Notes under the pieces: model-generated
What the model saw: the letters and a program-made list of their open reading frames with translations, nothing else
The model's database searches: none
Told to the model about the DNA's origin: nothing
Part shown: positions 1 through 64,000 of the stretch, in pieces
How the letters are laid out: each line of letters begins with the position of its first letter
Numbering within the stretch: the first letter of the stretch is position 1
Made by a program: the position numbers and the translations under genes
Assembly: GCF_040958095.1 (NCBI RefSeq)
Contig: NC_091220.1
Span: 22,172,383-22,236,382, forward strand
DNA length: 64,000 nucleotides
Reading direction: 5' to 3'
From: Procambarus clarkii
Lineage: Eukaryota > Arthropoda > Malacostraca > Decapoda > Cambaridae

Positions 1-2
1 AT

Positions 3-1199
3 AAGACACTAATTCAACCTTTTAATAAATTCCTTAGTTATTATGATGAAATCCACAAATACTTTACCAATGGTTATTCTGCATATTACATAAATAAACT
101 ATATACAAATTCTAATATTGATAGGGGATATTATACAAAAAATCCAATTGTATTAATATTTCCATGGAATTTCCATAATTTCACACCTGATATTTATACA
201 GATCGAAATGAAATAAAAGACGTCAAATTAAAGAACAATTTAGATGCATCACGTAAAAAATTTCGAAAGGAAGGAAAACTATTTTACATGAACAAATTGT
301 TGATATCATGTACCCATGCTGCAAGTCAAGATATATTTAATTGTGGATTTTATTTGGACAGTTTCCCAATGAAAGAAAATTCACTACCCCCATTCGTGGT
401 TATGAAACTTGAACTCGAAGACGGTCATAATGAGGTGGAATGTAAAATGTTAGCTAAGAATATTAATTCCTCAGACACATTTGCTAGCATTAAATTTAAC
501 ATTTATGTGGAAGTCGAGAAAGAAGAACAAACAAAAGAATCACATGGAGGAGGAGAATTACAAAATGCAGGAGAAGGAGTAGGAAAGGTAAAAACTTCAC
601 AAACAGTAGAAGGAGGAGGAGGAGGAGGAGAACCGCAAACAGTTGGAGGAGAAGGAGGAGGAGGAGAAGAACCACAAACAGTTGGAGGAGGAGGAGGAGG
701 AGGAGGAGAAGAACCACAAACAGTTGGAGGAGAAGGAGGAGGAGGAGAAGAACCACAAACAGTTGAAGGAGAAGGAGGAGGAGGAGGAGAAGAACCACAA
801 ACAGTTGGAGGAGGAGAAGAACCACAAACAGTTGGAGGAGAAGGAGGAGAAGAACCACAAACAGTTGGAGGAGAAGGAGGAGGAGGAGGAGGAGAAGAAC
901 CACAAACAGTTGGAGGAGAAGGAGGAGGAGGAGGAGAAGAAGAACAAACAGTTGGAGGAGGAGGAGGAGAAGAACCACAAACAGTTGGAGGAGGAGAAGA
1001 ACCACAAACAGTTGGAGAAGGAGGAGGAGGAGGAGAAGAACCACAAACAGTTGGAGGAGGAGGAGGAGAAGAACCACAAACAGTTGGAGGAGAAGGAGGA
1101 GGAGGAGGAGGAGAAGAAGAACCACAAACAGTTGGAGGAGGAGGAGGAGGACCACAGCCCCACCGAAAAAAATATAAAAAAAAACTGGATTCGGTTTAA
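3..1199 (+). CDS. Viral-like protein with Glu/Gly-rich tail, 5' partial
   Basis: The reading frame is already open at the left edge of the window, so the start is missing. An internal ATG at 288 is probably not the true start, because similarity to the protein at 46658-47759 (minus strand) extends upstream of it. Both proteins share blocks such as RGYYTKN, LIFPWN, SCTHAASQDIF, KENSLPP and EVECKM. The first 175 or so codons are ordinary sequence. The tail is a tandem array of EEPQTVGG-type repeats, followed by a basic end (HRKKYKKK). The paralogue begins with a membrane anchor, so this protein probably did too, outside the window. I do not recognise the family. The paralogue sits in the virus-like block, so I infer viral origin. 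No break is visible in the part present. Confidence 0.6.
   Translation, partial: KTLIQPFNKFLSYYDEIHKYFTNGYSAYYINKLYTNSNIDRGYYTKNPIVLIFPWNFHNFTPDIYTDRNEIKDVKLKNNLDASRKKFRKEGKLFYMNKLLISCTHAASQDIFNCGFYLDSFPMKENSLPPFVVMKLELEDGHNEVECKMLAKNINSSDTFASIKFNIYVEVEKEEQTKESHGGGELQNAGEGVGKVKTSQTVEGGGGGGEPQTVGGEGGGGEEPQTVGGGGGGGGEEPQTVGGEGGGGEEPQTVEGEGGGGGEEPQTVGGGEEPQTVGGEGGEEPQTVGGEGGGGGGEEPQTVGGEGGGGGEEEQTVGGGGGEEPQTVGGGEEPQTVGEGGGGGEEPQTVGGGGGEEPQTVGGEGGGGGGEEEPQTVGGGGGGPQPHRKKYKKKLDSV
602..1152 (+). repeat. Coding minisatellite, GGA/GAA-rich units ending in CCACAAACAGTT
   Basis: About 15 units of GGAGGAGAAGAACCACAAAC type, differing only in the number of GGA/GAA codons. They encode EEPQTVGG and Glu/Gly spacers. 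All length changes are multiples of three, so the frame is kept. The array is absent from the paralogue at 46.7-47.8 kb. Confidence 0.9.
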
Positions 1200-1423
1200 A
1201 GGAAGAAAACGTATTTATCTTGACCCAGACGCTGGTCTTATAGTCATTTTAATTTTATTTACTCTGATATATAAAAGGCCCGGAGATTTTATATACTCTG
1301 GTATATAAAACGTCAAAAAAGTATATAAAATTATCAATTGAATATAAAATTAAAGGTTCCCACCGAACAATACTTGTCTATATCAGCAAACTGGCCATAG
1401 TCATCCTTATGAATTATTTGACT

Positions 1424-2582
1424 CTAAAATTCAGGGATGGTCAACTTCTTGGGCTGCTCCCAAGAGAACTGTTGCCGTCCAAAATGTCCATAACACGAGG
1501 TATCACTGTAAATTGGTCTCTTTAAGCCCAGCTCCTTGACAATATGTCCTAGTCGTAGATCAAAGTTGTGGTTAACAATCTTCAGAAGCTGTTTTGATGT
1601 GTACTGTGAGGTGCCATAGTGGAAGATGCTGATGCTTATGGGGTGCACAACACTAAGATACCTGAACCAAACAGCGTCTACATAATTTGTTTTTCACCAA
1701 TGACTTGGCAACCCATCGGGCGGCATAGGCCGCTGAGCGGTCAATCTTTGTGTAATCTTTGCCAGAGAACGCTCCCCCGCCGTGAGCGCCCCACCCACCG
1801 TAAGTGTCAACGATGATTTTCCTACCAGTTAGCCCAGCGTTACCTTGAGGTCCACCCATGATGAATTCTCCGCAAGGGTTGATGTGGTATTTCGTTTGAG
1901 TATCTATATATTTTTCAGGAATAATGACCTTGATGACCTTCTCTATAACCTCGTCACGCAAAGCTTCGACAGTAATTTGTTCCGAGTGCTGTACAGAAGC
2001 GACAACAGTGTTCACTCTTTTGGGAATAACAGCTCCTTGATCGAAGGCATACTGGCATGTGACTTGAGTCTTACAGTCAGGTCGCGCCCACCAGAACGTC
2101 CCATCTCTTCGCAGCTCTGCAATCTTCTGATTGAGACGGTGTGCCAGCATAATAGTTAAGGGCATGCACTCATCGGTCTCATCAGTGGCATAACCAAACA
2201 TCAGTCCCTGGTCCCCTGAACCAATGTTGTCATCACTGCGCCCGATGTGTACACCATTAGCAATCTCCGCACACTTTTGCTCCAGGGCCAGAAAAATATT
2301 GCAGGTCTTGTAGTCAAAGCCCTTTCGTGAATCATCAAAACCAATTTTCTTAACAATATCACACACAATTTGTTGATAATTAACTTGGGCCTTGGACGTA
2401 ATCTCCCCACAGATCAGGATCATACCAGTTTTGGTACACGTTTCACAAGCAACTTTGGCGTCAGGGTCCTGGCTAAGATGGGCATCAAGCACTGCGTCGC
2501 TGATCTGATCGCAAATTTTGTCGGGGTGGCCTTCGCCTACGCTCTCACTGGTGAAGAGGAACGTCTCATGATCTCCATCCAT
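1424..2582 (-). pseudogene. S-adenosylmethionine synthase (methionine adenosyltransferase) retrocopy
   Basis: Methionine adenosyltransferase makes S-adenosylmethionine from methionine and ATP. The frame starting at 2582 carries the family landmarks in order: [50 protein letters not shown] and [15 protein letters not shown]. It has no introns. After about 309 codons (near 1653) a short deletion replaces the conserved segment after LVQVS with a stop and shifts the frame. The family C-terminus then continues in another frame to a natural end at 1424 (HYGTSQ, CYGHFGR, PWEQPKKL). Coverage is nearly full length. An intronless copy with a disabling deletion is best explained as a processed pseudogene of the host gene. 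A CCCCAG just upstream of the ATG could be a remnant splice acceptor, so a once-expressed copy is possible. Confidence 0.88.
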
Positions 2583-3170
2583 GCTCTCAGCGCACTATCC
2601 TGGGGAACGAAAATGTTACTTCTAAGTACTCTTGAATTTGGGACCAGGTTTCCTTGGCTAGATTTTAACTAAATAAAAATCCGTTATGTAAAGGAATATT
2701 ATTAAAAACATTGACCTAATTGTGTGAAGAGAGAAAGAGAGAGAGAACGCTAACCTGGTCACGTGGAGAGAGAGCAACTGAGCAACTGTAAAGCAAGTGT
2801 GCAGCTGCTCTGTCTTATAACAAAACTGTGAGTCAAAAAAGAATATGGATCATTTATTTTATTTTGAAATGATTATAAACCATTAAAAAAACCATTATTA
2901 CTCATTCTAATTGCAAGAGTGAATGTATAATTTGGTAACCTGTAATCCTTAACTCTTAATGAACATAATAATTCCATCTGGTGAAAGGGATAATAATAAT
3001 ATTGTGTCAATAATTATAGAAGTATTTATTATAGTTATATAATTGTCATATATAAAAATGTAATAGAAGGAACAATAAGATTTGAAATTCAATTCATATA
3101 TTTCCAACCGGTCTCCAAGGTAAACAGCGTCTGTCAAATGGTAGATAAGATACATTATAAATCATCCTTA
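2583..3170. other. Non-coding stretch between MAT copy and LINE
   Basis: AT-rich DNA with no convincing gene. It holds a short GA-rich run near 2728-2750. The lower part (about 2960-3170) resembles the start of the LINE remnant at 33.06 kb and is probably the 3' untranslated part of the LINE that follows. Confidence 0.5.
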
Positions 3171-5726
3171 TTATATGTTGTTAACAAAAAGCTGCTGTAC
3201 GTGTGGACATTTGAATCCAAGATGCTTTTTCTCTATTATTAATTCTCTCCCGCAACCACCACATTCTCTTTTTTTTTTTGGTTCATAATGATTGAGATGA
3301 CGATGATGTTCCCTAATAATACTTCTAATTTCTAGAAGAGTCTTGGGTATGAAGTATTCAATATGGTCTCCCTCAGCGCCTTCAGCTGCCAACACATCTG
3401 CGCGTTCATTTCCATAAATTCCAACATGGGAGGGAATCCACAGGAACTTGACAACTCTTCCCTGGTTGGTTAGTACCTTCACAACTCTCTTAATTTCAGC
3501 GACTATTGTAAGATTCTCGTCCCGATCTTTATTTAGGCTTTGCAGTGCTGCTCTCGAATCAGTGCAAATCACTGCACCAGTAGTATTCTGTTCAATAATA
3601 TACCTTAACGCCATAGCAATGGCAGTTAACTCTGCTTGTGTTGAAGAGGTATAGTTCTCAATGCGCGCTTTTTCCTCATTTTTTGGTGGAAAAAATACAT
3701 CATCCTTCTTAATTACCGTGTATGCTGCACCCGCCCGGCCATTAATAGGATTAGATGACCCATCATTGAAGATTTGATGTAGTTCATCTTCAGCTTCATT
3801 ATAAATTTCCTTAAGATACATGTGGCTTATTTCTTGGGGTACCATGTTGGTTTTTTTCTTTACCATATCATTGATGATAATCCTGCACGAGTCATTCAGG
3901 GGATCCACCCAGGGAGGTAATCTTTCTACAGGCATGAGCTCACGAGCTTGTTGAAGTAGGTGAAGATTTTCAAGGTAGCCGACTGCTCTGTGATGCCATT
4001 TTTTCCTTCTCTTGTTTCCCCCTGAAAGTAGCACAGAGCTCAATTTTTTTTTAGCCATGTCATTATAATGGGGATCTCTGGCAATCCTAATTGCAAGCTT
4101 AGCATTCAGTTCCACAATTCTTTCTTTAATACTGGGAAGGGATAATAACTCTTTTTGTAGATTGGACATTTCAGCAGTTTTTGTCTTTGGAACTCCAAGA
4201 ATGATTGAAATGGCTTCATCCTGTATGCTTTCTAGCCTATTCATATCACTTTGTGAATAAGTACATAAAACAGGTGCTGCATTGTCAATGACAGAGCGTA
4301 CATAGTTTGTGTACATCATTTTAAGTACAGCAATAGAGGCTCCATGGCCATCATTCCAAGTCATAGCTTTCAGTTTCAGTTCCCTGAGTCGACTTTTACA
4401 TGTTCCTATGATTTGATTGAGCTCCTCTTTCTTTCCCTTGTTTGAGCCGACGGTGACGCCAAGGTACCGATAGTGGTCAACCCATTCAAGTGTTACACCA
4501 TTAATTTGCAGTTCATCATTTTCTCTCCGCTTGCGATGGGAGTATGCTTTTGTCTTGTTTGTGGAGAGAGTGAAACCGAGCTCAATACATTTCCTTCCAA
4601 GGAGTTCAATGGCCTGTTTTATTTTATCAAAGGTGGGAGCTTGTATTAGGACATCATCTGCATATCCCACTTGTTGTGTTCCTTCAGGAAAATCAATATT
4701 GGCAATTGCATTCATAAGTACATTGAATAGTGTAGGGCTTAAGACTCCTCCTTGGGGGGTCCCGAGTTCCATATTCATTGTTCTTGAGATTGCTCCATTG
4801 AAGTAGACCTTAGCTTTCCTCCCTGTGAGGTAGTCTTCAATCCATTTCATGAGTCTCCCCTTGACACCCATACATGCAAGCTCGTCCAGGATCGCAATTC
4901 CCTGGGCTTTGTCGAAGGCTCCTTTTATGTCAACAAATACAGAGTACCTAGCCGTGTCATTAACCAGGTAATTAATTATACAATTGGCTGTGCTCCGTCC
5001 TTTGACATATCCATTGACTCCTTCCCCAAACCTACCTATTTTGTGTAACAGTCGTTTTAGGATGATCTTTTCCAGCATCTTGCAAGTACATGACACGAGA
5101 CTGATAGGTCTGTAATTGCCAGGGTCATTGGGTTTTGGTATGGGAACAATTTTGGCGTGTTTCCATTGTGTGGGCAGAACTCCATTTTGGAATGATTTGT
5201 TAAACAATAGGAGTAGTGGATTCCCAGACACATCACACAGTGCATTAAGTATGTCGTAGGTAATGCCATCCTCACCAGGTGCTGTAATTTTACCTCTCTT
5301 AACAGCCGCCCTTACTTCCTGGGCTGTGATAGGTTCTCCATATTCGTCCTCACTAGACTGTGCTCTCGCTATTCTGATTCTTCTGTCATTCTGTAGCAGG
5401 AGCTGTTCCATGACTATTTCCGTTGAGAGGGAGGAGGAGGATGCTGCCTTGCTCCACATGTGAATTAATTCTTCAGCTTTACTCTGTGGATCTTTGCCTC
5501 GAGGCATTTTCTTCCGAGGGGGTCTTCGCCGAGTCGTACGGCGCTGAATTCTAAGACAACTTTCAATTTGGTGATTAAGGTCATCAACAAATGTATCAAT
5601 ATCTTCTGGGATTTGGTATTCCCTGAACCAGTCATTCATCCTGTCTATGAAGATTGGCTTCATATCTCGTCTGAGTGATAACCACCTTCTTCTTTTATTT
5701 GACTCATTCTTTCTCAAATTGTTCAC
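3171..5726 (-). mobile_element. Non-LTR retrotransposon ORF2: reverse transcriptase plus RNase H, 5' truncated
   Basis: An open frame of 851 residues. The reverse transcriptase part shows APGEDGI, NYRPISLVS, VFVDIKGAFDKA, GTPQGGVLSPTLFN and the catalytic GYADDV. It is followed by an RNase H domain with NDGSSNP, SSTQAELTAIAMAL, VICTDSRAAL and WIPSHVGIYGNERAD, and a Cys-rich tail (CGGCGREL). RT plus RNase H in this order fits the I/Jockey-like LINE group. The N-terminal endonuclease is absent, so the copy is 5' truncated. The long open frame suggests a recent insertion. A decayed relative lies at 33060-33425. Confidence 0.92.
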
Positions 5727-5739
5727 GTTGACAAAGGTA

Positions 5740-6120
5740 ATCAGTGTGCCCGGTGGTCACAACATAAACTTTTGCCTAAGGTATATAATATGCTACTGAC
5801 ATCTGTGTCAAGTCAATTGAACAGGAGAACATCATCTTTTATATCCCTCTATAAATAAAATATATATAAAAAAAAATATTTATTTTAATTTGTTTTCTTT
5901 TATTAATCCAATTATCCTTCTTTAATTATCGAACATTGTAATTTGTTAATTATATATTGTTTTGAATGGGAAAGATGCTTACATACATACATATATATCT
6001 CAAAGGCATAGATTAGTTTAGTAAAGTTACTACAAAAAATTCAATATAATAGTAGTAATTAGGTTACATTTGTATACTACAGGACTTTAGGACTTTCAGT
6101 TGTGTGGGCGTAGCTAGTTT
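5740..6120. other. AT-rich spacer between LINE ORF2 and ORF1-like fragment
   Basis: No gene is seen. This AT-rich spacer separates the truncated ORF2 from the gag-like fragment on the same strand. It lies where the missing endonuclease would be, so the two pieces may come from different insertions or from one internally deleted element. Confidence 0.4.
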
Positions 6121-6128
6121 GTTTCCCC

Positions 6129-6833
6129 TTAGCTGGCAGAATACCACCCCCCTGCAACAGCATTTGTAGGCTTCATGGGGCATAGATAAGACCAAGGAGT
6201 ATGCTTACCTCTACAATTACAACAAAATGGAAATTTTTGTTTCTTTGTACACTCTTTAGAGTCATGTTTATTACCACAGTATTTACACCTGGGGTCGTAC
6301 TGACATTTCCAAACCAAATGCCCCCAATAATAACACTTCAGGCATAATTTTGGATTCTATTTGTATTTTGAAACTTTTCTATAGCCTAGTCCTTGTACAA
6401 AATTTTTTTTAGGAGCCTCACCTTTTATTAAAGCTATAACCTGACTTTGTTTTTTATAATGAACAATGTTTCTCTTTACCCAAACAACACTGTCATTGTA
6501 AAGGAGATGATCGGGATCCAAGTAAGTTGGATATTTGAAAAGTATGACCTTTGTGAAAATACCTTCTTCTGGAACAACCATCACAATTTTCTGAAAGCCA
6601 TCTGTAGTTAAATGTTTAACGGCCTCTTCTGTTCCAACTGTGATATATATCTGATGAAGACCCTGACCCTCCTTGAATACTGGTTTAAAATCTGGATACT
6701 CCATAGCTAAACGTACAGTCCACATCATCTTTTCATTGAAGTTCAGTAGGCATGTTTTAGGAAATAACAACCGCCTCCTTAGGCAGACCGCCTCAGTCAT
6801 TTCATCAACACATAAGTTACTCACTCTTATCAC
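6129..6833 (-). pseudogene. LINE ORF1 / Gag-like protein with zinc knuckles, broken
   Basis: Two consecutive reading blocks on the minus strand. The upstream one (6357-6833, 158 residues) resembles the nucleic-acid-binding part of LINE ORF1 proteins. The downstream one (6129 to about 6350) has three closely spaced zinc-knuckle-like clusters: CLKCYYWGHLVWKC, CKYCGNKHDSKEC and CCNCRGKHTPWSYLC. A stop (6354-6359 region) separates them. The order basic domain then CCHC knuckles is the usual ORF1 layout. It has the same strand as the RT at 3171-5726 and may belong with it. Confidence 0.75.
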
Positions 6834-6849
6834 TGTAATCGTTGAGAAT

Positions 6850-7142
6850 CACTAATTCACACTGTATATTTAGCTAGTTGTTTGACTACTACTACTACTA
6901 CTAATTTCTATTGATTCAAAAAAAGAAAAAAAAAAGTTTGTGGCACAGGAGCATTTGGTATGCTCAATGTCCTAAACTTCCTCTAACAAATTAGGAATAA
7001 ATATTCGTTCACAAATTAGTTGTGAAATTCGATCTCTCTTTTTCACAATAAAATCTACTTTAGAATAATTGAAGAGAACCACAGAAACATTTCACTATCA
7101 ATGACACCACCCCTAACATCAATGTGATTAAAAAAAAAAAAA
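6850..7142. other. Non-coding AT-rich stretch
   Basis: Contains a short ACT/CTA run near 6885-6902 and poly-A tracts near 6920 and 7130. No gene is seen. Confidence 0.4.
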
Positions 7143-7440
7143 GCAAGACCAGAACTTGGAGCTATTCTTCATAACAACCTTCTGGTACTTTTACTTGAAT
7201 ATCTATCTTGATTACACCTTTTCCTTGTGCTGGCACAGTAACATCGTAAGCAGCACTGAAGCAAAAGGTAGATTGTTAATTAAAATATATTAAAATATAT
7301 ATGGTAATTAAAATATATTTAAATATAAATAAGTCATAAATTAAAAAAAAAAAAATCCAACTATACCTACAAGTCATATCCAGCAGCTAGTGTAGATCCA
7401 AAATGAACCTTAACAAGTTTACATATTGTTCTTCTGACAT
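7143..7440 (-). pseudogene. dUTPase gene fragment, two exons
   Basis: dUTPase hydrolyses dUTP to dUMP. Two short blocks on the minus strand match it. The first (7371-7440) reads KLVKVHFGSTLAAGYDL and ends at a GTAGGT donor. The second (7143-7255) begins after a TTGCTTCAG acceptor with AAYDVTVPAQGKGVIK and DIQVKVPEGCY. One missing base after GCY then shifts the frame, and the PSSGLA-type motif follows in the new frame. After that the sequence runs into poly-T and homology stops. The first exon also needs a frame change to join its ATG. The intron shows it comes from a cellular-type gene copy, now truncated. Confidence 0.72.
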
Positions 7441-7790
7441 GATATATGCCAAGAAAATGTGGTGGTAATAGAAAAGAAGTTCAGGCAGGAGAGATATATA
7501 TCTGTGTTTACTCTCACTCCGACGGAATTAATAATCTCATTAATATTTCTACTCCTTTTATATGTTCCTTGAGGTGCCAGTTACCACCAGAAACAAGTAA
7601 AAAGGTTGTTTAAAGATTTGGTCAATGTTCCAATACACTTATTAGTTTTCAAAAAACGTCTGAAAATGAATGTCTGGAGTTATCAAATCTAAAGCTGATA
7701 TATCTTTGGTAAACTGTTCCAACAAATGTTCATCCAGGCTGGTTATGCTTTTAAATACAGTTCCACATTCAAAACAAGTAAAAAAGTTGT

Positions 7791-8231
7791 TTAAAGATTT
7801 GGGACTGATTTGCTGTTTGTTTCCACATATATCATATTTTTTTCACTGTTTGTTTTCAAAGGCTGAATCATGTGGATTGATTTCAAATGTTGGGTCAAGT
7901 TATATTCATCCCTAAATCTATTCCCACACAATTGACATTTTAACCGTTTTACTCTGTGTGTTCCCATATGTCTAGTCAAGTCGCATTTTTTAATGAATTT
8001 TTTTCTACATACTTCACATGAAAACCATTTTTCTCTAATGTGTTGTTTGTTTGTTTTTTCACATTCACTGCACTTTGGAGTTTTACCGGTATGAATTGTA
8101 AAAAGGATAGTCTTCTTTGTATGAGTTGTGAAATGGATTGTTAGTGTTCTTATTGTTCTATATTTTTTTCCACACATATCACATAAAAAAAAGTTGTTTG
8201 TTGTATGGGTTTTTGTTTGATCAAGTGACAT
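7791..8231 (-). CDS. C2H2 zinc-finger protein exon
   Basis: A 146-residue frame. It begins at an ATG a short way after a TTTTCTTTTCAG splice acceptor (about 8261), so the gene has an upstream 5' exon. Classical C2H2 spacing is seen in CDMCGKKYRTIRTLTIHFTTH, CEVCRKKFIKKCDLTRHMGTH and CQLCGNRFRDEYNLTQHLKSIH. A degenerate finger (CSECEKTNKQH) lies between. Such proteins usually bind DNA. Below 7791 another finger-like block (CFECGTVFKS) lies beyond the stop at 7644-7780, which suggests loss of the original C-terminal fingers. Confidence 0.72.
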   Translation of the reverse strand: MSLDQTKTHTTNNFFLCDMCGKKYRTIRTLTIHFTTHTKKTILFTIHTGKTPKCSECEKTNKQHIREKWFSCEVCRKKFIKKCDLTRHMGTHRVKRLKCQLCGNRFRDEYNLTQHLKSIHMIQPLKTNSEKNMIYVETNSKSVPNL

Positions 8232-8545
8232 CTCTAAGAGAATTATCTCACTTCCATCTGAAAAGAAAACAAAATTACTTAATTTATATAATTATTCTGA
8301 TTTAAAATATATACATTGACTCTTATTACATTATAGTAATATGATATACTTTATTTTTATTACTTAATAATTAACTTTGTTATAATAGACTTAAGTAAAT
8401 TATACAACATACGTATGGGGTTGGGGTTGAAGAAACATTAAATGTTGAATGTGCTTTAGATTGTGTGATTGTTGTTTTACTACTCAGAATGAAGTGTCCA
8501 TGAAGTATGGCGAACCTGTAATGATTTGCATAGCCTGGCAAACTC

Positions 8546-8562
8546 TTTTATATACCAATCCA
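8546..8562 (-). promoter_or_regulatory. TATA box upstream of zinc-finger gene
   Basis: On the minus strand GGTATATAAAAGAG is a good TATA box about 320 bp upstream of the zinc-finger ATG, with the splice acceptor between. The location suits a promoter for a 5' non-coding exon. Confidence 0.45.
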
Positions 8563-8678
8563 GTCAGACTGATACAGACTTGAGAGGCTATAGTTACTTA
8601 CTCAGTTATTTGTGAAGTATTTTTCATTCTGTTTTTGTAATTATTTAACTGATCAATAACCATTTGAGAATATATATT

Positions 8679-8680
<2 letters not shown>

Positions 8681-8757
<77 letters not shown>
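8681..8757. repeat. (TC)n microsatellite
   Basis: About 38 uninterrupted TC units. A second short TC run lies at 8922-8940. Open frames across it (poly Ser-Leu) are artefacts. Confidence 0.97.
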
Positions 8758-8761
<4 letters not shown>

Positions 8762-9275
8762 CTCCTACCCTATGTTATATATTTATATATTTACAATGAA
8801 GGGAAGAGAAGAGGATGGCTCACTGGGATGTGTTTTGTCAAAGAAAAACCCAGCACAATAACACTGCCTGAGTAGTAGGTGACTGCCCTCAACAAGAAGA
8901 GCAAGGGTTTATTTAGACCTGCTCTCTCTCTCTCTCTCTCCAAGTGTTAGTTTAAAATATTATTTGTTTCTTCAAGTCAATCTTCATCTAACAAACAAGA
9001 TGTGGGAAGTAAATCAATCAATGAAAATGAGATGATGTGTAAAATTCACAAAGTTTTGGCTTTGTTAATAATTATAATGTTGATATATTGCTGTTATAAT
9101 AATGGTCAGATGGATAACGAAGACATGATCAATATAATATAATGTTAAGACAAATTGTCCTAGTGTTAGGTGGTTGCCTAACTTTTAAATAAAATGATAC
9201 AACCATTTTTTGCCCCCCCCCCCTCTATACTACTAAATTTTATAAGATAGGAATTAAATAAAGGATATTTAATTT

Positions 9276-9527
9276 CTATATCTCTTTTATTCGCTCTAAA
9301 TAAACCTTTTCTCTATGATCCTTGTCAAATATTCTTGCATCATTTAGTATTTTTGAAGTGCTCACACATCGCATCTTGAAACGATCCCGATCTGCAGCAG
9401 CTGTGTTCCACATTTTACCATCTATTCTAGCTTTCTGATAGGCATATGCCCATACATATAAATATTGTATCGTTATATGTGGACTAAATTGAACTTCCTT
9501 TTTCATTTTTTCTTTTCTCTCCTCCAT
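9276..9527 (-). CDS. Hypothetical 83-residue protein
   Basis: Charged protein starting MEERKEKMKKE and ending YLERIKEI. The ATG lies about 40 bp after a TTTTCTTTTCAG acceptor (around 9567), so a spliced 5' leader is likely. It contains an aromatic, helical core (QYLYVWAYAYQKARIDGKMW). I do not recognise a family and see no signal peptide or membrane segment. It is probably a small spliced gene rather than noise, but the evidence is limited to composition and the acceptor. Confidence 0.4.
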   Translation of the reverse strand: MEERKEKMKKEVQFSPHITIQYLYVWAYAYQKARIDGKMWNTAAADRDRFKMRCVSTSKILNDARIFDKDHREKVYLERIKEI

Positions 9528-10036
9528 TATCCTCTATTTGACAAGTACACGTTTAGGTTCAGGTCTGAAAAGAAAACATAAATAAAGAATCACTCTCCCA
9601 CGATGATTGATTGATTGAATACAGTTCCAACAACCAACACCCACAATACCACCAACATCACTATCATTTTATAATTATCTGAAAATGACAAAAAAAATAG
9701 GTCTTTGTATATTATAAGCTCAGAAATATATATATAATACAATGGTAAATAACAAGATTATGATTTTTTAACATAAATAAGGTAAATGTCATATAATACC
9801 TCCAAGAGATGATTTTAAGGATTAGCTAAAGATGCGAGTTGGAGTAGCTCTTAACCCAGCTCAGACCGACATATCTCCTCTCCGTCCCTTATTAGAATGC
9901 ACAAGACAGTGTGGGTATCTCTCTTACATCCTGTCATCATATACATCACAATAGACTTGCCCAGCTGATAAATGGACTGACTCAGCCGGATTTCCTTGAA
10001 AAATCTATATATGATTTGATTTACATACCTTATTTT

Positions 10037-10405
10037 TTAACTAATTATCTTTTTAGTAATAATATTTAAACAAGTTAGTATATCATGCTTTACAGTATTA
10101 AATCCTACATATAACAAAATAATCCCAATATTATTCAACATTTTTTTTTTTAAATCTCTGTTAATTTGTTCAATGTCTATATAATGAGTAGGACCTTAAA
10201 TTTCTATACCTAATTGTAAATCTGAGAAATATATATCAATTTCAAATAGTTTGTTATTTTTTAATAGTCCTCTTTTGTTTATATCTACTTTAATATTATT
10301 ATTTTTTGTTTTTTTTGTTAAATGATAAAATATAGATTTATATACACGATATTCTAATTTACTCTTAAATTTTCCAAAAGGAAAATTTCTATATTTTTTA
10401 TTCAT
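10037..10405 (-). pseudogene. PD-(D/E)XK-type nuclease remnant (Vsr/DUF559-like), one stop codon
   Basis: A 122-codon frame broken by one TAA at 10196-10198. The N-terminal half has FGKFKSKLEYRVYKSI, then FEIDIYFSDLQLGIEI directly before the stop. Reading on in the same frame gives GPTHYID, RDLKKKMLNNIGI and LLYVGF. The pattern (acidic residue, then E in a beta strand, then GPxHY, then RD..K....LG) is that of small endonucleases of the Vsr/DUF559 fold, which cut DNA at a metal site. The stop sits where a conserved acidic or neutral residue precedes GP, so catalysis is lost in this copy. It is intronless and AT-rich like the viral genes nearby. Viral or host origin is undecided. Confidence 0.62.
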
Positions 10406-10744
10406 AGTTTTTATATCCCATTTACAATAGATTTTTCTTTATAAGAAAAAATCACTTAAAAAAAAAGTTAAAAAAAAAATATGTTACATTTTGAGTAAGA
10501 AAAAGACATAGGTGGGAAGTTTGAATGTATATAATTGAAACCAAAAATGCATAATTTTCAAATAAATAACAACAGCGATGATTTACAAGAAGAAGATGAT
10601 GATGATGGTAGGAGTTGTCACTGGTGTGTGTGGATATAGTGTGAGTAGTGGTATCTATGATTTTCCCAAATTTTATCTTAACAATGTAAGATAGATACTT
10701 TTTTTTATGGTACTTGCACTTGGCTCTCCACCCCATCCTATCTG

Positions 10745-11140
10745 TGATTAATTTCGTGAAACCATTATAAATATACAGATAAAGAATATCTTTCTCTCAT
10801 TCTATCACAGATTACAATGGATAAGCTGGTGCTTGCAGCAATGGCCTTAGTGGTGTTGTTCATGGAGGCGCAAGTTCTGGCGGCAGTGATGATGGCGCTC
10901 TTGGATGCACTGGTCCTGGCGGTAATGGTGATGCTCTTGGTGGTTGTGGTCCTGGCTGTGGTGGTGGTGGTGCTTTTTGAGGTTCTGGTCCTAGTAGTGG
11001 AAGTATTGTTCTTGAAGGTCCTGGTCCTGGTGGTGGTGGTCAAATTGCTTGAGGCCATATTAGGACAACCCCGGGGCCCAGCAACCCCTCGGTGCGGTCC
11101 GCAACCAGTCACCCTTTTTTTTCTTACAAACCCGTCATGA
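10745..11140 (+). pseudogene. Gly-rich secreted protein gene, frame-disrupted
   Basis: A TATA box (TTATAAATATACAG, about 10766-10780) precedes an ATG at 10817. The first frame gives a hydrophobic signal-like start (MDKLVLAAMALVVLFMEA). The Gly-rich body (SSGGSDDGALG, CGPGCGGGG, GPGPGGGG) is read only in the next frame and contains a TGA. The repetitive GGT/CCT codons explain the artefactual poly-Val and poly-Thr frames on both strands. This looks like a decayed gene for a secreted glycine-rich (cuticle or antimicrobial-type) peptide. The function is inferred from composition only. Confidence 0.45.
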
Positions 11141-11387
11141 AAATGTTCACCTGACTCGTCATAATTTTCCTCTTACCAATCACACATATATCATATTGTC
11201 GAATATGGTAAAAAAACGACTAAGCTAGCTAACTAGCTAGTTAGGAATATAATTTCTAAACTGTATTAATATTGAGTATAATAATAAAAATTATTTATAG
11301 TTATGGATTTCATTAAATCACAATGATTCCTCCCTGGACAACAAACCATCCACCATCCTTCTTCTTCCAGCACAAGCGTACTCCTGA

Positions 11388-12916
11388 TTATACTTCCAAA
11401 AAACTTTCTTCTAACTTTTGAATACCCAATATAATATTATCTGTTTTAAGCGGATTCGCTCGAGATTTATCTGGGCGATGTTGGCAAACCTTTATAATGT
11501 TTCTGTTGTTATTTAACAACACCTCATATATCTCACCATCATGAAAATTTTCAAATGGTAATGATGGGGATATTGATGGTTTGGATATGCTTGATTCCCC
11601 TTGAAAGAAGATGTAATAAGGTGCTAAATCATTTCTAAAATGGGCTCGTAATACTTGTAATATATTCATCCTTTCTGCAGCATTAAAAGCCGTAGAGACA
11701 ATGTCTATAATGGCAACTGGTCGATAATTATGTACCATAAAGGAAGATGAATTGTTGTTTATAGAGTATAGATCAGTTTCTACTGTAAAAATGAAATCGA
11801 TCAAAGAATGGAGAATATGTTGGGGTATTAAATGTGGATGTGATGTCGATAACATCAGAGGATTTGAAATAACAAAATGACTTGGGTAAAAACGTAAAAT
11901 TCCATTATTACCATCCAACTTAGGGAATATATAAACACGAGATTGATTCAAACTCTCAGACGGAGTTGGATGATGGGGAGTACTATCTTCATGAACATGT
12001 TGATACATACTTAGATTTAAAGGAAGTTGAGCTTCTAATCTCCAAGAAGTATACCAGTAAATTGAAGTTCCCGAAGGCGGTGATATTTTAGGTACACCCT
12101 CAGTATTCATTGTTAAATCAGGTCCCGTCTCACTTTGTTGTAAATCTTCTGTTTCTAAAGTGAAAGGGAATATTTGGCTATGATCATTAGGAATGTATCG
12201 ATGATATAGAACTGTTTTGGTTGAATAATCTAGGAGGTAAGATGTTTTTATACAAAGATCACTTCCATCAAGAAAGCTAGCCATACCTACTAACATGCTT
12301 TCCCCACTGCTATCATCACTACTATTATGTTGTATATACTGGGCATCGTAAAAAGATTCCCCTTCATCACTAATATAAACAAATTCTAATGTGAGGGAAT
12401 CTAAACGAAAAACCACTTTTTTGTCACGGAATTTCTTATATTGAATAAAATATCTATTCTGTTGTGGTTCAATAATTAGGCGATAGTCTCCAATCCGCAT
12501 TTCTATAACCCTAGAAATATATTGCATGGATAGTTCACCCAAGGGAGCTAAATGAGCTTGAATAAGTGGATGTGCATATCCACATGACGCCGACATTCAC
12601 ATTCTTCTACAAAATGAGTATTTTTACAAATTAAATTTTGGTCAGTATTCTGTCCTACCGTCATTATAGCCTCAAATGAAATAGAAATTTTATGAGGGGG
12701 TAGGTTACGATTAGTCTTGATACATGAATGTATAATTTCCGTAGCAGAATACAATTTACCATTGTTTTTAAACATCGAATATTTATGAGCTGCATAGGCC
12801 ATTAAAATTTTATTTTGTAGAATTTCTCTACCATTTACAAAAATAGCATTTGCTAATATTTCATCGATTATTAAATTACATTTAACTTTCATTTTCGGGT
12901 TTAATTTTAATATCAA
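11388..12916 (-). pseudogene. lef-4-like: LEF-4-like mRNA capping enzyme (triphosphatase-guanylyltransferase), frameshifted
   Basis: Two overlapping frames, 12548-12916 and 11388-12596, together cover about 510 codons, close to the size of baculovirus-type LEF-4. The C-terminal frame has a guanylyltransferase motif I, PKLDGNNG, with the candidate GMP-accepting lysine at residue 226. It is followed by VETDLYSI (motif III-like, about 272), DGEIYEVL (motif IV-like, about 353) and a C-terminal IIKVCQHRPDKSRANP that fits motifs V/VI. Upstream, beta-strand segments with paired acidic residues (RVIEMRIGDYRLIIE) suit an RNA triphosphatase tunnel. A frameshift in 12548-12596 separates the two parts. 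LEF-4 caps viral late mRNAs as a subunit of the viral polymerase. A polymerase-subunit gene at 15.5 kb supports the call. Another capping or ligase-family protein is the main alternative. Confidence 0.62.
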
Positions 12917-13280
12917 TACAATTTTGAATTATCCAGTTATAGACTAGTATACTTGAATGTTTAAGACACTCTAACTGCCATTTAATATCGTCGCTTGATG
13001 ATTGATGTCTAAGAAAATATTCAAATAAAAAATATGGATAACTTTTAGAATTAACTAGCTTAGTTAAATCTTCACAGAGTTTTATTCCATAAACTTCTGT
13101 AATTATTTTATGTATTGTTTTCAAAAGGTATTTCAAAACGGTTGAATGGAAGGAATTGAAGAGTTTGATCATATCTACAGTTTCATCGTCCTTTAATATT
13201 GGTGGTAACTGTATTTTTTGTTTTTTTGGTGATTTTGATTTCATATGTTGATTTACAATACTATCCTTAATACGATTCAT
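12882..13280 (-). CDS. Unassigned viral-like protein, 132 residues
   Basis: Intact frame starting MNRIKDSIVN, overlapping the start of the capping-enzyme gene by about 35 bp on the same strand. A Lys/Pro-rich N-terminus is followed by a helical region. No known motif is seen. The tight overlap and shared strand with its neighbours are typical of compact viral genomes, which is the main reason for the viral assignment. Confidence 0.5.
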   Translation of the reverse strand: MNRIKDSIVNQHMKSKSPKKQKIQLPPILKDDETVDMIKLFNSFHSTVLKYLLKTIHKIITEVYGIKLCEDLTKLVNSKSYPYFLFEYFLRHQSSSDDIKWQLECLKHSSILVYNWIIQNCIDIKIKPENES

Positions 13281-13345
13281 TATGAAGAGAAAAAATGTTT
13301 AAAACTGCTTTCCCTAAAATTTCAATTTTAATTAATTCATCCTCT

Positions 13346-13627
13346 TCATTTGACAATATATGTTTTTTTTTTTCTTTTTCTTTTGGGTGATGGAACAGTT
13401 GACAATGGTACATTTTGACTTCTATTATAATAATAGTCTAATATATTATTAGTAACAGAATCCAGTAATGTATTTACAAATTTAGAGGGATCTTCTTTCA
13501 TTTTTAAAACAATAAAATTACTATCAACATTTTTATCAGACCCAGAACCTAGATTACTTAATGGTTCAATCACCTCCTGAAGTATGTCATCGACAAAGTC
13601 TTTACAAATTTGTTGACGTCGATTCAT
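13346..13627 (-). CDS. Unassigned viral-like protein, 93 residues
   Basis: Intact frame starting MNRRQQICKDFVDDILQEV and ending with a basic KRKRKKK stretch that resembles a nuclear localisation or nucleic-acid-binding tail. It lies 66 bp upstream of the previous gene on the same strand, completing a three-gene minus-strand cluster. No family is recognised. Confidence 0.45.
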   Translation of the reverse strand: MNRRQQICKDFVDDILQEVIEPLSNLGSGSDKNVDSNFIVLKMKEDPSKFVNTLLDSVTNNILDYYYNRSQNVPLSTVPSPKRKRKKKTYIVK

Positions 13628-13639
13628 TGTTAAGTTTTA

Positions 13640-14640
13640 TAAGACTAAAAAAAAAAAGAATTAATCTCCTTTTATGCCTTTCTAAAAAAAAAATACTATA
13701 GAAATTTAGTTTTCTATTTACCATTCCAAATACAATTATTTAGGACAAAATTCCAATAAAACCATGATTATATATGTTCGTTGCCATTTATTTAAATTGT
13801 TCAATTGTATTCGACCAAACTGCCGAATTTTATATTGCTTACTAAAATACAATATAACTAGAATGTGGAATGAAATCAGTCTCTCTATTTTTTCAAGCTC
13901 CTTCACTCATATATTAAAAATATTTCTATCAATCTTAAAGTACTATACAAAACAGTATGTTATCATTCAAATAGCCATTGATTGAGGTGCTTATCAGAGT
14001 CAGTCTCTGAAAAATCTTCAAATCAAGTAACATGAAGAAAAACACCATAACTAAGTATTTACAATCACATATAGTTGGGAGAAGAGCTGCTTCTGTGAAG
14101 TTCAGAAAGACTGTTGTTGGACTTTACCTCTTTAACTTCATCTGTTCACCAATCCCTGAAAATTAAAATAATGAATTTATGATTTTTCAAGGATTTTCGT
14201 AAACCCATGAAACCAGGAACATTCATTTTTAATAGCTTAATTTTCAACAAATTTCAAATAATAAATATATTTGGATGTCCAAAACTAAAACTAAAATATA
14301 CACTTACTTACCACAACCATTTCCTTCTGATAAACTTTCTGTGTCTGAATTCCATAATATCAGTGACGATGAATCTTCTTGGTTCTCTGGCGCAGGGAGA
14401 GGGTTGTACTTATCTGATTAATATTGCTGTTGTTTGATGCTTTAGGTAAGGTTGTGACGAGCTGCGATGTAAGGTTTTTGGATAATGAAGCTGTCGATTG
14501 AAGGTGAAGATCATCATCCTCCCATTTATGAGGGGATGAAGGTGAGGCAGAATTGGTAGTTTTGTTAGAGATGGGGAAAGATTTTGGCACCTTCCCTAGC
14601 CCTCACTCAATGATGATAACTTAGAAGATGAGAAAGAATA
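13640..14640. other. Non-viral-looking spacer
   Basis: AT-rich DNA between the minus-strand cluster and the plus-strand viral genes. It contains a small open frame at 14031-14165 (MKKNTITKYLQSHIVG start) and a Ser/Thr-rich minus frame at 14360-14590. Neither shows recognisable domains or conserved signals. Confidence 0.3.
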
Positions 14641-14655
14641 TTTGCATTGAGCATC

Positions 14656-14845
14656 AAATAATAAACTTTAACTTTCCTCATCGTATCCCTTCTGCCTACC
14701 CACCACCCACACCATCCCTCCTGTCTGCAGCAAGTACACACTCGTTTGGGTTCTACCTAAATAATAAACTTTACTTTCCTCATTGTATTCTTCCTACCTA
14801 CCCACCACTCACACCATCCGTACACACACTCGTGGGTTCTACGTA
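14656..14845 (+). repeat. Imperfect 102-bp direct duplication
   Basis: AATAATAAACTTTA, then a C/T-rich tract with CCTACCCACCAC and ACACCATCC, then TGGGTTCTAC. The block occurs at about 14658 and again at about 14760. Confidence 0.8.
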
Positions 14846-14879
14846 ACTTTTTTTAAATACTATAAAAAATAGGAAAACA

Positions 14880-15278
14880 GTGACATTGGACACACTAAGT
14901 ATACCACCCAATTTAATCCATGGAAATTCTATACGAACAAGAAAAAGAAATCTCACACAATCTTCATCACCATCGAGAGAAAATGAAGATCCATTAGAGA
15001 CTGAAATTATAAGTGACCATCAAAATGCTGCAATAGAAACTGAAATTCCTTCTTTTAAAACAGAAATAAGATCATTAAAAGAAAAGAAAATAACTTCATA
15101 CATAAATTATCAGATGGAAAAAATATTAATAATAACTATTTTTATTCTATTTTTAGTAAGTCTTTGGGAAAATAATTGAATTTTGGGGATAATTATTTTA
15201 CTAACTATGTTTTTGATTAAACCTATCCTTAGTAAAATAATAGCAGGATGGCTCATTGATTTTCAAATCGTAACGACT
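14880..15278 (+). pseudogene. Small membrane protein, viral-like, in-frame TGA
   Basis: The frame opens without an ATG (nearest possible start is a GTG at 14880), so the 5' end is lost or mutated. It encodes a polar N-terminus with repeated ETEI motifs, then a transmembrane helix (ILIITIFILFLVSLW). After a TGA at 15177-15179 the same frame continues into a second hydrophobic helix (ILGIIILLTMFLIKPIL) and a basic end. Two adjacent helices suggest a C-terminally anchored envelope-type protein. A natural stop at the TGA is possible. It sits head-to-tail with the polymerase gene. No family is recognised. Confidence 0.42.
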
Positions 15279-15508
15279 AAAAAAAAAAAAAAAAAAAAAA
15301 TATATAATTGTTTATAGGCTGAATTAAAATTAAATTGTTACACTTTTATTTTATTTACGTTTTAAGACTTTTGTTGTAATAAAAATCTCAACAAAATCTA
15401 TTTACTATGTATTTCAATTCCAGGGATAAAAGATACTTACAATATATATATTTTTTTATTAACTAAAGTATAAATTTCATTTCATTTCCATATAATTATT
15501 ATATAATA
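15180..15508. other. AT-rich leader upstream of polymerase-like gene
   Basis: Contains a poly-A run at about 15279-15300 and TA-rich sequence directly before the ATG at 15509 (AATAATGATTAAC). No gene is seen beyond the tail of the preceding membrane-protein frame. Confidence 0.4.
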
Positions 15509-18225
15509 ATGATTAACACAAGAGGTATTTTCAATTATCGGCATCGACAATGGGCTTTACCTGGTGGAAACCTTAAACCCTGTCCTAAATGTTCGATCAT
15601 TGATTCAGCCAATGCTGAATTAGAATTATTTCTTAGACACAGTCTCTACAATAAGCTTCAAATCGAAAATAATAGTTTTGAAAAGTTATTTAAAATTTAC
15701 CCTGGCATAACATTTCATCTGAGTAATCAACCATATCTACTAAAATCCAAAAGTGATGAATCCCAATTTATAAAATATTATCTAGATCGCAAATTGGTAC
15801 TAGGGGTAGGACTACAACTTCCTGAATGGGATAATGACAAGCGACTAGCAGATTATGCCAAGTATAATTTTGCAGTGCCTGTAATGAAAAGTGGTCAAAT
15901 GTGGCAAATGTTGGTAGAAGATCCTGAGAGACCTATTGATTATGAACAATGGAAGTGCTGGCAAAGTAATCGGCTAATCCCCCCAAATACACATTTTCCG
16001 TTTAAATGTCTTATATGTGAAAACTTTCCCTTTGACGTTTATCCGGGCAATTTCATTGTGAGTGAATCTGTATGTTCCATCAAGTCGATAATATGGCCAG
16101 ATCGTCGACGTCCTCATTTTAGCAGAAAAGAAAAAGCAGTTATTATTTATGAAGAATCTAAGATTAAAAAATGGCCTTTTCTCTCTTCCTATATAAACCA
16201 GGATATTAATCATTTAGGAAATATGGCAATCTTTACAACTGGTGAAATATTTATTAATTGTTTTTTAAATCTAGCTATACGCAAAGTAAATGCTACACTA
16301 CTCCATAACAAGGTGGTTAAAATTTTGAAAGATCTTTACCATTCACTTTCTCAAGAAAATTTAACAGTTTTAATGGAATATTATCGATTAAAAAGGAGCG
16401 ATGCTAACAAAAATAATCTTAAAATTCTGGAAAATTATACATCCAATCATAATAATAATAATAATAATATGAATGAAGGGAACAATGATATAAGATTAAA
16501 ATTATCAGGACCACGAGTAGCTATGATTGCAATTAATCCTTTGAAAGTTAAAGCCACTGCTATTCGGTGTGGTCATATTGATGAGAGTATTACGCAAACA
16601 AAAATATTAAGCAATTCTGCAAGTATAAATACTTTAAATGAAAATAATGGTGGTAATTCATTTAATAATAGCGGGAATAATGAATGGAATAAAATTGGTC
16701 GGTTTAGTCGGAATTATTCATCTAATTCATATGCTAATATATGTCTGGTGGCATGTGGATTACAAAAATTATTGCCTAAAGATTTCAAAGCCAAAGAGCC
16801 TAAATCTATAACGGTAAGTGAGGTCGGTTTCATTGATTTACTCAATACACCTGATACTCATCAACGATGTGGTATCATATTAGAAATGATACCTGATGTG
16901 ATAATCGCCTCTACCAGCATGTGTAATTCACAACCTGATAAATTCTTATTTACATATCTCCCTCAACTAAGACAAGTGGGAAATCCTTCACAACTTGATC
17001 AGTTAGAATCTAAATATGTCTACATAATTATTCATAATAAACTGTTTAATTTCCCATTAGATTCGATCAAGAATGGTTCTGCAGCTCAACATTTTTTTCC
17101 TCATTTGCCTCTAGTTCAATGGGAATATGTTTGTTTATTTGGAGTAGACAATTTATACCGATTTGTTCAATATATTTTGAAATTAAATATCGCCTGTATA
17201 GAATTATTAGAATACAAAAAAAATCAACTGTGGATATTCACCAGTCTGCCACGTATGTCTTATAAAATTTTACCCAATGGCCAACTCTATACGTCTAAGG
17301 AAATAGACACTTTTCAAATGGAGGCTAATCCATTTTTTTATTTACCACCTCAAATGCAACCTCAGATTTTTCTCAGAAAAGAAAATAGTGATCTCAAAGA
17401 GGATTTTGAATTACTCTATATTGGTTATGACCGGGAAAAAATACCTAATATTATGGGCCAAATGCTCGAGCGATTAGCCGTCCTAATGCTGCCCATCCCC
17501 CTCGAATTAGTAACAGTCTGCAATTGTATCGTCATTATGCTGGTATTTCTGTCAATACTCATTCTGTAGGTGAAATTCATCAAAATACAGTTATTCATAC
17601 TTTATACACAACATCTCGAATGAGTAAACTTTTACCCATTCCTTGTCAAAATCCTATGGTGGCAGTAGTAAACTGGCACAATCCCGAAGACAGTATTACA
17701 GTTAAACAAGATAGTATAGACTGTGGGTTATTTTCAGGTGTTTCTTATGAAACATCAATTGTTCGATATAATTATGGATCAGGACAGAATGCACTACCAA
17801 CTTTTTGTCAGACCTATTTTGATCAGCATACCCCACTTCAACGTGGTGTTCAGTTGGGAATTTTAAAAGGGGTTAATCCCAAGTGTCAAGAAGATAATAG
17901 TTTGCTTAATTTTACAAATGGAGAAATAGAATTCGTTCACATAGATGCCAATACTCTTGCTCTTATTTGGAATGGTAAAATTGGGGATTTAAAAGAGCCT
18001 ATATATGACGATTCTGTTCCAGTATCCACAGGGACGAAGAATGGAAAAGGGAGTCGAAATGACTACCGAGTTACAGTAAATGATCCACACCACCCTTCCC
18101 TTGAACGGCAACAACGGTTGAAGAAATCAGCTATAAAAACTGGCTCTTTGCCACAAGGAAAAATAACTGCAGTGACTGGAAATCACCTCAGCTATAAAAA
18201 CTGGCTCTTTGCCACAAGGACATAA
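15509..18225 (+). pseudogene. lef-8-like: RPB2/LEF-8-like DNA-directed RNA polymerase subunit, frameshifted and 3' truncated
   Basis: Two overlapping frames (15509-17569 and 17524-18225) cover about 900 codons. The second contains NPEDSITVKQDSIDCGLF (from its residue 53). This corresponds to the highly conserved N-x-EDS...S..D.G.F signature of second-largest RNA polymerase subunits. It is preceded by TLYTTSRMSKLL and followed by a block matching the next part of the subunit. A one-base change near 17470-17490 shifts the frame just before this block. The sequence ends before the C-terminal catalytic region, so the 3' end is missing. An Asn-rich insert lies near codon 313. In baculoviruses and nudiviruses this subunit (LEF-8) forms the late-gene polymerase with LEF-4, LEF-9 and P47. 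Strong divergence from cellular RPB2 and the nearby capping gene favour LEF-8. An NCLDV-type subunit is the alternative. Confidence 0.7.
18128..18220 (+). repeat. 32-bp direct repeat at the 3' end of the polymerase-like gene
   Basis: CAGCTATAAAAACTGGCTCT plus 12 further bases occurs at 18128-18159 and 18189-18220, identical, with a 29-bp spacer. It marks the point where recognisable coding similarity ends. Confidence 0.9.
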
Positions 18226-18550
18226 CCTGTGTTAGAATTGGAGTAAGTGAAGAATGTGTGTTATGCAATCGGTAAATAACTTTATTCTTCCTTCTTTTTC
18301 TTCTTCTTCTTCTTTTGCACTGGGGAAGCCGGCCGAGTGACTGACCAGAGAGACAGAATCATACGTTGCTGATAGAAACAGTCCTGTAAAACAGGTAATA
18401 AGGCGTAAGTAAGGTTAATATTTTGTGTCTCTTATATAGAAATTACCACTTGATTTATGTTATCTTACTTAATGTGTCTAAGAATCTGGTCATAACTATT
18501 GACTTTAAATAAACTTTCAATTGGAGTATGTGTGTATATATGGATGACTG
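18226..18550. other. Non-coding, TTC-rich stretch
   Basis: Includes a TTCTTC run at about 18284-18313. No gene is seen. The base composition shifts towards that of the host-like flank. Confidence 0.4.
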
Positions 18551-18557
18551 ATCTTAC

Positions 18558-18735
18558 CTGCAGCTGATTGTTGGTTCTGATGTCCAACAATGAGGTTATT
18601 ATTAGCAGAGATCTGGATGTAAACGGCAGTGTCCCCCTTGACCTTGATCTTCTCGGGACTGACCATTGTGTCAGCCTCAACTCTCGTGGAAACTAGTAGA
18701 CACAAAACTATTATCTTGAATACTTCCCCTTCCAT
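18558..18735 (-). CDS. First coding exon of a small secreted protein
   Basis: ATG at 18735 followed by a signal-peptide-like segment (FKIIVLCLLVSTRVEA) and a mature part with GDTAVYIQISANNNLIVGHQ. The exon ends at CTGCAG|GTAAGA, a good donor at 18557. Later exons are not found within the next kilobase. Host-type gene structure and less AT-rich DNA set it apart from the viral genes. Function unknown. A secreted lectin- or cytokine-like protein cannot be excluded. Confidence 0.5.
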
Positions 18736-19343
18736 GCTCTTCTGTACATACAAAACCCAGCACGAGATGCCGTCAGAGTAGCAGGCGCCGGCCCTGTCAA
18801 ACGTGTATGAGCAGTTTTTTTTTTTTTTGCCTGCTCTCTCCACTGTGTGGGTATTCTTATTATATTCTACTCTAGATAATTAATTCTCTCCAATAACTGG
18901 ATATTATTCTACTGGAGATAATTAATTCTCTCAAATAGCGGGTGCTGTAGCTGTAGGAGAATGAGTTTTCTTGTAGGATGTTGGTTAGACTGCTGTGGTT
19001 TTGAACACTGTGGTGGCGACACGCGCCATCTTATATACAGCGAGGTTACCTCAGCCAGACTCCAGGGCGTAATATAAGCTTAGGTTGACTTATTCAGCTT
19101 GTCTTATCAGCCATAATGTTTATTATTTTTTTTAGATCAGGTGACCCAGAGTACATCATCAACATTAAGAAAGAAGTACCCCCTAATAAACTTCGGTCAC
19201 ACTTACTTCACACTACCATCCATGTTCACTGGTCCAGATCCTAAAAATCATGTATATTATTACTCTTGTTAACTACTGATTTTAAATCTTCCACAGCTCT
19301 TAGATTTTCAGGACCTTCAGTGAGTGTGAGTATATCAATCTCT
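18736..19343. other. Upstream region of secreted-protein exon
   Basis: Contains two near copies of TTCTACT(C/G)(T/G)AGATAATTAATTCTCTC (about 18866 and 18908), one T-tract and no gene. Confidence 0.4.
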
Positions 19344-19347
19344 TTAT

Positions 19348-20921
19348 CCCTTAAACTGCGCATGGCGTATATATACGCCCTGAGTAACATGTCCCATGGT
19401 GCGCATGGCGTATATATACGCCATAGGGTGCCAGGCCTGATTCAAATGGCCCGCGGCTACACAGGGTTCACAGTAGCTTCCTCAGGGCTCTTGTAAACAG
19501 ATGCCATTTAAAAAAAAAATCGTGGGCAATATTCTCAGGTGTGAGAGGCACAGTACTGTTGGAGCAACCAAGGCCGGCGTACGCAGCATGAGCGAACAGC
19601 ACTGATGTTCAGCTTGTGACCACAGCATCGCCGAAAAATGTCAAAATAAATATATAATTGTTATTATTTAGCGATGACAATATTACAGATGACCAATGAC
19701 TGTGATATAAATAACCAGGGTTGTGATTATAGCAGGATTGTTGTAATAATTAGCGCTGTGGGAGGAGTGATGCTGAGAGATGGAGGGAGACAGCATAGTT
19801 TACTGACTGTGTGGCTAGCTGTTATTGTTTGCATTCACCATACCAGGTCAGTGGTTCTCTATGGTGAACACAAATGTAGATACTTATATATAATGTGTGT
19901 ATTAGTGTATTAACAGCAAAAGGATTATGCTGGGAGGAGCCATATGGGTGACGGAGGTGACGTCGTCTGCACGATTTGTCTAGCTGTTTAGAGGGTGGCC
20001 ACTATGCTCTTTGGGTGCACTACAAGCTTAGGTGTACAGTTACGGTGCATAAAACATGTAGATATTTATATATAATATGTGTATATAGGGTAATAACACT
20101 GCAAAAGTTATTGTTGGGGGAGAAACTTTAGTGCGTGTGACCTTGAAAGAGTGAGGGGAGCCACCAGCCGCCATCTGTGTATAGCGTCGACTCTTAGTGC
20201 CTGAAATAACTATATCAGCTTAGCTGTACAGTTGTGGAGAACAAAATATATACATACTTATATATAACGTCTGTATAGTGTAATAACACCACAAATGGTA
20301 TTGTTGGGGGAGAAAGTTTAGTGCGTGTGTTGAGGGAGTGGCAGCGAGTGGCTGGCTGGTGTGTGGCGGTAACTCCTCGTTGCTTTTCGACCCTCAATAC
20401 CAACTTAGTGGTTCGTTATGGTGACCAAAACATGCCAATACTTATATATAACCTGTGTATAGAGTGTAATAGCAGCAAAACTATTTGTTTATTGTTTTAT
20501 AAACATAATAATTGAATCACTAATATGCACATCATACTTTTGAGTATAGCGATTATTAAGCACTTTTATTATATAAATATATTACAATACACACTATTGA
20601 ATAATATTACTGCAAAAAAACTAAGAAAAAATCAATCGGAGACATTGAAACAATTAGGTAATAATATCTTTGTGGCAACTCCCATCTGTCAACGCGGGTG
20701 ACGCTGACTGGGTCTGACGACCGCTCTGTCAACGCCCACTTTTTGCCAGACTTCCTCGGTCAATTGCGCCCAAAATATGTCACCTACGATTTTTTTTTTA
20801 TTTTTTCTGTGCTCAGGGGACACAAATTAACATGTTTAGAAGACGAAAAAAAAAAATTTTTTTTTTTTTTTCTTGCGCACAGGGGTGTAAATGTCCCAAG
20901 GACCCCTGAGCAGTGTAAGGG
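19348..20921 (+). mobile_element. Non-autonomous DNA transposon with CCCTTA terminal repeats (piggyBac-like ends)
   Basis: The left end CCCTTAAACTGCGC and the right end GAGCAGTGTAAGGG are inverted repeats (11 of 12 outer bases match). Both ends are flanked by TTAT (19344-19347 and 20922-20925), a likely 4-bp target duplication. CCC ends and a TTAA-like 4-bp target are typical of piggyBac-type elements. No transposase frame is present. Near the left end CATGGCGTATATATACGCC occurs twice and is itself palindromic. The interior holds the tandem array listed next. Confidence 0.72.
19750..20500 (+). repeat. Tandem array, four units of about 185-190 bp
   Basis: The landmark ACTTATATATAA followed by a GTGTAATAAC(A)...GCAAAA block recurs at about 19879, 20063, 20250 and 20439. 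Each unit also contains GTTGGGGGAGAAA or a variant. It is internal to the transposon. Short open frames across it are not conserved between units. Confidence 0.8.
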
Positions 20922-20925
20922 TTAT

Positions 20926-21330
20926 ACAGTCTATTTCAGCATCACTACAAAAATTATACAATTACAGAATGCAAACTATAACTTATCCTCTGAGATGATA
21001 ATATACCTTTATCTTATAAGATAAAACTATAAATTATATCCTTTTCCCCAATTTGAATTATATCATAATGAGTTGGGGATTACAGATTACTTTTCTCCCT
21101 GAAACACCAATTATTCATCTACTAACTAGGATATAATTCAAAATTTAAAATAATATACAAACTATATTATAATGGTGTTGATGAAAAGATTTTTATCACA
21201 TCAGTTGCTAAAAGAAGATAATCAAATTTTATTTTCACCACACATATATATATTTAAGGAATCTGATATAGATTTATGTTAATTATACTTTTGTATAAGA
21301 GGAGGCAGGAAGTTCCAAGGCAATCATAAT
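20926..21330. other. AT-rich flank before interrupted viral-like gene
   Basis: No gene seen. TATCCTTTTCCCCAATTTGAA (about 21038) recurs as TATCCTTTTCCCCAGTTTGAA at about 24629, beyond the interrupted gene, suggesting a related flanking repeat. Confidence 0.4.
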
Positions 21331-21334
21331 AGTC

Positions 21335-24300
21335 ATGGTATCATCATCAAAAAAACAACAACAAAAAATTGTCAAGAAAAAATGTATCCATAATGAGAAA
21401 TTCTTCAGAGAAATAATTACAGACAAAGTGAAGAAAATAGTGGACATGCTTATTAATGTCCATGGTAAAGGAGATAAAATGATTTATAACCTATTCAATT
21501 TAGATAGGTATTGGGAAAAAGTATCCATGGTTCCTTTAACCCAAAATACTTATGTAAACGCCTGTTTGTCTTACTTGAGAGATCCAGTGCACACATATGA
21601 CGCTCTCATCAGAATGAATGTTTTATCTCATAATGAAAAAGGTGATTACATGTTTGGTCATCCAGTAATATTACATTTTATTTATTTATTTATTTATTTA
21701 TTTATGCATATACAAGAATGTACATAAGGAATGTGAGGATACAAATATGGTAATTACAGTCTTGTAAAGCCACTAGCACGCGCAGCGTTTCGGGCAGGTC
21801 CTTAATCTAAGAAAATTATAAGGAGGTAAATACTTGCAAAATTTATAGACAAAAAAATGATAACAGATTACATGAAATGAAAAAAAAAAAAAAAGATGAG
21901 AGAAAATTGTAGGTACAGTATATTAAAGCACATAGGTAGCTAAGATTGATTGCAATGACAGCTTAAAATGGTAGTTGACAACAAATTGGTAGGCACAATA
22001 CAGCAGAAACAATATAAGATTGATTGCAATGACAGCTTGAATGGTAGTTGACAAAAATTGGTAGTCACAATACAGCATATGGCTAGCACATAAAAGAAGA
22101 CAGCAATGAACACAATGATAAGGTTGTTTGATATTACATAAAAATTAGGAGATTGGGTAACACTAGGTACAGAGCAAATTTAAAGCTCAGTGTAGGAAAC
22201 TAAGAAGATGAAGTTAGGTACTTTTTGGTTTTGCTTTTAAATAAGGCAAAAGTTTTACAGTTTTTCAATTCACTAGGGAGTGACTTCCATAGACTAGGTC
22301 CCTTAATTTGCATAGAGTGTTTACACAGATTAAGTTTGACCCTGGGGATATCAAAGAGATATTTATTTCTGGTGTGGTGATAATGGGTCCTATTACATCT
22401 GTCCAGGGAGAGTTTCAGAGCATGGTTTGCATTAAAGAACAGGGTTTTGTAAATGTAGTTGACACAAGAGAATGTGTGGAGGGAGTTAATATTTACCAAG
22501 TTTAGGGATTTAAACAAGGGAGCTGAGTGTTGTCTGAAAGCAGAGTTAGTTATAATTCTGATAGCAGATTTTTGCTGTGTGATGATGGGCTTAAGGTGGT
22601 TTGCAGTGGTAGACCCCCATGCACAGATACCATAATTAAGATAGGGGTAGATTAGTGCATAATATAGTGAGAGGAGAGCAGAGTTAGGAACATAATATCT
22701 GATTTTGGAGAGTATACCACCTGTCTTAGAGACTTTCTTAGTTATGTGTTGAATGTGGGTGCTGAAGTTGAGTCTCTTGTCTAGGAATAGGCCAAGAAAC
22801 TTGCCATCATTTTTATTACTGATGTTAATGTTGTCTATCTGTAGCTGAATTGCATTTGATGATTTGCTTCCAAATAAGATGTAGTAAGTCTTTTCGATGT
22901 TTAATGTTAGTTTGTTCGTTGACATCCATAAGTGGACTTTTTTTAATTCATTATTCACAACATTATTTAGTGTATGTGGGTTGAGGTTTGAGTAGATAAG
23001 GGTAGTATCGTCAGCAAACAATATAGGTTTGAGAATATTAGAGACATTAGGCAGATCGTTTATATATATAAGAAATAGAAGAGGTCCTAAGATGCTGCCC
23101 TGTGGCACTCCAACGGTAATTGGTAGAGTGGAAGAAGTTGTATCATTGATGGTTACATATTGGTGTCTGTCACTAAGATAGGATCGGATGTAGTCAAGGG
23201 CAAGGCCTCGGATTCCATAATGCTGGAGTTTAAGTAAGAGGTAGTTGTGATTAACAGTATCAAAGGCTTTTCTTAGGTCAATGAAGAGTCCAATCGGAAA
23301 CTCATTTTTGTCAAGGGCTGAGTAGATAATGTCAAGGAGACTAATGATTGCATCATTGGTGCTCTTTTGGGACCGGAAGCCAAACTGGCAGGGGCTGAGT
23401 ATGTCGAATTTTACGAGGTAGGAATAGAGCTGTTTGTAAACAATATTTTCAAATATTTTTGATAGAGTGGGTAGATTTGATATTGGTCTATAATGTCCGC
23501 CGGATTGCCTCCTTTATGGACTGGCGTTACTCTTGCTTTTTTGAGGATATCAGGGAAGGTGTGATACTCTATAGATTTGTTGAACAGTAGTGCTATGGGT
23601 GGGGCAAGGGCATGGGAGGCTCTCTTGTACACAATGGACGGAATTTCACTGGTGTTCCCTGCCTTGGTTTTTAGAGAATGTATGATGGACACAACATCTG
23701 CCGGGCTGATTGGTGAAAGGAGAAGAGAGTTTGGATAGCTGGCTGAGAGATATGTGTTAATATGTGTCTGAGTCTGTGGGATTTTACTGGCAAGATTAGC
23801 ACCAACCGATGAAAAGAAACTATTAAATTCATTTGCCATTTCTAAATCAGTTGACGGTATATCCCCATCCTTGTAGAGTTTTATTTGGTTATGTGAGTGT
23901 TGTTTAGTTCCTAGGATACTAGAGATAGTTTTCCAAGTGCTTTTCATGTTGCCTTTTGCTTCATTGAATCTATTCACATAATATGCAAGTTTTGCCTTTC
24001 TTATGATACTGGTAAGCATTGATGAGTACCTTTTAGCTACTTCCTTTGAAACTAGGCCAATCCTAACTTTCTTTTCATATTCATGTTTCTTGTTGATTGA
24101 GTTGAGAATGCCACTTGTGAGCCATGGATTGTTTAATCTTTTGTTAGTTACTTGCTTGGTAAGAAGGGGACAATGAAGGTTGTAGAGGCTTAGAGTTTTG
24201 GAGATGAAGAGGTTAGCTAATGAATTTATATCATGGGTATTATTGAATTCATAATCCCAGTTAATATTGTAAAGTGCCTCTGTAAGATTGTCTAAAGCTG

Positions 24301-24524
24301 ATTCACTGTGTCACTGTCCACATGATAATCATCTTGCTGGACGACAGCTTCTAATTAAACGTTCTCATGTGGATGTGATTATTGGGACTGTGACAACTGA
24401 ACAAGGATTGCGTAATGGTATCTATAATACTGGGCCGATTACTTGCCAATCAGTCACACGTAGCTTCCGTGAATATCTGATAGCTAAAAAATTGTATAAT
24501 AAATTTGTACAAAATTGTATTTAA
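21335..24524 (+). pseudogene. Unassigned viral-like gene split by a LINE insertion
   Basis: The 5' half (21335 to about 21675) begins MVSSSKKQQQKIVKKK and contains YLRDPVHTYDALIRMNV and MFGHPVI. The 3' part (about 24309-24524) contains CPHDNHLAGRQLLIKR and ends KLYNKFVQNCI. A reverse-oriented LINE of about 2.6 kb separates them. Both parts are on the same strand, AT-rich and open right up to the junctions. I infer one gene of about 185 codons. The family is not recognised. The CPHDNH...GR segment is the best handle for a search. Confidence 0.55.
21676..24308 (-). mobile_element. CR1/Jockey-like LINE copy A, 5' truncated, inside a viral-like gene
   Basis: Reverse transcriptase blocks on the minus strand: GGNPADIID...YPLYQK, then PQGSILGPLLFLIYINDLPN, LFADDTTLIYSN and QLQIDNINISNKNDGKFLGL. 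The frame is broken between about 23110 and 23411. The 3' end is a TTTAT-type simple tail (21677-21706 in plus orientation), preceded by the family mark TGCCCGAAACGCTG on the element strand. The 5' boundary at about 24308 is deduced by comparison with copy C at 52.8-54.1 kb. Confidence 0.88.
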
Positions 24525-24529
24525 TAAAT

Positions 24530-25128
24530 CAAATTATAAAAACTGAAATGTATTTTTGTTATGAAGGTATCCATCTCTTTATACAAAGTAGCTACATTCC
24601 AACATTCGGTTTCAGTATCCCCAAAATTTTATCCTTTTCCCCAGTTTGAAATATTTTCATAAACAGTTGAAGATTTCAGGTCAAAAAAAATAAATAATGC
24701 ATTCGCTATTATTCCAAGAAAAAAATGCTTTATAATCATTTCTAAATAAATGGATCCATATTTTTGGCTGTGTTTGGCACATGCCAGCCATTGTTCGTAA
24801 ATTTCATATTCTCTTGTTCAGCTGACACAGTGCTGCCATCTGCTCTGGGCAACCAGCTAGCTATGTCGCAAACTTATTATTTAGAACGGGAACTTTAGTT
24901 TAGGTGGACGTCACCATGAATTTAATGAATAGTTCAGATTTGAGAATTATCAATTACCACAATACCATCATTACAGCATGAGGCGACTTTCTTTTTAAGT
25001 AAAACGAAAGTTATAAAAGATTAGTTAGTTAAACCAAAAAATATATTTCATTTGTAGTTTTATAAATCAAAGAGATATATATTTTTAATTTCATTTTTAA
25101 TAACTCCTTTACTCTAAATTATTTCAGA
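24530..25128. other. Spacer with partial promoter cassette
   Basis: AT-rich, no gene. It contains the degraded cassette described separately at 24800-24930 and a short plus-strand ATGAATTTAATG frame after it that soon closes. Confidence 0.4.
24800..24930 (-). promoter_or_regulatory. Partial copy (D) of recurring promoter cassette
   Basis: On the minus strand AGCTGGTTGCCCAGAGCAG and GCACTGTGTCAGCTGA match the upstream half of the cassette at 28.8, 41.2 and 49.5 kb. A CATGGTGACGTCCACCTA block matches the region still further upstream in the 41.2-kb copy. The TATA box and leader are missing, so this copy is truncated. Confidence 0.6.
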
Positions 25129-26456
25129 TTAAGAAAAATATACTTTAGTTACGTGACTAATTAAATTGCGACATATTGGACAGTTACTAAGTTCTAAAAG
25201 ACACAATTCACAGACACAAAAATGTTGGCAGGGTAAAATGAGAACACAACGTTCTTTATCTTGGCAGATATTGCAGCGTGTATTCATTAAATTCTTATCA
25301 TGTTGACAATTGGATGAAACTGTGGGTTGTTGACGTCCTAAATTCTTTATAGTAAAGCTCAATATCTGATCACATTTGGGATCAGATATACAATAAGTAG
25401 TTGTATTAGGCTCATTATTAGTCCTGGTTAATGTTACTGTGTCATTATTCATTGAGGTTAAACATATATTTTCAACTTCATCTTTTTCGTTTTGATTATT
25501 TTCTTCTATGATTTTAACCCTTTTAAATTTTCTTTGGTTAATATATAAATATCTTGTTATAATAGTTATAGCTTGATCATATGATTTAAATGATCGTCCA
25601 GAGTATATTACTACCTCTTTAAATACTCTTTTAACAATATTGCGTTTGTAACTTTTAGATAAAGTTACTAAAATATCTAATTTGTTCATCATTTGCATAA
25701 TTATATCATTAGAAAATATTTTGGGGGGATATTTAGTGATTGTAGATGAACGTATATTTTTAATAAAATCAGGCCCTTTCATGATCAATATATAATAACA
25801 TTGTGTTGACCAACGCCCATGTTCTATCCATGGATCATGACCTTCTTTCCAATTTCGAAAATGCATATTGCAATAGAAACAGATTACTTCATCTCCACGA
25901 GGTGGTTTTTTATAAAAAAACCCAGCTTGGGCTAACTCTTTTCGGCTGGGATGTTTTATTGAAAGTGGCCACGAGTCTTTGAAACTAGACAAGCGAACTC
26001 TAACCTCACTATATTTTTCATGATGTGGAGTTTTATGCAAGAGTATCCCCTTGGGTAATTTATTTTTTGATCTAATTCAAATTCCAAATCTTTATTATAC
26101 TTAATATACTTGGATTCTATGAGATAAGATGAAAATTCAATAGGAATATTACCTACTGGTTCGCCCTTCAAAAATGGACATTCAGGGCTTATTCTCCTAT
26201 GAAATTCACTAAGTTTAATAGTGTTGTTATTTAAAATGAGTATTATATCTTCATTGAAATAATCGTCATCATTTAAAATATCATCCCAAGAATTTACATA
26301 GACATAACAAAATGCACATGCGCATTCTATTCCTTTTTTCAGATAGAAGAAGCCATTAGTTACCAACTCTTTGGGCTTTGGGTTACTTACAGGCCAATTA
26401 ATAAATGTTTCTAATCGCTCTTGCTCGTATTTTAAATCATTGTCTATACACAGCAT
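25129..26456 (-). pseudogene. Viral-type inhibitor of apoptosis (two BIR domains plus RING), frameshifted
   Basis: IAP proteins block caspases and act as ubiquitin ligases. The first frame (25956-26456) holds a BIR with C47xxC50, H86 and C93. The spacing before His is longer than usual because of an acidic insert. The second frame (25129-26040) holds a canonical BIR (C54, C57, H74, C81), a Lys/Asn-rich linker and a C-terminal RING (CNICQDKERC, PCQHFCVC, CPIC). The two frames are offset by one base. The likely site is the run of six T at 26063-26068 in plus orientation. There are no introns and the base composition matches the viral genes, unlike the spliced IAP gene at 33.5-35.3 kb. Baculo- and nudivirus-type viruses commonly carry such genes. 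Confidence 0.82.
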
Positions 26457-26523
26457 CTTTTATACTGATTAATCCTTGTGTCTTTTCTTCTATATATCAA
26501 CATAAAAGAAATATATTTTTTTT

Positions 26524-26895
26524 TTACTGAATAGTTAAAATAGCTTTTATTTCATCACTAGTAGTTAAAAAATGTATTTTTAATTTGGTTGATTCTTTAT
26601 TTTTTCTTAGTAAACCTACCTCCACATATGAATTTATATTAAATATATTTATTGGCAGAGGTTTATAATTATTATTATTATTATTATTATTATCATTATT
26701 ATCTATTACATATATATTTGCTTGATTTACATTAGCTTCACTAAATAATTTTTGAACTAAAATACTCACACAAGCCATAATATTTTTCATATCTTGATTA
26801 AAAGGTGAGGAATATGATGATGGGGGAAAAATATAAAAAAAATTATTGGTTATATCGATTAAATCTGGAATAGTTTGCCCAGATATATACTGCAT
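26524..26895 (-). CDS. Unassigned viral-like protein, 123 residues
   Basis: Intact frame beginning MQYISGQTIPDLIDI, with an internal Asn run (DNNDNNNNNNNN, coded by an ATT/AAT microsatellite) and C-terminal KLKIHFLTTSDEIKAIL. It lies 68 bp upstream of the broken IAP gene on the same strand. No motif is recognised. Confidence 0.45.
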   Translation of the reverse strand: MQYISGQTIPDLIDITNNFFYIFPPSSYSSPFNQDMKNIMACVSILVQKLFSEANVNQANIYVIDNNDNNNNNNNNYKPLPINIFNINSYVEVGLLRKNKESTKLKIHFLTTSDEIKAILTIQ

Positions 26896-26899
26896 ATTA

Positions 26900-27097
26900 A
26901 TATTTTTTTATATACTATTAATGAAACTTGGTTCAACTATAATCATACACACAAATCCACATTCACATTACAAAGTAATATATATGACACAGCATAAAGT
27001 ATTCTGTGATAACATATGCTATTGACCTCAGAAACATTGACAGAGTTTATCATGTTATGAATTCAAAAAAAATCATCTTAAATAATCATATAATTAT
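26900..27097. other. Short AT-rich spacer
   Basis: No feature seen beyond AT-rich sequence between two minus-strand genes. Confidence 0.4.
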
Positions 27098-27892
27098 TTA
27101 TGCAACCTTTATTCCCATTTTCTTAATAATAGAAATTAATTTCTCCTTGTTTCTAAAGATTTCCTGATAAAGTGACACTTTATGTTGAAGAACATTGTTT
27201 TCTTGGATCAGATTATTCATATCCAGCACAAGTTGTTCTGGGGTCAACGTATTGGCAAGTAATTGATGAACCCCTTGGTGGGTCAAGATTAAAATACGGG
27301 ACCCTTTACTTGCAAGAAGAATTTCCTTCATTGTTGTTATGGGTTGATTTTCTTCACTGGGGTCTTGGGGACAAGGACGCTTTCGGGAAGTTGAAACAGT
27401 CTTTACTCCAATCTCGTTTCCTTGGGAAATTCTGATACGTCCATAGGTTCTGGGTCTGGCGGGTCTGGTACTACTTCCAGCATTTTCTTGACCTATTGCT
27501 CCAGTTGAATTTACTCCAATGTCGCTTCCTTGGGAAATACTGATAGGTCCATGTGTTCTGAGTCTGGCGGGTCTTACACTTCTACTGGCATTTTCTGCAC
27601 TGAGTTCATGGGAAGTTGTTGCAACAACAGTCTGACCTACTGTGGAAGATGATGGAGTTGCCGCTCCAGTTGAATTTACTCCAATGTTGCTTCTTTTAGA
27701 TAATTGCTGTTGTGTTCTGGGTCCTGCTAATTTCGGAGGCAATGGGTCCACTGTAACTCTAGCAGCGAAAGTAGATGTTCTGCCTAAGTCTAAACAAACC
27801 GAACCATCAGTTGTTCTGTTATAGCCACTGCCTCGGACACGTACTAAAGACCTTATTAGCAATTTCATGTCAAATTCATATGGTGCAACCAT
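27098..27892 (-). CDS. MVAPY-family protein, copy A
   Basis: 264 residues starting MVAPYEFDMKLLIRSLVRV. It shares RTSTFAA and DPLPPKLAGPRTQQQL with a shorter copy at 32144-32530. The middle has two or three repeats of ISQGSDIGVNSTGA type, each linked to an SVRPARLRTHGP-like block. The C-terminus is a predicted helical/coiled segment (MNNLIQENNVLQHKVSLYQ). The upstream DNA, including a TATA-like CATATAAAATAAGAG, is shared with copy B, so the promoter was duplicated with the gene. Function unknown. It is probably viral by location. Confidence 0.55.
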   Translation of the reverse strand: MVAPYEFDMKLLIRSLVRVRGSGYNRTTDGSVCLDLGRTSTFAARVTVDPLPPKLAGPRTQQQLSKRSNIGVNSTGAATPSSSTVGQTVVATTSHELSAENASRSVRPARLRTHGPISISQGSDIGVNSTGAIGQENAGSSTRPARPRTYGRIRISQGNEIGVKTVSTSRKRPCPQDPSEENQPITTMKEILLASKGSRILILTHQGVHQLLANTLTPEQLVLDMNNLIQENNVLQHKVSLYQEIFRNKEKLISIIKKMGIKVA

Positions 27893-27975
27893 TATGAAAA
27901 AACATTGTGCGCTCTCTTATTTTATATGATCAATTGTTATCCACTTCCCTAGAAAGAAACTTCCAACAGAAAAAG
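27893..27975 (-). promoter_or_regulatory. Duplicated promoter region of MVAPY genes
   Basis: About 100 bp immediately upstream of the ATG is almost identical to 32531-32630. It includes GATCATATAAAATAAGAGAG (TATA-like) and a CTAGGGAAGTGGATAACAAT block. Confidence 0.6.
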
Positions 27976-28185
27976 GGTGGTTGTAGACCAGTTGATGGAT
28001 AGGTTGGTTGGGTGGCTGTTGACCAGTTGATGGACAGGTTGGTTGGGTGGCTGTTGACCAGTTGATGGACAGGTTGGTTGGGTGGTTGTAGACCAGTTGA
28101 TGGACAGGTTGGTTGGGTGGTTGTAGACCAGTTGATGGACAGGTTGGTTGGGTGGTGGTTGAGCAGTTGATGGACAGGTTACTAC
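27975..28185. repeat. 35-bp minisatellite, about six units
   Basis: CAGTTGATGGACAGGTTGGT starts at 27989 and recurs every 35 bp (28024, 28059, 28094, 28129, 28164). About two degenerate units follow the second MVAPY promoter near 32617-32720. Frames reading NQPVHQLVYNHPT-type repeats are by-products. Confidence 0.92.
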
Positions 28186-28470
28186 CGTGAAAGAAAAAAC
28201 AAACAAAAATTATTTGAAAAAGAATAAGACACATACACACATACATTAGTATATTAAATATCTCTGTAGCTGAGAGAGCCATCTATAATAACCTTTCGAT
28301 ATGATGCGGAGCCTGGCCCGAAGGTGTGGACCTCTTAGCAGGAGTTGAATAAGACTAACTGCAGTGTTTCCGTCGCCACCTACCATCACTCGCTTATTTT
28401 TTGCCCTTCTAGCTCCCCCCCCCCCCCCCTCATCCCCCAACTCAGCATTGTTGTATATTGCAGTTGTGAC
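28186..28470. other. Spacer with poly-C tract
   Basis: Poly-C at 28416-28429. No gene seen. Confidence 0.4.
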
Positions 28471-28760
28471 TCAATAATTAGAGAGTCGCTTAGTTGAATG
28501 CCGCCATACCATCTTCAAAACTACACTGGCTATAACTTCATTAAAGTAATCGACATATATAAGCTCACCTTTATGATGGATGTGATTGTTCAGAAGCTCA
28601 TGTTCATTTTCATAATAAATATATTTTTGTGATAACTGAAGAATCATCATTTTATACAATTGCCATTTTGATATAGGATATGACATAAAAAAAAGCTTGA
28701 AAATATCAACAATGTTTTCGTTGTTTTTTGGGAATTGCCTGCTGATCTTCCTTAGACTAG
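28471..28760 (-). CDS. Unassigned gene fragment
   Basis: The frame closing at 28471 has a coding-like C-terminal part: NIVDIFKLFFMSYPISKW, QLSQKYIYYENEHELLNN and NEVIASVVLKMVW. Its N-terminal 30 residues run antisense through the promoter cassette at 28760-28912, so the true start is lost or lies within about 28470-28740. No family is recognised. It may be the remains of a viral gene cut by the cassette copy. Confidence 0.35.
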
Positions 28761-28912
28761 TACCACGTAAAGTCCCAGTTCTGACTAAGCACTGTGTCAG
28801 CTGAGCCATATATAAGTATTCGTGGCCGCCGGCCATCCACTGACGGCAAGCCACACACTCTTCGCTGCTCTTCCAAAGAAAAAAAAGTGGTACGAAAAGC
28901 TCTCTTCAGAAA
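28760..28912 (+). promoter_or_regulatory. Recurring promoter/5' leader cassette, copy A
   Basis: Contains GTACCACGTAAAGTCCCAGT, GCACTGTGTCAGCTGAGC, a TATA box (CATATATAAG, about 28807), GTGGCCGCCGGCCATCCACT and CTTCGCTGCTCTTCCAAAG. These match, in order, the copies at 41.2 kb (minus) and 49.5 kb (plus). The position equivalent to the start codon is damaged and no protein frame follows. Confidence 0.7.
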
Positions 28913-29451
28913 GAACTCACGCTGTTTCCTCAGATGTAATTAGAATGTAAGCTTATTCCTCATACAAATATAATATGTGATATTATTTTTTCTCAAAAGT
29001 ATCAGACACCTGATCTAGATGAAATCCAAAACAATTAAAATATACCTTGTCATTTGAAATCTCGGTTAATTACAAGGTTAGTAATGCCTGTGTGAAAATT
29101 GGCCATAACACCAAAGATCCTCATCTAGTTGATTTGGCTTATTACACGCTGGAGGATGGTGGCAAATCTTTACAAACTCACACTTACTATGAACTTGAAC
29201 CCCTTTTCCAATCTCTGATGTCTCTTATTTTTTATTTTTTTTTTTGAGGGGGGGGGAGGTATTTACAAAATTCCTTTCTCTAATGAGTTGACTGCTTACC
29301 ATCGACATCCTCTTATTTATTTTCAACTATTCCTCCCCTTATAGTGTTTATATGTCTATCCTTCAGATTCTTTTTCTCTGTTAATGCCTCGACTTGTCGC
29401 CTGCCTTGAATCTTATCTTTTGCCCTTTGTTTTGCGTCTTTTAAGTTCGTT
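28913..29451. other. Spacer downstream of cassette A
   Basis: A plus-strand open frame (29047-29247) has no recognised motif. A T-run/G-run lies at 29231-29255. Nothing else seen. Confidence 0.35.
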
Positions 29452-32049
29452 TTATCTCTTTTTTTGTGTGGTTGTTTTCTCAACAGTTTCAGGCGAAGAA
29501 ACTTTCTGAGAGGCGATTGCTTTTAAAATGCTGTCATCACCTAATACACTTTCGTACTTAACTTTTAGGTTTTTAAGGAACCAAGATTTTTCTGCTTCCA
29601 TATTAGCCTCGTGTAATAACGTAATCGATTTTAAATTCTTCTTTTCGTTATCGATAGACACTATTTGATTATTATCCTCATTGTTGCTTATAGAATACGT
29701 ACCATTTATCAGGGTTAATTTACTAATATTGTATAGAATTGGGAAAACGGGTGCTATTTCTATAGCTTCATTTATCATCGGTATGTTCAATATTTCAGAT
29801 AGCATATCTTGGTGGTTATATATTTCTCTTGAAAAATAAAGGTTTAATTGAATGGAACGCCGAAGAATATTATCGTTTATTACCGTGACAAGATTCTTAT
29901 AGAACTGGGCGCAGAATATAAATTTGAAGATATGATTTGAAAGTGAAATAAATAATTGCATCATTTCAGATTTCGCCATTTCATTCTTGCAAAACATTTT
30001 TCTCATTGAGAGTTTTTCGAATGCTGATCTTAAATACTTATTGTTGCATGTCCCGGCCAAGTAAGCATCGAGCTGAGTAGTGACAGCTTGGATGATTAAT
30101 GTGAATTTATTCATTTGAGTTTCTTCATATTCTATGGGGTCCACCGAAGTCTCATCATGGTTAATCATCGACAAATGCATTCTTGTCTCACTTAATTCTA
30201 AAAGCATTTGTTTGTTGGAATCCTGGAGACTAGCATTTGTCTGTTGAATGGTCAACAGGTTAGAAGTTATTGTTTCATTTTCTTCTTGTAAGGTCTTAAC
30301 ATGTAAATCATTTTGTTGTTGTAAAGCCAGTATTTCATGAATAGTATCAGAAGGAGACTTACGAATCACGTTCAAGATAATGTAATAAAAGCGTTGTGCA
30401 TTATTTGCATTCAAATCTTGCCTTATTTCCTTCTGGAATAATGTATATAGAATAGTAACGAATGCATAAACTTTTATAACTTCCTCATTCGTTCCTTTAT
30501 GATCTTTTTCCAGGTCAACAATTCGTTTGGTTATAATTTCTTGAACTTAAACTATTGATGCCACTGCGTCTATTAACAATTTAGCAACATAATTAGGTTC
30601 GTCTAATTGGCGTTTTAAATGATCATTTTCATTTACATAGGGCATTATTTGACGTTCGTGTTCATATACTGTTTCATCGATAATATTAGTTTTAAATTTT
30701 TCTAATATTTGATTAAATAAATTTCTTTCTTCCTCGTTAGTAAAAATATTAAGTAAATCATTATTTTGGAGTGGTTCAATATTATTAATATAATAATTTA
30801 AATGGGAAATCCTGTCTTTAATGTCCTTTTCACGTTCTTGGTAAATGTAGTTTTCACGTTCGGTATTCAACTGACTAATGAACCGATTTATTATTGCTTC
30901 AATTTGTGATTTTCTTGTTTCCTTTGATTCATCATCATCATCTAAAGGAAATATGCTTGAAAAACAATGAATTATATCGCTATTCGATAATGTAGGTTTT
31001 GTATAAAGTCGCTCTAATGTTTCAATATTATATTTATTTACTTCATTTATATTCTTTACTAATATATTATATTCATCATACTTAATTTGTTTAGAATTTT
31101 CACAATCTAGTAGTTTTTGTTCACATTCCTCAAGATAATGTTTTTGGGATATTAATAGCTTATTATATTCTTCTTGGTCTGATTGTTTATCATAGTTACA
31201 TTTTTGTAGGGCTTGTTGGCATTCCAGAAATTGCATATTTTGGATCCTTATATCGTTTTCACATACAGCTAATTTCCTATTTAATTCTTCTTGTTGTTGA
31301 CGACTTATAGTTAATTGTTCATGTGCACTTTTTAGTTCCTTTTCGAGTGCAACGTATTTGGATCTTATTCTAGTATTATTTGAATTTATTAAATCGGTTA
31401 GTTTTTCTTTTTCGTCAGCTAAGTCTTTTATTTGTTTGTCTTTGTCTTTGGAGATATGTTGAATTTGTCTATTTTTCTCATTTACCAAAAATGCATATTC
31501 TGTTTCATACTTTTTCTTTTCATCATCGTATTGGATTCTAAGCTTCATTAATTCAGTATTATTTCGATCTTCTAGATTATTTTTCAATTTATTTTGATTA
31601 TCTTGAAGAGTTAAATTTTCCTTCTTTAAATTCTCTATTTCATTTTCTTGGTCTCCTAATTTCTCTGTAAGCTGCACAATAGTAACTTCTAAATCTCTCA
31701 CATTTGTATTTAAATCTGTTATTGTGGCATCTTGATATCCACATTTAATTTCTAATTCACTTTTTTCATTCTCGCATTCATTACATTTTTTATTCAAATG
31801 AGCTATTGTTTGTTTTTGTTGATTCTGACTCTTAAGAGGATATGTTTCAGTTATTAATTTAATATATCGATCAGAGATAGTAAACAAATGAAGCATTTTA
31901 TTCAATAATAAAATTATTCTTTTATCATCATCATTCACAACAACAAAATTGTTAATAAGAGTTTTTATGAATATACGTTCTCTCAAACCCGAGGAACCAT
32001 TGTCTGGGAATGTTATAGTATTCAAGATTATTTTAACAATTTCACTCAT
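29452..32049 (-). pseudogene. Long coiled-coil protein, copy A, one in-frame stop
   Basis: An 865-codon frame interrupted only by a TAA at 30547-30549. Frame phase is the same on both sides. The N-terminal 70 residues are globular (RIILLLNKMLHLFTISDRYI). Residues about 75-330 form a long, heptad-rich coiled coil (DLEVTIVQLTEKLGDQ, KDKDKQIKDLADEKEKLTD). A helical middle and a C-terminal domain follow (FIFCAQFYKNLVTVINDNI, QKVSSPET). The whole length is paralogous to 43724-46477, with matching blocks at both ends. Such a large filament-like protein could be a tegument or structural protein, but I do not recognise the family. Confidence 0.65.
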
Positions 32050-32143
32050 TTTTTTTTTAAATTATTGTTTTAATATAATTCTACGATCAGGTGACAATTA
32101 CCTGATTCTCATAGAAATTGTAGGGGACGATGGATTGAGAGAA

Positions 32144-32530
32144 TTAATTGGAGGAGGAGGAGATGGTGGGTGTGTTGAGTAAGTAGGAGGAGATAGTGGT
32201 TTCGGAAAAGGAACTTTTTTGGATGCTCCATTCCCTTATACCTCTTCTCAACATAGAAATTTGTCTCTCCTGTTCTTTAAACATTTTATACAAAACTGAC
32301 AAATTTTGTTGAATAATATGGTTTTCATGTTTCAGCTTATTAATATTCAGCAATAGTTGCTGTTGTGTTCTGGGTCCTGCTAATTTCGGAGGCAATGGGT
32401 CCATTGGAACTGTAGCAGCGAAAGTGGATGTTCTGCTTAAGTCTAAAATGACTCCTCTGTTATAGGCACTGCCTGAGACTCGTACTAAAGACCTTGACAA
32501 TTGTATGTCATCATCATATGGTGCAACCAT
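32144..32530 (-). CDS. MVAPY-family protein, copy B
   Basis: 128 residues. It shares with copy A the start MVAPY, the RTSTFAA block and DPLPPKLAGPRTQQQL, but it lacks the internal ISQGSDIGVN repeats. After the shared block it goes straight to a coiled segment (NINKLKHENHIIQQNLSVLY) and a Ser/Thr/Pro-rich end. It starts 95 bp upstream of the coiled-coil gene on the same strand. Its upstream sequence is duplicated at 27.9 kb. Confidence 0.55.
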   Translation of the reverse strand: MVAPYDDDIQLSRSLVRVSGSAYNRGVILDLSRTSTFAATVPMDPLPPKLAGPRTQQQLLLNINKLKHENHIIQQNLSVLYKMFKEQERQISMLRRGIREWSIQKSSFSETTISSYLLNTPTISSSSN

Positions 32531-32925
32531 TATGAAAAACAGTATGTGCTCTCTTATTTTATATGATCAATTGTTATCCACTTCCCTAGAAAGAAACTTC
32601 CAACAGAAAAAGGGTGGTTGTAGACCAGTTGATGGACAGATTGGATGGGTGGTTTTAGATCAGTTGACAGACAAGTTGGTTGATTGGCTTGACCAGTTTG
32701 TGGAATGGTTGTTTGCTTCTTCAGTTCCACCAGAGATTGAGTAGTACTGCTTGTTTGTTCACTTTCACTGTCTAGAAAGTTATATCAAGAGGTAGTATGT
32801 AGTGTAGTGTGCTTGGATTGCGACTCTACCACTAATTAATCCATAAACTGTGTTCTGCTGCAGGCTACCTTAGTGACACTTTTATACTACCTTAAAGACA
32901 AAAAAAAAATATCTATTTTGAAAGG
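32531..32925. other. Duplicated MVAPY promoter and spacer
   Basis: 32531-32630 matches the promoter region at 27893-27995, followed by degenerate 35-bp repeat units. The rest holds no gene. Confidence 0.5.
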
Positions 32926-32927
<2 letters not shown>

Positions 32928-33020
<93 letters not shown>

Positions 33021-33043
33021 CACACACACACACTAACACACAG
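32928..33043. repeat. (CA)n microsatellite
   Basis: About 45 CA units with two interruptions (CTAACA) near the right end. Confidence 0.97.
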
Positions 33044-33059
33044 ATTGGTATAACTAAAC

Positions 33060-33425
33060 TACAACTTTTCCTCATCTGAGATTATATCTGGGGAAAGGAA
33101 TAATATTTCGTCAATAATAATTATAAGGTATTTATTATAGGAATAATAAGATTTGAAATTCATATATTTCCAGCCGGGTTGATAGATAGGATACATTATG
33201 TTATGCAAATTGTCTAAAATCATCCTTATTACTGTAGGTGTGGACATATTTTTGTATCCAACTCAACTTTCTTGACGATGATGTTTTCTAATTTCTTAGA
33301 AGAGTCTTGGGTATGAAGTATTATCAATATGGTTTCCCTTAGCACCTTCAGCCGCCAGCACATCTGTACGTTCATTTCCATAAATTCCAACATGTTAGGC
33401 TTTGCAGTATTGCTCTCGAATCGTA
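33060..33425 (-). mobile_element. Decayed fragment of the RT/RNase H LINE
   Basis: Same family as the element at 2949-5726. It shares the CATCCTTATTA...GTGTGGACAT region and the RNase H end (AGAAGAGTCTTGGGTATGAA, CGTTCATTTCCATAAATTCC). Internal deletions leave no open frame. Confidence 0.85.
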
Positions 33426-33463
33426 CATATCATATCATTATCACACATCTAAAACATTCTTTA

Positions 33464-35333
33464 CTATGATATAATTACTTTAATAGTATATTTTATCTCA
33501 GCTCTGCAAATTGGACATGTGGATATGTTTGATGCACATTTGAAACAAGTGCACATGTGATTACAAGGAAAAAACATTAACTCACTCTCATTCTCCATAC
33601 AAATCTTACACTCAATCACTCTGTGTCTAATTGTACCTTCTGACTTTGGGAGAGCGGCAACTTGATCAGTTATTCTACCAAATAATGGTTGTGGGTTAGA
33701 ATCACCAGACATTGGTGGGCTTGGGACAACATCAACTTCAGTCAATGTCAATTCATCAACTATTGTAGATTCTACTTGCTGATTGGGGTAAGAAGCCAAC
33801 TGAGTTCCATCAGACATTGGTTGGCTTGGGACAACATCAACTTCAGCCAATGCCAATTCATCTACTATAGGCTGTATTAAAGTTGTAGATGATTCTACTT
33901 GTTGGTTTTGGTCAGAAGCCAACTCAGTTCCATCAGACATTGGTTGGCTTGGGACAACATCAACTTCAGCCAATGCCAATTCCTGTATTAAAGTTGTAGA
34001 TGATTCTACTTGTTGGTTTGTGTCAGAAGCCAACTCATTTCCATCAGACATTGGTGGGCTTGGGACAACATCAACTTCAGCCAATGTCAATTTATTTACT
34101 AGACGTTTTCTAACTTCGTCTTCTATGTACTGTAAGACTGCTTCAATAAATGACTCAATGTTAAAGAAAGGTAACCCCTTCTCTTTGAGTTGATTATGAT
34201 ACGTTGTCATCACATGATCTTCCTGGAAACCCATTGAAATAAGGTGCTTAGTTATGTCTAGTTCCTTAATAAGTTTGTGTTGATCTTCATTGATATGGGT
34301 TATTGAAGGGTTTGTCTCATAAGGTGGCCTTTCCCCTTGAACCTGAAAAAAAAAAATAAAGTTAATGTTACAAATGGCTTTTATAAAGATTACAATAATA
34401 ATAGTCAACCTTCATTTCAAGTTACTGGAGCTGACATACCTGATCAATGAATTCTTTTCCTTTCGTCAAGAAGAGGAAGGTACACTCTGGGTACCAGCGA
34501 GCATGTTCATCCCAAGGTATATCATCAGTTTCCCAGTTTCGAAGTCCATTCCCACAATGATAACAGAGCACATGATCACTTAAACCACAATAGAAGAATC
34601 CAGCTTCTGACAATTCAGTTGGTTTCTGTGTTACACGTTCAGACCAATTGTTAAAGCTTGCTAGGCGACTTTCAAGTGTTAAGTAGTCTTCTCGCTTGGC
34701 GATGGTATGCTGGTGAACTCCATTGTCTGTCATAGGACTTAGACCACAGACATCTATTCCTTGTCTATAGGACGAATTTTTACTATTTCTCAGTGGAACG
34801 GAATAACCCTCGAATTTTTCATTAAATATCAGTGGAAAATTTCCCACTGGTTGGTTTCGAATGAATGGACAATGGGGAAAGTGCCGCTGATGTTCGCCTC
34901 TGGGAGTGTCTCCTCTTTCCCAGGAACCAACAATGCCTTGACAAAAGACACAAGCAATGTGGTCATTTGTTCGCAGGTAGTAAAAGCCATCACGAGCCAA
35001 ATCAGATGGTTCTAACCATTCAAGTGGCCAATCTATGTAGGTATTCAAACGTTCCTTTTCAAACCGTAAACTGTCATATGAATCAAACTTCTTAGAAATA
35101 GATCTTTTCACGTTCTGATTAAATGTGCATTCTGGTTTCTCTTTCTTATGTAAAGCAATGATTCTAATTTCATCTTGGTTTACGTTCGTGGCATCAATTT
35201 GAAAATGGCACATTGAACATTCTAAAAGATTTGCTTTATGAGTATAATAGAAACCCGCCTTTGCAAGTACATGACTGTTTACACTGAAGTTACAGTCCTT
35301 AAAAGTCTCCAAACGATTTTTTTCTTCTCTCAT
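33464..35333 (-). CDS. Inhibitor of apoptosis, three BIR domains plus RING, two exons
   Basis: Exon 1 is 34440-35333 and ends at AG|GTATGT. The intron is about 97 bp and ends in TTTTTTTTCAG. Exon 2 is 33464-34342. The frame is kept across the junction, giving about 590 residues. BIR1 has C39, C42, H62 and C69. BIR2 has C128, C131, H148 and C155. BIR3 has C257, C260, H277 and C284. Exon 2 has a UBA-like helical segment (MGFQEDHVMTTYHNQL), four copies of an LAEVDVVPSQPMSDGTELAS-type repeat, and a C-terminal RING (CKICMENES, PCNHMCTCFKC, CPICRAEI). BIR1 lacks the usual Trp region and is diverged. The layout is that of animal IAP/XIAP proteins, cytosolic caspase inhibitors and E3 ligases. The intron and intact frame indicate a cellular gene, possibly functional. 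Confidence 0.88.
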
Positions 35334-35394
35334 TGCTATGAAAACAAAATGTGAGTGTTGTATTAGACTGACTAGTTAGTAACTGAGAGAGGCA

Positions 35395-35422
35395 TCTCTC
35401 TCTCTCTCTCTCTTTATATAAT
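35395..35422 (-). promoter_or_regulatory. TATA box and initiator of the spliced IAP gene
   Basis: On the minus strand TATTATATAAAGAGAGAG is followed about 35 bp later by CTCAGTTAC, an arthropod-type TCAGT initiator, about 55 bp before the IAP ATG. Confidence 0.55.
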
Positions 35423-35479
35423 ACACAATCTCCCTCCCCCCTCCCCCTCCTCCTCCTTCTCCTCCTCCTCTTCCTGTTG

Positions 35480-35985
35480 ACTCATAGACTTAAAATTGGG
35501 ACTATAGAGTTTATCAGCTGAAATCCTTTACCAAATCCCTTAGTAAAAAGCTGAAATAATGGTAAGAAAAAATATAGCGAACCAAGTGGAAATTCTGTGA
35601 TAAAAATAGAAATTTTAATTGTGGAAATTTTACTACATTTTTTACACAGATTTTTTTTCTCAACCTGGGCGCCCCCCCCCCCCAAAAAAAAAAAAAAAAT
35701 TCACATCCCAGATAAAAAAAATACTATTACCTAACTACTTACTTATTTTTATTAATGAACACTTTATATATCATGTGTAAATCAATACAAACTCCAGTTT
35801 AAAAGATGTCATCCCTACCACAGGTGTTACTAGAAAACATATTTTAATTAATTGTCCCTAGTCCACTTCTCGACAGTAATGAAGACGGTAATTTGTCTCT
35901 ATAGACTTCTAAAGATGATCAAGACGAAAATGTGTAACTGAGTTGGTTGTTTTCCCAATGCCTTCCACTGTATAATAAAGTTAAT
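35480..35985. other. Spacer between IAP and ligase-like gene
   Basis: CT-rich block at about 35430-35475 and a C-run/A-run at 35672-35699. No gene seen. Confidence 0.4.
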
Positions 35986-35990
35986 GGTAA

Positions 35991-38926
35991 CTAACCACCT
36001 AATTCTTCTTCTTCATCATCTTCAAAATTGTCGGTCAAATTTTTTTCAAAAAGAAACCTGCTCCATATTGTTGGAAATTGGGGCCTAATATCTTCCACAG
36101 CAATATGTTTTTTTTCTACTTTTTCATTTAGCCACTGTAGAAAACTTGTCCCCATTTCCTGAAAGTAATGATAATTATTTATTAGTGTTATAAATCCCTT
36201 ACTTTTCAACCTAATTTTTCAAATAATTAATTTCTTAAGAGGGTCTTTTTATGAAAACAAAGTAGGTAGGTGCTTTACCCATCATACTCACCTTACATCT
36301 TTGTAAAATATAAATCGAGAACTTGAGCCATTTCTGAATTTCATTTAGTCGTAATTGAGTTAAGTGAATATTATTCTCTAAACTCCAATTTTGCTTGTTT
36401 TTTTTCTTGGATAAAAAACAATAAACTGCTTTTTCCCTCAAGGCTCTAAGTATTACATACCATCTTGTTTTTACTTTTATCATTCCAATTGTTTCTTCAT
36501 TCTCATTTAGAAAATAAAAAACTTCACCTTCTTTGTAAAGATCACTTCGCACCTGTAAAAAATAATTTAATAATATAGTTTCATAAAAGAAATTGTATTG
36601 AAAAATGTAACAATATAAATTGGCACTTCTTTGAACAATAAACTTTTTGTTTGCCTACCTTATTCTGGTGCTTTACTACATCTTTAGCTTCAATTATTGA
36701 ATAGGCAGGAGATGTAAAGCCTAATGCCGTAAACAGGTTGAGTGTGTAGTGTGGAGGTAATGCAAGAAGGCTAGTCTCTTCATATTCGTTGTACAATGGA
36801 GTAAAACAGATAACGTTGAGTTGATGCTTATCCAAGTGACTGAGGTTAACAATATGTTGGTTGTCAGGTTGAAGAAGCTCACACACAGCTGTACATTTAG
36901 TATAGTGTAAGATACTATATACCAAATGTCGATTCATAATATCCATATTATTCAATGTATCCCACAGTGATCTGGCCACAACCTTAGCAACAACATAACG
37001 TTCTCCATCATACCGCTCAATGTCTTCCCTTTCTCCAATTAACATATGAACACTTTTACTCCCAGTAATTAAAAAAAAATTACCATTAATGTATCTGCCA
37101 CTGAAATGAGCTGATTCACCATTCACTTTAGTCATACAAACTGCTTTAGAAGTAGTAGTACTGGGATCTTCTAAGCAATATTGTTTCCATAGATCATTTG
37201 TTTCAGGTTGTTTATTATCCTCATCACCAATATCACCAGTAAATTTTTTATTGGCAAAGATCACTAAATCAAACTGTCCCTTAAACTCCAAGAGTGTTAC
37301 ACCACGAGGAACATTTTTTCGAACTTCCGGGTCATTGTTGTACATTGTGTCATCAGGGCCATAGCAGTTGACCTTTATGAGGGCAGCATACTTGGCCCTC
37401 TCCTCTTTCTCATCTACATTAATGACCTTCCAAATGCCTCCCAACACCTCAAACCAATCCTATTTGCTGACGACACAACCTTCATTTACTCCAGTCCTGA
37501 TCCCCTTGCTCTAAATGCCACAGTATATACTGAGCTAAATAAAGTCCATCTGTGGCTAACTGCCAACAAACTCACCCTTAACATTGACAAAACTTTCTAT
37601 ATTCTGTTTGGCAATAAATCCTCTAATCAAATAAATCTCAAAATAAACAATACCCAAATTTGTAACAAATTAGATGGCAAATTCCTTGGCATTCTCATTG
37701 ACCACAAGCTGAATTTCCAGGGACACATTCTAAACATATCTAAAAAAGTTTCAAAAACTGTGGGCATTCTTTCTAAGATCAGATATTATGTACCACGCCC
37801 TGCCCTGGTGACTCTCTATTACTCCCTTATCTATCCATATCTCAACTATGGTATTTGTGCTTGGGGCTCTACTACCCAAAATCATTTACGTCCTCTAATT
37901 ACTCAACACAAAGCTGCTATTAGGACAATATCAAATTCTGGCCCCAGACATCACTCGGTACCCCTATTCAAATCCCGGAATATGTTAGACATTAAGTCAC
38001 TGCACATTCTCTCATGTGTACTATACATATACAAAACGCTAACTTGTAATGCCAATCCTGATCCCTAAAGCTTCATAGAAGGTTGTCACAGAACCCATGA
38101 GCACCACACCAGAAATAAATACAGTTTTGATATTCCTAGAGTACGACTTAATCAAACCAGAAATGCTCTACAAATCAAGGGGCCCAGAATGTGGAATGAC
38201 CTTCCCAACCATGTTAAAGACAGTACCTCTCTCAACCAGTTTAAGATAAAAACTAAACACTACCTAATAAATTCCCTGTAACCTACCTCACTCCTCTATT
38301 GTCAACCCATGTCCGTTATTTTCTTTTTTTTTAATCAACACTGTTTGTCAACCTATTGTATTTGTGCTGCTTTTTCAGTCATGTTCCCCCTTTTTTTTTA
38401 TCTTTATTTGTATTTGTTCTCAACACTTTTTATTCTTTATGCTCAATTAGTATTAAGTTCTAGATATTAATGTTTTCTTGCCCGAAACGCATTGCGTAAT
38501 AGTGGCTTTAGGCATTGTATGTACTAGCTCTATCTATATATCAATCCATTAATGTAACATCACTTGTATGTATATACCTTACCTGAATAAACATCTGAAT
38601 CTGAATCTGAATCTGAATATGTCATGAAGAATAGCAGGGTCGTCTTCAGGGGATAGGATTCCATGTGGGACATTTGCACTTATTCTTTTTATCTTCTTTT
38701 TTTCTTTCAATGTTTTTAAAAGATTTTCATACCTGCAAACAAAAGAAAAAAAAAAAAAAGTAATAATTTATTGGGGTATGGATATTATAAAAATATATAT
38801 ATGATATATATTATTAACATATTATAATAATGATACTTACAATTCCGAAGACTTTAAACTGTTTTCAGCATAACAAATCATCTTCTGAAATGATGCTCCA
38901 AATGTATCTGGAAGTTTTTCTTTCAT
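35991..38926 (-). pseudogene. RNA-ligase-like nucleotidyltransferase gene, four exons, split by a LINE
   Basis: Exons by GT-AG signals are E1 38841-38926, E2 38732 to 36659 (interrupted by a LINE at about 37394-38619), E3 36292-36552 and E4 35991-36158. Phases agree at every splice site, giving about 454 codons. E2 carries KVNGESAHFSGRYINGNFF, a motif I (KxNG) of covalent nucleotidyltransferases, and ITGSKSVHMLI. E3 carries EGEVFYFLNE (motif IV-like) and GMIKVKTRWYVILR (motif V, K-x-K). The set and spacing resemble T4 Rnl1-type RNA ligases, which seal RNA ends through a lysine-AMP intermediate. E4 ends in an acidic tail. The LINE sits in coding sequence, so this copy should be inactive unless the LINE is removed. 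Family assignment is from motifs only. Confidence 0.68.
37394..38619 (+). mobile_element. CR1/Jockey-like LINE copy B, 5' truncated, in ligase-like exon
   Basis: Begins within the reverse transcriptase (LLFLIYINDLPN, LFADDTTFIYSS) and continues through ILSKIRYYVPRPALVTLYYS and YPYLNYGICAWGST. It ends with TTGCCCGAAACGCATTGCG and a tail of repeated AATCTG (about 38592-38616). The frame is closed before the end. No clear target-site duplication is visible. Confidence 0.88.
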
Positions 38927-38929
38927 CTT

Positions 38930-39200
38930 TTTTGGTATATGTTATCAAGGGTCATCATTAACATATTTATAGAAAGTGGTGAATCCATAGTTGTTGTATA
39001 TGTCAACAATGAAATAATAATAAATAGTTATCACTATGGACATATGCATGCTGCATCAGACCACTTAACACTGAGGTAATAATACTGGGCATAACGCTTT
39101 TATATACTTGAAGGCGATTTAACTCACCCCTCCCCCTCCTCCTCCTACTCCTCAAGTCAGAATTGAAAAGATAGATATAAAAGAATTCAACTGTCAGTTA
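38930..39200. promoter_or_regulatory. Divergent promoter pair
   Basis: Minus strand: AAGTATATAAAAGCG (about 39095-39109) with CCTCAGTGTT downstream, serving the ligase-like gene. Plus strand: AGATATAAAAG (about 39173-39183) with CTGTCAGTTAC downstream, serving the gene at 39441. The TATA boxes lie about 70 bp apart, pointing outwards. Confidence 0.55.
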
Positions 39201-39992
39201 CAACCCTAGATCTGTGCTGCATCTAGTGAGTCCACTTTGATAATATTATAATATAATAAGATAATATAATTATATTGACTTAGTTTGGGTAAGGTAGGGT
39301 CTTGTTTGGTCTTACTCTAATTATTAGTCCTGCATCACCTTATACTATCTTAGATAAAAATGTTGATTGATCAGTTAAGTTACATATGCCTTAACATATT
39401 TTTTTTTTTTATATTCACAGATTTCAAATAGATCACCATTATGACTGATATTAACGAGACAACAGCAAATTTTGAAAATGATAAGACTCTGAGTGAACCC
39501 AACCCTACAGGCAAAGCAATGAACCCCAATGAAATATGGGAAGCTGAATCTGTAAAGACTGAACCCAACCCTACTAACCCCAATGTAATATGGGAAATTG
39601 AATCTGTAAAGATTATGTTAATAAAACTTGAAGAAATACTACTAAAGTGGGGAATAAAATATGAATTATTCATGAGACAAAATAATGGAGTCAAGCTTGA
39701 AAATACCTATCAAGTGATTTTGATGTCGAAGGCCTCATCACAGGAAAAAATTGAAATAGACCATATTAAAGTAGTATTTCAAGATGATGAATTGGTTTTG
39801 TTTAATGGGTGTGATGACAACTTAAGTTACCACCTGAAAAAACACAAATATGTTGTGTGTGAGTATACCCTCATCCAATTAACTATCCGTAGTTTTTTTA
39901 AATATGAAGAAAAATTACCCACTACTTTGTACATACGAATTTTTAAAGATGAATGGGCATCCAGCCCAGCGTGGGATAATCGGGTGAAGTAA
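39197..39992 (+). CDS. Spliced gene of unknown function, 183 residues
   Basis: A 5' non-coding exon starting near the initiator at about 39193 appears to end at TTTGG|GTAAGG (donor at 39289). The acceptor TATATTCACAG ends at 39420 and the ATG is at 39441. The protein starts MTDINETTANFENDKTL. It has an internal duplication around SEPNPTGKAMNPNEIWEAES and EPNPTNPNVIWEIES, and then a globular part (IKVVFQDDELVLFNGCDD, YEEKLPTTLYIRIFKDEW). No family recognised. The frame is intact. Shared promoter DNA with the ligase-like gene suggests coordinated expression. Confidence 0.6.
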
Positions 39993-39994
39993 CT

Positions 39995-40325
39995 TTACAC
40001 ACAAAATTTAATGATTATTTCCTCGGCTCCAAATAGATGTTTTCCTCCTCCCCAACTTCAATGGAAAAATCACTTGATATATCAATGAGATAGCTTAAAC
40101 AAAAAGCTATAAATGTCTCCTGTCCCCCCTCCCCTCTATTTGGAGGAGGTGGGTGCAAGGTGTCGTCCTCATTCACTCCAAACCCACCTTCACGTATCTA
40201 GACAGTCTTCACAATACCGACATATGACAACTTGTACTGACACTCACCGGAACTAGTGCCAGCCATACTGACATTATCATCTTACTTTTTAATTATACAT
40301 CTGTTCCCATTCTGGGCTCACTTTT
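39995..40325. other. Spacer
   Basis: No gene seen. It holds C/T-rich stretches with CCTCCCC. Confidence 0.4.
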
Positions 40326-40475
40326 TTATTTAGTGAAAAATTACAGTGAAATTAAAAGGTGCCCCTATTCCCCTACCTATGTACACTAGAATAATAAAGG
40401 CAAAATTAAAAAAAAATAAAGTAATATATTTTATAATTCATTCACACTTTTATTTAGTGAAAATTACAGTGGAAT
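40326..40475 (-). terminator. Two copies of a conserved poly(A)-signal motif
   Basis: On the minus strand TTTCACTGTAATTTTTCACT followed by AAATAAAA (about 40326-40357), and TTCCACTGTAATTTTCACTA followed by AATAAAAGTG (about 40444-40475). The same motif lies at 49303-49340 (plus). It ends the small coiled-coil gene at 40710-41111 and probably marks the 3' end of this gene family. Confidence 0.6.
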
Positions 40476-40709
40476 TAAAAATGAAATGAGGCAGCCTTCA
40501 ACTGTTCGAAAGTTTGTTTTTTTTAATCAGCAATCTCCTGCCAGAGGTTTGTATTCTTCTTCTTCAGGTCAGTGATGTACCCACGTCAGTCACTATGTCA
40601 GTCACTGTGCGGGAGTTTTGAATAACATTGGCTCTTTGGTCCCATTATAAATTAATATGACTTCCAAGTCGTTGCACATATCAATTCCTCAAAAGAAAGG
40701 CGGGTTGTT

Positions 40710-41111
40710 TCAGCCTTCCAACTCTTTAATTTCATTTTTTAAATCATCAATCTGCTTGAGGTCGGTGTAGTTCTGCTTCAGGTAAGTGATTATTTTTAAC
40801 AACTCTTGCTCTATCATCTTTAATAGTGTGTCGTTCTGCTTGATGTCGGTGTTGTTCTGCTTGATGTTGGTGATTATTTTGCTGATTTGGTCTGTCTTCA
40901 AAAATATTGTCTCATTCTGCTTGATGATGTCGGTGTTGTTCTGCTTGAGGTTGGTGTTGTTCAGCTTGATGTCGTGGATTATTTGTAACAACTCTTTCTC
41001 TATATTCAATATTAGTTTCTCCTCTTCCTCTTCCCAGCATAGTTTCAAGGTTTTTTTCAGCGTAGCTTGTGTCCTATTCTCCATCCTGGGGTTCATCTGA
41101 GGAGAGAGCAT
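40710..41111 (-). CDS. Small coiled-coil protein of cassette family, copy C
   Basis: 133 residues from the ATG at 41111, chosen because it aligns with the ATG of the copy at 49654 and lies after the TATA box and leader. An in-frame upstream extension would run through the promoter. The start MLSPQMNPRMENRTQ resembles MLSQINPRQRQ of the other copy. The body is a coiled coil with repeated LKQNNTDIIKQNET / IKQNNTDIKQNDT units, close to heptads. There is no signal or membrane segment. A degraded partial copy of the repeat lies near 41370-41400. Function unknown. Confidence 0.6.
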   Translation of the reverse strand: MLSPQMNPRMENRTQATLKKTLKLCWEEEEEKLILNIEKELLQIIHDIKLNNTNLKQNNTDIIKQNETIFLKTDQISKIITNIKQNNTDIKQNDTLLKMIEQELLKIITYLKQNYTDLKQIDDLKNEIKELEG

Positions 41112-41275
41112 CTCGGACAACTTTTTCTTTGGAAGAGCAGCGAAGCTGGTCATCAGTGGATGTAATATAAGAGTGAGAGTGGTCGGCGGCAACGAATATT
41201 TATATATATGCCTCAACTGACACAGTACTGCTCCGGGCAACCAGCTATTACATTACTAGGTGGACTTCGCCGCCA
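41108..41275 (-). promoter_or_regulatory. Recurring promoter/5' leader cassette, copy C
   Basis: Minus strand: AGCTGGTTGCCCGGAGCAG, ACTGTGTCAGTTGAGGC, TATA box CATATATATAAATATTCG (41194-41210), TTGCCGCCGACCACTCTCAC, CTTCGCTGCTCTTCCAAAG and AAAAAGTTGTCCGAG directly before the ATG. Order and spacing match the copies at 28.8 and 49.5 kb. Confidence 0.75.
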
Positions 41276-41530
41276 TGAGTTTGATCACAAGGTTTTCAAC
41301 ACTATCTAAAATATCACTTTTAAAAATGTTGACTTCAACCTTCAACGGTCCAAAAATTTTTATTAAATCAGTATTCTTCTGCTTGAGGTTGGTGGTGTTC
41401 ATCGTTCTTTCTAATCAATATTCTTTTGATTGAGATGTATTGATGTTCCCTCTGTGACATCAATAAGCATTGTTTCAATTTTTTTTTCAGCGCAGCTTCT
41501 TTACCTTAACTTGTGGGCGACAGAAAGTTA

Positions 41531-41635
41531 ATGAAATTGGGGAGTATGACTGCTACGGGACGCCCACTCACGGATGCGATCCCACTATTGCTCGACACGG
41601 GTGCTTTTGGCTGCTGGGTTGAAGAAGTTACGTAA
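41531..41635 (+). pseudogene. Retropepsin-like aspartic protease fragment
   Basis: A 34-residue frame containing IPLLLDTGAFGCWV. Hydrophobic-hydrophobic-D-T-G-A is the active-site signature of retroviral-type aspartic proteases. Stops close both sides, so only the active-site segment remains, probably from an LTR-type or similar retroelement. Confidence 0.45.
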
Positions 41636-41639
41636 AAAA

Positions 41640-42340
41640 GTGAATTTGAATTAAAAATTGCCCAAATACTAGAAAAAGGTGGGGGCCTGGGAGCCGGAAA
41701 AATTATTTCACGTACATTAATGATATTAAAACTGCCAAATTGAAATTGACCACAAAGACATCTCATGAATACAAAAAAATATATATAATAATAATCTGTT
41801 GTCCTTTTGGAAAAATTTGGGTTGGGGTAGGATAATAAAATAAATTGATTTGTGGAAATAATATAATATAATATAATATATTCAGTATCTCATTCTTTTA
41901 CCTTTTTTTACCCTAATTATTTATTTAGAGTGACTAACAACTACTACTATTTTCTGATTGAACTGTCCATTCATGCTTATTTTGTAAAAGTATTTTCTTG
42001 GGGAAATAAGCCACCACAATGCAGCCAACAACATTCAGAAACCGGTTTCAAGGTTCTGCTATACAGGCAATCCTCATTTTATCTTCCATTTAGTGTCTGT
42101 CACTTCGACATCTCTTTTTGGGAAGTTGCGGAGCAGTGTAATAGCAAATAAGAAAGACATTAATATATTCTCTACCGAATAAATTTTAACAGAGCATAGG
42201 AATTCACAGATTTAAAAAAAAACTTTTAATCACGAAAAAATAAATAACGTACAACTGAAATTAAAAGGATTAATTTCAGTCCATCCCAGACTAACTAGGT
42301 CAGACCTAAAACGTCATAATTTTCACTTATTAGTAAAGTT
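41640..42340. other. Spacer
   Basis: AT-rich, including an ATAAT-type short repeat at about 41860-41882. No convincing gene. Confidence 0.35.
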
Positions 42341-42358
42341 AATTACAAATACATACCT

Positions 42359-42753
42359 GTGCCTGTTGTTGTCTCCTGACCGAAGACACGTTCCTCCACA
42401 TTCTCCTGCTTCTCCCATTCCTCCCCTGACTTGGTGTCATCATCTCCATCTGAAGACCATGGCCATTTGATTTTTCTAGAATCAAGCTTCCTTAGTGCCT
42501 TTTCTTTCTTCTTCATCTTTCTCTTTATGGCCTTATTTAGTACCAAGCCCTTTAGTTTGTCAATGAACCGGTCACTTTCGAATGCGTCTGAGGACGACGA
42601 TAATGAGGAAGAAGATGAAGAAGATGACCTTGCTTTTACCGTTGATTCAACCAAACAAGACATATGCTCAAGTAAGACAGATGCAGCTTGGCCTCTTTCA
42701 GCTTGTTCTTTTGCTTCCCCAGAAGAGTTAGTAGTTATCTCGAAACCCTTCAT
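42359..42753 (-). CDS. Coding exon of Ser/Lys-rich protein
   Basis: ATG at 42753 (MKGFEITTNSSGEAKEQ), a poly-Ser stretch, a basic region (NKAIKRKMKKKEKALRK) and an acidic C-terminal part. The exon ends at GGCACAG|GTATGT (about 42358). A TATA box further upstream (43308) suggests a spliced 5' exon. No family is recognised. The basic and acidic low-complexity blocks suggest a nuclear protein. Later exons are not found. Confidence 0.42.
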
Positions 42754-43303
42754 CAGTTCGGATACAAGGGGTGGGGGAGGAAAGAACGAATAACAATAAA
42801 TTAAAATTACTATTATAATTGTGTTTTACTGTAGTATAATGAATAAAAAATCAATCTCTAAATGTCAATTTACCTGAAAGAGACAAATAATTACAAGTCA
42901 ATCATTTTACACTATACTCTCTTTATATGTTTCCAAATGGCTTAGGAAGTGGTATATTCTGACTTGTTCCTTCAGCTGAGATAGCTGGCTGTACCTGATC
43001 ATTGCGCACATAAGTAGTTAATGTAGGTATTATAACAATAAGAAATAGAGTGTGTGGGTTTTTTTATGATTTGATTCATAAACTGAACTGGTAAGGAATT
43101 GATTATTGAAGCTTGTTGTTATGTAATTCTTGATGGACTAGATGACTGCATATGGATCAACAGTTAAACTGTAATGGTGCCCGCCACTACCCTACTGAAT
43201 GATAAACTGCTTAATTTTAGTAGACTGTATTGAATCTTACTTGACACCTGACACTGGAGATGGAGAGAGAGCAAGGGTTTGTGACTCTTAAATAGGCAGA
43301 AAT

Positions 43304-43318
43304 TCTCCTTTTATACCA
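43304..43318 (-). promoter_or_regulatory. TATA box
   Basis: Minus-strand GTGGTATAAAAGGAG with an initiator-like CTCCAGTGTCAG and a GTCAAGTAAG possible donor downstream. It probably serves the exon at 42359-42753. Confidence 0.45.
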
Positions 43319-43509
43319 CTATCCCATCCCCCTCCCTCCACCATAGGTTGCTGAATCAATACAAGTTATTTTAATTAATATTTTCTATATTTTTATTAAT
43401 ATAGGCCGATTACTAAATTCTAATTCTGATTATTTTGTTAGATCATAAACACATAATTTAATGGATAAGTAGTATATAATCAAAGGCTGAATGTTTTCTT
43501 AAAATCTTT

Positions 43510-43770
43510 CTATTCTCTTTCCCTCTTTTTTTGGAGTTGAGATAATTTGCCTACTCCCCGACCTGCTACTCCTTTTTTTAATTTTTTTATTATTACCCCC
43601 CCCCCCGAAAAAAAGTCCTTTTTATCATCCTTCTTTTCGTCTAGCATTATTACATCCTCTTCTATTTCCTTTTCATCCTCCTTCTTTTCTTCTAGCACTA
43701 TTGAACTAGTGTCATTTATTGGTTTAATATCCTCCTTCTTTACCTTCAACTGATGAACTGGTGTCATTTA
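43510..43770 (-). other. Lys/Glu-rich frame at the end of the coiled-coil gene
   Basis: A short frame offset from the coiled-coil gene (LEEKKEDEKEIEEDVIMLDE). It contains a near repeat of the last codons of that gene (INDTSS blocks at about 43700-43780), so it is probably the original C-terminal extension moved out of frame by a duplication or indel. Confidence 0.4.
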
Positions 43771-46477
43771 TTGGATTAATATCAACTTCCTCTTCCAATT
43801 GCTTTCCATCTGTTCCTCTCCTATTCATGAACTGTTTTCCTCTTTGATTCTTTTTCAGAGTCAATATTTCATTTTTTCGTCTGTCTTGGGTATTTAATTT
43901 TGATCGTTGTTTGGCATCTTTTTGTTTTGTCCCCAAATCTGTTGTTTTATATGTTTTTGATGTTTTTGTTGTTTCCTGTGATGAAACTTTCTGAGAGGAA
44001 ATTGTTTTTAAAATGATTTCATCGCCGATTACATTTAAATACTTCTTTATTATTTGTGTTTCAATAAACCATTTCTTTTCTTGTTCAATATCATCACTGT
44101 TCAATAATGTAAGTAATTTTAAATTGTTATCCTTGTTATCAATAGACACTATTTGGTTTTTGTAAATTTCATCGTCGTTAATGTTAATTTTTTCTCCAAT
44201 CAGTGTTAAACCCTTAATATTATATATAATTGGAAAAACAGAGGGGGTTTGAATAGCTTTCTTTATATTTTGGGAGTTTAATAAAGCTGTTTTCATAGTA
44301 TCGATGTCATATAGGTTTTTTGAAAAATGTAGGTTTAATTGAATAGAAGGCATAGGAATTTTATCGTTTATTACCATAACAAGATTTTTAAAGAACTGGG
44401 CGCAGAATATAAATTTAGAAATATGATTCGAAAGAGAATAGAATAATTGTTTCATTTCATTTTTGGCAACACTATTCCTACAAAATATTTATTTTACTTT
44501 AATCTGATCGAATGCTAATAACAAATACTTTTTTCGGCACTTCTCTGATAGGTAAGCATCGAGTTCATTAATAATAGTTCTGATAATAGAAGTGAACTTT
44601 TCTACTAGAGTTTCATCATAGTCTGAAGAAACGTCAATTGTATTAATCATCGACAAATGTATTTTCGATTCTTTTAATTCAGAAGTCATGACTAACATTT
44701 TAGAATTCATTTCTTTATTTGTTTGTTTTAATATCGAATTTTCTGATTCCTGCATTTGTTGAATGGCTAATATTTTAGAAGTATCACCATATGATTTGCG
44801 AATCACTTGCAAGATAATTACATAAAAATGTTTTATATTTCGTATGCTAAAATCTTTTTTAAGTTCGTTCTGATAAATTGTATATATAATTGTAATAAAA
44901 GTATATACCTTTATAACTTCATAATTTGTTTCTTTTGTATATTTGTATAAATCCTCAAGTTGTTCTATTATCTTTTCTTTAACTAAATCCATAGATGCAA
45001 GTTCATCTACTAACATTTTAGCCAAATAATTTGGTTCTTGTAACTGACGCTTTAAAACAACATTTAAATCAACATAAGGCATTAATTCTTTTTTGTGTTT
45101 TTCTACTATTTCATCAGTAATATTATTTTTGAAACTATTTAGTATATGATTAAATAACCCTCTTTCTTCCTCGTTAGTAAATAATATATTTGCTATATTT
45201 TCCGGTTGTAGATCATTATTATTATAATTACTATTGTTAATAATGTCATTTAACTTAGCAATTCTATTTGTGTGTTCTTGTTGAATATAATTCTTGTGTT
45301 CTGTATTAAAATGATCAATAATCTTTATTATTATTTTTTCAATTAGTTTATTTGTTTCACTTGAATAACTATTATTTATAAACATTATATTTGAAAAACA
45401 TTCAGTTATATCATCATTTGATAATATAGATTTTTTAAAAAAATTAGTAAATAATGTATTATTAAAATTATTTATTGTGTTTATATTCACCAATAATTCC
45501 TTATATTTATTTAGCATTTGGTCCTGAAGTTGTTTATAAGTTTCTTCTTCTTGTTGATGTTTCTCAAGTTCTTTTGTTTTGAGTAATAATAACTCCTCAT
45601 ATTGTCGTTGATGGGCTAGTTTTTGTTCCTCAAGTTGTTTCATATAGATTTTTTCTAGTTCATGTTTTTCATAGTTACATTTCTCAAGTTCATTTTTGTA
45701 AGTTTCTTCTACTTGATGTTTTTCATTAATATGTCTATAACTTTTAGTTAAATCTTCATTTATTCTATTTATTTCTTGTTTTTGTTCAGATAATTGTGTG
45801 GTACATAGTTGTAGGTTTTTATTGAGTTCAACGTTTTTAGATTTTATTTCAGTATTATTTGAATTAGTTAGAATATTTAACTGTTTAATTTGATTATCTA
45901 ATTCTGTTATTTGTTTGTCTTTTTCAGTTAGTTGTTTATCTTTTTCTATATTTCTATTATCTAATTATTTTATTTGTTTGTCTTTTTCCTCAATTTTATC
46001 TTCACGTTCATTTAATTGCTCTAAATTAAATATTTGGGTTTTCAATTCTTCTTCATATTTATTGTTTTCAATTTCTAAATTGTTTATTATATTTTTTTGT
46101 TTTTCTATTTCAGTTGTAAACTTATCAACTTGTTTGTTTAAATCGAGTATTTCGCGTTCTTTTTCTGCTATCGCAGTCTCTAGGAAGTTTTTTTCCATAT
46201 TACACTCATCATATTGTTTATTTAATAAAGCTATGGTTTCCTTTTGTTGATATTGACTTTTAATAAGAGGATATGTTTTAGTTATTAATTTTATGTATCG
46301 ATCAGATAGATCAAATAAATGAAACAATTTATTTAGTAATATGATTGTTCTTGTTTCATCATCATCTTTAGCAGAAACATTGTTTAAATAAGTTTTTATA
46401 TTTATACGTTCTCTTAAACCTGAGGTCCTATCCTCAGGGAAATGTACCATACTAAAAGATTGTTTTAACAATTTCAC
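43724..46477 (-). pseudogene. Long coiled-coil protein, copy B, two in-frame stops
   Basis: A 917-codon frame with TAA stops at 45965-45967 and 44489-44491. The frame is the same throughout. It is paralogous to 29452-32049: the shared N-terminal block includes SGLRERI and SDRYIKLIT, and the shared C-terminal blocks include KFIFCAQFFKNLVMVINDKI and SSQKVSSQETT. A coiled coil (KEREILDLNKQVDKFTTEIE) spans roughly residues 75-330. The C-terminal tail is Lys-rich. Breaks by point mutation only suggest fairly recent decay. The neighbour upstream is the membrane-anchored gene at 46658-47759, so one of the two paralogue pairs is adjacent here. Confidence 0.65.
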
Positions 46478-46657
46478 TCATTTTTTATGGGGTGAGAAAA
46501 AAATACCTATTTTGAAGTCCAATGTTAATTTTATCTTATTGAAATGAAATGAAACTGTCCATCAACCAATGCACATTATATTGAATAGGACATTCAATGT
46601 TGATTTTTCAACATTCAAAATAATTATTTCTTACATTGAATACACGATACCATAATT

Positions 46658-47759
46658 TTACATTCTCTCGAATATTACATTTCTGGACTCATAATCGGAA
46701 ACCATATCAGGGAGGAGTCCTGATCTTCCTCCTGTTTCTTGTTCTTGTTCCGAGATTTCCACATAGATATTAAATTTAATGCTAGCAATGGTTTCTGAGG
46801 AATTAATGTTCTTAGCCACCATTTTACATTCCACCTCATTATTACCATCTTGAAGTTCAAGTTTCATTACCACATATGGTGGTAATGAATTTTCTTTAAT
46901 TGGAAAATCATACTTAGAGAATCCCTGAATAAATATATCTTGACTTGCCGCATGCGTACATGATATCCACAATTTGTCCATGTCGAATTTTTTTCTTTTA
47001 TTATGTGATTTGGTCCATACTGCATTTATATGGTTTTGTAATTTAACATCTTGTATTTCACTTTGATCTGTATAAACATTAGGTTTCAAATCATTAATAT
47101 TCCAAGGAAATATTAAAATAATTTGATTTTTGGTATAATATCCCTTGTCGTAACTTGAATTTTGCCATACATAATTTGCATTATTTGAGACAATATTATT
47201 ATTTAAATATCTGTGGATTTTATTGTAATTTAAAAGGAAGCTATTAAAAGGCTTAATGATTGTATTCTCACTTTCGATTCTATTCTTAGGATTATACGAA
47301 ATTGGTGATTTAGGAATATTTACAAGACCTTTATAGGTATTTATATCTCTGATAAACGGGGAGAATAATGATTCCAACTTTGAGATGATTATATTAGATT
47401 CTTCAGAGGACTGTTGTTGTTGTTGTTGTTGAACTGATGGTGGATGGTAATGTTGTTTCTTGAAGTACTTCAGAGGACGTTGTTGTTGTTGTTGTTGTTG
47501 GACTGATGGTGGTTTGTAATGTTTCAGAGAATTTTGTTGTTGTTGGACTGATGGTGGATTGTAATGTTGTTTCATGAGTAAGTTCAGAGAATTTTGTTGC
47601 TTGACTGTTGACGGAATGGTATGTTTCTTGATTAGAGGACTCTGGAATCGGATCATTTCTGATAGCCTTACTGAAATTGATACGTTTTCCGCGTAAATAA
47701 ATAATTATTATAACGACTATAATTAGGATTATAGGAACTAAAATTCGTATTAACCCCAT
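46658..47759 (-). pseudogene. N-terminally membrane-anchored viral-like protein, frameshifted
   Basis: A frame from 47759 begins MGLIRILVPIILIIVVIIII, a signal-anchor helix, followed by a Thr/Ser-rich stalk. The rest of the protein is in another frame (46658-47656). The switch lies within CAA/GTT-type repeats (about 47410-47650), which encode poly-Gln in one frame and poly-Thr in the other. The body (GYYTKNQIILIFPWN, SCTHAASQDIF, EVECKM) matches the gene at 3-1199. The topology, short inside, one helix, large outside, resembles the anchored entry-complex (PIF-type) proteins of nudi-, baculo- and nimaviruses, but I see no specific PIF signature. Confidence 0.58.
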
Positions 47760-47799
47760 TGCTACTTTTTTCTTTTTTTCCTATTGTTTTTTAGTTATA

Positions 47800-47997
47800 A
47801 TAAATTCATAAAAAAATTATTTTAACAGAATATCAAACATATGCTGGTTTGAACCCCCAAAAGGATTGATTAACGGTTATAATTATATTTTTTGAACAAT
47901 AAGTTTTACAATTAGACCAGCAGGTATTGTTATTATAAACAACGCTATGAACAATAAACTAAACTATATCATCTGATAATATTAAACTATACTTGTC

Positions 47998-48037
<40 letters not shown>

Positions 48038-48073
48038 CATTTGTTTCTTTAAAAAAATAGAAGTTTAATAATA
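47800..48073. other. Divergent intergenic region with ATT microsatellite
   Basis: (ATT)n at about 48002-48032 between two diverging viral-like genes. No gene. Confidence 0.5.
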
Positions 48074-48922
48074 ATGGAAAATTGTTTTTTATTAGCTTTT
48101 AATTATATACAAACTTTTTCTGAATCGAATGGATATGTCCATAAACGACATATCCTATACGAAGCCTCTGCTTCAGTAGTAAATATGGATAATGGTTATT
48201 GTTATGTAGATAAATCGGTCTTTCATTTCCCCTTCAAATGCATTGATAGGTATCTAGATATAAATACAAAAACGAACAAAGATGAAATAACAGATGAAGA
48301 ATTAAACCAAAATCAAGAATTAAATAACTTAAGCGAATGTCTAGAAACTCTGGTGTCAGAATATGATATAAAATATGTCTAGGTCTATGGAAATAATCAA
48401 ATCTTATTCCAATTACCTGTTTTACAAAATCTGGCAGTCTTCGATATCCGAAATAAGAACATCCACACATTTGGAGACAAAATAACAATAAATAAATCTT
48501 TTAATGAATCTCGAAATGTATTATACCGTCGGGGTAATATTTATACATTTCCACCAGTTTTACATAAGATTACAAATCTTTGTCATTTACTCGCCCAAAA
48601 TTTGATTAATGGATACCAGGATTCCACAAACAGTATTACCTTCTATACCACAAATAAAATCAGCAATAATGATCTACAGTGTAATTTTCATTTAGAAGGT
48701 GAGAGTAGTTCAACTTGTGCTTGTCTGTTGAATGAAATAAACCGCCTTACTCTTATGTTCATATCGGCTAGTCAAGAGCTATATACGACAGAATATAAAG
48801 ATTACATTAATAGTAATCATAGGGATAAGGAACGAATGTGCCAATATATGGCTGAACGTGAAGTCAAATACAAACTGCAAGCGCTGGTGCTCAGTATGGT
48901 TTGGCCCGAGAAAATACATTAG
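48074..48922 (+). pseudogene. Unassigned viral-like gene, one in-frame TAG
   Basis: A 282-codon frame starting MENCFLLAFNYIQTF, with a TAG at 48380-48382 and open frame on both sides. The second part includes NLCHLLAQNLINGYQD and a Cys cluster CACLLNEINRL. It is divergent from the membrane-anchored gene. No family recognised. A single nonsense change in an otherwise open frame fits the decay pattern of the other genes. Confidence 0.55.
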
Positions 48923-48941
48923 CAATGTAGGAGAAACATAA

Positions 48942-49133
48942 ATGGATGTAGGCGTAACAATTCTAAACTCTCTTGTTAAAAATAAATATAACTGGATTCA
49001 ATGGGAGGTTAGGAATTTTAACAAACACATAATGAAGCAAACAAGGGTGAATCATCAAGATTCATATATCATAGCAAATATTCTGATCTTTTTAGGGTAT
49101 GAAGAAACACATAATATATGTAAACTACCATAA
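48942..49133 (+). CDS. Small open frame after the TAG-broken gene
   Basis: 63 residues (MDVGVTILNSLVKNKYNW start, ends NICKLP). Same strand, 20 bp downstream of the previous gene. Composition is compatible with a viral gene but no motif is seen. Confidence 0.3.
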   Translation: MDVGVTILNSLVKNKYNWIQWEVRNFNKHIMKQTRVNHQDSYIIANILIFLGYEETHNICKLP

Positions 49134-49302
49134 CAACAATCCTGAAACATTTCATGCTAAGAAGATAATAAAACTAAATTATTTTCAAATGCATGACTTA
49201 GGAAAGAACCTGGGACATTGTTTAGCTTAACAATATGAAAGATGCAAGAATAAGGATTTTTTTTTTCAATGGTCACAGAGGGTTGACATGTTTCATTCCA
49301 TA

Positions 49303-49340
49303 TTAATTCCACTGTAATTTTCATTAAATAAAAGTGTGCA
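49303..49340 (+). terminator. Conserved poly(A)-signal motif, plus-strand copy
   Basis: ATTCCACTGTAATTTTCATT followed by AAATAAAAGTGTGC. Matches the minus-strand copies at 40.3-40.5 kb and probably ended another cassette gene whose body is lost. Confidence 0.55.
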
Positions 49341-49480
49341 TGTTTTTATTTTTTTAAATTTTGCCTTGGTATTTATTATTCAGTGTATTCAGTGTAGGTT
49401 ATCGAAAGGGCAGGACTGTATGGGACATATGTTGTTTTCGTTGTGTTTGTGAATTGCCTAGATAAACTAGATAGTAATAA

Positions 49481-49653
49481 GTACCACATAAAAGTCCCGG
49501 TTCTGACTAATAGCTGGTTGCCGGAAGCACTGTGTTAGCTGAGCCACATATATAAATATCCGTGGCCACTCTCACTACATCCACTAACGGACGGCCATCC
49601 AGCCAGCCCAACACACACGCTTTGCTGCCCTTCCAAGAAAAAGTTGTACGAAG
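49481..49653 (+). promoter_or_regulatory. Recurring promoter/5' leader cassette, copy B
   Basis: GTACCACATAAAAGTCCCGG, AGCTGGTTGCCGGAAGCAC, TGTGTTAGCTGAGCC, TATA box CATATATAAATATC (49547), CGTGGCCACTCTCACTACAT, CTTTGCTGCCCTTCCAAG and AAAAAGTTGTACGAAG just before the ATG at 49654. This is the most complete copy. Confidence 0.75.
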
Positions 49654-49839
49654 ATGCTTTCCCAGATTAACCCTAGGCAGAGACAAGCTGAGTTGATTAA
49701 AAACTTGAAAAGAATGGAAACACTCTTGAAGAAGAAAAAGAAAGAGTTGATTTACCTCAAGAACGAGAATAAGATGTTAACACAGAAGAATGTTGTTATC
49801 TACCAGAAGTTTCCACCAACCAACAAGAGAGTGAACTAG
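49654..49839 (+). CDS. Small coiled-coil protein of cassette family, copy B
   Basis: 61 residues: MLSQINPRQRQAELIKNL, a very basic helix with KKKKKELIYL and a C-terminal PPTNKRVN. The start aligns with that of the copy at 40710-41111, which fixes the ATG. It is shorter because the KQNNTD repeat region is missing. A partial duplication of its second half follows immediately (see next entry). Function unknown. Confidence 0.55.
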   Translation: MLSQINPRQRQAELIKNLKRMETLLKKKKKELIYLKNENKMLTQKNVVIYQKFPPTNKRVN

Positions 49840-49960
49840 AAAATAGAATATATAAGTGGGGAAGAAAAAGAAAGAGTTGTTTTACCTCAAGAACGAGCGT
49901 AAGATGTTAACACAGAAGATTCCACCAACCAACAAGAGAGTGAACTAGAAAATAGAATAT
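49730..49960 (+). repeat. 132-bp partial tandem duplication of cassette gene
   Basis: GAAGAAAAAGAAAGAGTTG, CTCAAGAACGAG and AAGATGTTAACACAGAAG at 49730-49790 recur at about 49862-49918. The shared end CCACCAACCAACAAGAGAGT also recurs. Confidence 0.85.
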
Positions 49961-50023
49961 CCACTATTATTAAAGTGTTTATAATAAATAAACATTGTTT
50001 ATTTGAATGCCTTAATGTTTGTT

Positions 50024-50024
<1 letters not shown>

Positions 50025-50071
<47 letters not shown>
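50025..50071. repeat. (GT)n microsatellite
   Basis: About 22 GT units. Confidence 0.95.
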
Positions 50072-50072
<1 letters not shown>

Positions 50073-50079
50073 CAGATTT

Positions 50080-50690
50080 AACCTTGTTTGTGTTAATATG
50101 CTATAAAGTTTGTGTGAAGAGGCTCTGGGAAAATCCCAGCAAACACAGAACGTTTGTGGACGTTTTTAAATGGTTCCACAAAGGTAATACTGTAACTTTT
50201 GACATAAATACGTATATCTGATGTTCTTAAAACCAAAGGATATAACTAAAAACATTTATTCATGAGACACAGTTTTTTAAGATTTATGTAAAAATTTAAA
50301 AATAATAGTAAATGCTATGGAATTATAATGTTTTCATGCTTTATATTTAAGAATAAATAATTTTCAGTCAACATTTAGTTTTTTTTTGTTTACTTTCTGT
50401 AAAGCTATCCAGTTTACGTTCTTATAACTTAAATATAACATTTATATGACGTCAGTGTAACGTTATTTACACGACATCATTACGTTATTATGATGTTATA
50501 TTAACGTATAATTCCTGTGTGAAAACCAGAATATATATTGAACTTTATGTTTTAAACCTTGTAAAGTTATCATAAAACTTGGAATAAGACGGTAAGCATG
50601 CTTTACTTATGAAAATATACAAACAAATCAACAAAAACATTTTAACATAAAAAACATGAACATAACATAAATTAACAGCATGCATGGGAG
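50080..50690. other. Repeat-like AT-rich stretch
   Basis: Contains an ACGTTAT/ATAACGT-rich segment (about 50440-50515) with local inverted similarity. No gene seen. Confidence 0.4.
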
Positions 50691-50734
50691 TTAATTGGAA
50701 CTCTGTAATATTGCATACATGAACCTTAAGGTAC

Positions 50735-50960
50735 AAACCCAGTGTATTTACCCATGCAGTTCTTTCCTAAATCTAAATTTTTCCAATTTTTACACTTTGT
50801 TTCGAGTTCTGTCTTGTGTTGCTACTTTTAATACCCCATTAATGTCCCCTTTCTTATGTCCATTCATCCCATTGTGCACCTCTACCATATGTCACTCCTA
50901 ATTCTTTGCTTTTCTAGAGAATGTAATATAAGCTTTGACAATCTTTCTTCATATGACAGG
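50735..50960 (-). mobile_element. Probable LINE fragment
   Basis: Sequence with AATTTTTACACTTTGTTTCG and TTTCTAGAGAATGTAATATA has the look of an anciently decayed retroelement, like other repeats in this part. No intact frame. Confidence 0.35.
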
Positions 50961-51129
50961 TTAACAGGTAGAACAAAGATTACCATTTATATATGGATAA
51001 CTATTGTAAGTCGGTTTGAATGAGTGAATTGCTGCTTGAAGATAGGTATATACACGTGTGGTACTATCAGATTGCATCGTGGTGAGCCTAAAACCCTTCA
51101 GATCCAAGCAAAGCGTAAAATGCCAGCAG

Positions 51130-51860
51130 ATACAATTGTGAACACATTGATACCAAAATGAAAGACATATGACGAGAATTGAGGTAACCAAAGTGAAAAG
51201 AATATTGACATTACATTGCACTAGAGTGCTCCTGGGTTACTTTCTCTGTTTTGTGCGGATGGTCCGCCGTGCTTTCATCACGTCAGCGGGTGGAGCACGC
51301 TGCTGTTTTTTACATTTCATGCATATATTCCAGTTGGAAATTCTATTGCGAACACATTGATACCAAAATGAAAGACCTAGGATGACAATTGAGGTGACCA
51401 GAATGAAAAGAGTGTATACATTTTATCGCTCTTGTGCGCTCCCTGGTAACACGCTCTCGCTTTCTCTGTTTGTTGCGGATGGTAAGCCGGGCTTTTGGAG
51501 TTTATATGCCTTTAGTCCTGTAGAGAATTCTATTGCGAACACATTGATGCTAAATTGAAAAACCTAGGATGAGAATTGAGGTAACAAAGTTGAAAAGGGT
51601 ATACACTTTTCAGTATTATCACGCTCTCTAATGTAATGAGAGTTGCCTGAGGGTGGCTCAGCTTTCTTTTTCTGGTACCCTTGGCCTACATTCACCTTGT
51701 CGGCGGGTGGAGCGCGCTACTGTCTTTGACATTATATGCACATAGTTCTGTTGGGAATTCTATTGCGAACGCATTGATACCAAAATGAAAGACATAGGAC
51801 GAGAATTAAGGTGACAAAGTTGAAAAGAGTATACACTTTTCAGTATTTCCGCACACTACC
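51130..51860 (+). repeat. Tandem/dispersed repeat, four units of about 190-230 bp
   Basis: AATTCTATTGCGAACACATT followed by GATACCAAAATGAAAGACCT, then AATTGAGGT(A/G)AC and AAAAGAGTATACA, starts near 51130, 51341, 51528 and 51759. A reverse match (AATGTGTTCGCAATAGAAT) lies at 55137. Confidence 0.85.
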
Positions 51861-51869
51861 AGGGAATGT

Positions 51870-52230
51870 CCAAAAAAAAAAAATGGAGAGAGTGGAGGGG
51901 TAACTTGCCCAAAACGCGAAAGTGTTTGGGGAGATTAACTTTCGTTCAATACTATTATGCAAGAGGAGCGACACATCTATGGTTCATCCAATAAAATCAG
52001 CAGACTTCTAGATGTTACTACTGCTCGGCTTAGACTCGGTTACAAGTATTTCTGGGAATTCTCATTATCTGCCGATGTAGACCTGACCAAATGTTAACTG
52101 TCAACAAAATTATTCGCACACCCTCCGTCACTATGTGATAGTGAATTCAGAGACAATTCTATAACCAATGTACCAACGATGTGTCAATATTTCATTCAAA
52201 ATGATCTGGTATAAGAAATTTTAGCCAAAT
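51870..52230. other. Spacer
   Basis: No gene seen. It contains unique-looking sequence with a short poly-A. Confidence 0.35.
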
Positions 52231-52234
52231 ATCC

Positions 52235-52590
52235 CCAGTTTGCTAACTGTAAGTAGTAACAAAGCGATTGTAACCTATCCACCGCTGCCCACTGGATGGG
52301 GGGCGGTGTGCAGGACAAACATATCAATTGTGACACTAGCTCTCCACATATGTCAGTTGCTTAATTTAGAAACTGTACTTGTGATCGATCTCGAACCCAT
52401 TGTTGATGTGACGACTTATACTGAATTTTGTAACTAGCTCATCAAGATTGTAACTTGCTTAGCTAAATGAATTGTGGGGTTCAGTCCCTGAGCCCATTAT
52501 GTGCCTCTGTAACCCTTTCCACTACCGCCCACAAGATGGGTATGGGGTGCATAATAAATGAACTAAACTAACTTTAAGGCATCCTGAAAG
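52235..52590 (+). mobile_element. Retroelement tail repeat, copy 1
   Basis: Ends CCCATTATGTGCCTCTGTAA, a CCGCCCAC(A/G)(A/G)GATGGG block and GGGTATGGGGTGCATAATAA. The same block occurs at 55395-55545 (copy 2). It probably represents the 3' end of a LINE or SINE family. Confidence 0.7.
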
Positions 52591-52609
52591 AAAGCTTGGA
52601 GGGCTTGAA

Positions 52610-52810
52610 AAATTGCAGAACGAAGCCGTGAGGATAATCCTTGGGTACCTTCGTACCACAAAGATACTTAATATGAGAAAGGAACTTAATATTCCGAGCG
52701 TTGTTTATCGTGTTACTGAAAATAACTGTCAAATTGGTATAAAAATGCTTAGGCTAGCTTATCCTAACCCTTGCACAGAAGCCCTCCAGAATTTCTTTAT
52801 TGAATGTTGA
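52610..52810 (+). mobile_element. LINE fragment, C-terminal part of RT protein
   Basis: Encodes LQNEAVRIILG and a following block closely similar to 54395-54456 (LQNEALKIILGCP). This is a typical LINE pol C-terminal segment. Confidence 0.6.
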
Positions 52811-54975
52811 AAACAACCCTCAAGTTGACTATTTCCGTAACAGCATGCACTCCTGTATGCTAATCCCCACAATCACCAAGCCCACCCGAGTCACTCAAAC
52901 ATCTGCCACTACCCTGGGTCACCTTTGGACTAATATAACAGCTCCCCTTACATCTGGGGTAATTTATGACAGAACAACTGACCACTATCCTACTTTCCTC
53001 ATAGCAAACATTGACACATCACCACCAGAAACCAAAAAACTTTCATTCAGGCTACATAGTGAATCAGCTTTAGGCAATCTCTCTAATGCACTTCACAATA
53101 TTAACTGGGAATCTGAATTTAATAATTCACAGGATATAAACTCATCAACTAATCTCTTTCTCTCCAAAACTCTAAGCCTCTACAACACTCACTGTCCCCT
53201 CCTTACCAAACAAGTAACTGATAAAAGAAAAAATAACCCGTGGCTCACAAGTGGCATAATTAAATCAATCAACAAAAAACATGAATACGAAAAGAAATTT
53301 AGGAGTGGCCTAATTCCAATGGAAGTAGTTAAAAGGTACTCATCAGTGCTTACCAGTATCATAAGAAAAGCAAAACTTTCATACTATGAGACTAGATTCA
53401 AAGAAGCAAAAGGCAACATGAAAAGCACATGGAATACCATCTCTAACATCCTGGGAACTAAACAACACTCCCACAACCAGATAACACTCTCTAAGGATGG
53501 CCTTACACTGTCATCTGACTTAGAAATGGCGAATGAATTTAATAGCTTCTTTTCGTCGATTGGTGCTAACCTTGCAAGTAAAATCCCACAGACTCAGACA
53601 CATATCAACACATATCTCTCAGGCAGCTATCCAAACTCTCTTCTCCTCTCACCAGTCAGCCCGTCAGATGTTGTGTCCATCATACACTCACTAAAAACCA
53701 AAGCTGGGAACATCAGTGAAATCCCATCCATTGTATACAAGAGCGCCTCCCATGCCCTTGCACCACCTATAGCTCTGCTGTTCAACAAATCCCTTGAGTG
53801 TCATACCTTCCCTGATATCCTTAAAAACGCAAGAGTAACGCCAGTTCATAAAGGAGGTAATCCGTCAGACATAAACAACTACAGACCAATATCAAACCTA
53901 CCCATACTATCAAAAATATTTGAAAAAATTTTCTACAAACAGCTCTACTCCTATCTCGTAAAATTCGACATTCTTAGCCCCTGTCAGTTAGGCTTCCGCT
54001 CTCAAAAGAGTACCAACGATGCAATTATTAGTCTCCTTGATATAATTGACTCTGCCCTTGACAAAAATTAGTTTAGTTATATCTCAGCAGAGGAAACAAA
54101 GATACTAAACGGGTGTCCACCCAGGCAGGGAGGAGCTGTTCGCAAGATGCAACTGTATGATGGCTCCCAGCTTGACTATGTTAACAGATTCAAATACCTT
54201 GGTCTTGTATTGTCCTGTTGTATTCAGACTCTGTCGTCAGTATAATGAGAGGCTCCATAAGCCCTCTTCGAGATGTTGCAGGTTATCACTCAGGCTATGG
54301 TGCCAATGTCACAATTGTCAAAATGATGTACCTTGCATACATCAGATCTTTAGTGGATTATGTTGCATCTCTGCTTGCATTGATGACTGAAAGAAAGCTT
54401 AAAGGGCTTGAAAACTTGCAGAACGAAGCCTTGAAGATAATCCTTGGATGTCCCTAGTACCACATAGATACTTAACATGAGGAAGGAACTTAATATTAAC
54501 TTAATAATAGAATATGAGTGCATATTCTACTGCATTACTATTTGTAATGATCCTCATGTTGTGCTTCAGTAATCCAATGTATAACCCTGAGATGTTTTCC
54601 TAATTGTACTTAGGATTCCTTGTTCATTATTGTGTATTGTTCTGATCTGCTTTTGTGTCGAAAATTCTTGCATCGTACCTGTAAACAATTTTTTGACAAT
54701 TTTACTGTAATTATCCTACTTAAAATCATCTGTACTTGTAAAGTAAAGCTGTAATGTACCTGTTAAACACTTTTTATCAATTTTACATTTAATTATTTCT
54801 CTAAAACTTTGTTTAAGAATTTGCTCAAAGATTAGTTTAAGGACTTGCCCGAAACGCTATATATGCAAGCTAGTGGTTTTACAAGATTATAATTCTAACT
54901 TAAGCTCTATATGTTGTCTCTTAACCCCCAATGTACGTTCTTGTATATATATAAATAAATAAAATAAATAAATAA
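52810..54975 (+). mobile_element. CR1/Jockey-like LINE copy C, composite
   Basis: An open frame of about 420 codons (52810-54071) covers the end of the endonuclease and the first part of the reverse transcriptase (TPVHKGGNPSDINNYRPISN, LGFRSQKSTNDAI). It then breaks into a fragment of a different LINE at about 54090-54460 (FKYLGLVLS, YIRSLVDYVASLL). The 3' tail (54570-54975) returns to the family mark TTGCCCGAAACGCTATATAT and ends in an AAATAAAT simple tail. It is therefore a chimera or nested insertion. Same family as copies A and B. Confidence 0.85.
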
Positions 54976-55251
54976 CGAGGGATCGAGGCATTAATGCGCA
55001 GTACGTGCTTCCCTCATCTGTGACGTCACAGCGCCATCTGACGACAGCATAAACACAGGCGGCCATTTTATGTTCCACCAAGATTAAAAAAAAAAAATAA
55101 TTTTGCCCCGAGGGGCGAGTTTATTGGGCAGCGGCCAATGTGTTCGCAATAGAATGTTCTACAAGAACATGTATAAAATAAGTGACACAGAGATTATTGA
55201 TGTGTGTATTTGTGTGGGTGATTATAAATATGTATGTGTATGTATATATGT

Positions 55252-55366
<115 letters not shown>

Positions 55367-55394
55367 AGAGTGTGTACATGTATATATAACATTA

Positions 55395-55545
55395 ATAATT
55401 TTGTAACTAGCGTCAAAAATTGTTATTTGCTTAGCTAAACAAACTAGAGAGTTCAGTTCCTGAACCCATTATGTGCCTCTGTAATCCTTTACACCACCGC
55501 CCACGGGATGGGTATGGGGTGCATAATAAAGAAAGAAATTGAAAT
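55395..55545 (+). mobile_element. Retroelement tail repeat, copy 2
   Basis: CCCATTATGTGCCTCTGTAA and GGGTATGGGGTGCATAATAA as in copy 1, followed by an A-rich end. Confidence 0.7.
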
Positions 55546-55549
55546 AATA

Positions 55550-55930
55550 AGGGTATGAAATGTATCAACATTAATGTTAGTGGCCATCAGGTAAAATCAG
55601 GTTATTATTTGTAAAGAATTTAAATGAGTTAAACTAAATACGAACTTAATATGTTTTGCTAACGCAAAAATATATTCCCGAGGTATTGTAATTGCAAATA
55701 AATATTTAATACAATTATTTGTATCATTTTTTTATTTTAGATTTCCGTATTGCTTGATAATATATAATAGCGTTTAGATAATGCTAGCGCTGGACATTCT
55801 TTAGGCTCGTTCCATGTTGTGGTAGTCGCCGCCATTTTAAAACCGTGTCGAGAGGGACTGCTGCTGGCTTATCCACAAAATCCTGCTGCATCTTCAATAG
55901 TTAAGGTAACTGTTTTCTTTTATTTGCTCT
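55550..55930. other. Spacer
   Basis: AT-rich with a GC-richer patch at 55800-55870 (GCCGCCATTTTAAAACCG). No gene. Confidence 0.35.
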
Positions 55931-55975
55931 TAGACATGTGTAGTATATATATAAGCTTGTAGTGGTAGGCTGGAT

Positions 55976-57062
<1,087 letters not shown>

Positions 57063-57164
57063 GAATATCAGAGGTCCCAGGACATTGGACCCAGGACAAT
57101 TATTGTGCATGTGTAGTATGTATATTTATGTAGTATATTTGGCATATTTAATGGCATTTAGTTA

Positions 57165-57345
57165 ATGCCACTTAGTGGCATGTCTCTGCACCGTTTCCAG
57201 TTTGTTGATATGCTTTCTAAGATATGGGCACCATACAACTGCTGCATACTCCAACTTTGGTCTAACAAAAATTGTGAACAATTTCAAAATTTCTGTTGAA
57301 GAAATCCTGTTTCCTAGTTCTGCATCTGTTTTGGTATAACACCTC
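57165..57345 (-). mobile_element. LINE fragment (pol C-terminal part)
   Basis: The minus-strand block matches 63836-64000: CCAGTTTGTTGAT(A/G)TGCTT, AAGATATGGGC and CA(C)CATACAACTGCTGCATA-type sequence. No open frame. Confidence 0.75.
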
Positions 57346-57710
57346 CTTTTTTACTAGGCCTGCAATTATGAATGCCTTTATAACCAGCTAAGTTGTAGAG
57401 TTGGGTATAGTCTTTACTTAGCCAAGTTTCTGTTAAAATGAGGGTCCGTCTAATTACCACAAGCTACCACAAGCTACCACAAGCTTCACAAAGCTTCCTG
57501 GCAATACGTTAGTAATGAATAAATATGATATGTTAGGTTAGGTTGACCTAACTTAACCTAACCGACGCTTGGATCGTCGACTTGATTTGGCGTCACCAGC
57601 TCTTTATTTTCGTCTAATTTCTTTATAAAAAGATACTTTTTCAGATTAAAATTATGCTTTTTCGTGTTGTACATTCAGCACCAACATTATAATGAGTAAA
57701 TATATCATAT

Positions 57711-58025
57711 TTATTCATTACTAACGTATTGCCAGGAAGCTGAGTGGTTAGGTCTCGATAAATTTCCTGGTATAATATTATTGTTTGCTATTCTCCATCT
57801 TAGACTAGGCAAGTTGAAGTCACCTAGGAAGATAATATGAGGTATCGAGTTCTCCATTTTGTTTATCTGTTCTGTGAATTCCTCGGCCGTTGCATCTGGC
57901 GGTTTGTATATTAGAATAATCACTAAATTTATTTTCTCTATTTTTAATCCCAATACCTCTACCACCTCATTTGTAATGTTAAGGAGCTCCGAGCATACAA
58001 GGTCTTCCATAGTATACAGACCCAC
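57711..58025 (-). mobile_element. LINE endonuclease fragment
   Basis: 104 residues with LVIILIYKPPDATAEEFTEQ and IIFLGDFNLPSLRW. The GDFN motif belongs to the apurinic-type (EEP) endonuclease of LINEs. It is truncated at both ends. Confidence 0.75.
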
Positions 58026-58029
58026 TCCT

Positions 58030-58590
58030 CCATGTGACCTAATTTTCCTATCACAGTTGTGTACTTTTCGAGACTACATTTCAAATATTCCCTAACATAC
58101 ATGGCTTCTCCCCCCTCTTTGTGTAAAATAGTTTAAATCCATTTATGGGACATTCAGCAAATAGTTCTCTATTTTTTACATTCATCAATGTTTCGGTACG
58201 TGCAATAGTATGTATTGTTTCATTGCAGATAACAGCATTTAAATTTTTTTTGTTTCTTAGACTTAGATTCGTACTACCAAGTTGCTGTTGGCAATTGGAT
58301 AATTTTTTTATGAAGTCATTTGTTATTTTTTCCCCTACTTTAGTAATTTATGCTTTTGATCTCAATTAGTTTTATATCCTAGCTTTTTAATTTTTTCCCC
58401 TTATATATTGCCATCTTATCTGTCTGCTTTACATGGCTTAAGCAGAGTCATGTCTGCTTAAGCCTTTGTTATTTTACTAATTTACCTGTTTTAATTATTA
58501 TTTGTTTTCAAAGTTTAGTTTACCCCATTTTATTTGCTTTTTGCAGTACAATACTTTACTAATAATCTTGTAATAGTAATTGGTAATGTA
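58030..58590. other. Spacer, decayed repeat
   Basis: T-rich DNA, probably further decayed LINE sequence (58020-58330). No gene. Confidence 0.35.
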
Positions 58591-58594
58591 GCAC

Positions 58595-60351
58595 TTGGCC
58601 TTTCTCCTTCAGAATGTATGCACACATTATAGAAAGAAGAAGAGAATACCACACAAGATGGCAGCGTATGTCACGGGCCAAAAAGCGACGCCTAAAAGAA
58701 CAGGAAAACCTCGAAGTCTTTCAGAGGTTGATAGATGGAAAGCGACTGAATACAGGCAACTCCTTCTCTACACCGGTAAGATTGTACTGAAGGGAATCTT
58801 ACCCAAAGAATTGTATGACCATTTCCTGACTCTTGAGTGTAGCCATTTCTATTCTTGTATCACCTAAATTGATTCAGTTAAATTACAGCCAATATGCACA
58901 TGATCTTTTGCTGTACTTTGTGTTAAAGGCTCGTGAGCTGTATGGTAAGGATTTTTTAGTGTACAATGTACACTGCCTAACACACATATCCTCTGATGCC
59001 AAAGAGTTTGGTAGTTTGGACAGATGTTCAGCATTTCCATTTGAAAATTACCTGCAGCAGGTTAAGAATATGGTTCGATCAAGTAAAAACCCTCTTGTTC
59101 AAGGAGGATTTAAGGGATTTACTGGAGAACTTGGCAAAGGTATATTCACAATAGTCGTCTCTATTACTAATGACACTATTGCAGATGAAGGTATCTTTGT
59201 AAGATATTGCTATGCCACCTCCTTTTTTTATTAGGCCTGCAGTTGTGAATGGCTTTATTATCAGCCAAGTTGTAGCATACAACATAGCATATATATGTAT
59301 ATTGCATACATATATATATATATATAATATATTTATTTATTTATTCAAAATTCGTCAGTGTACTACATTTTTGTTGTTGCTTTTAGGTGATGCTTTTAAC
59401 CAGTGTACGTGGGTCTGATTGTGCAACCATGGTTCGAAGAATAATAAGATATGAACAAACGGCCTGTGGTCACTATACAGTCTGGAAGGGCAAAAGAAGA
59501 AATTGGCATTTCTACAAAAACAAGAACTATATAATGTTATTTTAAGTAAGTAACCAAAAAATTAAATAATTTTTTTAAAGTTTAAAATTCACTTAAAAAT
59601 TTAAATTTTAAGTTAAAAAATTTTAACCAAAAAACTTAATATTTTTCATATTTGGAACCATTCCATAATATTTTCCCAAGCATAAATGATTATATTTCTA
59701 TCACTTGCTCTTAAGATTGTTTCATTTAATAGAGGTTGGGCATAATTGTTCTCTGCTGCTAATAGAACTGACTGACTTAGCTATAGGAAAATGTAAACTT
59801 AATTGCTTTATCCATTACAGTATTTTGCAGTTTATTTCATGATCCTGTGCTTAATACTTGCATAAATAGTAGATTACAAAATGCATTTTTATATCATTAG
59901 TATTGAAGAATAATAATGCAAATAATTGACTTATAAATGATGTACAATTAATTGGTAGGTGATATTATATTATTAATATTTTTTCATTCTTGCAAAGCCT
60001 TAACAAAGCCATTAACATGTTAATATAAACTTGATCACCTTCCACTTATTTTCTCATGTGCTACCTACATGTACAAAACCTTATTCCTAAATGCATATTT
60101 TGTTCTGAAACTTGTCCTTTATATGTTGTGTATCACCATCTCTGGAGAGTTTTATCTGATTGATGTATAAATTACTTTTAATTTTACAGAATATTATTGT
60201 TATACTGAATTTATTATTATATAAATAACTTAATTTTACAGAATCATCTATCAACGCACATCCACAAGTTGAGGAGGAGGATGTGACCTTCCAGATTTCT
60301 GAAGTACTGAAACATGCACCAAACAGGCCTGGTGGATCTAGGTACAAGGTA
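58595..60351 (+). pseudogene. Transposase-derived gene remnant (DUF4218-like region)
   Basis: Blocks in order: SEVDRWKATEYRQLLLYTGK ending at a possible donor (ACACCG|GTAAG, about 58774), then KGILPKELYDHFLTL. The next frame carries LYGKDFLVYNVHCLTHIS and CSAFPFENYLQQVKNMVRS. Further exon-like pieces are at about 59386-59545 (ATMVRRIIRYEQTACGHY) and 60241-60349 (VEEEDVTFQISEVLKHAPN, ending at AAG|GTAAAA). The F-PFENYLQ...VRS pattern resembles the domain found beside transposases of CACTA-like elements and their domesticated relatives. Frame breaks near 58867 and 59234 show decay, though introns could explain some of them. Confidence 0.5.
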
Positions 60352-60388
60352 AAATAATTTAAATTTTTTTTTTTTTTTACTAATTGTC

Positions 60389-60394
<6 letters not shown>

Positions 60395-60475
<81 letters not shown>
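60395..60475. repeat. (TA)n tract before foldback copy 1
   Basis: About 40 TA units directly abutting the foldback element. Confidence 0.95.
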
Positions 60476-60977
<502 letters not shown>

Positions 60978-61007
60978 ATATCACGAAAATAAACACGTGA
61001 TTAAGAA

Positions 61008-61157
61008 TGTGACAATGTCAGACCACGGAGGAAAAATTAAACAGGAAATTTCCTTAAGTACTTTCGTATATTAAATACATCTTCTGAAGATGTATTTAAT
61101 ATACGAAAGTACTTAAGGAAATTTCCTGTTTCATTTTTCCTCCGTGGTCTGACATTG

Positions 61158-61160
<3 letters not shown>
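61008..61160. repeat. Near-perfect palindrome, arms of about 72 bp
   Basis: GACAATGTCAGACCACGGAG on the left returns as its complement on the right, ending GACATTGTC at about 61159. The centre is at about 61087 (CATCTTCTGAAGATG). Only one or two mismatches are seen in the arms (for example AAATTAAA versus the TTTCATTT side). Confidence 0.88.
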
Positions 61161-61225
<65 letters not shown>

Positions 61226-61228
<3 letters not shown>

Positions 61229-61614
61229 GTACCTAGTAGCCAGAACGCACTTCTCAGCCTATTATGCAAGGCCCGATTTGCCAAATAAGCCAAGTTTTCA
61301 TGACTTAATATATTTTCTCTAATTTTTTTCTTATGAAATGATAAAGCTACCTATTTCATTATGTGTGAGGTCAATTTTATTTTATTGGAGTTAGAATTAA
61401 TGTTGATATATGACCGAACCTAACCAACCCTACCTAACCTAACCTAACCTATCTTTATAGGTTAGGTTAGGTTAGGTAGCCGAAAAAGTTAGGTTAGGTT
61501 AGGTTATGTAGGTTAGGTAGTAGAAAAACAATTAATTCATGAAAACTTGGCTTATTATGCAAATCGGGCCTTGCATAGTAGGATGAGAAGTGCGTTCTGG
61601 CTACTAGGTACGAC
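61226..61614. mobile_element. Foldback element, copy 2
   Basis: Same ends and same internal orientation as copy 1. Pentamer arms at about 61424-61520, with an extra pentamer block on the right. Confidence 0.88.
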
Positions 61615-61622
61615 ATATATAA

Positions 61623-62111
<489 letters not shown>

Positions 62112-62159
62112 ATATATATATATATATAAAATAAATATATATAAATATATATATAATGT

Positions 62160-62517
62160 GTCGTACCTAGTAGCCAGAACGCACATCTCAGCCTACTATG
62201 CAAGGCCCGATTTGCCTAATGAGCCAAGTTTTCATGAATTAATGTTTTTTCGACTACCTAACGTAACATTTTCAGCTACCTAACCTAACCTATAAAGATA
62301 GGTTAGGTAGGGTTGGTTAGGTTCGGTCATATATCTATATTAATTTTAACTCCAATAAAAAAAGAATTGACCTCCTACATAATGAAATGGATAGCTTTAT
62401 CATTTCATAAGAAAAAAAATAGAGAAAATATATTAATTCATGAAAACTTGGCTTATTAGGCAAATCAAATCGGGCCTTGCATAGTAGGCTGAAAAGTGCG
62501 TTCTGGCTACTAGGTAC

Positions 62518-62520
<3 letters not shown>
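62160..62520. mobile_element. Foldback element, copy 4, opposite internal orientation
   Basis: The interior is reversed relative to copies 1-3: the pentamer arms and the GACCGAACC-complement block come first to last in the opposite order. One pentamer array is mutated (CTAACGTAACA). A small AATCAAATC duplication lies near 62462. Confidence 0.85.

Positions 62521-62598
<78 letters not shown>
62521..62598. repeat. (TA)n tract
   Basis: About 38 TA units between foldback copy 4 and the SINE cluster. Confidence 0.95.
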
Positions 62599-62601
<3 letters not shown>

Positions 62602-63409
62602 AACAAGCCTGAATGGTCCCCAGGACTATATACAACTGAAAACTCACACCCCAGAAGTGACTCGAACCCATACTCCCACAACTGGTATGTACAGGGACGC
62701 CTTAATCCGCTTGACCATCACGACCGGACATAAGGAAGTGATAGCCGAGGCTATATGAACCACTTCCCCGCCGGCACTCGGATGGTAATCTTGGGCATAG
62801 CATTTTATCAAATCACCTCATTCTTTGGGGCACACGTGAGGAACACAAATGCAAACAAGCCTGAATGGTCCCCAGGACTATATACAACTGAAAACTCACA
62901 CCCCAGAAGTGACTCGAACCCATACTCCCACAACTGTGGGAGTATGGGTTCCCCAAAGTGTGCCCCAAAGAATGAGGTGATTTGATAAAATGCTATGCCC
63001 AAGATTACCATCCGAGTGCCGGCGGGGAAGTGGTTCATATAGCCTCGGCTATCACTTCCTTATGTCCGGTCGTGATGGTCAAGCGGATTAAGGCGTCCCT
63101 GTACATACCAGTTGTGGGAGTATGGGTTCGAGTCACTTCTGGGGTGTGAGTTTTCAGTTGTATATAGTCCTGGGGACCATTCAGGCTTGTTTGCATTTGT
63201 GTTCCTCACGTGTGCCCCAAAGAATGAGGTGATTTGATAAAATGCTATGCCCAAGATTACCATCCGAGTGCCGGCGGGGAAGTGGTTCATATAGCCTCGG
63301 CTATCACTTCCTTATGTCCGGTCGTGATGGTCAAGCGGATTAAGGCGTCCCTGTACATACCAGTTGTGGGAGTATGGGTTCGAGTCACTTCTGGGGTGTG
63401 AGTTTTCAG

Positions 63410-63411
<2 letters not shown>
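62599..63411. mobile_element. Cluster of tRNA-derived SINE-like units, head to head
   Basis: The unit of about 250 bp has an A-box-like TGGTCAAGCGGA and a B-box-like GGTTCGAGTCA, about 45 bp apart, as in tRNA (Leu/Ser-like) promoters for RNA polymerase III. Reverse units run from 62599 to about 62934 (one full, one partial). Forward units start at about 62935, with tRNA parts at 63064-63146 and 63315-63397. The full units are nearly identical, and the junction CCCACAACTGTGGGAG is a palindrome. Open frames of 76 residues repeated here (MNHFPAGTRMVILGIAFYQ) are by-products. Confidence 0.8.

Positions 63412-63412
<1 letters not shown>

Positions 63413-63490
<78 letters not shown>
63413..63490. 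repeat. (TA)n tract
   Basis: About 39 TA units ending the SINE cluster. Confidence 0.95.
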
Positions 63491-63495
<5 letters not shown>

Positions 63496-63499
63496 TGTG

Positions 63500-64000
63500 T
63501 GTGTAATTACCTAAGTGTAGTTACAGGATGAGACAGTCTTCCCAGCACTCTTTGTCATATAACGCTTTGAAACTACTGACAGTCTTGGCCTCCACCACCT
63601 TCTCACCTAACTTGTTCCAACCGTCTACTACTCTATTTGCGAAAGTGAATTTTCTTATATTTCTTTAGCATCTGTGTTAAGCTAGTTTCAATCTATGACC
63701 TCCTGTTCTTGAAGTTCCAGGTCTCAGGAAATCTTCCCTGTCGATTTTATCAATTCCTGTTACTATTTTGTATGTAGTGATCATATCACCTCTTTCTTCT
63801 GTCTTTTAGTTTTGGCATATTTAATGCCTCTAACCTCTCCTCGTAGCTCTTGCCCTTCGGTTCTGGGAGCCACTTAGTAGCATGTCTTTGCACCTTTTCC
63901 AGTTTGTTGATGTGCTTCTTAAGATATGGGCCAACTTCTGTTGTTGGGCACCACACAACAGCTGCATATTCTAGCTTTGGCGTAACAAAAGTCATGAACA
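63500..64000 (-). mobile_element. LINE, C-terminal pol region, runs off the window
   Basis: The minus strand encodes KLEYAAVVWCPTTEVGP, HINKLEKVQRHATKWLPE and SYEERLEALNMPKLKDRR, the typical C-terminal part of a non-LTR retrotransposon pol. Downstream codons contain stops. The element continues beyond the right edge. Same family as 57165-57345. Confidence 0.85.

Follow-up and report, generated by a model that had tools for sequence, protein, structure and literature searches.

The DNA analyzed here (the window) is a stretch of 64,000 nucleotides from the crayfish Procambarus clarkii, which carries a divergent pair of genes coding for an mRNA capping enzyme and an RPB2-like RNA polymerase subunit. 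The larger C-terminal part of the capping enzyme is a reverse-strand ORF of 402 aa (11388-12596) that contains the guanylyltransferase, with the KLDG lysine and RPDK motifs, and part of the triphosphatase domain; the N-terminal piece, with a triphosphatase-like ExE motif, sits in a separate reverse-strand ORF (12548-12916) that matches the N-terminus of family member P0010. On the forward strand, the N-terminal part of the RPB2-like subunit (15509-17569, 686 aa) is followed by its middle part (17524-18225), which matches the RNA_pol_Rpb2_6 model at E 0.0022, below the cut-off of that model. A preliminary description had claimed a capping ORF with PKLDGNNG and HRPDK some 3 kb from an RPB2-like gene with NPEDS...CGLF; both sets of motifs are present, in the ORFs at 11388-12596 and 17524-18225, and the distance from the capping ORF to the RPB2 start is 2.9 kb. 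Given the family-wide profile matches and the recurring divergent linkage reported below, the pair is above chance. Between the two genes lie two small reverse-strand ORFs (12882-13280 and 13346-13627; best Pfam match E 0.055) and a forward-strand ORF (14880-15179) with a hydrophobic segment, judged by eye, which measures 133 aa in another copy.

Both genes of the pair are broken in the window. Other copies match only residues 1-652 of the 686-aa RPB2 ORF, so that the frame departs from theirs near 17.5 kb. After 18128, about 1.1 kb of another copy is absent, and by its position this segment probably covers the missing C-terminal catalytic part of the subunit, with its GDK...QKG motif. The capping frame, which spans 513 codons in other copies, is interrupted in its N-terminal part, and the RPB3 remnant of the window copy lies 24.5 kb to the left of the window. 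The term fossil, as applied previously to this locus, suits the window copy, which is dead, but not the many similar copies elsewhere that have open frames.

Blocks matching other copies in order span about 1.4 to 42.5 kb of the window (1397-42563) and are separated by insertions private to it (~19347-20922, 21677-24320 and 37378-38618). From 11.5 to 17.4 kb it is the genes that carry the match, and identity to other copies is only 85-86% between 18.1 and 19.3 kb. Several further reverse-strand genes fall within this common stretch: the element's S-adenosylmethionine synthetase gene (1653-2582; a 388-aa frame in another copy), a non-LTR retrotransposon ORF with reverse transcriptase and RNase H, recognized by eye and occupying the same position in other copies (3171-5726), and two sets of IAP genes, one with BIR and RING domains (25129-26456) and one with three BIR domains and a RING (33464-35333), the latter common to copy L053. 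On the same strand are two proteins that appear coiled-coil-like by eye (29452-32049; paralogues at 43724-46477) and an RNA-ligase-like protein (36581-37447) that matches DUF7920 at E 5.2e-6 (26.2 bits, cut-off 27) and RNA_lig_T4_1 at E 0.059. As regards a telomere-repeat target, of the kind seen in some nimaviruses, the window has one short tract (61986-62005), to the right of the matched stretch and not informative.

Copies and linked genes in the crayfish genome

Searches of the 4.03 Gb P. clarkii genome returned 68 matches to the RPB2-like gene, 104 to the capping gene, 93 to a family-B DNA polymerase gene (polB) and 150 to an RPB3 gene, some of these matches being pieces of one copy. An RPB2 match lies within 9 kb and in divergent orientation for 50 of the 104 capping matches (0, 0 and 16 for the other arrangements), an RPB3 match is found at a distance of 20-60 kb, on one given side and strand, for 49 (1, 0 and 9 for the others), and 33 have both so placed. 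As for polB, 20/93 matches are on the strand opposite to the nearest capping match and 30-60 kb past it; 47 are on contigs that contain no capping match at all, 66 lack one within 120 kb, and short contigs may explain part of these unlinked matches. The RPB2-like, capping, polB and RPB3 genes recur in the same order, and IAP genes are also present. Stop-free frames are retained in at least 19 of the RPB2 copies, and the 20 best-scoring RPB2 loci, a biased choice, present more synonymous than nonsynonymous change (pS 0.0065, pN 0.0012). The closeness of the copies points to recent spread, and dozens of recent copies of the element, often intact, are present in the genome. Two P. clarkii proteins at NCBI that stem from its RPB2-like gene are filed as 'uncharacterized protein'.

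The polB gene, which recurs at a set distance and orientation, matches Pfam at E 1e-29. The RPB3 protein matches RPB3 in the PDB at E 7.3e-61, whereas the viral RPB3-11 homologue among the matches listed reaches only E 0.03; judged by these matches, it is of the animal Pol II type and apparently taken from an animal, and it could have another role. In the one copy read between polB and the capping gene (L054), a primase-helicase of the D5/P4 type is found, with a Walker motif and a match to TIGR01613 (E 5e-9; 35.4 bits, under the cut-off of 108.7) and without a Pfam match. This helicase gene adjoins a Cys-rich ORF, lying after a hydrophobic segment, that matches the Pfam PIF3 model at E 0.0011 (19.6 bits, cut-off 22.2) and finds no support from NCBIfam or the PDB; L054 is the only copy in which either gene was seen.

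The Pfam names matched by the pair are those of cellular families, as would be expected if both genes were degenerate paralogues of the crayfish's own capping enzyme and RPB2. However, the nearest own-family members outside P. clarkii are only 33-44% identical, no close cellular relative emerges from the profile search, and the head-to-head pair recurs dozens of times in the genome, polB and RPB3 lying at fixed distances from it. A host origin is rejected as exceedingly improbable, given the linkage and the copy number.

The multi-copy linkage of the RPB2-like, capping, polB and RPB3 genes, together with the helicase and IAP genes, argues for a large endogenous dsDNA virus that exists in multiple copies and has transcription genes of its own. 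We conclude, with a probability of about 0.85, that the window lies within a single decayed copy of a dsDNA virus of large size (at least ~67 kb) and apparently undescribed lineage, present in many copies in the crayfish genome much as endogenous nimaviruses are in shrimps; no description of such an element was found in the literature searched. The preliminary description holds in so far as it recognized crustacean DNA of viral origin, apparently undescribed, in which an RNA polymerase gene is paired with a capping gene, but its assignment of that pair to the LEF type is not supported.

Affinities of the element

The profiles matched by the pair are those of RPB2 and of generic capping enzymes. 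RNA_pol_Rpb2_6 is matched by 13 of the 14 RPB2-family members (best E 6.5e-13), RNA_pol_Rpb2_3 being the other Pfam model matched, and mRNA_cap_C is matched, weakly, by all 12 capping-family members (best E 1.8e-4). The Pfam LEF-8 and LEF-4 models, run without positive controls, are matched at E<=10 by 0/14 and 0/12 members, respectively. The best matches of both genes are to RPB2 and capping families and not to LEF families, an outcome that the preliminary description had named as refuting it, yet the genes are viral rather than cellular. Conserved RPB2 residues are retained throughout the family (E, D and a late R in 14/14; GDK and the QKG lysine in all 13 that reach there), and the capping family has an invariant K and RxDK in its 12 members, combines guanylyltransferase with triphosphatase-like motifs in a single protein, and has no methyltransferase match among Pfam and NCBIfam profiles. 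AlphaFold models (pLDDT 54 for capping and 39 for RPB2) were too poor to use.

The degenerate active-site aspartate motif of LEF-9 and RPB1, LEF-9 being one of the genes that the preliminary description had suggested looking for, occurs at only 8 places in the 4 Gb genome, none of them beside a copy, and no DxDGD was found in ORFs over 80 aa across 208 kb scanned. In IMG/VR the LEF-9 motif occurs in two contigs, and no relatives were recovered there with query P0007, the RPB2 alignment, the capping alignment or polB. No RPB1/LEF-9-like partner was found, which counts against a complete viral polymerase; the subunit may sit in an unread part of the element, have diverged strongly, or come from the host Pol II.

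Among large DNA viruses endogenous in decapods, nimaviruses are probably the best known. The element may represent a new family-level lineage of Naldaviricetes, on the nimavirus side or as a basal branch, that would differ from nimaviruses in bringing RNA polymerase subunits and a capping enzyme of its own; we regard this as tentative, at somewhat under even odds. The PIF3 match beside the helicase gene, although weak, makes a naldavirus possible on sequence grounds, and the element possesses a family-B DNA polymerase of its own, a trait of Naldaviricetes, along with a capping enzyme of LEF-4 size that joins triphosphatase-like and guanylyltransferase motifs. Endogenous nimaviruses (relatives of Majanivirus, Pemonivirus, Clopovirus and Whispovirus) are likewise large dsDNA viruses in crustacean genomes, with IAP and captured eukaryotic genes and copy numbers per haploid genome of 22 to 477 (PMC10871703, PMC7016691). 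The main texts of these two papers contain neither the words RNA polymerase nor capping, and no crayfish element. The RNA polymerase genes of the element depart from the published pattern, nimaviruses being reported to lack lef-4, lef-8 and lef-9 (PMC10271883). Against a place in Naldaviricetes stand the PIF3 score below its curated cut-off, the lack of LEF-8 and LEF-4 family matches, and the 0 matches to PIF2 in the genome, where the control was silent too. The Lefavirales (baculo-, nudi-, hytrosa- and filamentoviruses) share with the element an RPB2-type subunit and a triphosphatase-guanylyltransferase, LEF-4 being similar to the element's enzyme in layout and size, but the element gave no LEF-8 or LEF-4 family match and no LEF-9 motif beside a copy; in Table 2 of PMC10271883, the lefaviral core genes include no RPB3, and a helicase of unstated type is listed where that of the element is of the D5/P4 type.

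The primase-helicase seen in the one copy is, on the other hand, a trait of Nucleocytoviricota, and the element could be an endogenous nucleocytovirus (NCLDV), perhaps kin to a crustacean family that we take to be the Mininucleoviridae. In PMC6960288, D5-type primase-helicase, polB, RPB2 and capping enzyme are among the NCLDV core genes, and the family described there infects crustaceans and has RPB2, RPB1, polB and D5; unlike the element as read, it has a capsid gene and RPB1 and is without a capping enzyme, and the paper never uses the word endogenous. In the PDB, the RPB2 family has its best match in vaccinia rpo132 (E 2.5e-11), and its C-terminal catalytic block GDK...TSQKG is as in vaccinia; this similarity is weak, however, and no stronger than that to archaeal RpoB, the RPB2 profile scoring vaccinia and archaea alike (45.1 and 44.9 bits). 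Furthermore, RPB1 was not found, the capping protein has no methyltransferase match, and Capsid_NCLDV (PF04451) gave 0 matches in the genome, with the control silent as well. We deem a nucleocytovirus unlikely.

The RPB2 family is isolated in the profile search, with 13 members from ENA/lgn sources, separated by a gap from the next match, which is a eukaryotic RPB2-like protein (E 1e-6). Together with an RPB3 that looks animal and with the SAM synthetase and retrotransposon that ride along, this isolation is consistent with neither group being involved, the element being either a distinct viral lineage or a one-time virus that persists as a giant transposable element, with replication and transcription genes from several sources. 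We find this rather doubtful; the relatives in public sequence data may be free viruses. A capping enzyme is also encoded by yeast cytoplasmic linear plasmids. By description, these virus-like elements of yeast resemble the crayfish element in having their own two-barrel RNA polymerase and differ from it in being cytoplasmic plasmids (PMC6211774).

Proposed biology and implications

For the endogenous dsDNA virus favored here, the viral polymerase and helicase would copy the virus DNA, and a multi-subunit RNA polymerase of its own would transcribe the virus genes, RPB2 giving half of the active site and the captured RPB3 filling the alpha-like assembly place. The capping enzyme would take off the 5' phosphate and add GMP, in the manner of LEF-4 in the baculovirus polymerase, and spread might proceed by germ-line reinfection or by replication and reintegration. 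A bolder reading, which we put forward as speculative and rather improbable, would see a new class of crustacean dsDNA virus, perhaps still active, in which PIF-type entry genes, as in naldaviruses, are combined with NCLDV-like functions (D5 primase-helicase, RPB2/RPB3 polymerase and capping enzyme), that replaced or gained its alpha-like subunit by capturing an animal Pol II gene, and that spreads as a giant mobile element; it would be a living link between both groups, with a hybrid viral-animal RNA polymerase.

A shared origin of naldaviruses and NCLDVs is raised and left open in PMC10271883, and a nimavirus-style element with RPB2, RPB3, capping enzyme and D5-type helicase would bear on it. 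The use of an animal-derived RPB3 by a virus, if true, would represent an unusual hybrid polymerase. In P. clarkii itself, dozens of similar viral copies in the genome can confuse both diagnostics and annotation.

Identity and state of the gene pair

A capping enzyme gene and an RPB2-like gene, both noticed in the preliminary description, are found in the open reading frames of the window: the minus strand carries the capping ORF (11388-12596) and the plus strand the two RPB2-like ORFs (15509-17569 and 17524-18225), in a divergent, back-to-back arrangement with a gap of 2.9 kb. Both genes are disrupted in this copy. The capping gene has its reading frame broken within the N-terminal region, the RPB2 frame diverges from other copies near 17.5 kb, and about 1.1 kb of another copy is absent after position 18128, which, judging by position, removes the C-terminal part of RPB2, including the GDK...QKG motif.

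The initial reading of the pair as LEF-4 and LEF-8 types is not borne out by profile matches. None of the 14 members of the RPB2 family, made up of one crayfish copy and 13 ENA/lgn relatives taken to be metagenomic, matches LEF-8; RNA_pol_Rpb2_6 and RNA_pol_Rpb2_3 are each matched by 13 of them. Outside this family, the profile first reaches a eukaryotic RPB2-like protein (E 1e-6); among solved structures it comes closest to vaccinia rpo132 (E 2.5e-11), followed by archaeal RpoB (E 2.7e-11). Residues E, D and a late R are kept in all 14 members, and GDK and the QKG lysine in all 13 that reach this region; these correspond to catalytic residues of Rpb2. In the capping family, LEF-4 is matched by none of the 12 members and mRNA_cap_C, weakly, by all; invariant across the family are an ExE...RR block, the K and G of KxDG, and an RxDKxxxN block. 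A domain search of this family returned no match to a methyltransferase domain. One capping relative, P0011 (63%), comes from an entry for the crayfish microsporidian Astathelohania contejeani, which may reflect either contamination by the host or a virus infecting another crayfish.

Copies, linkage and extent of the element

The P. clarkii genome (4.03 Gb, 2308 contigs) contains at least 68 matches to the RPB2 piece and at least 104 to the capping piece, both lower bounds in which a single copy may account for several matches. A count by eye gives at least 19 of the 68 with a stop-free frame of at least 1,179 codons in the matched part, and some 40 of the 104 with a 513-codon frame without stops; intact copies exist in the genome. 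Amplification looks recent, with pooled pairwise differences of pS 0.0065 and pN 0.0012 among 20 RPB2 loci that, being the best-scoring, form a biased sample. A protein search with the RPB2 piece yielded nine hits, two of them P. clarkii entries named "uncharacterized protein", which are 98 and 99% identical to the query along 24 and 14% of its length. Five consecutive capping matches spaced by 2.957-2.960 kb form a tandem array on contig C21 (about 3.6247-3.6378 Mb).

A divergent RPB2 lies within 9 kb of 50 of the 104 capping matches (other arrangements: 0, 0 and 16), and RPB3, which has 150 matches in the genome, lies at 20-60 kb on one side and strand of 49 (others: 1, 0 and 9); 33 have both genes so placed. 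The 16 cases have a nearby RPB2 on the same strand and, together with the 9, probably constitute one structural variant with an inverted capping gene. The family-B DNA polymerase (polB; Pfam E 1e-29 for one frame) is likewise multi-copy, with 93 matches, a few of which may be host exons: 20 have their nearest capping match 30-60 kb away and oriented as expected, 27 have one within 120 kb, and 47 are on contigs without any. We read capping enzyme, RPB2, RPB3, polB and, from one copy, a helicase as parts of one element.

The window was compared with ten 10-kb stretches flanking five other copies. Four of the five capping-side pieces match 1.4-11.1 kb nearly end to end (95.6-96.1%) and the fifth in parts, while the RPB2-side pieces, not all covering the full range, match 17.4-31.1 kb in blocks of 94.9-99.4%, with only 85-86% at 18.1-19.3 kb and insertions private to the window at about 19347-20922 and 21677-24320. 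An additional piece carries the match on to 42563 in blocks of 84-95%. This copy's own RPB3 gene is disrupted and sits 24.5 kb to the left of the window, and the element must therefore span at least about 67 kb here, a figure that includes insertions; neither end was located. Long tracts of AT and other tandem repeats (55223-57059 and 60391-63491), situated to the right of the match, possibly mark the neighbourhood of an end.

Other genes carried by the element

An S-adenosylmethionine synthetase gene (1653-2582, minus strand) lies within the element and has a 388-aa frame in another copy. A non-LTR retrotransposon ORF (3171-5726, minus strand) occupies the corresponding position in other copies and has therefore travelled with the element. 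An RNA-ligase-like protein is encoded at 36581-37447 on the minus strand (DUF7920, E 5.2e-6, just below the cut-off). The window also holds two paralogous gene sets (29452-32049 with 43724-46477, and 3-1199 with 46658-47656; protein identity 41-59%).

A 10-kb piece of another copy, L054, located between polB and capping gene, carries three informative ORFs, all on the minus strand. The first encodes RPB3: it matches RNA_pol_L in Pfam (E 1.8e-15) and the Pol II subunit RPB3 in PDB (E 7.3e-61), whereas the viral RPB3-11 homologue among the PDB matches reaches only E 0.03. The second, of 1399 aa, lacks a meaningful Pfam match and, in this one copy, matches a D5-type model, the P4-family primase C-terminal one, at E 5e-9 and under the family cut-off. 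Threonine-rich tandem-repeat ORFs occupy L054:2-2550 on the plus strand, the last having a C-terminal hydrophobic segment and appearing glycoprotein-like by eye.

Affinity and proposed transcription

The third ORF of L054 (135 aa, one copy), with a hydrophobic segment and 11 cysteines, matches PIF3 in Pfam at E 0.0011, its 19.6 bits falling short of the 22.2 cut-off, and finds no support in NCBIfam or PDB; amid the 67 protein entries scanned with Pfam, some proteins twice, such a match is suggestive, not proof. Together with IAPs and a life style resembling that of endogenous nimaviruses, it favors a naldavirus, to which we assign a probability of roughly 0.4; against this reading, PIF2 has no matches in the genome, in a search whose control was likewise silent. 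The D5-type helicase, RPB2 and capping enzyme would also fit an NCLDV, an affinity we deem improbable; Capsid_NCLDV gave no genomic matches, its control being equally silent. Membership in neither group is somewhat less doubtful than that, yet still unlikely. PMC10271883 reports lef-4, -8 and -9 to be absent from nimavirids, and the words RNA polymerase and capping are absent from the main texts of PMC10871703 and PMC7016691. A literature search covering few subscription papers or preprints returned no paper describing the element.

The joint presence of replication and transcription genes suggests a virus making and capping its own late mRNAs. An RPB1/LEF-9-like partner is the missing step of this mechanism: its motif occurs at only 8 places in the genome, hence not multi-copy, and a scan of pieces totalling 208 kb did not show it. 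The largest subunit of host Pol II may act as the partner.
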